Assembly (NCBI GenBank): GCA_003024785.1
Contig: PUQB01000002.1
Span: 1,824,840-1,888,839 of the forward strand
Source: Selaginella tamariscina
Lineage: Eukaryota > Streptophyta > Lycopodiopsida > Selaginellales > Selaginellaceae
Length of the DNA stretch: 64,000 bases
Direction of reading: 5' to 3'
A model generated the notes under the pieces. That model ran no database searches. It was not told the origin of the DNA and saw only the letters and a list, made by a program, of their open reading frames with translations. A program made the position numbers and the translations under genes. Positions 1 through 64,000 of this stretch are shown here, piece after piece. Position 1 is the first letter of the stretch. Each line of letters begins with the position of its first letter.

Positions 1-3000
1 ATTCTTTTATATTTAAAATCAACAAAATTTACAGATTATATAATTTTCCCATTCCAATGATTGTTTTGAATCAATAGTTTTATTGCATTAAGTTATACGA
101 CTGAAGCCAAGTTATTAGAAATCATATGTTAGTACATTACATTAATAAAATTTCGTGAAAAAACCCAGCGCATGTATTTATATTAGTAATATATATATTA
201 AATTTTATTTAAAATATGTAAAATTCCATTGATAATTGTTTCATTTAGTTATTTAATAAATATGTGAAATTACATGAACCAGGGAAGCCACACAAAGCGT
301 ACGATGTATACATAACATATAACAGAAAATTTATCTTTAAAAAATGAAACATAACGGTTTGTTCGGTTCGCACCCGCCCATATCCATAACATAGGTTTAA
401 AAAAGTTAAATATGTTATAAGTAAATTCTATTTGTATATAAGTATAATATATAAATTTTTCTTAATTAATTAATTTATGTGTGATTATGCTCTTAACATT
501 AATTTATGTAAAGGTTATTCACATTTAAAGCATAAATATTTCATGATTTAATTAAATTAAATGACTTAAATCACATTACATAAGTTAAATGACTTAAATT
601 ACACGTATATAATTTCAACATTGAAATCACAAATTTGATATTATAAATCATTTATATAATGTTTATGTGCCAAAGTAATTTATTTATCATTACTTTAAGA
701 TCAAAATTATATATAACATTAAAGGTATGTGCATACATAAAATAATTAAAATATATTTTATGTTATGTTTTCGGTGCCAATGCACCCATTTTGATATTTA
801 AAACACATATATATGTATACTGTGTAATATTAAAACTTGTTCATATGCCACTCCAAAATATACACACGCTGAACAGCAAAACAAAATAAATCTAGCAAAT
901 AAGAATAGTAAGTCCATGTGCAACGGAAGAGCTTATAAATATAAATGTATACGTAATTACGTATATGAAATATTCGTTAGTGTCAAATTATAAAACAAAT
1001 ATCTTAATTAGAGTGTCACATCCGTTTATTTCAGTTTTACTTCACATTGACAAGAAGTAATATATTTAAAACTTACGTGTCAAATGACGTTGTTTATTAG
1101 TGATAATGTAACATGCCACCTAAGCATTAATTTATTATTAATCTTTTAAATTAAAAAGAGATTAGCTAGATAAATATATAATTATTATTATTTAAGGTAA
1201 CTTAAGCTTCACAAATGTGAGAAAATGTGTATGTACATCTATGGCATATAATATGGATATTAATATGTTAATAAATATGTAAGTGTAAAATCACACATTT
1301 TTTATTTTTTATCTATATATTTAAATTTGTGTTAACTTTATTTTAATAGGAAAAATTTCAGTACTCAATTTATAAGATAATAACCAAATACATAACATAT
1401 TAAATATAATTCTAAATTTTATACTTAGTATATTATTCATATAGATTCATTTTATTCAAATTAACATTATAATAATATAGTATAAAAAGCTATGCAAATT
1501 AAGCTCTTTTCTTTCTTATTTTATATTTATAATTATAGTTTTTTAGTTTTTAAATTTAATTTTATGTTTCTTACATTTTTCACATTATTTTATGAATAAA
1601 ATTGCTTTTTATTGCATAAAACTAAACTAGTCTTTTGTTACTTTAAGCTTTCATTAGTATAAAAATATGAAAAAGAAAAATATAAATTTAAAATTAAATT
1701 ATCCCTAAAAACCTAAACTATGGTTGTAAACATGAGCAACTTATTAATTAATTTAAGAATTTTTTTTTATTAAAATGTTAATTTTGAATAAGAATGATGT
1801 TAAGATATATTAAATTAAATAAAATTTATTTATTTTTAGATATGTAGTGGCATCTTGCATTTTATGAATTACTAAAATAACTTTAGAAATATATGCTGTA
1901 AACATAAGAATATTTAACATTAAAAAAATATTTCTTAAACAAAGTAACATTATAACAATATTGAAAACACATTAGTTTTAATGAGGGAAAATTATATTTA
2001 TACCCTTGAAATTTATTATATTTATATATATACCTTTGGAAATTTTTATTTTATATATACCCACGAAATTTCAATTTAAAACTTAATAAATTTTAAAATT
2101 AAAAATTAAAACACATTTTTTTAAAATCAAGAAAATTTTATAATTAATTTGTATTTTATTATATTTAGGTCCAAAATATAACTTATTAAACATATATATC
2201 ACAATATAATATAATCATTTTAAAAAATACTCCATTTTTTATTATGATTTTTTAGCATTTAACACTTAATAAACTTTAATTATTTCATTTATAATATATT
2301 ATAAATTAAAAATATATTTTTAATTAATATTATTATTTTAAAAATCAAAATATTACAATTTAAGTTTTTCAAAGGTATATTTATAAATATAAAACTTTTA
2401 GGGATATATATGTAAATATGATAAATGTTAGCAATTAAATATAATTTTTTTCTTTTTATTACGATCACTTTTTCTTTTGAATTTGATTATTATTATTTTA
2501 CTTAATTATATTGATAAGTATTAAATATAAAAGAAACATGTTTACTTAATGTACTTAAATATGTAATGGCAATCCAATGGAGTGTCATTATGTATTTGCA
2601 TCAAAACTTAGGTTAACTTCTTTTTCCTCATTTTTCATATTCTAGTTAATTTTTAACTTATTCCAATAAATTTAGCATGTCAGATATTTCTAGTTTATTC
2701 CACTAAATTTGGCATGTCGAATATTCCTAATTTATTCTAATAAATTCTGTGTGTTATATATTTGTAATAAATTCAGGTTTGACGTAGGGTTAGAGTCCGA
2801 CTAGTCGTATGTTAAATTCACCAAGTAATATTGTTTTGAAAATGAAATTCTGTACTCAAAGTTTTGTCTTCTGATTATTAATGGAGGTCCCATTTCTTTG
2901 TGTGTATACTAAGTACACGCGCGCGCGCACACACACATACATAATTTGATTGTAGCCTTCGTTTTTAGTTTAGAAAAAATTATGTTTTCATTATAACAAT

Positions 3001-3545
3001 TAGGGAGAATTTACATTTTCACCTTCAAAGAAATTTTATATACCCTTTATACAAGTAAATCATTATAATTTAAAAATAATAATAAATAAAAATAAAAATA
3101 TTAAAAATATTTTAAAATGAAATAAAATTATTTAAGAGTTGTTTATAATAATGTTTAATACCTTACATTTAAGCAAATCCAAATATTACTCACTTTATAA
3201 TAAATTTAAATAAAATAAAAATGATATAGATTAAATTTATATATTCAATTCTATAGAAAATTAGAGTACATAAAATATAAGTATTAATTTATAATAGATT
3301 AAAATATCAATAAATGTTATAATCTTATAAATAACTATATATATGACTTATTGACTGTAAATGTCACAAATTATAGATTAATTATAAAATTTAATGTATT
3401 TTTAAAAACTTTATGCAATTTCCAAAAGCTGTAGGAGCATATATGAAAATAAGAATAGATATATATTAGTTTTAAGTTTGTTTATTACGAATATTCGTAA
3501 GAGAAACAGGAAACCAATATTAATTTTATTCCAATTTTAAAAATT
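1..3545. other. AT-rich spacer, no gene seen
   Basis: This stretch is very AT-rich, full of stops in all frames, and shows no recognisable protein, RNA gene or intact mobile element. Two related AT-rich pieces near 1985-2420 and 3000-3480 share phrases such as 'tttatacccttgaaattt', which suggests an old dispersed repeat. A short CG/CA microsatellite lies at about 2918-2937. It lies downstream (3' side) of the minus-strand aspartyl aminopeptidase remnant. Confidence 0.6.
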
Positions 3546-3557
3546 AAATAAAAATTT

Positions 3558-3678
3558 CACCTTGCATCCAGCTGTTGATGATGAAAGAGAATGTTTTATA
3601 AAATGCCTTGAAGTGCCTATACCACATCCTGTGTAAGCTGCTAAAAAAACTCCGTGTGTACATGCATACAGAACTAAA

Positions 3679-3743
<65 letters not shown>

Positions 3744-4135
3744 ACCTGTCATAGAAAGTTGCAATCGACGGTCCTTATACCAATACCAGATGCAAGTATT
3801 GGACCAATCGTAGAGCCACACCCAGCATCATTGCGCACAACAAATCTCTAGTAAATAAGAAATAAACATCATAAGTAAAATATAAAGTTTTCATGACATT
3901 TTTTCACTCGTACATTGGACACACATACACACACAAACACGTATCCACGCACACGCACACACCTGAATAGGGACCTCAGCGAGACGAGCAACTTATTTTA
4001 AACAGGACTGCAGTAACGGAGTTTGTGGCATAACGTTGATTTGCATTGTGTTTGATTACTAGGCCTTCGTGCTGGTGATCTCTTCATGCTTTTCTGGATA
4101 ATTTGGATGCAATGCATGTGCCATATCAGCAGATA
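3558..4135 (-). pseudogene. Aspartyl aminopeptidase (M18) remnant, copy A, C-terminal exons
   Basis: Three minus-strand exons match plant aspartyl aminopeptidase, a cytosolic or vacuolar M18 metallopeptidase that removes N-terminal Asp/Glu. Exon 4135-3963 reads DMAHALHPNYPEKHEE and then LVIKHNANQRYATNSVTAVL. Exon 3847-3746 reads [20 protein letters not shown], which holds the conserved [11 protein letters not shown] stretch. Exon 3665-3558 reads WYRHFKAFYKTFS. The first two have AG acceptors and GT donors on the minus strand. The gene is broken: frames change inside exons, and the roughly 170 residues that normally lie between AIHLDR (near 12840) and DMAHALHP have no counterpart here, since only about 330 bp separates them once the inserted transposon is discounted. 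The family match is strong; the pseudogene status is inferred from the gaps and frame changes. Confidence 0.85.
3679..3746. repeat. (CT)n(CA)n microsatellite in aminopeptidase intron
   Basis: A run of about 20 CT dinucleotides passes directly into about 13 CA dinucleotides. It lies in the intron between two aminopeptidase exon remnants. It yields the spurious VCVCVC/ERERER reading frame on the minus strand. Confidence 0.95.
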
Positions 4136-4160
4136 CTGCAACGTTAAATATCATAAGATT

Positions 4161-4272
4161 GGTGTGTGTGTGTGTGTGTGTGTATGGGGAGAGAGGGGGG
4201 GGGCGGAGGAGGGAGGGAGAGAGAGAGAGAGAGAAGGAGAGAGGGGAGAGAGGAGAGGGGAGGGAGAGAGAT
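4161..4272. repeat. (TG)n plus (GA/GGA)n microsatellite
   Basis: TG dinucleotides pass into a purine-rich GA/GGA tract on the plus strand, inside the aminopeptidase intron region. The reading frames across it are low-complexity artefacts. Confidence 0.95.
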
Positions 4273-4480
4273 GTGGGTATCCATCATTTTATATATCTCA
4301 CTTATAGATCAACAACACAGTACTATAATGGGTTGAACATACATACACACACCTATAATGAGTTAAAACACGCACGCACAAAGAATTATCTGTATATGAA
4401 CTGTCAGTCCAATAAGAAAAGAACTCAGAAAGACATATACACACATATAATATACATGTATTTGTGTGTGCGCAAAGGTC

Positions 4481-4488
4481 TCTCTCTC
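4481..4488. repeat. Left target-site duplication of element 1 copy 1
   Basis: TCTCTCTC directly precedes the element, and CCTCTCTC follows it at 12808-12815 (one mismatch). The uninterrupted paralogous sequence at about 61911-61935 reads GGTCTCTCTCTCACACGC, so this is an insertion into a single 8-bp (or 9-bp) site. Low complexity makes the exact length uncertain by a base or two. Confidence 0.75.
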
Positions 4489-4606
4489 GAGTGTCGCCAT
4501 TTTGGAGGCTTGGGGCCCAGGAGGCCTGGGCTCGAATATTCAAGAATATTCTAGAATATTTTGGAATATTCTTTCTGGTCGGCAGTATTGGCCTCAGTCG
4601 GCAAAA
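4489..4606. repeat. Left terminal inverted repeat and subterminal region of element 1 copy 1
   Basis: It begins GAGTGTCGCCATTTTGGAGG, then carries three or four GAATATTC-like palindromes (about 4532-4572) and two copies of the GTCGGCA word (about 4579-4604, 'ggtcggcag' and 'ctcagtcggca'). GAATATTC clusters recur just inside the right end, and CAGTCGGCA recurs there and in the central array. Confidence 0.8.
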
Positions 4607-4679
4607 AAGAATTCTATTAAAACTGTTTTTTTTTTATTTTTTTTTATATTAGCTTAATTTATTACTCAATATACATTAG

Positions 4680-7600
4680 CTAAAGTTTCTTCTTCATCTT
4701 AAGTAAAGCTGCAGTTCTCGAACCACCAGTTACGCTTGGACGTGGAGGTGTTTGAGTAGGTAACTCTTCTGGTCTAATGTTCTCTGCAAGCTTGTTTGTT
4801 GCCAACCTAGAGAGTTCGAAACTCTTCTCGGTTCCTATAATATTCCTTCCGAGCTCGACGGCAGCTAACAATGATGACCCGGTTCCGGAACCAATATCCC
4901 AGACTAGGTCGCCAGGTCTACTGAGACGCTCGATCAAAAGCTGCATGAGTCGAACACTCTTCGGTTGAATCATAATCCTGCACAATCTTCCATTAGGATA
5001 AACATAGCAAAGCACTTCCTTACCAAGCCTCCTGATAACGGTCGGCAGTGTCGACGAGGATCGTGTTCGTCAACGCCAGAGGGTTTGGCCTCTTCGACTT
5101 CTTCTCAGAGCTTTGCAGCACCAAGAGAACTAACAAGTTATCCTGCCACATAGACCAAGTTAAACTTGAACTTGAATAGCTAGCTTACCTTAATTTTGTC
5201 ACGGTATCCCCAGCCTCGTGCACGGTAGACGCTGTAAGTCCCTGCAACCTCCAAGTTGATTACTGCAGCCGCCTGAATCACCGCCGAAACAGAAGGAGAA
5301 CTCGCGAAGACGACCATGAAACCACTCGCTGCCAAGTGCATTCCACTGAACTGCAAGGCCTCCTCAAACTTCACCGGATCTAGCTGCACAATGTCCTTGT
5401 TGATGCTAGCACCTCCATATACAAGCTCATTGGGCAAGTCGAGGATGATGAGGTTGAAGCCGTATTCACCTACCACTTCCTGGAACAACGTTTGTGACTC
5501 AACCGTATGTAGTCTGTCAACCTGTTCTCGGAGCTTGGTGTACACCTCTGTCTGGGAAGCACCGGCTCGAAGAAAGACCTGCTCATCTCCTCCATGTCGC
5601 ACACAGCTAGGTCGTAGGATCCACGGGATGCAGCCAGGGTCGGGATGAAGGTCATCAGGTCGTCCTTGATGTCCAAACTAGCTACAAGTGGCTGTACCTC
5701 ATTGATTGTAAAGTCGAATGCCGGCGGAGGTGCTGTAGAAGAGCTTGGTCCCGCTCCCGATCCCTTTGCAGGTGTAGTTGTCTTCCGCACCGTCTTCTTC
5801 ATCTTGCTCTTCTTGATAGCCTCTACTTCTTCTGGCTCCCAAACAATCGCTGGTAGATCATTGGCGTGCATGTCGAATAGTGTGCTCTCCCAAGCTGGTG
5901 GCTGTTGCGACGGACAGTCGAGCCAGAATGGAACATGCTCCCGTTCGAACGGTGTTAGAGCTCCTCTGCTCTTCGACCACATGTGAGGCTCGCTTGTATG
6001 ATCTGTCCACAGCTTCATCGTATGGGACGGTGTCATTTGCTTCGCCAGTATGAACCTGCAACACAAAGTCAGACAGTAGCAATGCTGGATTGAAAGCTTA
6101 CCTCCATATCATCCGACGCGCAGATTCCTCACGCTCCAGAAACTCATTCGGCTCCATCGAATAAGTGAACCGTATGCAGTCATGGAAGGGCTGAAAGACC
6201 AGGCACTTGCTCCGAATTCTCATCTCGTCAAACCAGCTCATGAAGTCGACATCCGTTCCAACTTCTTCACCATCCTCTCGCAACCCCTTAAGGATCTGAA
6301 TGGCTTCCTCGCGCACAGCCTTCCAATATAAGTCCAAGGTGAACCACTTGATCCACTCTTTGTCCTGCATGCCCGGTAGCCCAAGTGTCTGTTGTTCTGC
6401 CTTGGATTCGAGACGGGTGAGCTTGTTCAGGTATCGGAGTCGCAGCATGTTTGGAATCTTCGCCCTTGACATCGCATACAGCTTCTCAATGCCCATCCAG
6501 CGACACTGCTTATGAGAGATGTTTGTCACCTTCTGGAACCACTCCTCCCCCAAGTCTGGGTCTATGATGGAGAGGAACTTGTGCATACGCTTGTCATGCT
6601 TCTTGTACACTAGCTGCTTTAGGTTCACCTCAACCTGTGAATTGCCCTTAGCACTGGTGACTGCTCTGTCGAGATCATCGTCGATCTCGTTCTGCACATA
6701 GAACAAGTTAAAAATTTCTTTCCTATAAATTAAATCGGAGGTTACCTTGAAAAGTATCTTTGCGCAGATCAGGTTCGGAAGAGGATGCCAAGCCGTCTTT
6801 CCTGATGAACTCTCCTTCCACTTCCGCACCTCAAGACGATCAACCTCCGTGAGTGACTCGAGGATTTTCTGAGTTCCTTCTGTACTAGTGCAGACCGCCT
6901 TTACAGCGAGGAGAATATGTGGTAGCGTTGTTTCCACAGATGTTGCTGAAGATCTGTTCAACGAAACTGTAAGTCTAAACTCTTAACAAAAAGAAAAGAA
7001 AATACTCACATGTTAATCGATTGGAACATCGAAACCAGTTGAAGAATGTCGAGGTTCTCCGTGGAGATGAAACTCGATCGAACGCGAATAGCCCATCGCT
7101 GGTTGTCCTCTGCATCCTCTCGGTACAGCTTCTGCAAAGCCTGTAGCCTATGGTTCCCGTCCCAGCAGCTAAACTTCCTGTTTGAGAGCCTTGAAGCCCA
7201 CTGTTTGTACTCCGGCTGAGTAAGAGCTTGCTCGAAAGACCGGTGCTGCTCGTACTGAATCGTGTCCTTCGACAGCTCCGATAGCTCCTCAGCAGTGAGT
7301 CGATCTCCGATGGACAGAATGAACAAGGCCGTGTTGCGTAGATAACCAGCCTTCTTCAACGATGACACCAGCCTGTCCAAGTCCCCTGGGTTCACTCGTC
7401 GAACCACCTCGTTGGAATGTATTCTGCAGATGGGCACATCAGGAGGATCACCAAGTCCCTTGATAGTAATTTTGTCGAGCAGGTTTGCTGAGCTCTCCAA
7501 ATGCAGGCTCGCCGGTATGCTGTATAACTCCTTCGGCTCCTTATCGCTCTTCGCCTTCTTGCCTTTTGAATCAGCTTTCCCGCGGCCTCTCTTTTTGCTG

Positions 7601-7905
7601 ACTGCCTCCTCCAAGTCGTCCTCGCTAGCTTCAGCTGCCTCTGTCATCTGCACTTGCTCGTTCAGGACTGCAACCTCAGCGGATGAAGGAGGCAACTGCG
7701 ACGAGCTCTCCGGGAAATCTGTGATTGTTGGTGGAGGCTGTTCTTGCTCAACTGCTACTACTCCAGACTGAGTCACTGGAGGATCCTCCTTTGCTACATT
7801 AGATGGTTCTCCTCTCTTGCCTCGCTTCTGCTTCGATATCCTCTTCTCTTCCCGTGGCTCTTCATCAGGCGCAGTCTCTAGTAGACGTTTTGAAGCTCTC
7901 ACCAT
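4680..7905 (-). CDS. ParB-like / beta-class DNA methyltransferase-like protein, element 1 copy 1
   Basis: The gene has five exons on the minus strand: 7905-7010, about 6953-6746, 6691-6102, 6055-5189 and 5142-4680. Its short introns (about 45-60 bp) have GT/AG borders, and it would encode about 1,000 residues. The N terminus is charged and Lys-rich (KKRGRGKADSKGKKAK, about residues 104-119), a likely nuclear signal. Residues 156-298 resemble ParB/sulfiredoxin-fold domains, with GNHRLQAL near 250. About 400 residues of unassigned sequence follow. The C-terminal third has methyltransferase motifs in beta-class order. A motif IV-like LIILDLPNE (near 772) comes first; PKSVRLMQLLIERLSRPGD, then a DIGSGTGSS motif I near 938 and LGRNIIGTE follow. 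The usual DPPY is DLPN in both copies, so methylation activity is doubtful. This copy has a one-base loss near 5565 and a one-base gain near 5050. The first intron's acceptor was chosen because it keeps the frame. ParB-methylase pairings are known in phages; here the gene is transposon cargo. Confidence 0.8.
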
Positions 7906-7981
7906 TTTGTAAACTCTGGAAAGTAAACACACAAGTCAATTGATGAGGAGTCAAAATAAAAAAACAAACAAAGATGACTAA

Positions 7982-8935
7982 CCTTGTGGCTGCCGACTCA
8001 AGCTAGATGTGCCGACCCTCTCAGTCGGCAGAGAGATGTAGAAGAAAAAACCTGCCGACTGAGATAGTTTGTGCCGACTCTGTCAGACGGCACTGAAGAG
8101 ATAATGGTGCCGACTGAGATAGGATGGTGCCGTCCCTCTCAGACGGCACAAATGGGAAGACCCATTAACTGTTTTAAAAGAAATACTTGAGACGCAAAGA
8201 AAAAAAAAACTAATTCAAAATACCTTGTGGCTGCCGACTGAAGAAGGATGGTGCCGTCACTCTCAGTCGGCACAAATGGGAAGACACTATAACTCTGAAA
8301 AAAAAACATTGTTATACGGATACTTGAGCCGCAAAGCAAAATATAAACAAATTCAAAATACCTTGTGGCTGCCGACTGAAGAAGGATGGTGCCGTCACTC
8401 TCAGTCGGCACAAATGAGAAGACACATTAACTCTGAAAAAAAACAATGTGATACGAATACATGATCCAGAAAGCAAAAAAAAAAAAAACGAACATACCTT
8501 GTGGCTGCCGACTGAACTAGGATGGTGCCGTCACTCTCAGTCGGCACAAATGGGAAGACCCATTAACTCTGAAAATAAAAACCTTGTGATACGAATACTT
8601 GAGCCAGAAAGCAAAAAAAAAACAAATCGAAAATACCTTGTTTTTGCCGACTGAACCAGGATGGTGCCGTCACTCTCAGTCGGCACAAATGGAAAGACCC
8701 ATTAACTCTGAAAAAAAACATTGTGACACGTATACTTGAGCCGCAAGGAAAAAAATAAATAAATCGACGATACCTTGTGTTTGCCGACTGAACCAGGATG
8801 GTGCCGTTGCTCTCAGTCGGCACAAATAAGAAGACCCTATATCTCTGGAAAAAGAAATACTTTGAGCAGCAAATCATAAAATACAGAAATTACACATACC
8901 TTGTGGCCGCCGGCTGAGCAGGATGGTGCCGAGAA
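7982..8935 (-). repeat. Tandem exon-like palindromic array, about nine units (element 1 copy 1)
   Basis: About nine units occur, the distal ones spaced about 125-140 bp and the three nearest the gene more tightly. Each holds TGCCGACTGA, a 20-25 bp spacer, then TCAGTCGGCA: perfect 10-bp arms in most units and degenerate in the first and last. Read on the minus strand, the distal units begin after a pyrimidine tract with TTTTCAG, run about 71 bases, and end at CACAAG followed by GTAT, so each looks like a small exon between 50-70 bp introns. The unit nearest the gene ends CACAAG-GTTAGT, and a TTTCCAG acceptor precedes the start codon of the ParB-methyltransferase gene. The 71-base length is not a multiple of three, and units carry a micro-ORF (MGLPICAD then stop), so a spliced 5' leader fits better than coding exons. 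A binding-site array is the alternative. Confidence 0.8.
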
Positions 8936-9446
8936 TCTAAATCGGCACAGAAATCTCCATTGTTATACTTGGGCGCTGCACGAATCGAGTCGAAATGGAT
9001 GGCGCCGCAGTGGAAACCGTAACTCTGAGATCTGAGATTGAAGAAACCCTCTGGATCTGCCGCAGTGGAAACAGATCTGAGATTGAAAGAACCCTAGCCG
9101 CAATGGAAACAGTAAACCCTATCTACCAAAAAACCCTAGCCGCAATGAAAACAGTGAACCCTACGGAATAAATGTGACATTAATATTTAGGGTTTATTTT
9201 AAAATATGTGAATAATTGGTAAATGTGAAGATATTTCAAATCATAAAAGGTAGAAATTAAATTAAATCGGTGATACTAGAGAGGACATCATTAAGAACAC
9301 TGTGAACTGGGCAGCATAGAATTAATTATATACAAACGTGTATTCACGTTTATTGTTAACGATTGTAATTTTTTTTTGGTAAGAGAAAGTGTGTTTAATC
9401 TTTTGCTTTGCTTTCCTAAACCACCGAGCTTTCTCCTTGCGTTGTC
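8936..9446. promoter_or_regulatory. Shared divergent promoter region of element 1 copy 1
   Basis: This is the gap between the array (minus-strand gene) and the transposase start codon. It holds repeated telo-box-like words (AACCCTA/AAACCCT) at about 9043-9157, within a repeated phrase 'ccctagccgcaatg'. AAACCCTA boxes are known promoter elements in plants. A pyrimidine-rich leader precedes the ATG at 9447. No clear TATA box was assigned. Confidence 0.5.
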
Positions 9447-12400
9447 ATGGCCAGAGTTACCTATGAAGGCATTGACAAAGATTTCCCAGTCGATGAAGAT
9501 GGAAATGCTTTTGTGTTTGAACATGATCTTCACATTGCTTTCAACATTCCTTGTTGGTTCAGTATACATGTGGTTCAATTGATGTCAGTTTCTGCGAGTT
9601 CTGGAGAAGATGTGGAGTTGTTACCAGAAGGCAATGCATCAAACCAGTTTGTCTTTTACACATTGTGCCCGGCAAAGGGCCCGTTGTTCAGGTTGCGGAC
9701 AGAGGAGCGTGAGGAATCCATGCTGGTGTGTCTTCTAAGAGCAGACAAATGTAGGATAGGGAAGGATCTCATTGGTTCGTCTGAAGTTAAACGAGTCTCT
9801 GAACTACCGCAGATATACAATGGAAATGTCATTTTCGAACTTCCCCCTAAGACAGAAAGCACAGAGAAGTACTCGGGGATGAATCGCAAGGATGGCTGCT
9901 ACCATTGGACACACCCGAGCACAACACACTGGCATGTTCCGGCGCGAGTCAGTCGAAGTTCATGTGTCGGACATCTCCAATGCATCAATCCTACCTGCCC
10001 CTACTTGGCTTTTGAGAAGAAAGCAAATGAATGTCACTTCAAGGGTGCTGTGGAGAAGGCAAAGACAACTGAGACAGGCAAAGTAATAGGCATAAAATGT
10101 AAGCATTGTGGAGAGGAGCCATTGCTGGTGCACACTTGTCCGGCTTATGTGTACTACATTCTGCCAGACGACATTTCTTTTACAAGGTTGTTCATTCACA
10201 GAGGTGTTCATCAGCATCCAGTCAGCCCCTCAGTGTCAGCTTCAAACGTTCAGCGAGCCAGATCTAGTGTCAGCAACGTGGTAAAGAGCAGTCCGCGAAC
10301 CAATCAACGAGTGATTGAGTTTCAAGCCGCGCGTGAGCTCATCTTTGAAGAACTTTTCAAGGAAGAAGGAGAAGTCTCGTACACTGGTTTACTCTCAAAA
10401 CTTGAACCTCTAACAAACCATCGAAGGTATTTTTTTTAGATCTCTACACACTGACGTGACCTTTTCTTTAGGACTCGGGACTGGATTACACAATCAAGAC
10501 AGAAGGAGACACACTTTAGAGAGGGTTACGAGGGTCTTCTGGAGCTGAAGACAAAGCTGCCAATACCTTTCATTCACGTCATACATGTTCCAGGGATGGA
10601 ACTGCATGGTGCTGAGGAGCAGCCTCTGATCTTCAAAATGACAGTTGAGGGACCGGGTTCAGGAGTTGAGTACATCAGAAGGTGTCAAAGTGGAGGAGAC
10701 CTTCATGATCAATGGGTTGTTCTGGACCACACGCACCGCATACCAGACTGGGCGACAATTGGAATACACCTTTATGACCCATTGTAAGTTGTAAAACTCT
10801 TCATAACACTTTCTAATCTTCGTTATCTAACGCTCTCTTGCAGTGTCAGATCCATGGTGACTATAGCTTACGCAGATATGTGCCGCGAAGATAATGTTGC
10901 AGTGCTGAAGTTCTTGAACACAATGCTAGAGGTTTGTAAGAAGCAGGGTTTGGAGAATGTCAACTTTGCTGGTTTCATGTCGGATGAGGCTGGAGCGATA
11001 TGGATAGCCTTGCGCCAAGTATTCAACAACGGAGCAAAGATGAAAGGGAGGGAAAGAAGCTGTCTGTTTCACTTTATGCAATCCGTGCGTCAGGTGACAA
11101 AGAAATGGATCGCAGAAGAACATCGCGAAGAACACATGAAGCTTGCTCGTGCCTGGCCTGCAGCACTGAATGAACAATCTAAGAAAGAACAACTGGCAAT
11201 TCTCGAGTCTTTTGGGAAGGACGAGCGTCAAACATTCGAGCTTTGAAGACATGGCTGTCTTGGTGGATCAGGCATGAGGACCACATCTCCATGGCGGAAC
11301 TGGGAGACATGACAGAAGAAGGACTCGCGAGCGTTCCAACTACAAACAATGCTGAAGTGATTCACGCGAGAGCAAGAAGAGCAAGATTGGCCAAAAGAGT
11401 ACCACTGCTGGAGGCGACAATGTTAGACCTCACCGATGCAGTTATGCAGAGTGCGAAGGTGAAAGCGGCAATAGAAGGGAGGTATACAGGGTCAGGGCCT
11501 TCGAAGGAAACTCTGTTGAAACGAGTGCAACGCAAACTCTCTGAGGGGAAAAGTGTATCTCCATCAACAATTATTAATCTGGTGGAAGGCGAGGAACACT
11601 TGACCAGCCCGGAGTTCACGAGTACCACTAACGTTCGAGTGCAAACTGTTAGGAGAACAGTCACAGGAACAGAACAGTCTGATGCTCGACGTTCACACAG
11701 ACATGATGTAGAGTACACAGAGCGGGTGGTCCAAAACAACAGGAGAAAGAGGTTAAGGTTCGAAGAGGTTTCGGAGAGAGAGATTGCTCAAACAGAGTGG
11801 GCCATCAGACGAATCGGAGCATCCAGTAAGGTTAAGTGTTTGGGGATGAATCAGGAAGGAACTGCTCTGTGTGGAAAACCAATCGGTTATCCAAGCAGAG
11901 TGCCAGCACCAGGATTCTATGGAAAACGAATGTACATTGATGCCTTGGGGAATGAGGAGTATGTACAACAGATGATGTGGTTCTGCCCAAAAGATTCAGG
12001 GTGTTTCACGCGGCCAAACGGCAAAATTCTTCGGTCACGAATTCCAACACCACCAACGGTTTGGCCTGTGCTCAAGGAAACGAAGCTGACAAGTGAGGAG
12101 GTCAGAGAACTACAGGATGCAGGCTTTGTTCTGGAAGGTTTACAGGGGATGGCAGGAAGAGTAGATGAGGGTCAGAAGGACAAAACACCATCGCCACCAC
12201 GTGGAGCTGGATCTACAACAATTCCACCTTTCGAAGGACGTATGGTTCGGACTCCAACAAAAATGTCTAAGGAACAAGAGAAGAATTTCCGCAAGGCCAA
12301 GACGTTTTTAGGTTGTGTGCGAAATGTTGAAGTGACAGCTAGAGGACGGAAGGAGGCTTTCGTTGTGTCGGCAGGAAATGACTCTGCAAAGGTGACTATT

Positions 12401-12610
12401 AATACTTATCCTTCATGCAGTTGTTCTACATTTCAGAAGAGCAAAAGTTGGAGCCCATGTGTACACATGTACTTCGTCTATAGCCGTGTGCTTGGCTTGA
12501 ACCCGGAAGTCACATATTTTCTACAAAGGCGATCGCTCAGTGACATGGAGGTCCACCGTTTGCTGGTGAATTGCAACAGAGTTCATGACCCACCGGTGCT
12601 ACAAGGATAA
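9447..12610 (+). CDS. MULE-like DDE transposase with SWIM zinc finger, element 1 copy 1
   Basis: There are three exons: 9447-10426, 10472-10783 and 10844-12610, with GT/AG introns of 45 and 60 bp. The exon phases fit, giving about 1,019 residues if one base lost near 11213 is discounted. Residues 165-260 form a Cys/His zinc-binding region (CINPTCPY, CKHCGEE, ending GVHQHP) like the WRKY/FLYWCH-type DNA-binding fingers of MULEs. The catalytic triad is visible as VLDHTHRI (D near 410), FMSDEAGAI (D near 478) and TTNNAEVIHAR (E near 602), with the C..H motif SCLFHF between the last two. A further Cys cluster (about residues 790-850) precedes a SWIM finger near residue 955 (CSCSTF, then CVHMYF). 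The product would bind the element ends and catalyse cut-and-paste transposition in the nucleus. The frame change near 11213 is absent from copy 2 at the same place. Confidence 0.9.
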
Positions 12611-12639
12611 ATGGTTTAGGGTTTAGGATAATGTTTTAT

Positions 12640-12807
12640 TAAGCCAGTCGGCATATATTAAGCCAGTCGGCATATTAAAAAAACTTATATATTCTAGAAT
12701 ATTCTTGAGAATATTCTAGAATATGCTAGAATAACCCTAGAATATCCGCGAATATACTAGAATAATATGAAGCCTCCTGAGCCGGAGCCTCCTTTTCGCT
12801 GAGACCC
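12640..12807. repeat. Right subterminal region and terminal inverted repeat of element 1 copy 1
   Basis: It carries two AAGCCAGTCGGCATATT words, a cluster of GAATATTC/CTAGAATAT words, and the inverted terminal repeat ending CGCTGAGACCC. The GTCGGCA words lie in the same plus-strand orientation as those at the left end, so they are direct, not inverted. The target duplication CCTCTCTC follows at 12808-12815. Confidence 0.8.
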
Positions 12808-12828
12808 CCTCTCTCACACGCACACACA

Positions 12829-13185
12829 GTTTAGTAACCTGTCTAAGTGGATAGCGAGAGTGGGAATACGTAAGATCGGTTCATTAACCTTGACAAGCAC
12901 ATGATTAAAAGCTCCCTCTTTATTCTTAATAAATGCTCGTCCAGCAAACACTTAAATCTCTGTCAAACCTGGAAAACATAATAACAATTACTATAATAAC
13001 CATATATATATATAGCAAATTTTATGTAATATATTATACCATCCACCTCCATAGGTTTGAACACCAATATTTAAAAACCCGGATTTTGTTGAAGCAGATA
13101 TTGGTTTAAGTTTTGGACATCGACTGTCTGTATGTGCTGCTATAATGTGAAACCCATTGCCATAAATTTTAAGCTGACCAGCATA

Positions 13186-13220
<35 letters not shown>

Positions 13221-14062
13221 GGGGGGGAGAGAAAGGAGAGAGTTAATAGCAATATATAGATAAAATGAATAGTATGCTGACCATGTGTGTGTGAGAGAGA
13301 GGGAGAGAGAGGGAGAAGAGAGAGAGAGAGAGGGAGGGAGGAGAGAGTACTAGCTAAGTACATTAGTATATAGTCCATGAAGAGGTCTCTTGTCACATCT
13401 TATCTGTTATTATGAAGATATGAATGCTCCCCAGGTTTACCAGTATACAGTGTATATGCATACTATGTATACACTCATATACGTATGCTAATGTGTACAC
13501 ACATGCATATATATGTATAGTTAAGATGAATAGTAAAGAAGAAAGAAAACATACTTCTGACCTATGGCAAATGCCACCAAGGTAGACATGTTTCTAGTGA
13601 AGAAATAGCGGCTTCCAGGTTCAATATTGGACCACTCATCTTCCTCGTTTATTTGCAGAAATCCAGCTTCTAAAAGCATCCTTTTCGCCTCCACTAAACA
13701 TAATTAATTAAAATTAACTAAATAATCTCTTATATATATATATATATATCAAGTACTCAGAATGTGTCTCTAAATGGTTTATACCTATCTGTTAGATATA
13801 TATATTAAAACCATTTTGAACACACACACGACATATATGTGTCTGCATGATGTGCATATACAGTTGTTTTCTTTTTCATACATACATGCATACACACACA
13901 CACACACGTGTGTGTGTGTGTGTACATGCATAAGACGTATTCTGCTGTGTGTGATGTGTATCTGAAACACACATACACACACACTTCAAACTTACTCGTA
14001 GCATGAAAAGGGGTCCATGATGCATTTAAAAAAGCAATGAAATCGGAAACAATAGAAGGGTC
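12829..14062 (-). pseudogene. Aspartyl aminopeptidase (M18) remnant, copy A, N-terminal exons
   Basis: Four minus-strand exons match the N-terminal half of plant aspartyl aminopeptidase. Exon 14062-13996 reads DPSIVSDFIAFLNASWTPFH. Exon 13693 to about 13555 reads AKRMLLEAGF and then RYFFTRNMSTLVAFAIG. Exon about 13157-13040 reads GFHIIAAHTDS, which holds the zinc-ligand His, and then SGFLNIGVQTYGGG. Exon 12968 to about 12830 reads FDRDLSV and then ILRIPTLAIHLDR. Compared with copy B, this copy lacks the start and acceptor of the third exon, and its GGGLWHTW segment is shortened to GGGW. Element 1 is inserted only about 14 bp beyond the donor side of the last exon. Together with 3558-4135 these exons form one broken gene. 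Confidence 0.88.
13181..13350. repeat. (GT)n(GA)n minisatellite, two units, in aminopeptidase intron
   Basis: Two units of a roughly 85-bp repeat, each a GT tract followed by a GA/GGA tract and 'agagagttaatagcaatat...', lie in the intron. Copy B of the gene carries three such units at 62350-62600, so the array has changed length since the duplication. Confidence 0.85.
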
Positions 14063-14753
14063 CTGTAGACAAAAAAAATTAAATAGAAATTAAACATATA
14101 AATATAAATTACCTTATTAGGAGCAGGGGTTGTTGGAATGTGCTTTGTATTTTATAGCTGGAATCTAATTAGATTCCTAGGAAATATTTTTGGATTCCTG
14201 TTCTTTGTTCCCACAATCCATGTAGCATACGCAACAGCAGCTTGTAATATCATACAAGCCATGCCCTATAATCAATGTTTAATAATGTTTAATGTTGTTA
14301 GCATTAAAATATGATGTTATTAACCGCTCTTTAACATTAACATTTATCATATATGCATGCATTCTGCAGATAATTTAAAGTTGTCAAATTTATTCATTAT
14401 TTTATTTTTATAAATTTCCAACACATTAGTACACAGAAGGTTTCGTTCTGACTAATTCAAAGTTAGCTAAAATTTAATTTGATTCATATGCATCAAAATT
14501 ATATTTTAATATTTCAGTCTTATTATAAGCTATATAGACACATGTATTTACCCACTAAACATAAATGATATTAAATTATGTGATCAATAGTGATCTACAT
14601 ATTATTAATTCATTAATTTAGTAGCGGTCAAACTTTTGTAGACTTCATATATTTATACAACCTTTATAATTATTTTTAAAACATATTGGACTAGCACTAT
14701 GTTGTATATTGGTGTTTTAATGCATACTTTCCTGTTTCGTGCAGGAGAGTGGT
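14063..14753. other. Upstream flank of aminopeptidase copy A, duplicated at 63316-64000
   Basis: This AT-rich flank matches 63316-64000 base for base apart from small indels, so the segmental duplication extends beyond the coding exons. A minus-strand stretch near 14105-14275 has a TATAAAATA word and a possible splice donor after CCTGCTCCTAATAAG; it could be the first leader exon of the aminopeptidase gene. I see no further protein match. Confidence 0.5.
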
Positions 14754-15638
14754 CTGATTTGCCACTCTCAACTATAACACATCGAACAGATGTAACCACC
14801 CTTCTTTATTTATCATCACACTTGAAACAAATGAACAATAATAACAAGGGGAGAGGGAGACAAAGAAGAACATAAATAGTTAAGTCTTTAAAGAACTACC
14901 CAACTTCTCCACCAATGAAAGAGGTGTGAGAGTGAATACCAAATATAATTTGATTAGGTCTATCTCAGACACGGCATTTATACTAAGTGTCCTTACCAAG
15001 ATTAATGTGCTAATTTAACCATAATTAGGCATGGGCATCTAAGTTGACGCCTAGTGCCAGGTAAATCCTTGCACCATGTGGTGCCTTCATGGCATAGATA
15101 ACTAGGAGGCTATGTGGCATATATATCACGTATATACTATGGAACCTTGAACACATCTTGGTTTTGAATTTGTGTGTTCGTCTTGAGTTCTTTAAGGGGA
15201 GACTAGAGCAAATGTGTACCATTGGTAAGAAAACTTTTAGAGAATTATTGATTACCATGGATGGTCTGAATCCTAGTGGTTGTAAGAGTTCCCAACATGT
15301 CTGCAAGGACTTGCCTTGCAGTGGTACAATGGTGTCTCCATTGTTGATTGGCAAGATTGAAACAGATTATCCTAGCAATTCAAGTAAGCTTTTAGTAAGC
15401 CCAAGGATTTCGTAAGCCCAAGGATTTTTGCGAACTCCATGACTTGAAGCAAGTGTTGAAAAAGACCGTTCAGTGATTCGGGATCAAGTTTTGAAACTTG
15501 GTCAATTGTGCAAATTCAAGCATAACAAAACATGTGCAACTAAGCTTGTTGTCGCCATCTCTTCGCCTTGACTTGGCTAGCTTGGTGGAGGGATTTGGTC
15601 CTCGACTATGGAGCATGCCTAAGGATTGCACAATGATT
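14754..15638. other. Degenerate repeat-like region left of the Ty3 element
   Basis: No gene is recognisable. The phrase 'cccaacttctccacca' at about 14895 recurs at about 31037, so both places may hold remnants of the same old LTR family. The region continues across the younger Ty3 insertion: its last bases, TCTGT, are the target duplication repeated at 25781. Confidence 0.4.
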
Positions 15639-15643
15639 TCTGT

Positions 15644-16327
15644 TGGTTGACGGCGGCCCGTCATCGCGGCTAGCCAGCGGGATGCCCACCGGCGCGGACG
15701 AGCAATTGGACAAAGCGCCGAATAAGGGAGGTACTTCAGGTACGGACTGATGGTGACCGATGTCAGGCGGCGGCGTAATTGGGCGTAGATCCGATCGTCC
15801 GGACCAACTACCTAGGGTACGAAGGACAGCATGCGTGGGGAGGCGCATAAATGTGACAGGTAGGACTCTGTCACCAGGCAACAGACCAATGGGAGAACGC
15901 CACCTGTAGCTAGGGTCTAGCGGTAGGTAACCCACTATATAAGCCGGAAGGCGGGTAGTGGGTCGAGGTCTTTTAGAGTCAGGTCTGCGTCTTATATCTT
16001 GCTTCACTGTCGGAGATAGTTTGTACTCAGACATGCAATATATATATCCATTTTCCTTCTATTCACCTCACAAGTGGGCGGTCCCTGCTTGCCCGACTCC
16101 TGGGCCCCGCAACACTCTCTGCCCAGTCATCACAGTAGATTTCCCCTTACCAGTACACGGACCCTCGCGGCGTTCCGGTAGAGGCCATCCAATACCTTCC
16201 ATTACTCATGAGGTAAGCCCCGGCTTGCTAGCCGAACCCCGGGGTTGGACGCCCTCAACAGCGTCCTAGCGACCACTGCAGCTTCCTGAGAAGCACCACA
16301 TCTGGCCTACGGAGTCCCCGACAACCA
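15644..16327 (+). repeat. 5' LTR of the Ty3/gypsy fossil
   Basis: This is the direct repeat partner of 25096-25780, with TG...CA termini (TGGTTG...CAACCA) and the TCTGT target duplication on its outer side. It is GC-rich relative to the host spacer. Confidence 0.92.
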
Positions 16328-17899
16328 TTTATGGCGACCACGGAGGGATAGATAGTACACACAGATGGAGTTCACTATAGCAAGTAGAGTGGCCTGACGA
16401 AGAGCTGAGATTAACTCATTCAAACAAATAAAGATTGACGAGCAACAACTGACCAGGAGAATGTGCGGGCCGGCCGAGGGAGATTAATGGAAGGCGGCGA
16501 GGCACCTCGGTTGCCACAATCAGCCCCTGCCTCACCTACCCGAGGGAACAACGATAATGCCGCATGGCGAATCTTCGAGCAGCGGTAAACTTGGCATACC
16601 AGTGATCGAGGCAGTCGCACGCTGCTGACGACGAAGAGGGATATGAAGGAACCATAGCACGTCCAGACGACAATCCAGGCACGGCAGCATGAGGGTATGA
16701 ACAGCACCCAGACGAGCGACTTCTCCCGACAGTAACCTACAACGTAGAGTGGAATGGATGGCAAGACGACGAAAGTCATTCACCTCTTGACGTAGGTGAA
16801 AGTGATGGCCACGAAGAGCCCCCATACCAACGAGCAGAACTAGTGTTTGACGAGTACCCCCGAAGGAGAAAACCTCACCCAGGACAACCCCAGGAGAGGG
16901 CAGGCCTGCGACGAAGGCAAGAATCTCGAGGGGGCGAAAGCAACATGGATAGTGACGGAGGACGTGAGCCAGAAGCCCAGTGTGACCAATGCCACAATGG
17001 AGGTAAGATAGGAAACCTAGGGCCATCATCACCCATCAAGGTGACACGAGGGGCCCGTGTCTGCCCGGAAAGAGGGGAGGAAGAGCCTCATTCGGGAAGC
17101 CCCCATAGGGAGGGGCATCGATTGCCAACAAGGCAACCTCTGCACCAGGTGTTCAGCCTATCGGATGATGCAGCAGGTTAGGGTGGTTACCAAGATGAGA
17201 ACCCAAGACTTCGGAAGGCCGAGGTACACATGGGACAACTACCTGTGCGGAGCGACTAGACGTCAATGAGCTGACGGACTGGGAGGAGGCACCAGAAAGA
17301 GGGGCCGCACAGTGGCTACCTTGGAGAAGGGACGAGAGGAATTCGTCCAAGGACAGGAGAGATTCGCCTGAGCGATTAGTATCGCATCGGCCCTATGAGG
17401 GAAATCCGCCAGGGCACACAGTAGAGCCGCAACCACACCAGACGGGGGGATACCATCTCGGGGCGAGGAGGAATCGCCCCATCGATCACGACCGTCTAGA
17501 CGTCGCGGGGGGATTTTGCGCACGGTCATACAAAACTACTCGCTGGAGGAGAGAAAACCGTCCAGCCAAGGTAAGCTGCGCCACCAGCCGTCAGGTTGGT
17601 CCCGAGGCGGGGGCCCCGAGGGACAGTCGGAAGAAGCCCATCCTCGTCACCCACCCTCAACGGGAGAGTAGGGCTGCAAGGAAGGAGAAAGGTGTCCGCA
17701 GAATACCAAGACGTGGACTACACTATGTCCGAAGTAGGGGTCCAGATCAGAACAACTCTCAGGCACAACGAGACGCCATGGGAACCGACCGGTCACCTTA
17801 TTAGCCCGAGTGCTCAATTGGATGCAGGAGAGCACCGTAACAGTGCCCTTACCCGCATTCCGTGGAGCGAAGGGGGAAGACGCAGACCAACACGTACAC

Positions 17900-18480
17900 A
17901 AGTTGAACAGGTGTGCAAACTTTGGAGTGTGAGCGACAATCACAAGAAGTTGAGTGCCTTCACATGCACTCTGGACAAGAAGGCACACGCCTGGTGGATG
18001 CGATTCCACGAGGAACGAAGGAGCCCACTGGGAAACTGCACAAAGGGCGTTTCTGGATACCTTCCAGGAAGAAAAGAGTAAAGAGGAGGTGATCCACAAG
18101 CTAACGAGCTTGAAACAGAAAGCAGGAGAGTCGGTCGACGAATACACGGTTCGCATGCTGGGGTATATCAGCCAGCTGAGAGACGCCCCAGTTGACCTGA
18201 CCAAGAAAATGTGGTACCAAAAGGGACTGCGGCCGGAGATCCGCAAGTGGATCGACTTAGATGATGATGGACGTTCGACAATTGCTCGGTACAGGAAGGC
18301 CGAAAAGTGGGAAGCTGAAAGTTGCCAAGAAAGGAAGGCGCAGGACAAACCGGACGCAGAAGGGGCCAACCACACCACCATAGATGAGGACAACCTCTCG
18401 GACATCCCCAATCGACATGGAGGGAGAGACAGGAGGGGACCAGGGAGCACGAGCAATCCCAACAAAGGGAGACTTACATA
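17900..18480 (+). other. gag-like part of the Ty3/gypsy fossil
   Basis: A retrotransposon gag-like segment is recognisable from phrases such as AFTCTLDKKAHAWW and GESVDEYTVRMLGYISQLRD, which are typical of plant Ty3/gypsy nucleocapsid-region proteins. It is a fossil and not intact. Confidence 0.8.
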
Positions 18481-19289
18481 ACGGTCACAAAGCAGGAAGA
18501 CCTAGCGGCGACCCTTGCTCAGTTAGGATACACAGCGTGCAGGGATAGGTATTGCAAAGTGTGTAATGTTCATGGATCCCACAACACAGACGAATGTTAC
18601 TAGCTAACCAAGCTCCTAAGCAGCACGCCACCCAGGCCGGCGCCTGGGCCGTTGAGCGACAGGAGGTGGATCACCTGGGGGACCGACGGTATGGGGCCTA
18701 GCAGGGGCCAATTCTGCCGCATATCGCGTTCCTAGGAGTGACAACAAAACCGACCAAGGTACGACGACATAAATAGACGTTCGGAACACCGAGAGTTGAT
18801 ATGCACGCTGTGCAGCGAACACCATCCACTGTTTGATGCCCCTGGATTGCGATGCTCAAACCCATGCTGGAAGCACATGTACCAAAAGCCACAGGGGTGG
18901 CCGAGGGACCAGCCCTCGGCCACAGCAGCACTAGGTTCCACACCGCATGCCCACCATGTAGAAACGTCAACCCCTGAGCTGCAATGTGGGGCAATCACGA
19001 GATCCCAAGCCCAACAGACAGACGACCAGTCAACTTGGAGGAGGAAGACAACGGGGAGTCAGTGAAGAGGAAGTGGCAGCCGAACTTGGGAAACCAGGCC
19101 AGTGGGAGCAAAAACATGTTGAAGTGGAGGCGGCTGCAGAACAGGTAAGACTGGCACAAGGCTCAAAGGCCAGGGGCACAACGGGGATGCACGAGGCCCT
19201 CGCTGGGAAGATGCGAGAAACCCACGTGTCGGTAACCTTACGGTTATCCCCAGGGCTGTATGAAGTCCTCACCAGAGAACTGCACGGGG

Positions 19290-19640
19290 CCACAGTCACG
19301 GCCCCAAGGGTCGCAACAATAGCGGTAGACTTTGTGGACGATGTACCGGCCATACCCGTTCAGATGGCAGGACGTACAGTCCACAACGTAATCATAGATG
19401 GGGGATCAGGCGTGAACATCATGTCCACAGAACTCCATCAACAACTGGGAATGCCACCTCCGGAGCCCTCACCCTTCCTCATACGCATGGCGAACCAAAC
19501 CAAGGTGGTCCCTAAGGGCATCATGAGGAAGGTAAGCATCAGGATCCAGAGCATCAAGTTCCTGATAAACGTGGTCGTCCTCGACATGCACGCAAAAGGA
19601 GGGTTCGACTTACTCCTGGGCCGGCCGTGGCTATGGGCGC
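19290..19640 (+). other. Aspartic protease part of the Ty3/gypsy fossil
   Basis: An aspartic-protease-like stretch is visible, with VNIM following an IIDGGSG active-site-like motif and a downstream hydrophobic FDLLLGRPWL segment typical of Ty3/gypsy proteases. Confidence 0.8.
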
Positions 19641-20099
19641 AAGGGTACAACACGATTGGGAGAAGAGCAGATTGGTTTCCCGTCAAGGAGGGGGTCGTAT
19701 CCGTCACTGCAAGACAAGTCCCGGTGCCACCCTCGGAGTCCCGACCCCAGGAATACCATCTCCCGGACTGGGGGAGGGGCTGGATGATGAGGAGGAAGCG
19801 GCCATCCTAGCGTGTTTGCCAGAGCTATTCGTCATAGGAGAGGTGGATCCTCGACAGGAAGTACGAGAGTCGGTCACTACGTACCTAATGACTCGGTTAG
19901 AAACCAATGCAGACACTCCGGAAGCTCAAATCCCGAAGTGGCCTGTTCTATGGAAGGAAATAAGGAGTCTAGCCCCCTCGGCCCAGGAAGAGTACCATAG
20001 CAAACCAATGTATGGGTGGAACATAACTCCCGAAGCAGCGGTCAAGCATCAACATAGGCACCGACGAAAACCCCTGACTAGTAAATATTAACGCTCACA

Positions 20100-21440
20100 T
20101 GGAGCAGCTGGAAGAGCAGATTACGACTGTCTCGAAGATACAGAAGATATTCGCCTGGACCTATCACGACCTAAGGGGGTACCGCCGGAATTGTGTCACA
20201 TGAATTAAACTGAAACCCGACACTGACCCAGCTAGCAACAACTACCGCATCAACCGAACTACACCCGAAAAGCCAAACAAGAGATCGACAAGTGGCTCGA
20301 AGCGGACTTTGTCTACCCCATCGAAAATCCGGAATGGCTGTCACCAATTGTGATCGTGCCAAAGAAAGACGGACGGTGAGAATCTGCGTAGATTACTGAA
20401 GGCTGAATGCCGCCACGGAGAAGGACCCATTCCCTATTCCATCATTCTAGAAGACGTAGTGGGCCACGAGATGTACTCGTTCATGGACGGCTTCAGTGGA
20501 TACAATCAGGTGACGATCGCAGCGGACGACCAGGCCAAAACTGCCTTTCATCACGGATTGGGGAGCTTACGCCTTCAGAGTTATGTGTTCGGACTCTGCA
20601 ACGCTCCAGCCACGTTTCAAAGGTTGGTCCAGGGGTGTTCCGGACAACCTCACAGATTTTGTCCGGGCATTCCTGGACGACTTCACAGCTTACGGACCAG
20701 CGGAAGACCATGTGACGCCTGGAATGGGTATTCCGGCGCTGCCAGGAATATGGGATCTCTTAACCCCTCAAAGTGCGTATTTGGCATGACCGCGGGGAAG
20801 TTGCTAGGGCACATCATTTCCAAGGAAGGCATCACGGTGGACCCAGGTTCAGTACAAGCACTGGCCGAAATGCCTCCTCCACAGAACATCACGGAACTTG
20901 AAGATTCCTGGGGAAAGCAGGGTTCTATCGTAAGTTTATCCGGAAGTATGCTGATAGGGCCCAACCAATGACTGAATTACTCACCAAGGGAGCTCCGTAC
21001 GAATGGACCACCCACCAGCAGGCAGCCTTCAAAGACATAAAGCGCCAACTGGTGGAAGCGCCCATCCTCATCCCACCGGATTGGAACCGAGTTCCACCTG
21101 CAGACGGATGGCTCAAGCATAGCGGCAGGTGCGGTCCATCGCAGGAGGACGACGAGAGCATGCTCCGACCCATAGCATACGGAAGTCAACTCATGACGCC
21201 GACCGAATGCAACTACTTCGACAAAGAATGCTGGCAGTCATTTACGGGTATCCAAGTTTTGCCACTACCTTCTGGGTAACCACTTCATACTGATCGTAGA
21301 TCACCACGCCCTGTTGTACCTCGTGAACAAACCACAGCTCACCGGGAGGCCGGCGCGTGGATACTCCTCTTGCAGGAGTTCGAGTTTACTGTAATCATAA
21401 GGCAGGTAAACTGCACGTATCACCAGACCTCCTCTCCGAA
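20100..21440 (+). other. Reverse transcriptase / RNase H part of the Ty3/gypsy fossil
   Basis: Reverse-transcriptase phrases (YSFMDGFSGYNQV, GLCNAPATFQRLVQG) and an RNase H-like stretch near 20970-21430 are present in the usual order. The region is heavily degraded. Confidence 0.8.
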
Positions 21441-21689
21441 TAACGAGCGGCGAACCAGCGGAAACCGCCGATCTGCTCGACATACCAGACGCTGACCTTT
21501 TCGGGACAACTTTGACCAAGGCACAGTACCACAAACCACCGAACCAAGAACCGGCCGGACGTCCCAGAGTGGCAACGACCAATACGGCACTACCTCATCA
21601 GCGGGTTACACAGCCTCTCCGCACATCGGCGACACATCAACAGAGCCTGGCTCAGAGGTGTTTACCGTTCCAGCTGATGGGGATCAGCT

Positions 21690-22440
21690 CTACAAGCGAG
21701 GGAGGGATGACATACTCCGGAGATGCCCACTGACCTGGGAAATCCCCGAGATTGTCGAGGCAGCTCACGCAGGACCAGGGGCAGGACACTTCGGGGAGAC
21801 AAAACGGCCAGGAAGATCCTACAGACTGGACTCTGGTGGCCAACAATCTTCCGGGACGCCACCAAGTAGCAAGGAGCTGTACGATTGTAGTGAATAGGCA
21901 AACCCACGGCAGGCCAAGGCATGGAGTACCACCCCTCGGCAGGAATGGCGGCATTTGAGAAGTGGGGCCTGGACTTTGTAGGACCTATCAACCCAAAGCC
22001 CACACAACACACTCTAGGTACATAGTAGTGGCAACGGACTACGCCACAAAATGGGTAAGGCGAAGGCACTCAAGGATGCAACGGCAGGAAGACAGCAAGG
22101 TTCATCTATACAAACATTCTGACACGGTTGGATGCCCGCTAGAGTTGGTGTCCGACCAAGGGAGCCACTTCATCAACGAGACATTCGAGAATTGGTCAAG
22201 GCATTTGTCATCAAGCATCACACGTCAACAGCCTACTATCCACAGGGGAATGGATAGGCTGAGTCCACAAAACAAGGTGTTGGTCACCATCTTGAGAAGC
22301 TCTCTGCCACAGGAACCCAGGCGTTGGAAGAAATGCTACCATCAGTGTTATGGGCGTACTGGACAACGTTCAAAACCGCAACAGGAACAACACCCTTCCA
22401 ACTAGCTTATGGTCTGGAGGCCATTCATGCCATGGGAGTT
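21690..22440 (+). other. Integrase part of the Ty3/gypsy fossil
   Basis: Integrase core fragments are recognisable near 21950-22250 (EKWGLDFVGPI and ELVSDQGSHFINETFE), in the usual position downstream of RNase H. The region is degraded. Confidence 0.75.
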
Positions 22441-25095
22441 CACCATACCTAGCTTAGACGAGCCTGGACCAAGGATCACGGACAAACCAGCGGCTGCGCA
22501 GAAAAGACTGGAACAGTTGGAGCAACTGGACGAAGTACGATTTCTAGCATAGCTACGAGAGAAAATCAACAACAGCAGACCAAACAAGCTAGAGACAGGA
22601 AAAAAAACTCCGAGAATATAAACCAGGGCAGTGGGTATGGTGGTTCAAAACCACAGGCATTCGAAAGGCAAATTCGACCAGGGTGGAAAGGACCATATGA
22701 GGTGCTAAAAACCTTCGACAATGGCACGATTCTCCTAGGGGCCAATGGACAGCCGTTGCAACAGAAGGTTAACAGCAACCATCTCAAGCCATACGTTCAC
22801 CCAACAAGAACACTGGCTTGGAGGGAACAAGAGAGAGAGGTAAACCCCATGGGCCTTGGGACGAAGGCACGGCCGAAGTAGCGACGTTAAGGACCGGGGA
22901 GGAGGCACCCAACGGGGGAGCGGGACTCCAGCCCACATGAGTGGCCAGCCCACAAGGTCACATGGTTCACGAGGGTGGACCACAGCGTGAGCACGTAAAA
23001 TGGGGCAATAATGGCATGGCACCATGAATGCCTGATTATGGCGCGTGGAAGGATGTGCGTGGATCCAGCAAGGTAGGCCGCCACGTAGGCACCATCTTTG
23101 GAAAGACAACAAGGGGTGAGCCAGGGCACGCCACTTTTCACAGGAAGATCGACCATTCCAGCAGCAAAGATGATGGAGTGGACCATGCAGAACAAGTCCG
23201 GTGACCATCTAGCACGTCCAGGTGCGGTACAAAGGCAGGATAGGAGCGTGGCGCTCGTAGCCCCCAGGTTCTCCAGATTTCAAGGAGTTGATCAGTAGAC
23301 CCAATGTGCGGAGGGTGCAAAAGCAGATGCGACTGCTCGGACTTTTCGATCCCATTGGGGAGAAGTAGAGAAGCCCAAATTTGTAGCACAGGGCATCCAA
23401 TTCATCCAGACCGTAGCTGGAGACGGGGAAAACCAAGCGAGAGGAGCTGCGATTCAGGTTAGGGGACTCGTGACCTTCTGTATCGATCTCAGAGCTGGCC
23501 GCAATTTTGTCTACCGAAAAATGGCATACTCTTGGACGACCTGGGGGAACCCAAACGCCAGTGGTTCCCCACCAACCGAGATGAAATCGCAATGTCCCGA
23601 CTCTCCATATAGGAAGGGGACGAAGTGGACAAGTTCCTGGCGCTTGCGGTGTTTATGTTCACCAGAAGGACAGAGAGGCGGGTCGCCACCGACTAGCGAG
23701 CACCCTCTATAGCGCTGGGAAGGAGTCACAGTGGATTGGGCGGATTGCCTCAGGCACTACATGATACCAGCCCTGACCCGCGGCATCAACGGGATCCGGA
23801 AGGGAACCGGACAAAGGCTCATAACTGTGGGCCACCTCACGTGATGATCGCCTAGATAGTCAACGAACCCCGATTCTCCTATTGATTAGTTCTACTCAGC
23901 CACCATCGGGGAATCGGGCAGGAGAACAGGCGGGCCCCAGTCAAACCGAAGAAGGAAAACAGCCGGACACTCCGGAGTCTTCCGAAAACGGGCGAGAGAA
24001 GACTCCCTTGTGGAGAAAGCCAGGGGAGGGACCGCAGGGAAAATCAGAGGGCCTCCACCACGGTATCCCCACCGGCAGCTCCAGGAGCAGAGGCCCCACC
24101 AGCCCAAGGCCTGCGGAACACGGGGGAGGGCCCCGCCGGCCCCTCACAAGCCAACGAAGTGAACAGGAGGAAGACACAAGCAACGTGCTGAGGGGACGTA
24201 CAAACACTTCAACGAAGGGGCTATGGACCTCTACAGTGCATATGGATATGTCCAAAGCCTTCGGCCAAGTCCGGAAGTCCATAGCGGTGTACAATGGGTT
24301 GGATCTCAAGGGGTTACACGGAGCATGACGCAATAATACAGGAGCTCACGGATAACTACCGCGCCGCTTAAAAGGAGGCCCGGGAGTACTCGGACCAGCT
24401 CATCAAGGAACCCAACTTTGGGACATTGCGGAGTCGGGAGGAAGCAAGCAAAGAGACGTGTTAACAGTTAACTGACAGCTTGGATCAGCTACAAATCAAG
24501 TATGACCACATCTAGAAACTCCACGACCAACTAAGACGGAGATTTGAGTAGGTCACGGCAGAGAAAGGAGTGATAGGTTTTTGAGCTAGGATCCAACTTG
24601 AGCAACGCGAAGCGGAGCTCAACGGGTCACCAAGAGCTGGCCACGGCCAAGGAAGAACTACACCGGGCCACCGCTCGAAATCATCCTCGCACTTCCTCAG
24701 AGAGACCCATGCCCGAATCGTGTGGAGCTCTGGTGACCATCCCCCACTTGTGGAGCGCCAACCAATCAAGAACCACAGGACTTGGCACGGACCATCAAAG
24801 AGCTAGAGGTACACACCCAGCTACAGGCTCAACTCCTCGCGGCAAGGGAACAGGAGCTGCAACACTCGTGAGAACGAGCGCAGGACCTGGAGGTTCAGCT
24901 CAAGCAGGTTCAGAAGCAACAGGCAGGGTCCGAGGCAAAGCTCCGAAGGGTGATCCCGCTAGAGGCGACCATCCACCACATTAAAGACCATCCTAGTGGC
25001 AACAGAGAGCGAAATCACCATGTACTGGGAGCTCCAAGGGGCAGATAACTAGGGCACATGGCTCGAGAACGTGCCAATGAATAAGTCCGGGCATT
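22440..25095 (+). other. Extra 3' region of the Ty3/gypsy fossil, partly coiled coil
   Basis: After integrase there is about 2.6 kb before the 3' LTR. Plus-strand fragments near 24780-24960 read as a heptad-rich, Gln/Glu/Leu-rich coiled coil. The part near 23880-24330 is Pro/Gly/Glu-rich. I do not recognise a named domain. Extra 3' open frames are known in some plant Ty3/gypsy lineages. Confidence 0.5.
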
Positions 25096-25780
25096 TGGTT
25101 GATGGTGGCCCGTGATCACGGCCAGCCGGCGAGACGCCACCGGTGCGGACGAGTGACTAGAAAAGCGCCAGATAAGGGAGGTACTTCAGGTACGAACTGA
25201 TGGCGATTGATGTCAGGCGGCGGTGTAAATATACGGCGTAGATTCGATTGTTCAGACCAACTACCTAGGGTACAAAGGATAGCACGCGTGGGGAGGCGCA
25301 TAAATGTGACAGGCAGGACTCTGTCACCAGGCGGCAGACCAATGGGAGAGCGCCACCTGTAGCTAGGGTCTAGCGGTAGGTAACCCACTATATAAAGCCA
25401 GAAGGCGGGTAGTGGGTTGGGGTCTTTTGGAGTTAGGTTTGCGTCTTATATCTTGCTCCACTGTCGGAGATAGTTTGTACTCAGACAGGCAAATATATAT
25501 ATCTATTTTCCTTCTATTCACCTCACAAGCAGGCGGTCCCCACTTGCCCGACTCTGGGCCCCACAACACTCTCTACCCAGTCATCATAGTAGATTTCCCT
25601 TACCTATACATGGACCCTCGCGGTGTCTGGGTAGAGGCCATCCAATACCTTCCATTACTCCTGAGGTAAGGCCCAGCTTGCCAGCCGAACCCCCGGGGTT
25701 GGACGCCCTCAACAGCGTCCTGCGACCACTGCAGCTTCTTGAAAAGCACCACATTTGGCTTGTAGAGTCCCCGACGACCA
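25096..25780 (+). repeat. 3' LTR of the Ty3/gypsy fossil
   Basis: This is the direct repeat partner of 15644-16327, followed immediately by the TCTGT duplication at 25781-25785. Confidence 0.92.
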
Positions 25781-25785
25781 TCTGT

Positions 25786-28700
25786 CTCAATGGAAGTGGG
25801 TGTTGTCCAAATGGAGACCAAATACTCAAGCCGTATGAGGGGCCGAGGCAGTCGGCGTGGGTGGACATTAAGTGCTATGAGTGTGATGATGGGAACATGT
25901 TGCAAGATTGTGTGCAAATCGACATTAAATAGCCTTCATCGAAGTTGAGATGCTTCCTCAACTAGAAAATGAGGAGTAATGCATGGGGTGTCAAAGGACC
26001 CATGCACTAAGTACATAGCATCACCCTTGAAGTAATTTGACTTTTGCATGTAGTCAACACTTCCATGAAGCACCTTTGTTTTTCCATGCTTGTGCAAGCA
26101 TAGGGGTCCCAATTGAGTTGCATAATGCTAAGCATTTTATGTCTGTGTTCTCAGGCATGGTAGAAGGAACTCTTATTTCAGTCATGGTGGATTACGAATC
26201 TAGTGTATCTTCCATCAATCGATTAGTAGTTAAGTCCCTGCACTTGCATACAGTATCTGACGAACAAACTCTGAAGGTGGTATTTATTAATAAGAAGTCC
26301 TTTGCTCATTCACATTGAATTTCACACATGCTTGTATACTTTCATTGCGCATGAATGCCAAGCCAAGTCCATGACATCATCCTATGTGTCAATTGGCTTT
26401 GTGTAGTTAAAGCGAGATGTGATTTTAAGACGTGCATGTTGTCTATCCCAGGATGTCCTCCATTGTGAGCTACAAGATATGCACTGCATGGTGTGGCAGC
26501 AACATTGCAGGGCGTCATGGCTCCTAGGAAGAGCCTTCTCTAGAGCAACAAGTGAAGGACATCAAAGACATGTTAGTGAAGTATTCAAACTTATTCAAAC
26601 CCATTATAACAATAGCGAATCCTTTATTAACTACTCAGCATCACATCCCAACTAGTACAGCTAGCCCGATCAAGATGGGGCTCAAACGACATTCTTAAAA
26701 GAGAAGAATATCCTGAATCATTGTGTAAAGGAGATGCTAAAGTTGGAGGTGATACTTAAGTCCTGAAGTTTGTGGGCGACAGAACCACACTTAGTTCTGA
26801 AGCCAGATGGGACTATATGTTTCGATATCACTTTTGGCTATTGAATGATGTTTTCATTTCAGATTCATATCCACACCATGGGTGGATGATTTGGTTGATG
26901 TGTTGGGGAGCAACCAATACTTTACTATTATTGACATGGCTTCCGGCTATTGGCAGATCCCTATGGCTCCTAAAGATGTAGCAAAAACAACATTCTGAAC
27001 ACCATTCGGCCTTTATGAATTCATTGTTATGCCATTTGGATTGGTCTGGGCCCAAGCAACCTTCCAGCGAATGATGGATGAAGGCCTTAAAGAATTTGCA
27101 CGTGCATATATTGACGACATTCTAATTCACTTTGTTACGTGGGAGGAGCACCTTTAGTAGTTAAAGCAAGTCCTGTAACGATTGAAACAGTATGGGCTGA
27201 AGTTGAAAGAGAAGAAGTGCAAGTTTTGATGTAGAAGTACCTAGGATTCATTATCATGGAAGATGGTTTAAAAGCAAATCCTAAGAAGCCTCTGGCTATA
27301 CAAGAATTCCCTACTCCTGAGTCAATGGCCGAGTTGCAGTGTCTCTTGAGGAAGGCGACATACCTAATGAGGTTTGTTTTGCGGTTCTCAAATCAGATAA
27401 CTCCACTGTGAGGATTTTTGAAATAAGGAACTCGATTCCTATGGTTCAGGAAGCGTCAGAAGGCGTTCAAGGAAGTCAAGGCGCTAATGGGATCTCCACC
27501 TTTGTTGCAGTATTTAGACTTTGACAAATTCTTTATTCTTCAGATCGATGCTTCAAACATGGAGTTGGGAGTAGATTTGATGTAGGAGACTCCCGATGGA
27601 CAACATTACCCAATCGCTTATGCAAGCCGAAGCCTTAATGATGTAGAGAAAAACTATTCCATCACGGACAAAGAATGCATGGCAGTCGTATGGGCCTTTC
27701 AAAAAGTTCCATGCGTATTCATGGCTTCGACATGTTATTAGAAACCAATCATGATGTAGTCAACTCAATCATGAAAAGGAGGAATGTGATGTGACAACTT
27801 GTGCATTGGGCTTTGATTTTACAAAGATATCGATTTTGGGTTGTTCATCAACTAGGATCTAGCATGATAGACATGGATGCGTTACTCAAGCTCCTATGCA
27901 GTGGCATTACATGTGGCATTGTTGTCAAACACCCTCCCGATCACGTCCTTCCTAGGTGGGAAGACATCGTGGAGGCCTAAAAGGCAGAGGCGTGGATCAG
28001 GAAGTTGCATGAAGTCTTGAGCAGTAATGTACCTTACAAGGATCTTAATTTTCGTCATATGCACTCATTCAAAATTGATGAATGACATGCTTGTGTTTGT
28101 TGGAGATGGTTTTGAGTGTCGTATGGTGGTGTCTTCAAGTTACATTAACTCCTAGGTTGCAATTCTTTCATGACAACCTGATGTTTGAACACATGGGATT
28201 CCAACAATGCCTTGAGAGGATTCAACAGCACCTATATTGGCCCCGATTGCAGCAAGACCTGCATGAGTACATTCATACGTGTCTAGAGTGTCAACAACAT
28301 AACGTGTCTAGAGTGTCAACAACATAACGTGTCTAGAGTGTCAACAACATAATGTGTCTACACTTCCTCCTACTGCAGCTCTAGAGCCAATTCGAGTTTC
28401 TCTCCCCTTTGAGTTGGTAGCTTATAAGGGCCATTTCCTTTGTCATAGTTTGGTAATCAATATATCATCATGTGGTCGACTCAGTGGGTAAAAGTATATA
28501 CTTTGTTGGACACTATAGCAACTTTTATCATCAAGTTCTTGTTAGTTCAAGTGGTGTTAAGGCATGGTTTCCCTAAGTGAATTTTATTGGATCAAGGACT
28601 AACTCTAGCAGCGGAAGTAGTAGCTTTGTTGATGTGATGGTTGCAAATCCGACAATCCATTACCTTAGATTATCATTCTGAGACTGATAGTTTAGTGGAG

Positions 28701-28880
28701 CACGGTTAAACATAACTTGCTCGCCAAGTATGTAACCCCTGACCATATAGATTGGGATATGTGGCTTCTCTATCTCTAATTTGCTTATGTTTCAACCCTT
28801 CACAAGTCAACGTGGATTTCCCCATTCAAAACTATGTATGGTTGTGAACCTGTGTTGCTACTAGCGGTTGGTATCACTCG
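25786..28880 (+). mobile_element. Older Ty3/gypsy fossil (gag knuckle, PR, RT, RH, INT fragments)
   Basis: The plus strand shows a degenerate CCHC knuckle near 25870 (CYECDDGNMLQDC), a protease-like segment near 26160-26320, reverse transcriptase near 26850-27140 ([23 protein letters not shown]), RNase H near 27510-27780 ([23 protein letters not shown]) and the integrase zinc region near 28190-28310 (CLECQQHN). The order is that of Ty3/gypsy pol. It is older than the 15644-25780 element, which sits at its left edge. No LTR pair was found. It is broken, with many breaks. Confidence 0.8.
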
Positions 28881-31060
28881 TGTTGGTGCAGTTCCTCCCT
28901 GACTGTTGCCAGCTTCTCTTGGGTTTCCCTAAGCTCCCTCTCCCTTTTCTTAAGCCTTGTACCGAGCTCGTACTTTTGCTGCTCTATTTTTGCTATGGCA
29001 TGCTCATGGTCATGTTTGAGTTGGTCTTGGAGCCATTGGAGGCCATCGTACCTCTCTTGTAGCTTGTCAAGGCCCATATCTTATATGAATGGGCATATAT
29101 GGTTGGAGCATTTGAACCAAGTCCTTTCTCTATTGTATGCTCAAGGTGAAGAACACTTAGCCCAAGCACAAGAGTATTAGTGCTAAACTTAGAATCAACG
29201 ACATCGAATGCCACCTCAATATCAAATGAGAGATTTGGTTCTCATTAATTTTCGAGGCTAGGGGATCAAATGCATTTAGTAGGGCTTTAACCGCGATGGG
29301 TTGGGCCATGGAGTGTTAAAGAACATTTGGGAATGCAAGTGTATTGCTTGAGGCATTGTGATGGCGTTTGGGAGTTGTAACATGCCACACACGCTACTTT
29401 AGTTTCACCAGCAACATTCATCCAAGGAGAAGAACAACAGCTTTAGAAGGTAAAGCATCCCATGTTCAAATGTGGTGTTGTGTTCAAACCTTAGCAATAT
29501 GGGTGATATTTGTAGAGAAAAGATCTGAATATTTCTTCAATAATTGTTGTACCTGAAATTCTCGATGAGAATAAGTTGGTTTGGTTGCCACCTGTACGTC
29601 TCCAAAGTTCCTTGACACCAAGGACACCACTGCTGAAACATCTGGCTCATGCATGATGGCACTTGACAAAATTGCTCCACACTGCTTAAGAAGGAGTTTA
29701 TCCAAAGGAAAAGGTGAATGACCTGAAAGTAACAACCATCGAGGCCCAAATTGGCAAGTTGCTTTACATGCATTCAACCAAGTACACCCAAAGATAATGT
29801 CAAAAATTTAATGTAAGAATACATGGAGTTGCAACTCGTCTGCATAAGTCCCAAATTGCAAAGGTATTTAAGCAAGTGTAAATGAAGTAGCTCGAGTATA
29901 TCCATCGCCACAAGAAATCGAAGAAATATTAGAACTTATATCGATAAGAATAGTTACAAGGGTACTATGTATGAAACCTTGTAATATAAATGGAGATAAC
30001 CCTTTGTAAAGAGTTCGTAAAGCTTGAGGTGAAAAAGAAAGAAAAGATGGAGGATTAAGAGATGAAGGAAAGGTGTTAGGTGCCTTCGTACCCAACACAC
30101 CTACTTGTTTCCTGTCTTTATGAGAGCAACATCCACAACAGCAATCGGTCGATTCTAACATGGATACCAACTTGAATATGGTGGTTGCCAATCGGGAAAC
30201 CGCCGACAATGTTAATAAATGTGACCAAATACACCACAAGCTCAACAAGACAAGCGCTGCCATCCTTATTCTTGACCATGACTAGCACCATTAATGCGAG
30301 TAGCTTCCACCTTCATAGGCACAGGACCAGCATGAGCATTAAAAGTTGGAGGAGTTATGGCTTCTGGAATGGGTAATTGTACTCTTGGAGCCGCTCCAAA
30401 ACGTTGTGCATGAGTGAAAGCCTCTTCCAAGTGACAAGACCCAGTGCCCGAACATAACCAACAAGATTCGATCGAAGAGCAGGACATAACATCCCTAATT
30501 TGCTATGCTCAGACATGGTGCGAAATTTAATAGCAAACTGCATAATAGATTCATTTGATACTTGCTTCAAACTATGGAGTTGTTAAAATGCATCATCAGA
30601 ATCTTCTGTTTTTCCAAAAGCTAATTTAAACTCTGCTTGAAGGGTGAACCAGGATTGCTCATCCATGAGTAACCCTGTTGGTGGTGGATGACTATTATAC
30701 GCAACATCTAAAAGACACTCGCAAAGGCAATGTGTAGATGTTCACCCATGATATGTGGCAATATTGATGAAATGAGCTAACCAATGGTGAACATTTGCAC
30801 CCGAAGCACCTTGAAAAGGTTAAGGTCGTACACGTGAGTTTGATTGAGGAGGAGGAGCTAGAACTGGAACTTACAAGTGTTGAAGGAGCTGTGCATGTTG
30901 GTGTGTAATGCGAATTAGTTATTCTAAAAGTTGTTGCTCCATAAGAACCGTATGAAAGGAAACAAAGAAAAAAAAAAGATTGAAAAAAAAATGAAAAGAA
31001 GATCAAAAGAAACTTCTCTCACAAATTGCCCAACTTCTCCACCAGTGTGGAGAGCCTTGA
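28881..31060 (-). mobile_element. Minus-strand LTR-retroelement fossil (gag/protease region)
   Basis: The minus strand shows a gag-like piece near 30355-30570, a protease-like LVTILID stretch near 29960, and a protease-RT linker near 29484-29600 (FQVQQLLKKYSDLF), which fits a Ty3/gypsy fragment opposite in direction to its left neighbour. A separate coiled-coil fragment lies at 28874-29077. The phrase 'cccaacttctccacca' near 31037 is shared with about 14895 and may mark an LTR edge. It is very degraded, with many breaks. Confidence 0.6.
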
Positions 31061-31439
31061 GACACAATACAGTAAATATATAAAAAGATAGAAAACTCAA
31101 ATATCCTTTATATTCAAGGTCAGGGTTTATATATATAAAGGAAAAGGTATATTCTAGTTATATTTGGACTATCTTATAAAGGATTAGCCATACCATAAAT
31201 ATCTCTAGTAACTTCTAAAATATAAAATGGTTAACCTTCGTAATTACCTTACAGGTTAAGGGTTGTTAAATACATAAGATTTTAATAATATATTTAATAA
31301 GTTAAGAATAATAATTACCTAGGTAAAGATTGTGGGATATGTGGAATATGTGGAAAAAGACCCAAGTGGACCTGAGTCATCATGACTAGGGGCCCTTTCA
31401 TAAACACTAATTAGCCCTTTGCCTAATTAACTTAAGGGG

Positions 31440-32060
31440 GGAGGGAAAGATTGTGCCATTTAGTAGTGCATAGCTTGGCACACTCATCCCCACCTAACTA
31501 AACCCCTTGATCACATGTGTACAACTTGGCACACTCATCCCTACCTAACTAGACCCCTTAATCACATGTGTACAACCATGTGATTAAATAATAATTAAGT
31601 AAACCCCTTGATCACATGTGTACAGCTTAGCACACTTATCCATACCTAATTAGACCCCTTAATCACATGTGTACAACCATGCAATTAAATAATAACTAAG
31701 TAGACCCCTTGATCACATGTGTACATGTGTATAGCCATGCAATTAAATAATAATTGGGTAGACCCCTTTATCACATGTGTACAGCTTACCACACTCATCC
31801 TTACCTAACTAGACCCCTTGATGACATGTGTATAGCCATGTGATTAAATAATAATTGGGTAGACCCCTTATCACATGTGTACATGTGTATACAGCCATGC
31901 GATTAAAAAAATAACTGGGTAGACATGTGATCAACCATGCAATTAGATAATAATTGGGTAGACCCCTCGATCACATGTGTACATGTGTGTAGCCATGCGA
32001 TTGAATAATAACTGGTTAGACCCCTTATCACACTTGCGATTAAATAATAACTGTGGGTTT
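31440..32060. repeat. Minisatellite of 'gaccccttgatcacatgtgt' units
   Basis: Roughly ten diverged units of a 50-110 bp repeat built from 'agaccccttgatcacatgtg', 'tacagccatgcgattaaata' and 'ataattgggta' lie head to tail. Some carry an extra 'cacactcatccctacctaac' segment. No coding potential. Element 1 copy 2 is inserted about 90 bp to the right. Confidence 0.85.
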
Positions 32061-32335
32061 AAATTTCTATCCATTGTGAGCACGTGTACTAATATCTTAA
32101 ATATAAATTTTAGAAGTTTGAAATTGCCTATGTTCAAGTATATTTTAACGAGTGTTGCCATTTTGGAGGCTTGGGGCCCATGAGGCCTGGGCTCGAATAT
32201 TCTAGAATATTTTAGAATATTCTTTCTGGTCAGCAGTATTGGCCTCAGTCGGCAAAAAAGAATTCTAGTAAAACTGTTGTATTTCTATCTTATTCTTTTT
32301 TATATTAGCTTAATTTATTACTCAATATACATTAG

Positions 32336-35300
32336 CTAAAGTTTCTTCTTCATTTAAGTAAAGCTGCAGTTCTCGAACCACCAGCTAGGCTTGGACGTGG
32401 AGGTGTTTGAGTAGGTAATTCCTCTGGTCTATGTTCTCTACGAGCTTGTTTGTTGCCAACCTAGAGAGTTCGAAACTCTTCTCGGTTCCTATAATATTCC
32501 TTCCGAGCTCGACGGCAGCTAACAACGATGATCGGTTTCAGAACCAATATCCCAGACTAGGTCGCCAGGTCTACTGAGACGCTCGATCAAAAGCTGCATG
32601 AGTCGAACACTCTTCGGTTGAATCATATCCTGCAAACTTCCATTAGGATAAACAAAGCAAAGTACTTCCTTACCAAGCCTCCTGAAAATGGTAGCGGTGT
32701 CGACGAGGATCGTGTTCGTCAACGCCAGAGGGTTTGGCCTCTTCGACTTCTTCTCAGAGCTTTGCAGCACCAAGAGAACTAACAAGTTATCCTGCCACAT
32801 AGACCAAGTTAAACTTGAACTTGAATAGCTAGCTTACCTTAATTTTGTCACGGTATCCCCAGCCTCGTGCACAGTAGATGCTGTAAGTCCCTGCAACCTC
32901 CAAGTTGATTACCGCAGCCGCCTGAATCACCGCCGAATACAGAAGGAGAACTCGCGAAGACGACCATGAAACCACTCGCTGCCAAGTGCATTCCACTGAA
33001 CTGCAAGGCCTCCTCAAACTTCACGGATCTAGCTGCACAATGTCCTTGTTGATGCTAGCACCTCCATATACAAGCTCATTGGGCAAGTCGAGGATGATGA
33101 GGTTGAAGCCGTATTCACCTACCACTTCCTGGAACACCGTTTGTGACTCAGCCGTATGTAGTCTGTCAACCTGTTGTCGGAGCTTGGTGTACACCTCTGT
33201 CTGGGAAGCACCCGGCTCGAAGAAAGACCTGCTCATCTCCTCCATATCGCACACAGCCAGGTCATAGGATCCACGGGATGCAGCCAGGGTCGGGATGAAG
33301 GTCATCAGGTCGTCCTTGATGTCCAAACCAGCTACAAGTGGCTGCACCTCATTGATTGTAAAGTCGATTGCCGGCGGAGGTGCTGTAGAAGAGCTTGGTC
33401 CCGCTCCCGATCCCTTTGCAGGTGTAGTTGTCTTCCGCACCGTCTTCTTCATCTTGCTCTTCTTGATAGCCTCTACTTCGTCCGGCTCCCAAACAATCGC
33501 TGGTAGATCATTGCCATGCACGTCGAATAGTGAGCTCTCCCAAGCTGGTGGCTGTTGCGACGGACAGTCGAGCCAAAATGGAACATGCTCCGTTCGAACG
33601 GTGTTAGAGCTCCTCTGCTCTTCGACCACATGTGAGGCTCGCTTGTATGATCTGTCCACAGCTTCATCGTCTGAGACGGTGCCATTTTCTTCGCCAGTAT
33701 GAACCTGTAACACAAAGTCAACAGTAGCAATGCTGGAATGAAAGCTTACCTCCATATCATCCGACGCGCAGACTCCTCACGCTCCAAAACTCATTCGGCT
33801 CCATCGAATAAGTGAACCGTATGCAGTCATGGAAGGGCTGAAAGACCAGGCACTTGCTCCGAGTTCGCATCTCGTCAAACCAGCTCATGAAGTCGATATC
33901 CGTTCCAACTTCTTCACCATCCTCTCAACCCCTTAAGGATCTGAATGGCTTCCTCGCGCACAGCCTTCCAATATAAGTCCAAGGTGAACCACTTGATCCA
34001 CTCTTTGTCCTGCATGCCTGGTAGCCCAAGTGTCTGTTGTTCTGCCTTGGATTCGAGACGAGTGAGCTTGTTCAAGTATCGGAGTCGCAGCATGTTTGAA
34101 ATCTTTGCCTTTGACATCGCATACAGCTTCTCAATGCCCATCCAGCGACACTGCTTATGAGAGATGTTCGTCACCTTCTGGAACCACTCCTCCCCCAAGT
34201 CTGGGTCTATGATGGAGAGGAACTTGTGCATACGCTTGTCATGCTTCTTGTACACTAGCTTTCAGGTTCAGCTCAATGTGGATTGCCCTTAGCACTGGTG
34301 ACTGCTCTGTCGAGATCATCGTCGATCTCGTTCTGCACATAGAATAAGTTAAAAACTTCTTTCCTATCAATCAAATCGGAGGTTACCTTGAAAAGGATCT
34401 TTGCGCAGATCAGGTTTGGAAGAGGATGCCAAGCCGTCTTTCCTGTTGAACTCTCCTTCCACTTCCGCACCTCAAGACGATCAACCTGTGAGTGACTCGA
34501 GGATTTTCTGAGTTCCTTCGGTACTAGTGCAGACCGCCTTTACAGCGAGGAGAATATGTGGTAGCGTTGTTTCCACAGATGTTGCTGAAGATCTGTTCAA
34601 TGAAACTGTAAGTCTAGACCCTTAACGAAAAGAAAAGAAAATACTCACATGTTTATCGATTGGAACATCGAAACCAGTTGAAGATTGTCGAGGTTCTCCG
34701 TGGAGATGAAACTCGATCGAACGTGAATAGCCCATCACTGGTTGTCCTCTGCATCCTCCCGGTAGAGCTTCTGCAAAGCCTATAGCCTATGGTTCCCGTC
34801 CCAGCAGCTGAACTTCCGGTTTGAGAGCCTTGAAGCCCACTGTTTGTACTCCGGCTGAGTAAGAGCTTGCTCGAAAGACCGGTGCTGCTCGTACTGAACC
34901 GTGTCCTTGACAGCTCCGATAGCTCCTCAGCAGTGAGTCGATCTCCGATGGACAGAATGAACAAGGCCGTGTTGCGTAGATAACCAGCCTTCTTCAACGA
35001 TGACACCACCTGTCCAAGTCCCCTGGGTTCACTCGTCGAACCACCTCGTTCGAATGCATTCTACAGATGGGCACATCAGGAGGATCACCAAGTCCCTTGA
35101 CAGTAATTTTGTCGAGCAGGTTCGCTGAGCTCTCCAAATGCAGGCTAGCCGGTATGCTGTATAACTCCTTCGGCTCCTTATCGCTCTTCGCCTTCTTGCC
35201 TTTTGGATCAGCTTTCCCGCGGCCTCTCTTTTTGCTGACTGCCTCCTCCAAGTCGTCCTCGCTAGCTTCAACTGCCTCTGTCATCTGCACTTGCTCGTTC

Positions 35301-35540
35301 AGGACTGCAACCTCAGCGGATGAAGGAGGCAACTGCGACGAGCTCTCGGGAAATCTGTGATGGTTGATGGAGGCTGCTCCTGCTCAACTGGTACTACTTC
35401 AGACTGAGTCACTGGAGGATCCTCCTTTGCTACATTAGATGGTTCTCCTCTCTTCCTCGCTTGTGCTTCGATATCCTCTTCTCTTCCCGTGGCTCTTCAT
35501 CAGGCGCAGTCTCTAGTAGACGTTTTGAAGCTCTCACCAT
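32336..35540 (-). pseudogene. ParB / DNA methyltransferase-like cargo gene, element 1 copy 2
   Basis: This is the same gene as 7905-4680 with the same exon order, start (35540) and stop (32336). The ParB-like region is near 35100-34650 and the motif IV-like DLPN is again present near 33090. The motif I region is near 32520-32580 with GSETD replacing GSGTG because of a local change. At least five small indels relative to copy 1 shift the frame (for example near 33020, 33590, 34270 and 34910), so it cannot make the full protein as written. Where copy 1 is broken (near 5565 and 5050), this copy keeps the frame, so the two differ independently. Confidence 0.8.
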
Positions 35541-35619
35541 TTTGTAAACTCTGGAAAGCAAACACACAAGTCAATTGATTAGGAGACAAAATGAAAAATA
35601 AAAATCAAAGATGACTAAC

Positions 35620-36200
35620 CTTGTGGCTGCCGACTCAAGCTAGATGGTGCCGACCCTCTCAGTCGCACAGAGATGTAGAAGAACAAATCCTGCCGACTGA
35701 GACAGTTGGTGCGACCCTCTCAGACGGCACTGAAGAGATAATGGTGCCGACTGAGCTAGGATGGTGCCGTCCCTCTCAGACGGCACAAATGGGAAGACCC
35801 ATTAACTCTAAAAAAGAAATACTTGAGCCGCAAAGCAAAAAATAAACAAATTCAAAATACCTTGTGGTTGCCGACTGAACCAGGATGGTGCCGTCACTCT
35901 CAGTCGGCACAAATGGGAAGACCCTTTATCTCTGGGATTCCAACACAAATGGGAAGACACATTAACTTGAAAAAAAAACATTGTGATACGGATACTTGAG
36001 CCGCAAAGAAAAAAATAAACAAATCGAAAATACCTTGTGGCTGCCGACTGAACCAGGATGGTGCCGTCGCTCTCAGTCGGCACAAATGGAAGACCCTTTA
36101 TCTCTGAAAAATAAATTATTTGAGCCGCAAATCATAAAATAAAGAAATTGCACATACCTTGTGGCCGCCGACTGAGCAGGATGGTGCCGAATCTAAATCG
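35620..36200 (-). repeat. Tandem exon-like palindromic array, about six units (element 1 copy 2)
   Basis: This is the same array as 7982-8935 with about six units instead of nine, carrying TGCCGACTGA/TCAGTCGGCA arms and the minus-strand CACAAG-GTAT donor-like and pyrimidine-TTTCAG acceptor-like signals. One unit near 35930 has an extra 'gggattccaacacaaatggg' piece, probably from unequal exchange between units. Confidence 0.78.
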
Positions 36201-36666
36201 GCACAGAAATCTCGATTGATTTACTTGGGCTGCACGAATCGACTCGAAATGGATGGCCGCTCCTCTCAAGCCCCTTGGAGGAGATTTCAGAACTCAGATC
36301 TGAGATTGAAAAAACCCTAGCCGCAGTGGAAACAGTAAACCCTATCTACCAAAAAACCCTAGCCGCAATGAAAACAGTGAACCCTACGGAATAAATGTGA
36401 CATTAATATTTAGGGTTAATATTAAAATATGTGAATAATTGGTAAAGGTGAAGATATTTCAAATCATAAAAGGTAGTAATTAAATTAAATCGTGATACTA
36501 GAGAGGACAGCATTAAGAACACTGTGAGCTGGGCAGCGTAGAATTAATTATATACAAAAGTGTATTCACGTTTATTATCAACGATTATAATTTTTTTGGC
36601 GAACGAGAGTGTGTTTAATCTTTTGCTTTGCTTTCCTAAACCACCGAGCTTTCTCCTTGCGTTGTC
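36201..36666. promoter_or_regulatory. Shared divergent promoter region of element 1 copy 2
   Basis: It matches 8936-9446, including the repeated telo-box-like AAACCCTA words at about 36310-36390 and the pyrimidine-rich leader ahead of the transposase ATG at 36667. Confidence 0.5.
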
Positions 36667-39600
36667 ATGGCCAGAGTTACCTATGAAGGCATTGACAAAG
36701 ATTTCCCAGTCGATGAAGATGGAAATGCTTTTGTGTTTGAACATGATCTTCACTTTGCTTTCAACATTCCTTGTTGGTTCAGTATACATGTGGTTCAATT
36801 GATGTCAGTTTCTGCGAGTTCTGGAGAAGATGTGGAGTTGTTACCAGAAGGCAATGCATCAAACCAGTTTGTCTTTTACACATTGTGCCCGGCTAAGGGA
36901 CTGTTGTTCAGGTTGCGGACAAAGGAGTGGAGGAATCCATGCTGGTGTGTCTTTCTAAGAGCAGACAAATGTAGGATAGGGAAGGATCTCATTGGTTCGT
37001 CTGAAGTTAAACGAGTCTCTGAACTACCGCAGATATACAATGGAAATGTCATTTACGAACTTCCCCAAAGAAAGAAAGCACAGAGAAGTACTTGGGGATG
37101 AATCGCAAGGATGGCTGCTACCATTGGACACACCCAGCACAACACACTGGCATGTTCCGGCACAGTCAGTCGAAGTTCATGTGTCGGACATCTCAAATGC
37201 ATCAATCCTACCTGCCCCTACTTGGCTTTTGAGAAGAAAGCAAATGAATGTCACTTCAAGGGTGCTGTGGAGAAGGCAAAGACAACTGAGACAGGCAAAG
37301 TAATAGGCATGAAATGTAAGCATTGTGGAGAGGAGCCATTGCTAGTGCACACTTGTCCGGCTTATGTGTACTACATTTGCCAGACGACATTTCTTTTACA
37401 AGGTTGTTCATTCACAGAGGTGTTCATCAGCATCCAGTCAGCCCCTCAGTGTCAGCTTCAAACGTTCAGCGTGCCAGATCTAGTGTCAGCAACGTGGTAA
37501 AGAGCAGTCCGCGAACCAATCAACGAGTGATTGAGTTTCAAGCTGCGTGAGCTCATCTTTGAAGAACTTTTCAAGGAAGAAGGAGAAGTCTCGTACACTG
37601 GTTTACTCTCAAAACTTGAACCTCTAACAAACCATCGAAGGTATTTTTCTTTAGATCTCTACACACTGACGTGACCTTTCCTTTAGGACTCGGGACTGGA
37701 TTACACAATCAAGACAGAAGGAGACACACTTTAGAGAGGGTTACGAGGGTCTTCTGGAGCTGAAGACAAAGTTGCCAATACCTTTCATTCACGTCATACA
37801 TGTTCCAGGGATGGAACTGCATGGTGCTGAGGAGCAGCCTCTGATCTTCAAAATGACAGTTGAGGGACCGGGTTCAGGAGTTGACTACATCAGAAGGTGT
37901 CAAAGTGGAGGAGACCTTCATGATCAATGGGTTGTTCTGGACCACACACACCGTATACCAGACTGGGCGACAATTGGAATACACCTTTATGACCCATTGT
38001 AAGTTGTAGAACTCTTCATAACACTTTCTAATCTTTGTTATCTAATGCTCTCTTACAGTGTCAGATCCATGGTGACTATAGCTTACGCAGATATGTGCCG
38101 TGAAGATAATGTTGCAGTGCTGAAGTTCTTGAACACAATGCTAGAGGTTTGTAAGAAGCAGGGTTTGGAGAATGTCAACTTTGCTGGTTTCATGTCGGAT
38201 GAGGCTGGAGCGATATGGATAGCCTTGCGCCAAGTATTCAACAACGGAGAAAAGATGAAAGGGAGGGAAAGAAGCTGTCTGTTTCACTTTATGCAATCCG
38301 TGCGTCAGGTGACAAAGAAATGGATCGCAGAAGAACATCGCGAAGAACACATGAAGCTTGCTCGTGCCTGGCCTGCAGCACTGAATGAACAATCTAAGAA
38401 AGAACAACTAGCAATTCTCGAGTCTTTTTGGGAAGGACGAGCGTCAAACATTCGAGCTTTGAAGACATGGCTGTCTTGGTGGATCAGGCATGAGGACCAC
38501 ATCTCCATGGCGGAACTGGGAGACATGACAGAAGAAGGACTCGCGAGCGTTCCAACTACAAACAATGCTGAAGTGATTCATGCGAGAGCAAGAAGAGCAA
38601 GATTGGCCAAAAGAGTACCACTGCTGGAGGCGACAATGTTAGACCTCACCGATGCAGTTATGCAAAGTGCGAAGGTGAAAGCGAATAGAAGGGAGGTATA
38701 CAGGGTCAGGGCCTTCGAAGGAAACTCTGTTGAAACGAGTGCAACGCAAACTCTCTGAGGGGAAAAGTGTATCTCCATCAACAATTATCAATCTGGTGGA
38801 AGGAGGAACACTTGACCAGCCCGAGTTCACGAGTACCACTAACGTTCGAGTGCAAACTGTTAGGAGAACAGTCACAGGAACAGAACAGTCTGATGCTCGA
38901 CGTTCACACAGACATGATGTAGAGTACACAGAGCGGGTGGTCCAAAACAACAGAGAAAGAGGTTAAGGTTCGAAGAGGTTTTGGAGAGAGATTGCTCAAA
39001 CAGAGTGGGCCATCAGACGAATCGGAGCATCTAGTAAGGTTAAGTGTTTGGGGATGAATCAGGAAGGAACTGCTCTGTGTGGAAAACCAATCGGTTATCC
39101 AAGCAGAGTGCCAGCACCAGGATTCTATGGAAAACGAATGTACATTGATGCCTTGGGGAATGAGGAGTATGTACAACAGATGATGTGGTTCTGCCCAAAA
39201 GATTCAGGGTGTTTCACGCGGCCAAACGGCAAAATTCTTCAGTCACGAATTCCAACACCACCAACGTTTGGCCTGTGCTCAAGGAAACGAAGCTGACAAG
39301 TGAGGAGGTCAGAGAACTACAGGATGCAGGCTTTGTTCTGGAAGGTTTACAGGGGATGGCAGGAAGAGTAGATGAGGGTCAGAAGGACAAAACACCATCG
39401 CCACCACGTGGAGCTGGATCTACAACAATTCCACCTTTCGAAGGACGTATGGTCCGGACTCCAACAAAATGTTTAAGGAACAAGAGAAGAATTTCCACAA
39501 GGCCCAGACATTTTTAGCTTATGTGAGAAATGTTGAAGTGACAGTTAGAGGACGGAAGGAGGCTTTCGTGTGTTAGTAGGAAATGACTTTGCAAAGGTGA

Positions 39601-39813
39601 CTATTAGTACTTATCCTACATGCAGTTGTTCTACCTTTCAAAAGAGCAAAAGTTGGAGCTCATGTGTACATGTACTTTGTTTACAGCCATGTACTTGGCT
39701 TGAACCCGGACATCACATATTTTCTACAAAGGCGATCGCTCAGTAAGATGGAGGTCCACCGTTTGTTGGTGAATTGCAACAAAGTTCATGACCCACCAGT
39801 GCTACAAGAATAA
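36667..39813 (+). pseudogene. MULE-like SWIM-finger transposase, element 1 copy 2
   Basis: The exons correspond to those of copy 1: 36667-37640, 37687-37998 and 38059-39813, with the same GT/AG introns. The DDE residues (in VLDHTHRI, FMSDEAGAI and TTNNAEVIHAR) are all present, and here the stretch SFWEGRASNIRALKTWLSWW reads through where copy 1 is shifted. Indels in the first exon (near 36925, 37070, 37130 and 37375), near 38685 (two bases) and near the 3' end break the frame, so it is probably inactive. Confidence 0.85.
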
Positions 39814-40032
39814 ATGGTTTCATAAAAATACTTTATTAAGCCAGTCGGCATATATTAAGCCAGTTGACGTATTAAAAAAACTTATATATTCTAGAATATT
39901 CTTAAGTATATTCTAGAATATGCTAGAATATACCTAGAATATCCGCGAATATACTAGAATAATATGGAGCCTCCTGAGCCGGAGCCTCCTTTTCGCCGAG
40001 ACCCTATTTTAAGTGTCAATACAAAGATTTTT

Positions 40033-41549
40033 TTAACCATATAGATTCGCCCTTGGAGTAGCAGTAGCAATTAAATCCGACAAACGCTTGGTTGATATTG
40101 TGATCTTGCTTTCCTCCATATCGATATCGCCAACAGGACTCCAATCAAATGCCTGCAATAATCCAGCTATGACAAGTGGTATAGTACGCAGTGCAAGCGG
40201 ATAGCCAGCACATATACGTCTCCCCGCAGAGAAGGGAATGAGCTGAAAATGCTGCCCAGTGGCATTGACATTCGATCCAAGAAAACGCTCAGGTTTGAAT
40301 TCCTCTGCTTCTGCCCAGTAATCGCTGTCTCTTCCGATGGCCCATATATTCACCAACACCCTACAACCAGCAGGTATCCGGTAACCATCCAGGATTACCT
40401 CGTTACTGTTAGTGAGGAAGCCCGAGTGGAGCAACGGGGGTAAGCGTAGCACTTCATTTACTATTGCTTGAATGTATGGTAATTTTTGAAGATCCTCCTC
40501 GTTCAAAATACGGGTTGTTCCTACCACAGTATCAATCTCCGCTTGAGCCCTCGACTTCACTTGTGGATTTCGAATTATCTCTGCCATTGCCCAGTCAAGC
40601 ACACTGATGGTGGTCTCATGTCCAGCAAGAATCATGCTCTGTACAAGAGAAGATTGCTATGATATAATACAATATAGTTGACTTACTATAATCAAAGCGA
40701 CCATGGAGATGTCTGAGATTTCATCTTCTCTCAATGATATAAGAGCATCTGTAAAATCCTGAGGCACAAAATCTCCAGTTGCTTTAGCTGCTCGCTGTCT
40801 ATGTTCTTGGATTTCCTGGTCAATAAGAGTTTTTAGAGAAATGAGCGACTTATTTGTGTCTCTGTAAATCCCGTGCAAATCAAACCGATCCAAAGCAGGA
40901 ATTAATTCTCCCACATTTAAATTTAATCCTCGCGAAGCCATGTAATCTACTATCTTTACTAATTCTAAGTGCTTCTTACCAAATAGAGAAGACATAGAGA
41001 GTTTGATACAAACTCTTGAAGTACTGACCGCAAGTTCACTGGCTTTGCTTCTTTACAAGCTTGTGATATACATGAAAGTGCATACTTGAGCTCCATAGTC
41101 CTGAAACTTACACTCGCATTCAATGTGTGGTTTTGAAGAGGTGCATGTTGGTTATTCTTCTGAGCCTCTTCCACACTCCTCCATGCGAAGGAGAGATATA
41201 ACGTCGTTCCAGTCGCAGCTGATGATCCTGAACAGTTCGGTCTTGGGGCGTGCTGAGAATTCGGCATCGTGAACTTTGAGAACTTGCTCAGCTGTCTTGG
41301 AATTGTTCACAACCACAAATGGAACCATACCAATCTTGAGATAGAATATGGGACCGTATCTCTTGCTAAGTTCTGCAAAGTGGAAATGAAGTGGTTGTTT
41401 CAAGGAGAACAAGCTTCCTACGATTGGCCATGAGAATGGCCCTGGGGTAATGGAGCTAATTTTCTATAACTAAGGAAATACCAGATTCCTAACAACATAA
41501 GCAACCCAAGTGTAACTATATTCTCTGTACTCACTAATAGTGTATCCAT
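40033..41549 (-). pseudogene. Cytochrome P450 (plant A-type, microsomal), frame-disrupted
   Basis: The start codon is at 41549, followed by a hydrophobic membrane anchor (VTLGLLMLLGIWYFL) and a Pro-rich hinge continuing in another frame as PFSWPIVGSLFSLKQP. The minus strand then shows substrate-recognition and C-helix sequence (WKRLRRIT), the I-helix AGHETT (about 40617), the K-helix ExxR in NEVLRLPP, the PERF clan region in KPERFLG, and the heme loop PFSAGRRICAG with its Cys ligand (about 40200). An intron with GTAAGT...TACAG borders lies at about 40638-40687. The last exon (40637-40033) is fully open. The first half needs at least four single-base frame changes (near the Pro hinge at 41440, near 41190, near 41120 and near 41010). 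It would be an ER-bound monooxygenase; substrate and subfamily are unknown. Either a young pseudogene or uncorrected indel errors. Confidence 0.85.
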
Positions 41550-42408
41550 ATTGGCTTTGTTGAAGCCACGTATGTACATATAATCAATTGAAGCATGTGT
41601 CTCGTGTGAAACGGGAATAACGAAGAAGACAAAAGCAACGATTCTTTTAATTAAAACTTAATTATTTGGCAGATGCTCAAAACTAAGGATGTGTTTAAGA
41701 AATAATATATATCAAATCGTGTATATAGACGACAGAAGTTCCATAAAATTAAAATAATTAAATTAATTAACGTGGTTGTAAGTTCACTCTTTTATTGTAC
41801 AAAAAATATATATATAATACATATTATATGATTTCTGAATCACATAACGTTCTTACACGACTAGATTTAAAGTTGTTTTTTTAATGAAAAGAGATGATGA
41901 AATTTTGATCTTGTTATTTATTAAAAAGGATGAATCTCTAGTATTATTTATTATAAGGTTAGAACACTCAAAAATAAGTTAAACAGGATAAATATGTTAA
42001 GATCCATTTTAAAAGAACTCCTGAACGGAATTGTCAGACCTTCTTTTCATAACACTTACTATAAGTATATATGTATTATATGTGCATATATGATATTATT
42101 ACAATTTATATAAATTTAAACTTGTTTTATCAATTACTTATATGATTTATTTGATAAAACTTGCTTCGTGGAAAAGCATGATTAGAATATTGAGCTTAAT
42201 GTTAATGTATGGTATGAAATGACATTGCTAACAATCTCATATATGGTCTAAAAATATAAACTTTCTAAGTTTGAATTATTCTTGTGGTAGATCTGAATGT
42301 TGATAAGGTCATAATAAACCCATAATAAAGAGTGTAAAAATAATACACTCTCTTTTTAAGTTTTAAACTATATATGTAAAAATAAATATACTAGTATTAT
42401 TTTCAACA
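41550..42408. promoter_or_regulatory. Upstream region of the P450 gene, AT-rich
   Basis: This is AT-rich sequence without coding potential. It would include the P450 promoter (minus strand), but I cannot point to a specific motif beyond generic TATA-like words. Confidence 0.35.
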
Positions 42409-44064
42409 TGTCGTTGTGATAACTCTTAGCTATGCTAATGTGGTTGTAACGGTTTACATAATACAAGTTTGGGCCTACAACAAGGTAACAAAACGTGTAT
42501 GTTTCTTCTCTCTGTATTATTTTTCAAATCATTCTTTTATTGAATTGAAACAAACTCATGTGGTTATTGCGTTTTCTTTAGTTTTCTTATCTTTCACCCT
42601 TATTGAATTAGGGTTTGATATTTACCTTTATAATCCAAAGCTTTTCTATCCTTTTTATTTGATTTTTGTTCTTCACTAATGGCACTCATACTCTTCCCCT
42701 TTTGATGGTTTTAACTTTCTTGAATGGAAGAATACTCTTTAACTAGTTCTTACTAGTGATGATGTGTTTCAAGTTATTGATAATACTCATTATCATGAAA
42801 GAATATTTATGCTCGTTCTACAATTTTTCTTCCTTTTAAAACATTTATTCGTCATGAAATTGCTTATGATTGGTTTAAAACCAAGGAAGTTTAGGATTAT
42901 TTTGTTAAGGATTATGGTTTTAAAACTATTATTGAAGCTACACTCTTGAATAATCAAGTGCATTCTTTATAATTTGTTCATGGCCATGATATTCATTAGT
43001 ATATTGAGCGATTCCAAGATCTTGTGGATCAACTTATGCATGGCCTGATAGAGAATAATATGGTTATATTCTTTAGCACTCTTTTTGACGATTTTCAAAT
43101 TGTTGCGACGAATTGTTTTATGGGTTGTTATTGCAATATGGCAGATGCCATCCAAATTGTTCATGATCAAGCTATTTGTTATGCTTAAACTAAACAATTA
43201 TTGCTCATTATATTGGCAATAAACTTCCTCGTTATGGTTTCACACCTTTAATAATTCAACAAAGCGACCTTAACAACTACCACTTATGCTTTGTGAACGT
43301 TCTAACTTTCAACTTTTGATTCCTCATATTATTTATTCTTAAGTTCGTGTTCCTAATCACCCATCTCTTCATTAGTGCTATAATTGCTAACAATTCAGTC
43401 ATACATCCAACTTTTGCGCTTTGCCTTATAATTTATGTGGACAAGCTAGTCATATTTCTCGAGATTGTTCTCGTTGTCTTTTAAATAGATTTTAGGTTAA
43501 TTATTTGAGGGTGTAGCAGTTATAATCTCACACTTACATATGGTGGCAAGGGCAAGGTGTAGGTTCAATCCCTTTAAACCATTAGCACAAGTTGTTACTT
43601 AATCAATAATGCTACTATTATTTTAATTTAGGATCCTGTTTTGCATACTAAGTTGAAGCATATTGAAGTTCACTATCATTATGTGCACTTTGAGGTTCAC
43701 AAGAAAGTCATCAATATGGTTCCTATGGACACAACAAAATAAGAACTAAAGAAGGTCATCAATATGATTTCTATAGACACAATAAAACAACACGCTCATA
43801 GGTTAACTAAGGCTCTTTATCAAGTTAGCTTTGAACATCATCGTGTGCACTCAAAGTTATGAGATTTACTCATGGACATTAGTTCCACCATTGTCTAAAC
43901 TTTGGGTTTTTCATTTGAAAGCCCCAGAAGTTCATGGTTAGTGGTTGCACTTTATATAGCTAAGAGCTGTAGGGGATGTTGTGATATATATATAACTCTT
44001 AGCTATGTTAGGCTGGTTGTAAGGGTTTACATAATATAAGTTTCTTGTATTTGGGCTTACAACA
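42409..44064 (+). mobile_element. Small gag-only LTR element (TR-GAG-like fossil)
   Basis: Short direct repeats of about 75-90 bp flank it (about 42409-42482 and 43977-44064), ending TACAACA or TTACAACA and sharing 'aactcttagctatg' and 'ggtttacataata'. A purine-rich AGGGGA lies just before the right repeat. The inside has a gag-like stretch (YIERFQDLVDQL near 42998) and two zinc-knuckle-like pieces (near 43378-43468), but no pol. Such small gag-only elements are known in plants as non-autonomous LTR elements. It is old and broken, with many breaks. Confidence 0.7.
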
Positions 44065-45082
44065 CGTGTGACAACATGCATATCAATTTTTAATAACATG
44101 TAAAAAGTTTTGAAGTTGAGTTTTGAGTTATTTTTCTTATATTTGATATAATCTTTGTAAAGGTTTAAAAAATATAATATTATGTAGATTAAATATGCCT
44201 TGGTGATTAGTAATAATAAAGAATTTTATTATCTACTACTCACTACACTTATTATAAGAAATGATTATTAATTTATAGTAACATAAAAAGACCCTCTTTT
44301 GTGAGAAAAATCCATACTAAATAATAATTAAAAGGTTGAACTAGATTGAAGGTTGGCAACTAGACATCTAGCACAAGCATGCAATTGGCAAGGAAAGAGC
44401 AATAGGGTAGGTGATTGACCACTAGAGGGCGGTGGACAATCAACACTGACTGAAAGTATGAAGGCAAGGGATCTAATTGATGTAACTACACTACTAGACG
44501 ATTGTCAATACACAATCTTAAGGGTTAGTTGGGGCGACAACGACATGTCTAACCACTACTGATTAGGCCGTGTGGTTAGAAGACACCAAAGTATATAATT
44601 AAGGAGAAAGGTCATAGCATGGAGGGGACTTGTAGGCTTAAGGAGTGCTACACACATAAAGAGTGAAATAAGAGTAATATACTTGTATTTTTTTTTATTT
44701 TCAATACATTCTCCTTGTTCTCATAATGTATTTACCTCCCCCATGATGTTCACTCGGGCATAGTGGGTTGTTGTCCGCAACACTTGTCACCTAGAAGCGA
44801 GTGTTAGTGGCAATGTGTGCTTTGATTATTCTGCCATCTCCCATGTTGCCTAGCCATGTGCCCATTACTATAGGGACCTATAGACAGTAGTGCCCATGCA
44901 TTTGATCTACTTAAGTTGACTTTATGGACCTTTGCATTGCCTAGCGACCATTCGGCGAAAGCACTTACTAAATGCTGGGCAACCACTTGCTTTAGAAAGC
45001 CGGCAATCACTTGGTGGTGATAGGAAGCAGGCGTTGGTAAGAACGCCTTAGCCACCATAACAAGAACATTCTCTTAATACAT
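44065..45082. other. Spacer, no gene recognised
   Basis: This is AT-rich at first, then of moderate GC from 44340 to 45060. The longest frame there (84 codons, minus strand) resembles nothing I know. It ends at the left terminal repeat of element 2. Confidence 0.5.
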
Positions 45083-45112
45083 GTTGTAACTAAAATGGGC
45101 ATGAATATCCCA
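45083..45112. repeat. Left terminal inverted repeat of element 2
   Basis: GTTGTAACTAAAATGGGCAT, then 'gaatatcccattt'; its inverse lies at 58722-58751. GAATATTC-like words follow within 130 bp. Confidence 0.75.
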
Positions 45113-45995
45113 TTTCCTAATAATTAGCAATTTTAGCTATTTAATTAGCATTTTCTAATATTAAAAAAATATTCTTTAAATATATATTTGAAAACAGAAT
45201 ATTCTTTAGAATATTCTATTTTGTATTCGACTCTTTAATAAATTATAGCATTTATGGATCAAAAATTAATAACATTATAAAAGTAGAAGGTATTAAATTA
45301 TATAATATATTGCCTAATATAATAATTAAGGAAGAGCATAAGAGGTACATTATATAAATATTGATGTTGTTATTAAAATATTAATATTTAAATATAACAT
45401 TATTAATTAAAAATTTAGTAGTATTATATATATAATATACAAAATCCTATAATAATATAGTCAATCTTCCATATCGTTTTTTAAATTTATATAGTTAAGC
45501 AAACAATTTGGTACTATTATTAAAGAGTTTATAATAATTATGAATATTAAATATATGATATTTTATAATTTTGTAATTGCTTTAAGCTTCAGAAAACATA
45601 CATTCCCTTACAATTTTGTTAATCGTGACTTTATCAATGCTTCTTGACATCCACCCATATCGAATGGATTTAACATTTATAAACATGTTGGGTTTTTTTG
45701 ATTGGGAGACCATGTTTTTTCTAGGCATCCATTATATCTTTCGCTCTCCTTCTCGTGTCGCCTTTTTGTGGTTTAAACCATGCAACCTTAACCATACTAT
45801 TTTTTGTGATTACTTCAGGTGTGTTGATAATTTGACCCATCCAAATGGGCTGATTATATGACACATCTGAAGTAATGAGAATCATCATTAGTTTTTGAAG
45901 ATCCTTGCAGTAATCAAAGAGGTTTTTGGTTCCTTTGTCTAACAAAGTATAGGGTTTGCACTTTCACATCACTACTGGCTTCTATGTCGTCTGTG

Positions 45996-48577
45996 CTCAA
46001 TGATGTCATTTCAATCTCCTCTCGCCACCTTGTTTTAGGCTAAAAAGGGTGTTGTAATTCTGTACTTGTGACAGTAGGCTCTCAAACAACAGTCTCCCAA
46101 TAGTCGACCACATGCTTATATAATTCTGAGTAACCAGTTGCCTTATCAGAATTCTTTGGCATCGATTTTTGAACCCATGCCACATATTTTTTGATGTCAT
46201 CAATAACCTTGAGCTGGGCACTCAATGGAATAAGGTCTGGTTGTCCTTCTGGGAGAAGTGGCTTTCCATTCTCTCCACTTTTAAAGAGCATTAACCCCTC
46301 TTTCAGTAACTACTCATGCTCTGATGGCCGTAACTTGTATTACATAATAGGTATACCATCTCGTATGGAGAAAAAGAACTGTAGCGGCACAAGGTGACCA
46401 ACTAAAGAATCACTCCCCTCTTTTATATACTCCTTGAGAAATTTTTTAAAGTTTGGCACCTCAGTCACAAGCAAAGCACAACTTTTTTTGGAGATGCAGT
46501 TTTCAAAAAGATTCATCATATGCAATAAAGTAAATGCACTTGTCCTTTTTGTAAAGTTGGAGACCTTGCTGAAGAACGCATCAATATTTTCATGAGTGTG
46601 ACCAACCATAAGGAAACTGAGCGTGATTGTCTCAAACACACCTTTGGCAACAAGCATTGACAAGTATGCTAACACATATCTAGAAAATAAAAATAAGTAT
46701 GAGCTTGAGAAACCCTTAAGTAAAATGATTTACCTATTTTTGTTCTCGCCTGCACAATTATCCATCTGTAAAAGCAAATGACGAGGAAGCTTATTTGATG
46801 TTGAGGACACATGTACACTATTTGAGTTAGATCCCTCCATTGAACCTGAACTCTCAACAGGGCCATCTGCAGGCTGTTGACAATGCCTCTCATATTCTCA
46901 AGTAGTCTCAAGTGCAGACGTGTTCATGAGAGCATTATGTAAAGGTTGAAGGTGTTGTTTCTTCACTTTGAGATCACTAATAAGACTTGTCTATGAGTGG
47001 GTTTCAAGGTTTTTGAAACACATGGCTAACGACCCAATAGTGAAATTGGAGTCGCTAGACCAATGTGGAAGTGAAAAGTGTCCATATGACTCACAACCAT
47101 GTCCATGTGTTAGCACACATGTCAATGAAATCGGAAGTTTCATAACATTTCCAAGTTGCAACGAGCTTTGGAATGCTGGTCTTTAAATGATCCATCTTGT
47201 CATGGATCAAGCACATGTACTCTGATGGGCGTGACACAGAAAGCATGCGGTATCTCCACCAAGATTTTTGCACAAGCCTCTATAGCCTTCAATGATGTAC
47301 AAGTGTCACACTTGGAAAAGCTAGAGTGTTTTGTAATCTCCACATCCTTAAAATGAGTATTCCATATGTTGTTGAAGGTACCAATGCAGATTGCTTGGAG
47401 CCCCATCAAACTGAGGCACTTGTTCACATGTTCACACAGTTTTAATTGAGTGTAGATTGAAGGCAAAACCTTGAGATTTTTCTTGACCCCTACATTTGTG
47501 GTTCGGCATTTGCGAGGCATCCTATCTGCATTTGCTTTCACAAAAGCCTTGAGTATCTCTATGGTTGCCATAATGTGAGAGCGGGTTTTGACCAAGCGAG
47601 TGTTCCCATGTACTGAGGTTCGCGCTCCATCTAGCCACTCATCCCTCCGATGGTAGAACGTGGTCTTTGGGATCTCGTATATACTGTACCAAGCTTTGAA
47701 GCAGATGGCCACCTTATTAAATACCATGGATGTACTCTGATAACCTGTGTCCGAGGCCATTCCATCAATACATCCAGTTAGTGTAGCATATACAAACTCA
47801 TGCCTTTGCTTTTGGGTGAGCGTACGAAAGACATGTCTACATTGGGTAATTTCATTCCGGTCTGCCATTTGACAACACTTCTTCTTGCAGCAGTCAATCG
47901 GGAAATGCTCGTAACACTTTCGGAAGATGTAGGATCCATCTTGACCCTCTTACTGAAAATTGTAGGGGAAGATCTGCAACCATGAATCGCCTTTTTCTTA
48001 CAATAGGACCAATGTAAGAAACCTCTTCAAATATGAGTTGTTCTTCTAGGTTATTATTATTAAAATCCAACTCAGAATATGTTGAACCATCTTGCCATCT
48101 TGATTCAGATGTTCGCCACCTCACGAGGGATCCAGGATGCAATGTGCCATTAGGTGAAACCTCTGTCACAACTACACCCACAAAGTTGGACCCTAGTTTC
48201 TCTTTTGACACTGCTTCCATTAGATTTATAGCTGTGATGATGCCTCTCCCAACCTCAATCTCATGAAGAAAGAGAATCACCTCATCCATCACAGTAGGCA
48301 AGCCATCATTTAGTAAACTCATGCTACTATTTGTTTGTGACTCTGCATATTCTATGTCAGCCTTGACTTCATCCAATTTCCACAATACAGGAGAACCCTC
48401 CTCAAATTCCATTCTCGGAACCTCAACATGCTTGTAAATGGTGTTCACCCATACGTACACACAAGATCCTTGGGCAATATTGTGACATGATGCATTATCA
48501 TCTCGAACTTTCACAGTTCCAGTGCCAACTATCTCATTGTTCCGAAGAAAACATACTTTATCTCCAGTATTAAACAT
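45996..48577 (-). pseudogene. DUF7869-type transposase-like gene of element 2
   Basis: Minus-strand pieces run in order. Piece 48577-47894 starts MFNTGDKVCFLRNNEIVGTG and has no recognised domain. A Cys cluster follows near 47890 (CYEHFPIDCCKKKCCQMADR). A helical region lies at 47868-47200 (LTQKQRHEFVYATLTGC). Near 46790 is LQMDNCAGENKN, and near 46600 is FLMVGHTHENIDAFFSKVS. The last two motifs are hallmarks of the DUF7869 family, an RNase H-fold, transposase-like group known from transposon-like genes of seed-free plants, algae and animals. A TTCAG acceptor 6 bp before the ATG at 48577 suggests a spliced leader reaching back towards the palindrome array. Frames change several times (near 47900, 47190 and 46660), some perhaps at introns, so it is probably inactive. 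It likely mobilises element 2. Confidence 0.7.
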
Positions 48578-48589
48578 ATTGTCCTGAAC

Positions 48590-48724
48590 ATAAATAATTG
48601 TTTATTTATGATATTTGTTTATGCAATATTTTTAAAAAATCTAAACTGCAGTTACTTAATAATATGCATGTGCAATAATATATAATTATGTATAGAGATA
48701 ATATCTCATGCTTCATTAATACAA
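48590..48724. other. AT-rich gap between transposase-like gene and first palindrome array
   Basis: A short AT-rich stretch without coding potential, on the 5' side of the minus-strand gene; probably leader or intron sequence. Confidence 0.4.
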
Positions 48725-49570
48725 CTGATGGGCAGGATTAATCCCGCCCACGACTCTCTTCGACGAGGAATGGTGGGCGGGATTAATCCCGTCGCCGACT
48801 CTACCCCTTCGGAGTGAGTCGGCGGGATTAATTCTGCCGATGAAGCTACCCCTTCGAAAAGAGTCAGCGGGATTAATCCCGCCGTCGACTCTACCCCATC
48901 GAAGAAACTAAACCCGAATCTTCCTCGTCGGAGAGAGCGGCAGGATTAATCCTACTATGGACTCCCTCCGACGAGGAAAAAGCGGCGGGATTAATCCTGC
49001 TCCCGGATCTTCCTCGTCGAAGAGGCGATGGGATTAATCCCGTGGCAGACTCCCTCCGACAAGGAAGTACCGACGGGATTAATCCCGCCCCCTCTTCCTC
49101 ATCGGAGAGAGGCAGCAGGATTAATCCTGCTGCAACTCCCTCCGACGAGGAAGAGCGGCGAGATTAATCCCGTCCACAACTCTAACGACGGGGAATAAGC
49201 AGCGGGATTAATCCTGCCCACAACTCTCTCTGAAGCTATGATTTCAAAAAGATCTCGGGATAAATCCTGCCCAAAATATTTAAAACAGGGAAGTGGTGGC
49301 GAGATTAATTCCGTCACCCCTTCTTTGCCTCCTAAAATGGTTGGCGAGATTAATTCCGCCGACAACTCTTTTTAATAAATTCAGGTAACTCTTTATCAGT
49401 TGAGAGAGTTATCGGCGAGATTAATCCTGCCGCTCTTTTTAAGAAATGGAGAAGCATTGCCCGGACTAATTCTACCATGGCTATTAAAGAAATGGTGGTG
49501 GGATTAATCCTGCCACCTCTTTGACGAGGCGAAAAAAAATGGCCGGATTAATCCCGTCGCCGAGAATATT
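48725..49570. repeat. First array of GGCGGGATTAATCCCGCC palindromes (element 2)
   Basis: About 17 copies of an 18-bp palindrome, consensus GGCGGGATTAATCCCGCC, are spaced about 40-55 bp over 850 bp. The ATTAAT core is nearly invariant, while the outer arms vary (ggcaggattaatcctgcc, ggcgagattaattccgcc), often with matching changes on both arms. Spacers near the left contain alternating CTCCGACGAGGAAG and its inverse CTTCCTCGTCGGAG, a second palindromic layer. GC content is far above the surroundings. It lies at the 5' side of the minus-strand transposase-like gene. Function unknown; dense binding sites for a dimeric protein would fit. Confidence 0.9.
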
Positions 49571-51839
49571 AAGTTAAAAGTATATTTAAACGGGATAAAT
49601 CCCTAACAGAATATATTGTAATCCTAATGCATTCTTAAACCCCTAAATTCTAAAATTTAAGAGAGAATGTAAGAGAGTGAATCTTTATAACTATATTTAA
49701 AATTTGTTTATAATACTTACTTGTAAACAGCACTGAAGGCGCCGTGCTTTCCTATAAACAATAGTGCACCCAATTTAATGTCGCTCTTAAGCTAATTACT
49801 AAAAAAAGAAAAGAAAATCTGAAGAGTGAAAAAATAAGGAAATGAAGAAACCCTTGCCGAAGAAAGAACCATATTTGAATTTAAGTGGGAAATTAAATAC
49901 ATTTTCAAATTTACATGTCAGACCGACAATACTTATATCAAAAATTCAAAATAACAGAAAAGAAAATTTAAGATGAGTTGAAACAAATAACCAGAGTCTG
50001 ACATATATACTTTCCAATTCCAATGAGTGTTTTAAAATTGCATTTAATGTTATTCAAGTGATTCAAGCTGTTTAATATTATGAAATTTTAGTAATTATTT
50101 TACATTCTGAATATTCCAGTATATATTATTAAATATATACTATAAATATATATACTTATACAATAAATAAATATATTATTATGTATTAATTAAATATATT
50201 CATAGTTTGTTATTATTATTATTTTCTTAATTACTTGAGTAATTAATTTACATTTCTTACTTTATTATTTTCTTAATATTGAAAGAATATTCCAATATTA
50301 AACCTGATTATCAAAATTAAATTAGTCTTATTCTTAATTATTTCAGTAATTATTTTACATTTATATATATTAATGGATTTTCTCAATTAATTTCTTATTA
50401 TTTTAAGAATATTCCTATGTTAAACCTTATTATCAATATTAAATTAATATATATTTAAACTATATGACTATATATTAGATAAAATGATGTATTATTATGT
50501 ATAATTTAAAATATGTTCATAGTGTGTATATTAATATCATTTTCTTAATTACTTGAGTAATTAATCTTCTTTATATTAATGGGATATTCTTATTATTTTC
50601 TTTTATTCCAAGAATATTCCAATATTAAACATGATTATCATAATTAATTATTAATTATTTCAGTACTTGATCTACATTTGTATATATTAATGGGATTTTC
50701 TCAATTAAATTCTTATTATTTCAAGAATATTTCAGTGTTAAACCTTATTATCAATATTAAATTAATATATATTATTAAAACTATATATGGGTATATATTA
50801 GATAAAATCATATATTATTATGTATAATTTAAAATATGTTCATAGTGTGTTTATTAATATTATTTTCTTAATTATTCAATGTTTGTTTTGCACACATATA
50901 TAAACACAATCATAAATTTATATATACACGTGCACACGCATTAGAAGCACTTACAGAGACACATATCACACATATGCACATTGCCCTAAACCAAACTTGA
51001 GAAATTATATGTTGCTTCTTTATTGAAAAACATCATGTTCAATGCATGTATGATCTATATGTACTCAGTCTGTGTGTATATAACACATTTAATTTACACA
51101 TGTAATATATATGTATGTCTGTGTGTATACACGTGTGTATGTATATATGTGTACTAATATATGCAATGTGTATGATTTTAATTTGTTAACACTCTCTCTC
51201 TTCTCTCATACATACACAGTGTCACCATGCATAATCCCTTCTCTCATACACACACCATGCATGATCATGATCCATAATATGTAGCATGTCTTTCCTTTCA
51301 TACATATACACCATGCATGATCCATAATATGTACTAATGTTACAATATTAAATCCTAAACCTTAAACCCTATGTAACACATTAAATTTACATATGTAATA
51401 TGTATGTATGTCTGTGTGTATACACGTGTGTATGTATATATGTGTATTAATATATGCAATGTGTATGAATTTAATTTGTTAACACTCTCTCTTCTCTCGT
51501 ACATACACACCATGCATGATCCATGTTATATGTACTGTCTCTCTTTTCTCAAACATACACACCATGCACGATCCATAATATGTACTATCTCTCTTCTCTC
51601 ATACATACACACCATGCATGATCCATAATATGTACTCTGTCTCTTTAATATTATGTACTAATATGTATGTATGTCTATGTGTATAATACTATATGTATAT
51701 ATATGTATTGCTACACGTGAAACTTTAACACTTTTATGGACACACCATGTTAAATCCTTGCATGATTTTTATTCTTGGGGTGTATTTGATACACCCACGC
51801 ACATGCACACACTGATAATATAATGAAAAAATATTCGTT
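49571..51839. repeat. AT-rich tandemly duplicated core of element 2
   Basis: No gene is seen. Around 50080-50880, blocks of about 300 bp recur two to three times (shared phrase 'tattatgtataatttaaaat', then 'atgttcatagtgtgt'). Around 51080-51640, a block of about 290 bp is duplicated (shared 'gtctgtgtgtatacacgtgt') with nested 'accatgcatgatccataata' repeats. These explain the short repetitive reading frames in the region. Confidence 0.7.
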
Positions 51840-51990
51840 TAAGGCGAATCTAGGGTTTAAGTATATTCTTAGAAGGAATATTCGATTAGGGTTAATATAT
51901 ATTCTATTCCTTTTAGGGTTTAGTATATTCTTAGGGTTTCAAGAAGCACGGTGGCTGTGAGATCTCCCTCTCTCTCACACACAGGTGAGA
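51840..51990 (+). promoter_or_regulatory. Telo-box-rich probable promoter/leader of element 2 accessory gene
   Basis: Four TAGGGTT-type words (inverse telo-box) occur at about 51850-51940, interleaved with AATATTC words, followed by a donor-like CACACAG-GTGAGA at about 51982. A matching acceptor TTTTGCAG lies at 53942, just before the ATG at 53981. The second palindrome array would then lie inside the first leader intron. This is inference from signals only. Confidence 0.4.
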
Positions 51991-52089
51991 TTTCTCTTTC
52001 TCTATCTCACACACACACTCCTGAGTTTATTTATTTATTATTTTTAATCATATATACATTTATATTTGTGTGAATCTTAATAATATAAT

Positions 52090-52196
52090 TTATTTATCTA
52101 TCTCTCGCACACACACGCACATTCCTATACATAATACATACATATATAAATATATATATATACACACAAATATATATATATATATATGTGTGTGTG

Positions 52197-52233
<37 letters not shown>

Positions 52234-52263
52234 ATTTTATTAATTTATTAATTTTATCTCTTG

Positions 52264-52295
<32 letters not shown>

Positions 52296-52624
52296 CACCA
52301 CATATATATATACCTATGTACATATATACATACATATATTATGTGTACCAGTATTTGTATAATTTTATTTATTTATCTATCTTTCGCACACACACGCACA
52401 CTCATGTATATACATATACATATACATATAGATACATACATATATATATATATATGGGTGTGTGTTGTGTGTGTGTGTCTGTATAATTTAATTTATTTAG
52501 CACACACATACAATATACTATACATATACATATGTGTCTGTGTATCAGTATTTTATTTGATTTGTCTATCTCTGGCCACACACACACTCTCCTACACACA
52601 CATATACATATAGTATATATATGT
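52090..52624. repeat. (TG/CA/TA)n microsatellite block
   Basis: Long CA, TG and TA dinucleotide tracts alternate with a roughly 130-bp repeated phrase ('ataattttatttatttat' plus 'ctatctttcgcacacacacg'). The reading frames here are low complexity and not genes. Confidence 0.9.
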
Positions 52625-53640
52625 GTGTAGCGGCGGGATTAATCCTGCCGCTATATGGTTAGCCCCACGGGCGGCGGGATTAATCCTGCCTCCGAGGCCC
52701 TTCATGCAGGTCATGAGCAGCAAGATTAATCCCGCCGCTCTTCAGGTAGGCTATTTGGTTATGAGGCTAACCGAAAAGCGGCGGGATTAATCCCGCCGCC
52801 CATGGCCTGCGTGCTGGGCCTAGACGGCGGATTAATCCCGTCGCGTACGCATGTTCTATGCGAATTCGGTGGTATTTATCCGCCACCAATGGCTTGTTTG
52901 AAGGGCCTAGGCAGCAGGATTAATCCTGTCGAATTCCGCATAGGGCATGGGCGTGCAGCAGGATTAATCCTGCCTCCCATGGCCTGCGTGCTAGGCCTAG
53001 ACAGCGGGATTAATCTCGTTGCGTATGCATGCCCTACACAAATCCGGTGGGATTTATCTTGCCGCCAATGGCCTGTCTGAAGGGCCTAGGCGGCAGGATT
53101 AATCCTGCCAGATTTCGCACAGGGCATGGGCGTGCGGCGGGATTAATCCGCCGCCAATGGCTTGTTTAAAGGGCCTAGGCGGCGGGATTAATCCCGCTGC
53201 ACATGGCCTGTGGGAAGGGCCTGGGTGGCAGGATTAATCCCGCCGAGCCTTCAATGCCTGGTGGAGGGATGAATCCCCACCCTTCCTTTTTTCCTCCATT
53301 GGTAAGTCGAACCAATCCCAAACATCTCTATCTGAGATGTAGAAGGTTTACAACATACCAATGGAGGGGACTGAGAAGGGTGGCGAGATTCATTTCACCA
53401 TCCCTTACATGGTGGGCGAGATTAATCCCGCCGACTTTCTGGAGCCCTTGAAGGAGTGTGCCAAATAAATCCTGCCCAATTCTCTCTGAGATCGAGAAGG
53501 GTGGCGGGATTAATCTCGCACACTCATTTAGGGCCCCAGAAAGGTGGCGAGATTAATTCCACCCACTCTTTCAAGAGGCATTGAAGGGGTGGCGAGATTA
53601 ATCCCGCCGCACCTTCCATGTGAATATATATTGTATTAGT
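52625..53640. repeat. Second array of GGCGGGATTAATCCCGCC palindromes (element 2)
   Basis: About 20 copies of the same 18-bp palindrome as the first array. From 52790 to 53200 they form a higher-order repeat of about 175-180 bp holding about four palindromes each, with spacers 'catggcctgcgtgct', 'gggcctaggcgg' and 'cgcatagggcatgggcgtgc'. Variants with AAAT in place of the TTAA core occur (gggatttatc near 52870 and 53050). The array lies on the 5' side of the plus-strand accessory gene, mirroring the first array and the transposase-like gene. Confidence 0.9.
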
Positions 53641-53720
53641 ATATATAAGTTGCATATTTTATTTTATTTACTTTTATCATCTTATCATAATATTTGAGTA
53701 AAAGCTAGGAAACTATGTAA

Positions 53721-53808
53721 AACTGTCAAGAGCTCACATTTGTGGTGGTTTCTAAAACGAAATGTTATCTTTCTTTTGCACTAGCACAAATGTGAGCTTT
53801 GAACAGTT
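53721..53808. other. Long hairpin (24-bp arms, 40-base loop) upstream of the accessory gene
   Basis: The arm at 53721-53744 (AACTGTCAAG, then AGCTCACATTTGTG) pairs with 53785-53808 (CACAAATGTGAGCT, then TTGAACAGTT), with three mismatches in 24. The size resembles a plant microRNA precursor or a tiny inverted-repeat insertion. It sits between the second palindrome array and the accessory gene's first coding exon. Confidence 0.5.
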
Positions 53809-53980
53809 AATCCCGTCCACTTTTCTCTCAGACAAAGCAGGGTGTATGTGAATTTATCAGTGTATTATTTTTATATATTCGGGTTTATACAAGTGTCTGT
53901 GCGTTTTTATATGATTTGTATTCATAGTGTATTATTTTGCAGAAGGACGATTTGATTCAAACAAAGATTCAATCATTAGT

Positions 53981-56900
53981 ATGGAGTTGTCGTCAAATTT
54001 TGGGTAAGAATTAAAATAAAATCTATTGTATTTGGATATGTACTTGAAGAACTAATCGTTTTTGTATTCAAATGTGGAATTGAGGTGACATTGAAGACGA
54101 GAGCAGGAAAAGAGATGGGCAGGGGGATTCTGGAATCAACTTGGCCATATTTCAAACTAAACGAGAAGCGCATTGGAACAACCATGGTTGCTGTCAAACT
54201 AACCTCTATCACATCGCATGGACAAGCAAAACAATGGAAAGTGGGTGTGTTAATAAAGCATCCAAAATCATGCTGCAAACCCAGATTGAACGATGCTCGA
54301 CACATATGCCTTGTTCTATCCAATGTCACGTTCTCAGATCCAAAGGTCACCAGTTACAACATTAATTTCGGATGGTCTTGTCGACTTGTGGATAATGACG
54401 TTCACGTGTTCACTAATGATGTTGACCGTGGAGTTCTTCTTCAACTCAACGAAAGCCTATCTATGGAGGGGATCAATTAGATGTCTACTTCGAAGATCTT
54501 CAGACTCATCGAGTAGGTGTATTCTCAGCAGAGATTACTTCATAATACAGAACATCCACAAGTGGAGCAATCGTCCCTCTTCACATTGAAGAAGAATACA
54601 TCGACATCATAAGAGAGATTGAGAGGGTGGCTCGGTCTCAGGTTCTTTATAGATCCCGTTCAATTTGCTTAAAAAATTTCAGGAGCTGGAAGAGTGTGCC
54701 GAGAACATTAAAACAACATTAATCGGGGATCACACATGTTGATTCGGATCATAAAAAAAAATCATCAGTCATTTCAGCTGCACCTGTGGCATCCCATGCT
54801 GCAATAAGCCACAAGGAAATGATGTTGGATGATAGGATTTATGAGTGTAGGGTTAAGTATTGCAGTGTCAACCCAAACTTCAATTATAGGCCACTCAACC
54901 AGGAACGCAGGCTCATGGAGAAGATGAAGGACGACAATTCTTACACCGTTCCACATAATGCTGTTTTGTGCCCATATACGAGAGAAACAAAGGCGCTGAC
55001 AAAGTGTGGATCACAACACGGAACAAATGAGAAGATTCAGATGAGAATAAAAATCAATCAAGTACTACATCATTATGGCCAGCACATAATAACGGCAGCC
55101 CAACGACTTCTCGATGAACACAACAAAGGAACGATGGCAACAAAACTTTCCGAGCATACCGTGAGAAGATCGCGTTTTTAGCGAAGCCGAATCTCACAAT
55201 CGAGCAGTACCATAAGTTATGGCGGAATGGGACGCTCAGACACCAACCACTACAACAGCAAAATATGGGAGAAGTTCAAACACACGCGAGCCGTGTGGGA
55301 ATCTCTTCAGCGACCACAAAGAGCTACTGCAGGGAATACACAATGTGCGGTACCGGGTAAGTAAATTGTTTGGGCGGGATTTATCTCGCCGGTATATTAA
55401 TCTGTCTTTTTTTTCAGAGAGTTGAAGAAATTGTAGCAGTTGATTTTGCCCAGGTGGGCGGGAAGGAAACATCCTTTTTGATGATGTTGATTTCTTGTCC
55501 CGAGGATAGGATCTTTGCCAAATGGTTGGGGATTATGGAATCCTTTGCAAAAGGAACACTGAAGAAGAAGCAGACAAGTGAAGGAGCCCTCAGAGAAGTC
55601 TGCAAAGAAACCCAGTAAGACGCCGAAGGCTAAGTCTGTTCAATCTACAAAGGATGTAGACAACGATTTCAAGCTCACATGGTTGAAGCCTTTAAATGGA
55701 ACAACGATGGAGGAGATGGAAGTCTTGGCTGATTTGGTGATTGATGGCAAATTACAGATTAACAACAGCAGCCCCACCTCTCCTTTTCATCTCAAGGCAA
55801 TGGAGTTGAAGACGGTCAGGCACTTCAAGGAGTGGTTGGGAATACACTGCCACAAACTGGGTTGGACCTCGGCTTCAACATACGAAGAGGTCAGCAAATA
55901 TTTGCATGTGACGATGATGATATGCTTGTCGAATGGGTGAATCAATCGGAAGATCTGGGCAAGAATCTATTGCACGCCAACGAAAAGGAGAACATTGCGA
56001 TGACGCCTTCTCTTATGGCAGTCCTTCAGCAGCGGAGAACCGAGTTGAACCTTATAAAGGAGGATGCTACGAATCAGACAAGCCCTACAGATGTTTGTTG
56101 TTGGATTCGGAGACTTTATGGGTACCATCACTGTAGGAAACCGTTTCAATTGTTCGTGATGGATCGGCGGGGTGTCAAAAAATCCTTCGACAGACAGGAC
56201 ACTAGAGGGATTTGGTGGAGAACTTAGTTGTGCAAGCATGTACAAAGAAGGTATTTATTATTGAATTCATACTTGCACTCTTGACTGATATCTACGTTTT
56301 CAGGTATTTATTTCTTGATTCTTGCTCATGTCACCGATACTTTGCCTTCGCCTTTGCCAAGGAATAAACATCGTTGGACAGGATTTTATATGAATGATGC
56401 TGATCCGAAGTGCATTGATTCGGTTGTTCACTTGGTTGTTAGGAATGCGCCAAACAATTTCAAACTTCCAAATGACTGGCCAGGCATCTGTTTGCACTCC
56501 AACGGCCCTGAACCTCCATCCGATACACCGATAGTGAGAGTGACGTATTCGGCAATGTACGTTATCCAAACATTACAAGTCAAGCGGCACGGAGCATCGT
56601 CAACTTGATCAGGGGTCCTCACAGTGATGCGTGGGTTTTTGACTACTGCACTAGGGGGTCCGTCTTGAAGGAGTGTTACCTTCGGATACATGTGTGTTTG
56701 CCGTTGAAAAGGATAAGACCATGGTTGAGGACCTGAACAAGTGGATAGAGGTTCTCAACTACCCCAACAAACCCATAAGGAGTATTTGAGAAAGTTCCCT
56801 CCGATAAGTGCGATAGCTCTGAAGACGAATCTGGTTCAATGTCGGAGTCTGAGGACGAACTTCAATCAGATATTAGACCGGAAGTTATCTCGAGGAGTAC

Positions 56901-57040
56901 AGAACATTCACACACTCCATTACCCATGGAAACATCAACAGAAGATACAGAAGATCTTGAACCATCTCACAAGCGGCTTAGACCTTCTTCGCCTCACTCA
57001 GAAGGTAATAGCGAAGAAGAATTGTTAATGAGTTCTTAGA
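53981..57040 (+). pseudogene. Element 2 accessory gene, N-terminal and middle part, function unknown
   Basis: A TTTTGCAG acceptor at 53942 precedes an ATG at 53981, and a short exon ends at a GTAAGA donor (54001). Plus-strand frames then run through 54085-57037 with several frame changes. Recognisable stretches include RIGTTMVAVKLTSITSHGQA, ERRLMEKMKDDNSYTVPHNA, VVHLVVRNAPNNFKLPNDWP (56425), and a Ser/Glu/Asp-rich tail (SESEDELQS, SHKRLRPSSPHSEG) ending at 57039. The inverted copy at 59200-61770 carries the same middle region with conserved protein sequence (VVHLVIRNAPYNFKLPNDW), so it was a real gene. I recognise no named domain. Intron positions are not resolved apart from a few GT/AG candidates (near 55360-55418 and 56248-56304). 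Confidence 0.55.
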
Positions 57041-57524
57041 GTGACGAATAGTTGTAAATGAGTGTAACATAAGGCATTTTTGTATATTTCTTTATATTTG
57101 TACAGAAAATAAATTCTCAAGGATTAATGAAGCTTTTAGTTCAAACATGGGTCACACATTAACAAGGTAAATAATATACCTTGATAATTTTAAGGTCAGC
57201 TAATCATTTTGCAGATGTAATGAAACATTGAGAACATGGATTTTCAGCATTGCATGAGGTAAGAGAGGGGTTTGGCGAAATTTCTTGTGCCACATGTCAG
57301 AATGACAGAGTTCATGCAGGAAATGGATAATAATGCAGCTCAAAACATCGTTACCATGGGGGCCACTTCAGTTTTTTCATCATCATTTTTATTGGCTTCA
57401 GTTCCGAAATCAATTTCTTCAGCGCATGCAATATCTGAATCTTGTAAGGATGATGTACAATTAAATGATAAAGGGATAGGCAACGAGATAGTGCAACGGA
57501 TAAATGTGAAAGGGAGCAAACAAG

Positions 57525-58222
57525 TGATTTGCAAAGTATTCAAGAGGCAACGCTATCCATGTTACTCATGGCCATATTGTGTTGTTGGATGTCAATGGTG
57601 TTCTGCTTCATCGACAAAGGCCCGAGGATAGGAAAAAAGAAATCAAACAAGGAGATTTCATTCCTTGTCATGGTAAATTTCGATATGATATTATTTTTCG
57701 TCCAGGGTTGGATCGTCTCTTTCAAAAGCTTAAGGAGATGGGTGCGCTTGTGGGGATTTGGTCATGCATGCAGATTCACATAACTTAACCGCTGTTGAAT
57801 TTGCTTAAGAAACATTGTAGTGTTGCAGAAGAGGTGATTCGTAAAGATTGGATTTTTGACCAGCGAATATGTTATAAACCTCTCGAATTTCACAATATAA
57901 GAAAGGAAAGCAAGCCATACTTCTTCAAGAATGAAAGAATAATTGGGACTCATGGGGAGATCAGTCGCTTAAGGATAATGAAGAAACACATATCTTAGTG
58001 GTAGACGACTCTCCTCAGAAGGCTATGCTCAACCAAAACATTGCTTGTATTCATCCAATCACTTTCGATCCATATTCTGATACCGATATCATGGATGAGC
58101 TAGTGAACTACTTGGATACGTGCCTCAGAAAGAAGAATCTCGAAAATTTTTGTGAGCAGTATCCACCGTATCAACATTTCCTGAAGCTTTTCTTTCTCGT
58201 GATTTTGAATTTTATAAAATGA
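57525..58222 (+). pseudogene. NIF/FCP1-like HAD phosphatase domain carried by element 2
   Basis: A stretch near 57574-57770 reads LLDVNGVLLHRQRP, then FRPGLDRLFQKLKEMG and VGIWSCM. Another near 57870-57990 reads ICYKPLEFHNIRKESKPY. A third near 57995-58190 reads LVVDDSPQKAMLNQNIACIH and then DELVNYLDTCL. These match, in order, the DxNG nucleophile loop, the RPGL and VGIWSS segments, and the DDS motif of plant NIF/FCP1-like HAD-family phosphatase homologues. The second Asp of the classic DxDG is Asn (DVNG), as in several plant members, so catalysis is uncertain. The piece is out of frame with itself at two places. The same domain is found in the inverted copy near 59500-59900, so it is stable cargo. 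Whether it was fused to the upstream part or was a separate gene is unclear. Confidence 0.75.
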
Positions 58223-58751
58223 AGGATAGCAACCGGGCGCTTTATAATATTATTCTTAAGGAACGTCATTTTTAGATGAGCCTTTATGCAGACCTGGTCT
58301 TATCACATCTTATGTATTAACAAGGATGGCAACTCCCAATTGCATTCGTGAGAGTGTTAAGTGGTGGCAACAACATCAAGATATTGACCAAAATGATTTG
58401 ATTAATCCGGAGAGTGATGATTTAGACAAAATGAGGAGATTTCTCTGTATTAGGAAGAAAGTATTTATAAAAAATTAACATGTTGATAAGAAATGATTTC
58501 ATTTGTAATTATGTTTGATAGTATTTCTTCATTATTGTAAACTATTTTTAGAATAATATGAATATTCTAAGATATTTTAGGAATATTCCTTACTAAGTAA
58601 GGTTATTGAAGGATTAATTAATTAATTAATTAATATTTAAGGCTTAATTACATATTAATTAAATGATTAATTAATAATTAAAACTTAAGTATTAATTAGT
58701 AATTTATTTTATATTCCCATTTTCACGTATCATGCCCACTTTAGTTACAAC
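58223..58751. repeat. Right subterminal region and terminal inverted repeat of element 2
   Basis: AT-rich sequence with GAATATTC-like words (58555-58590) and TTAATTAA runs, ending in the terminal repeat (58722-58751, ...GCCCACTTTAGTTACAAC). The region is mirrored in inverse at 58752-59240. Confidence 0.7.
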
Positions 58752-61700
58752 GTGCATGAATATAAAATAACTAATTAATACTTAGTAATTATTAATTAAT
58801 TATTAATAAATATAAATTTTAATTAATTTATAAATTAATTCTTAATTAACCTACTTAGTATTAATAAAATCAATTTTATCATTGCTAGAGAATATATCTT
58901 TATATTTTTTACACTAATATGTAATATGCGACAAAGAATGAATAAAAATATAATCTTTATGTCAATATATATTTAATAAACATTACAACCTAAATACATA
59001 CAAAGAATATTTATATGATAAAACAATTATTATATTTTAATAGGATATTCACAAAATAAAGAATATTCCTAAAATATTTTAGAATATTATTATTCTTTAG
59101 TGAATATTTTACAATAATTAAAAAATATTATCAAACATAGTCAAACATAATTACAAATAAAATCATTTTCTTATCAACATGTCAAATTTATTTGTAATTT
59201 AGTTTCTCCTTAACCATATAATCACCCTCTGGATTGATAAAATTATATTGATCAATATTTTAATGTTGTTGCCACCACCTAACACTTTCACGAATATAGT
59301 TAGGAATTACATTCTTGTTAATATGTAATCTGTGATAAGACCAGGAGTGCATAAAGGCTTATTTAAAAAATGAAGTTCCTTGATAATAAATTGTAGAGCA
59401 CTCGGTTGCTCTCCTTTAATTTATAAACTTAAAAAAGCGCCAAGATATTTTATATGGTGGATATTACTTGCAAAAGCTTTCAAGATTCTTCTTTTTAAGT
59501 ATGTGTCCAAGTAATTCACTAATTCATCCATGGTATTAATATCATAATGGGTTGAAAAGTGATTGGATGGATACAAGCAATGTTTTGGTTGAGTATAGCC
59601 TTTTGACGAAAGTTATGTACCACTAAGATATATGTGTTTTTATTATCCTTAATTGATTAATCTCTCAATAAAGCCTAATTATTCTTTCATTCTTGAAGAA
59701 GTATGGCTTTTTTCCTTTCTCACATCGTAGTATTCAAGAGGTTTATAATAAATCACTAGTAAAAAATCCAATCTTTATGAAGCACCTCTTCTACAACACT
59801 ATAGTGCTTGTTGAGCAAATTCAACAGTGGTGTCATGTTGTGACACTGCATGCATAACCAAATCTCACAAGCGCACCCATCTCCTTGAGCCTTTGAAAGA
59901 GACAGTCCAACCCTAGACAAAAAATAATATTATATCAAAATTTACCATGACAATGAATGAAAATCCCTGTTTAATTTCTCTTTCCCTGTCCTCAAGCCTT
60001 TGTTAATAAAGCAAAAGCCATTACACATGCAACAATACAATATGGCCATGGGTAATAAGGGGCAATGTTGAATGGTATCTTCCGTTTCTTCTGCTGATGT
60101 TTTTCATGGTCAGTTGAGTAATTGAATATTTTGTGCTTCTTAAAATAACTTCCGGTGTCATATCTAGTTCAGAATTATCCTTAGACTTCGACATTGAACC
60201 AGATTCCTCCTTAAAGCTGTCGCATTTCCTAGGAGGGAACTTTCACAAATACTCTTGTATGGGTTTGTTGGAGAACCTTTCTATTCACTTGTTCAAGTCC
60301 TTAACCATAGTCTTATCATTTTTAAACGGCAAACACACATGTATCCCTAAGGTAACACTCCTTCAAGATGGAACCTTGAGTGTAGTAATAAAAAACCCAT
60401 GCATCACTATGAGGACCCCTGATTAAGTTGACGATGTTGCATGTAGCCTGACTTGTAATGTTTGGATAATGTATATTGCTGAATACATCTCTCTCAACTA
60501 TCAATGTATTGGATGGAGGTTCATGCCCATTGGAGTAAAGGCAGATGCCTAACCAGTCGTTTGGAAGTTTAAAATTATATGGCGCATTCCTAATAACCAA
60601 GTGAACAACCGTATCAATACAACATGGGATCAACATTGTTCATGTAAAATCCAATACAAGAATGTCTATTCTTCTTGGTAAAAACGAAGGCAAAGGTATT
60701 GATGACATGAATAAAAATCAAGAAATAAATACCTAAAGACGTAGGTATTAAGTAAATGTATAAAAATTAAATAATAAATACCTTCTCTATACATACTTGC
60801 ACAACTAAGCTTCTCCACTAAATCTTTTAGCACCCTATTTAAAGAAGAATTTCTAATACCCATCGATCAATCACAAACATTTGCAAAGGTTTCCTATAGG
60901 CAGTGATGTTACCCATAAAGTCTCTGACTCCACAACAAACATTTATAAGGCTTGTCATGATTTGTAGCGTCCTTTATTAGGTTCAACTGAGTTTTTTACT
61001 ATTGAAGGACTACCATAAAAAAAGGCGTCATCGCAATGTTCTCCTTTTTGACATTGGTGTGCAATAGATTCTTGCACAGATCTCCCGATTGGTTTACCCA
61101 TTGGACAAGTGTATCATCGTCTGTCACCTATAAATATTTTGTTGACCTCCTCATGTGAAGCCAAGGTTCAACCCAGTTTATGATAGTGTATTCCTAACTA
61201 TTCTCTGAAATGTCTGATTATCTTCAACTCCATTGCTTTTAAGATAAAAAGGAGAGGTGGGATTGCTGTTGTTAATAAGTAGTTTGCCATCAGCTACCAA
61301 ATCAATTAACACTTTCACTATTGTTCCGTTCAGAAGCTTCAACCATGTGAACTTGAAGTCGTTGTCCATGTCCTTCGCAGGTTGGACTGACTTAGTCTTC
61401 AACATTCTTACTAGGTTTCTTTGCAGACTTTTCCGAGGCTCCCCTTCACTCGTCTACTTCTTTTTAAGTGTTCCTTTTGCAAACGATTCTATAATCCCTA
61501 CTCATTTTTTGAAAACCATGTCCTCAAGATAAGAAATTAGCATCATCAGAAAGGATGTTTCCTTTCCACCCACTTAAGCAAAATCAATTGCTGCAATTTT
61601 TTTCAGCTCTTTATAGATAGATTAATTAAACGATTAATATGTTGACGAGATAAATCTCGCCAAGAATTTTTCTTATTCGGTATTCCACACTTTGTTCTCT

Positions 61701-61775
61701 CCCTGCAATAACTCTTTGTGGCCACCCAAGAGTTACCCACATGGATCGTGTGTGTTTAAACTTCTCCCATATTGT
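58752..61775 (-). mobile_element. Inverted, truncated copy of the right third of element 2
   Basis: Read on the minus strand, this region repeats 55260-58745: the glycine- and proline-containing middle of the accessory gene (60636-60322), the lysine-rich piece near 61405, the HAD region (about 59900-59500) and the AT-rich tail with GAATATTC words (about 59110-59040). It abuts element 2 tail to tail near 58752, with the outermost terminal repeat bases missing on this side, and ends near 61775 where aspartyl aminopeptidase intron sequence begins ('tctcccatatt' then 'gtaccataatg'). It is more diverged than the two copies of element 1 are from each other, and all its frames are broken. Confidence 0.8.
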
Positions 61776-61939
61776 ACCATAATGAACATACATACACACA
61801 CCTAAAACACGCACGCACAAAGAACTATCTGTATATGAACTGTCAGTCCAATAAGAAAAGAACTCAGAAAGACATATACACACATATAATATACATGTAT
61901 TTGTGTGTGTGCAAAGGTCTCTCTCTCACACGCACACAC

Positions 61940-62451
61940 AGTTTAGTGACCTGTCTAAGTGGATAGCGAGAGTGGGAATACGCAATATGGATTCATTAAC
62001 CTTGACAAGCACATGATTAAAAACTCCCTCTTTATCCTTAGCAAGTGCTCGTCCAGCAACACTTAAATCTCTGTCAAACCTGGATAACATAATAACAATT
62101 ACTATAATAACCATATATATATAACAAATTTTATGTAATATATCATTACCATGTGTGCCACAATCCGCCTCCATTGGTTTGAACACCAATATTTAAAAAA
62201 CCCGGATTTTGTTGAAGCAGAAATTGGCTTAAGTATTGGACATGGACTGTTGTATGTGCTGCTATAATGTGAAACCCATTGCCACCTTCACATCTGTAAA
62301 TAAATAAAAGTAATCATATGTTATTGTATATACTCGTAAATTCTAAGCTGACCAGCCGTGTGTGTGTGTGTATGTGTGTGTGTGAGAGAGAGAGAGAGAG
62401 AGGAGAGAGTTAATAGCAATGTATAGATAAAATGAATAGTATGCTGACCAG

Positions 62452-62488
<37 letters not shown>

Positions 62489-63315
62489 AGTTAATAGCAA
62501 TGTATAGATAAAATGAATAGTATGCTGACCAGCATGTGTGTGTGTGTGTGAGAGGGAGGGAGAGGGAGGGAGAGAGAGGGAGAAGAGAGTTAATAGCAAG
62601 TACTAGCTAAGTACATTAGTATATAGTCCATGAAGAGGTGTCTTGTCACATATTATCTGTTATTATGAAGATATGTATGCTCCCAGGTTACCAGTATACA
62701 GTGTATATGCATACTATGTATACACACATATACGTATGCTAATGTGTACATATATGCATATATATGTACAGATAAGATGAATAGTAAAGAAGAAAAAAAA
62801 CATACTTCTGACTATGGCAAATGCCACCAAGGTAGACATGTTTCTAGTGAAGAAATAGCGGCTTCCAGGTTCAATATTGGACCACTCATCTTCCTCGTTT
62901 ATTTGCAGAAATTCCGCTTCTAAAAGCATCCTTTTCGCCTCCACTAAACATAATTAATTAAAATTAACTAAATAATCTCTTTATATATATATATATATAT
63001 ATATATATCAAGTACTCAGAATGTGTCTCTAAATGGTTTATACCTATCTGTTAAATATATATATTAAAACCATTTTGAACACACACACGACATATATGTG
63101 TCTGCATGATGTGCATATACAGTTGTTTTCTTTTTCATACACACACACACACACACACATGTGTGTGTGTGTGTGTACATGCATAAGACGTATTCTGCTG
63201 TGTGTGATGTGTATCTGAAACACACATACACACACACTTCAAACTTACTCGTAGCATGAAAAGGGGTCCATGATGCATTTAAAAAAGCAATGAAATCGGA
63301 AACAATAGAAGGGTC
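61940..63315 (-). pseudogene. Aspartyl aminopeptidase (M18) remnant, copy B, N-terminal exons
   Basis: Exons on the minus strand: 63315-63249 (SIVSDFIAFLNASWTPFH), 62943 to about 62806 (MLLEAEFLQINEEDEW, then FFTRNMSTLVAFAI), 62293-62150 (GGNGFHIIAAHT, then VQTNGGGLWHTW) and 62079 to about 61940 (FDRDLSVAGRALAKDKEG, then ILRIPTLAIHLDRSLN). Canonical GT/AG borders flank the third and fourth. This copy is better preserved than copy A: it keeps the GGGLWHTW segment and the third-exon acceptor. However, a one-base loss near 62813 and the absence of the C-terminal half, replaced by element 2 sequence from 61775 down, leave it broken. The element 1 target site TCTCTCTC is uninterrupted here at about 61920-61927. 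Confidence 0.85.
62340..62605. repeat. (GT)n(GA)n minisatellite, three units, in aminopeptidase copy B intron
   Basis: Three units of a roughly 85-90 bp repeat ('gctgaccagc', GT tract, GA tract, 'gagttaatagcaatgtatag'); copy A has two. Minus-strand frames over it are low-complexity artefacts. Confidence 0.88.
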
Positions 63316-64000
63316 CTGTAGACAAAAAAAATTAAATAGAAATTAAACATATAAATATAAATTACCTTATTAGGAGCAGGGGTTGTTGGAATGTGCTTTG
63401 TATTTTATAGCTGGAATCTAATTAGATTCCTAGGAAATTTTTTGGATTCCTGTTCTTTGTTCCCACAATCCATGTAGCATACGCAACAGCAGCTTGTAAT
63501 ATCATACAAGCCATGCCCTATAATCAATGTTTAATAATGTTTAATGTTGTTAGCATTAAAATATGATGTTATTAACCGCTCTTTAACATTAACATTTATC
63601 ATATATGCATGCATTCTGCAGATAATTTAAAGTTGTCAAATTTATTCATTATTTTATTTTTATAAATTTCCAACACATTAGTACACAGAAGGTTTCGTTC
63701 TGACTAATTCAAAGTTAGCTAAAATTTAATTTGATTCATATGCATCAAAATTATATTTTAATATTTCAGTCTTATTATAAGCTATATATAGACACATGTA
63801 TTTACCCATTAAACATAAATGATATTAAATTATGTGATCAATAGTGATCTACATATTATTAATTCATTAATTTAGTAGCGGAAAAACTTTTGTAGACTTC
63901 ATATATTTATACAACCTTTACAATTATTTTTAAAACATATTAGACTAGCACTATGTTGCATACTGGTGTTTTACTGCATACTTTCCTTCAGGAGAGTGGT
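63316..64000. other. Upstream flank of aminopeptidase copy B (duplicate of 14063-14753)
   Basis: It is collinear with the flank of copy A up to the window end ('ggagagtggt'), so the duplicated block extends past the window. AT-rich, no gene recognised other than the possible leader exon noted for copy A. Confidence 0.55.

Follow-up and report, generated by a model that had tools for sequence, protein, structure and literature searches.

A MULE-like two-gene transposon carrying a candidate ParB-like methyltransferase gene and an element-specific repeat array

We analysed a 64-kb stretch of DNA (the window) and found in it a real two-gene DNA transposon, inserted at one of two duplicate sites. 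Our tentative reading, to which we give somewhat less than an even chance, is that this MULE-like element encodes a selected ParB-like methyltransferase accessory protein (the cargo protein) that recognises TGCCGACT and aids expression or protection of the element. A sequence-only reading had proposed a SWIM-finger transposase and, divergently, a spliced ParB-methyltransferase cargo serving the transposon. Among its observations, the element, its copies and the methyltransferase block held up, but the ParB and SWIM signals were weak and the Pfam MULE domain went unreported. As to its interpretation, the methyltransferase stood, and so did the divergent arrangement of the two genes, their inferred splicing and the presence of more than one copy, with the ParB part likely but unproved.

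The element occurs twice in the window with the same layout, as had been claimed. The copies and the sites around them are as follows.

4489 to 12807, no strand assigned: element copy 1, with ends GAGTGTCGCC... and ...GAGACCC and short, imperfect terminal inverted repeats around GGAGGCT
32150 to 40004, no strand assigned: element copy 2, laid out as copy 1, with TATTTTAA flanking both sides
4481 to 4488, plus strand: left target duplication of copy 1, TCTCTCTC, with its right counterpart CCTCTCTC at 12808 to 12815
61803 to 63987, plus strand: element-free duplicate of the copy 1 flanks, matching both of them

The copies are 96.5% identical over aligned columns, and both carry two divergent genes; copy 1 is 8.3 kb long. 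In each copy the terminal inverted repeats agree at 6 of the first 15 positions and then at 7 of 7 (GGAGGCT). Such repeats are absent from some MULEs. With the element ends as drawn, the target duplication of copy 1 is 8 bp with 7 of 8 positions matching, and it sits within a CT run (TCTCTCTC/CCTCTCTC). When the flanks of copy 1 were joined and compared with the element-free duplicate, 7 extra bases remained with the scripted cut and 8 with the drawn ends. In copy 2, TATTTTAA is found on each side, one base off the left end as drawn. A duplication of 8 bp fits the 8 to 11 bp range given for the MULE superfamily in the available text of one source (PMC6446971).

The two genes are transcribed divergently in both copies, in agreement with the earlier claim.

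9447 to 12610, plus strand: transposase gene, inferred exons 9447-10426, 10472-10783 and 10844-12610, with a frame change near 11.2 kb
4683 to 7905, minus strand: cargo gene, inferred exons 7905-7010, 6953-6746, 6691-6102, 6055-5189 and 5142-4683, with frame changes in exons 4 and 5

The rightward gene encodes a MULE-like transposase. Its product contains the motifs DHTH, MSDEAGA and TTNNAE, which are DDE-like as judged by eye, and a SWIM-like CxC...CxH. The SWIM domain (PF04434) of the proposed SWIM-finger DDE transposase scored below its cut-off of 19.6 bits, with 16.1 bits in the last transposase ORF and 13.9 in the whole protein. The SWIM zinc finger is common, but not universal, among MULEs. 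The Pfam MULE DDE domain (PF10551) was unreported at E ≤10 for the read-through transposase; because of this, and because the DDE-like motifs were assigned by eye only, we use the label MULE-like and do not call the element a member of the MULEs. Pfam DUF951 scored 17.9 bits (E 0.0031), short of its cut-off of 25. The N-terminal region is rich in cysteine and histidine, with conserved C and H columns. Among 7,770 candidates we found one transposase homologue (P0001, E 8.7e-59), on a 2,826-base ENA contig. Pattern matches in viral contigs (11 with the last transposase ORF and 46 with the transposase alignment) and in prokaryote genome contigs (105 with the alignment) yielded no confirmed relative.

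Exons and introns were chosen from reading frames, without transcripts. The six inferred introns are 45 to 60 nt long and have GT-AG borders in both copies, which upholds the description of the cargo gene as intron-containing; one of them, 54 nt long, keeps the frame open throughout and may be coding sequence. In either copy, both genes contain frameshifts, a point that the sequence-only reading did not raise. The predicted cargo protein has about 1,000 residues and consists of a lysine-rich N-terminus, a ParB-like region, a middle part without known relatives and a beta-class methyltransferase. None of the 8,000 candidates scored against the cargo qualified as a homologue at E 1e-3. A tblastn search of phages with the cargo gave 314 records, and the best 20 of the 314 all hit the methyltransferase block, with best-piece E values from 2e-4 to 0.7. 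Rfam returned nothing at the gathering score.

The C-terminal end of the cargo carries the following motifs.

4800 to 4964, minus strand: methyltransferase motif X (KSVRLMQLLIERL) and AdoMet motif I (DIGSGTG, 4878-4898), with Pfam, PHROGs and PDB matches
5429 to 5440, minus strand: motif IV candidate DLPN, with the aromatic residue missing; the same in copy 2

As judged from sequence, the leftward gene closes with a DNA-methyltransferase block of the beta class (N4-cytosine or N6-adenine). Beta-class N4/N6 DNA methyltransferases have motif X ahead of AdoMet motif I, as here, and none of 1,000 shuffles scored as high as the block. Pfam N6_N4_Mtase matched above its cut-off (1.5e-8), the PDB entry for MboIIA matched at 1.5e-5, and PHROGs also found the block. 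In enzymes of this class, the catalytic motif IV reads (D/N/S)PP(Y/F/W) and lies upstream of motifs X and I. The cargo departs from this pattern, with DLPN in both copies; the motif was assigned by position and by eye, without significant alignment, and the half of the methyltransferase that contains it contributed nothing significant to the score, which was equalled or exceeded in 310 and 131 of 1,000 partial shuffles.

We regard the altered motif IV as a warning against methylation activity of the cargo. A catalytically dead methyltransferase, with the protein serving as a DNA- and AdoMet-binding regulator, is possible but on the unlikely side; METTL14 offers a parallel in its relation to METTL3. 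Neither copy has the aromatic residue in its DLPN, a sequence absent from all 48 phage ParB-methyltransferases of more than 370 residues, 42 of which have the aromatic [DNS]xP[YFW], and a dead enzyme would also agree with motif I being intact in copy 1 of a gene that was under selection. Against this stand the placement of motif IV by eye and one phage locus (L003) with DLPY, a single residue from DLPN.

The ParB-like part of the cargo is likely but not proved; what speaks for it is the order of the motifs together with a weak signal from a profile.

7010 to 7458, minus strand: ParB-like region, residue 150 of the cargo through to where exon 1 ends, with CWDGNHRLQAL at 7135-7167; weak match to a home-made profile

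A home-made ParB profile was built from 53 of 80 phage loci (complete proteins of more than 250 residues) and 69 of 80 from a second set (near-duplicates left out). This profile gave a weak match of 2.4 bits, reached by 15 of 2,000 shuffles. With a loop cut out of the query, a removal decided after the sequence had been seen, the score was 6.2 bits (4 of 2,000 shuffles as high), and on the whole cargo protein it was -1.4 bits. In the alignment with the 122-sequence profile, the first strand-helix and the GNHR box are collinear. None of Pfam, NCBIfam, PHROGs, PDB, plasmids and phages yielded a ParB match that reached threshold, and hhalign against a phage ParB profile returned nothing useful (probability 0.3%). 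The ParB exon alone had no match at E 10 in plasmids or among 332 candidate homologues, a single phage match at E 2, to a DNA primase, and 36 pattern matches in viral contigs, none of them confirmed. Profile searches on the spliced cargo, which had been proposed earlier as a check, placed N6_N4_Mtase above its cut-off and gave no ParB match at threshold in these collections.

The N-terminal region might instead be an unrelated DNA-binding or structural domain, leaving the methyltransferase resemblance alone as real. The failed library searches, the empty hhalign result and the negative whole-protein score all speak for this. We nevertheless consider it rather improbable, given the collinear alignment with its shuffle counts, a ddrB-ParB hint on the GNHR box that stayed below threshold (12.2 bits where the cut-off is 27.6; E 0.2; loop-less query only) and the same domain pair being reported in an algal transposon, in the part of that paper available (PMC12477816).

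To compare the constraint on the two genes, we used the differences between copy 1 and copy 2. The dN/dS ratio was 0.31 for the cargo (bootstrap 0.20-0.50; 941 of 961 codons) and 0.32 for the transposase (0.18-0.51; 997 of 1,015 codons), in frames of our own choosing and with gapped codons dropped. Two cargo codons that read as a stop in one of the copies were kept in the count; the surroundings of the frame changes and the beginning of exon 5 had been excluded beforehand. Four cargo segments gave 0.25 to 0.41, with few changes in each. These ratios show purifying selection of equal strength on cargo and transposase. Since the cargo is constrained as much as the transposase despite the frameshifts, it is a selected gene of the element and not a passive capture. 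Carriage of a host or bacterial gene in the manner of a Pack-MULE, without a role, is thus very improbable, and we set it aside on the dN/dS evidence. Acquired gene pieces are described as frequent in MULEs in the accessible part of PMC6446971, and both copies are broken, as such an origin would have it; but the cargo has a start side of its own, and its several exons are bounded by conserved splice sites. Moreover, Pack-MULEs are defined in that same text as lacking a transposase gene and containing host gene fragments (PMC6446971), whereas here a transposase gene is present and the cargo dN/dS is 0.31.

The non-coding DNA of the element is marked by a short motif, TGCCGACT.

8182 to 8853, no strand assigned: 137-bp tandem array of 4.9 copies between the gene starts; it contains five pairs of TGCCGACT...AGTCGGCA at a spacing of 33 bp, four of which also include GTGCCGTC
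7991 to 8115, no strand assigned: five exact TGCCGACT sites on either strand, adjoining the cargo start, outside the array
4596 to 4603, minus strand: left subterminal TGCCGACT, from an exact motif search
12646 to 12672, minus strand: two right subterminal TGCCGACT sites, within a 19-bp tandem repeat

All 27 exact matches in the 64 kb lie inside the two copies, against 0.85 expected in the window, a raw count that includes tandem duplicates. With the array collapsed to one unit, TGCCGACT is the top 8-mer of copy 1 non-coding DNA (10 seen, 0.02 expected). It is absent from both gene spans of copy 1 and is placed at both element ends and in the central array, 15 of the 18 sites in copy 1 being central. 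A heat-shock-element reading was considered for the GAATATTC arrays and set aside; those arrays lie near gene 3' ends, not between gene starts.

The TGCCGACT array is a concrete candidate target for the cargo protein. No feature ties the array to the cargo over the transposase. The transposase, and not the cargo, may bind TGCCGACT as subterminal and autoregulatory sites, with the cargo acting elsewhere or without sequence specificity. MURA of Mutator and the accessory protein TNPA of En/Spm use sites in a comparable manner. This has a modest chance, though we lean against it: sites are found close to each end and also between the gene starts, and the cysteine- and histidine-rich N-terminal region of the transposase could bind DNA, but the central position of most copy 1 sites is unlike a pure end-recognition signal. 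The explanations weighed here overlap, and our confidences in them do not sum to one.

A selected methyltransferase gene together with TGCCGACT repeats that, within the window, are confined to the element suggests that the element may bind and mark its own DNA. Under our preferred reading, the cargo protein would most likely recognise TGCCGACT, clustered between the gene starts and repeated near both ends, and there write a bacterial-type methyl mark. If the altered motif IV makes the protein inactive, its AdoMet-binding domain might act as a scaffold instead. Either the mark or the scaffold would keep the element expressed or shielded from host silencing. The ParB fold, array binding, methylation activity and anti-silencing effect of the cargo are what we infer. 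The equal purifying selection on both genes and the element-specific array lend support to the earlier proposal that the cargo serves the transposon. A bolder version, which we think fairly unlikely, is that a plant MULE-like transposon runs parS/ParB-like self-recognition, in which the cargo on the TGCCGACT array lays a 4mC/6mA mark (or an AdoMet-dependent block) on the element's own copies, escaping host 5mC silencing. If true, such marking would be a further sequence-specific anti-silencing route beside VANC; TNPA of En/Spm is another.

In VANDAL elements, which are MULEs, VANC anti-silencing proteins and arrays of target motifs are described in the accessible text of PMC5735166. The likeness lies in the MULE type, a second element gene and a short motif multiplied in tandem in non-coding regions, but ParB or methyltransferase is unmentioned for VANDAL in that text, and VANDAL and the present element differ in their motifs (YAGTATTAY; AGTTGTCC and AGTTGTAC). 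VANC and the cargo have the motif-array feature alone in common. Phage ParB-methyltransferase fusions (53 of 80 loci) likewise have ParB first and then a beta-class methyltransferase, and their X-I block aligns with that of the cargo. However, the 48 fusions longer than 370 residues span 382 to 514 residues from the match start, compared to about 1,000 for the cargo, and 42 of these keep [DNS]xP[YFW] where the cargo has DLPN. In bdelloid rotifers, a bacterial-type N4-cytosine methyltransferase is also used in a eukaryote; in the text available, it is presented as an epigenetic mark and not as a transposon's own gene (PMC8885841).

A ParB-methyltransferase cargo in a transposon is not a new idea. 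The accessible text of PMC12477816 reports it for the Ectocarpus element Sola1-1_Ec32, where a 1,104-aa ParB plus N4/N6-methyltransferase gene lies opposite the transposase. By description only, the proteins are alike, both being ParB-like with an N4/N6 DNA methyltransferase, about 1,000 to 1,100 aa long and encoded opposite the transposase; the carriers differ, one being a brown-algal Sola1 element of 21.5 kb (PMC12477816) and the other an 8.3-kb MULE-like element in a genome with a plant-type P450 gene. Among the Ectocarpus-type accessory features, the opposite-strand layout and the methyltransferase are present here, and the ParB match is weak. Iyer in 2011 and Petroll in 2025 reportedly described green and red algal transposon proteins of the Sola1-1_Ec32 kind. 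New here are a MULE-like carrier of a ParB-like methyltransferase and the TGCCGACT repeat array. If our reading is true, different superfamilies (Sola1 in a brown alga and a MULE-like element in a probable streptophyte) would each have acquired the same prokaryote-type protein, kept by selection. A plant origin of the DNA is deduced from one P450 reading frame, whose best PDB matches are plant enzymes. With the TGCCGACT array as a candidate target, how such proteins serve transposons becomes directly testable.

The element is a real, once-active two-gene DNA transposon of MULE-like type with a selected methyltransferase accessory gene (the cargo) and an element-specific motif array. Its two copies are 96.5% identical over aligned columns; the limits that the sequence-only reading had proposed for copy 1 were correct.

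Features of the element
4489-12807: element copy 1, DNA transposon
32150-40004: element copy 2, DNA transposon
7905-4683, leftward: cargo gene, about 1008 residues, read through
6954-7009, 6692-6745, 6056-6101, 5143-5188: inferred introns, cargo
9447-12610, rightward: transposase gene, 1019 residues, read through one frame change
10427-10471, 10784-10843: inferred introns, transposase

An element-free repeat of the copy 1 flanks lies at 61803-63987. Comparison with it revealed an 8-bp duplication within a CT run (left TCTCTCTC, right CCTCTCTC). The repeat belongs to a duplication of about 2 kb (4364-4488 and 12809-14733 against 61803-63987; 84-98% identity by piece) with the element in one copy. 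Copy 2 is bordered on either side by TATTTTAA. A cytochrome P450 reading frame, whose four best solved relatives come from plants (isoflavone, ferruginol and sugiol synthases and cinnamate 4-hydroxylase), lies 28 bases from its right end, with copy 2 on the 3' side of the frame. On the strength of these relatives, the host is probably a streptophyte. Measured against copy 1, copy 2 (32150-40004) has lost sequence at 49 places and gained it at 10, in many cases by 1-2 nt, through either deletion-biased decay or assembly error.

The two genes start centrally and point outward in opposite directions. The six inferred introns (45-60 nt) are GT-AG in both copies; such lengths are short for a land plant and may hint at the identity of the host or at where the element came from. 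Frame changes interrupt both genes in each copy, so the copies are dead. Differences between them are strongly skewed to synonymous sites in both genes. For the cargo, dS was 0.063 and dN 0.019 (ratio 0.31, bootstrap 0.20-0.50, Fisher p 8e-7), with ratios by segment of 0.40, 0.25, 0.25 and 0.41, each from few changes. The transposase ratio was 0.32 (bootstrap 0.18-0.51, p 4e-5). Therefore, while the copies' lineages were active, the cargo was kept under a constraint as strict as that on the transposase, and no other evidence speaks as strongly for the cargo serving the element. Our best guess for its putative role is self-marking or anti-silencing.

The transposase carries DHTH, MSDEAGA with CLFHF, and TTNNAE, which by eye look like a MULE DDE triad, and a C-terminal SWIM-like CxC...CxH scoring below the Pfam cut-off. 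The Pfam search did not report a MULE domain, and we therefore call the transposase MULE-like. The sole homologue found, P0001 (an unnamed protein of 696 aa), is 31% identical over 486 alignment columns and keeps the first two acidic positions (D412, D478).

From its N-terminus, which is rich in lysine, the cargo continues through a ParB-like stretch and a middle of ~385 residues that matched nothing in Pfam to a methyltransferase end. Identification of the predicted methyltransferase X-I block (KSVRLMQLLIERL...DIGSGTG) is solid: it matched Pfam N6_N4_Mtase (1.5e-8), phrog_67 (3.7e-11), MboIIA in the PDB search (1.5e-5) and phage ParB-methyltransferases by hhalign (1.9e-5), and 0 of 1000 shuffles equalled its score. 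The motif order IV-X-I is that of the beta class, but both copies have DLPN as the candidate for motif IV; the methyltransferase half containing it added no significant score, as 310/1000 and 131/1000 partial shuffles scored as high with two profiles. Among 48 phage relatives, 42 have an aromatic [DNS]xP[YFW] at this place and none has DLPN. A catalytically dead methyltransferase is a serious rival, which partly overlaps self-marking or anti-silencing.

The stretch VPICRIHSN...LDRLVSSLKKAG...CWDGNHRLQALQKL lines up with the strand-helix-box order of ParB, but had no match at threshold in any library searched. A ParB profile built from 122 phage sequences gave it 2.4 bits (15 of 2000 shuffles as high), 6.2 bits with a loop cut out after inspection (4/2000), and -1.4 bits against the whole protein. 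A ParB-methyltransferase transposon gene is already in print, opposite the transposase of an Ectocarpus Sola1 element (PMC12477816), so the concept is known. Searches of open-access papers, mostly at the level of listings, turned up no report of a MULE or land-plant case; the two primary sources cited for green and red algae may include a MULE case. The word "methyltransferase" is absent from the main text of a MULE survey (PMC6446971).

The window contains 27 exact TGCCGACT sites (0.85 expected): 18 in copy 1 and 9 in copy 2, the latter at matching places, and none anywhere else. In copy 1 the word is absent from both gene spans, with one site near the left end, 15 between the gene starts and two near the right end. 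Ten of the 15 central sites belong to a tandem array with a 137-bp unit, where they are arranged as TGCCGACT...AGTCGGCA pairs spaced 33 bp apart. This array inflates the count; with the array reduced to one unit, TGCCGACT was still the top non-coding 8-mer (10 observed, 0.02 expected). Allowing one mismatch gave 19 sites outside the elements (47.8 kb) and four further copy 1 sites inside gene spans; hence only the exact motif is element-specific. That the transposase, not the cargo, binds the array is a second serious rival, again overlapping in part with self-marking or anti-silencing. Arrays of GAATATTC/TAGAATATTC lie at the two ends of the element (4534-4572, 12689-12765); these palindromic 10-bp repeats resemble in sequence heat-shock elements (nGAAnnTTCn) or transposase sites; GAATATTC occurs 12 further times elsewhere in the window.

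Direct repeats at 15643-16328 and 25095-25781 (88.7% identity) enclose, by eye, gag/pol-like frames and are probably LTRs left by a decayed retrotransposon of the Ty3/gypsy type. Two long reading frames at 47200-48601 (-) resemble, by eye, fragments of a further transposon-type gene. A large inverted repeat (55262-58592 / 59057-61773), about 79% identical in two aligned pieces, has a reading frame in one arm.
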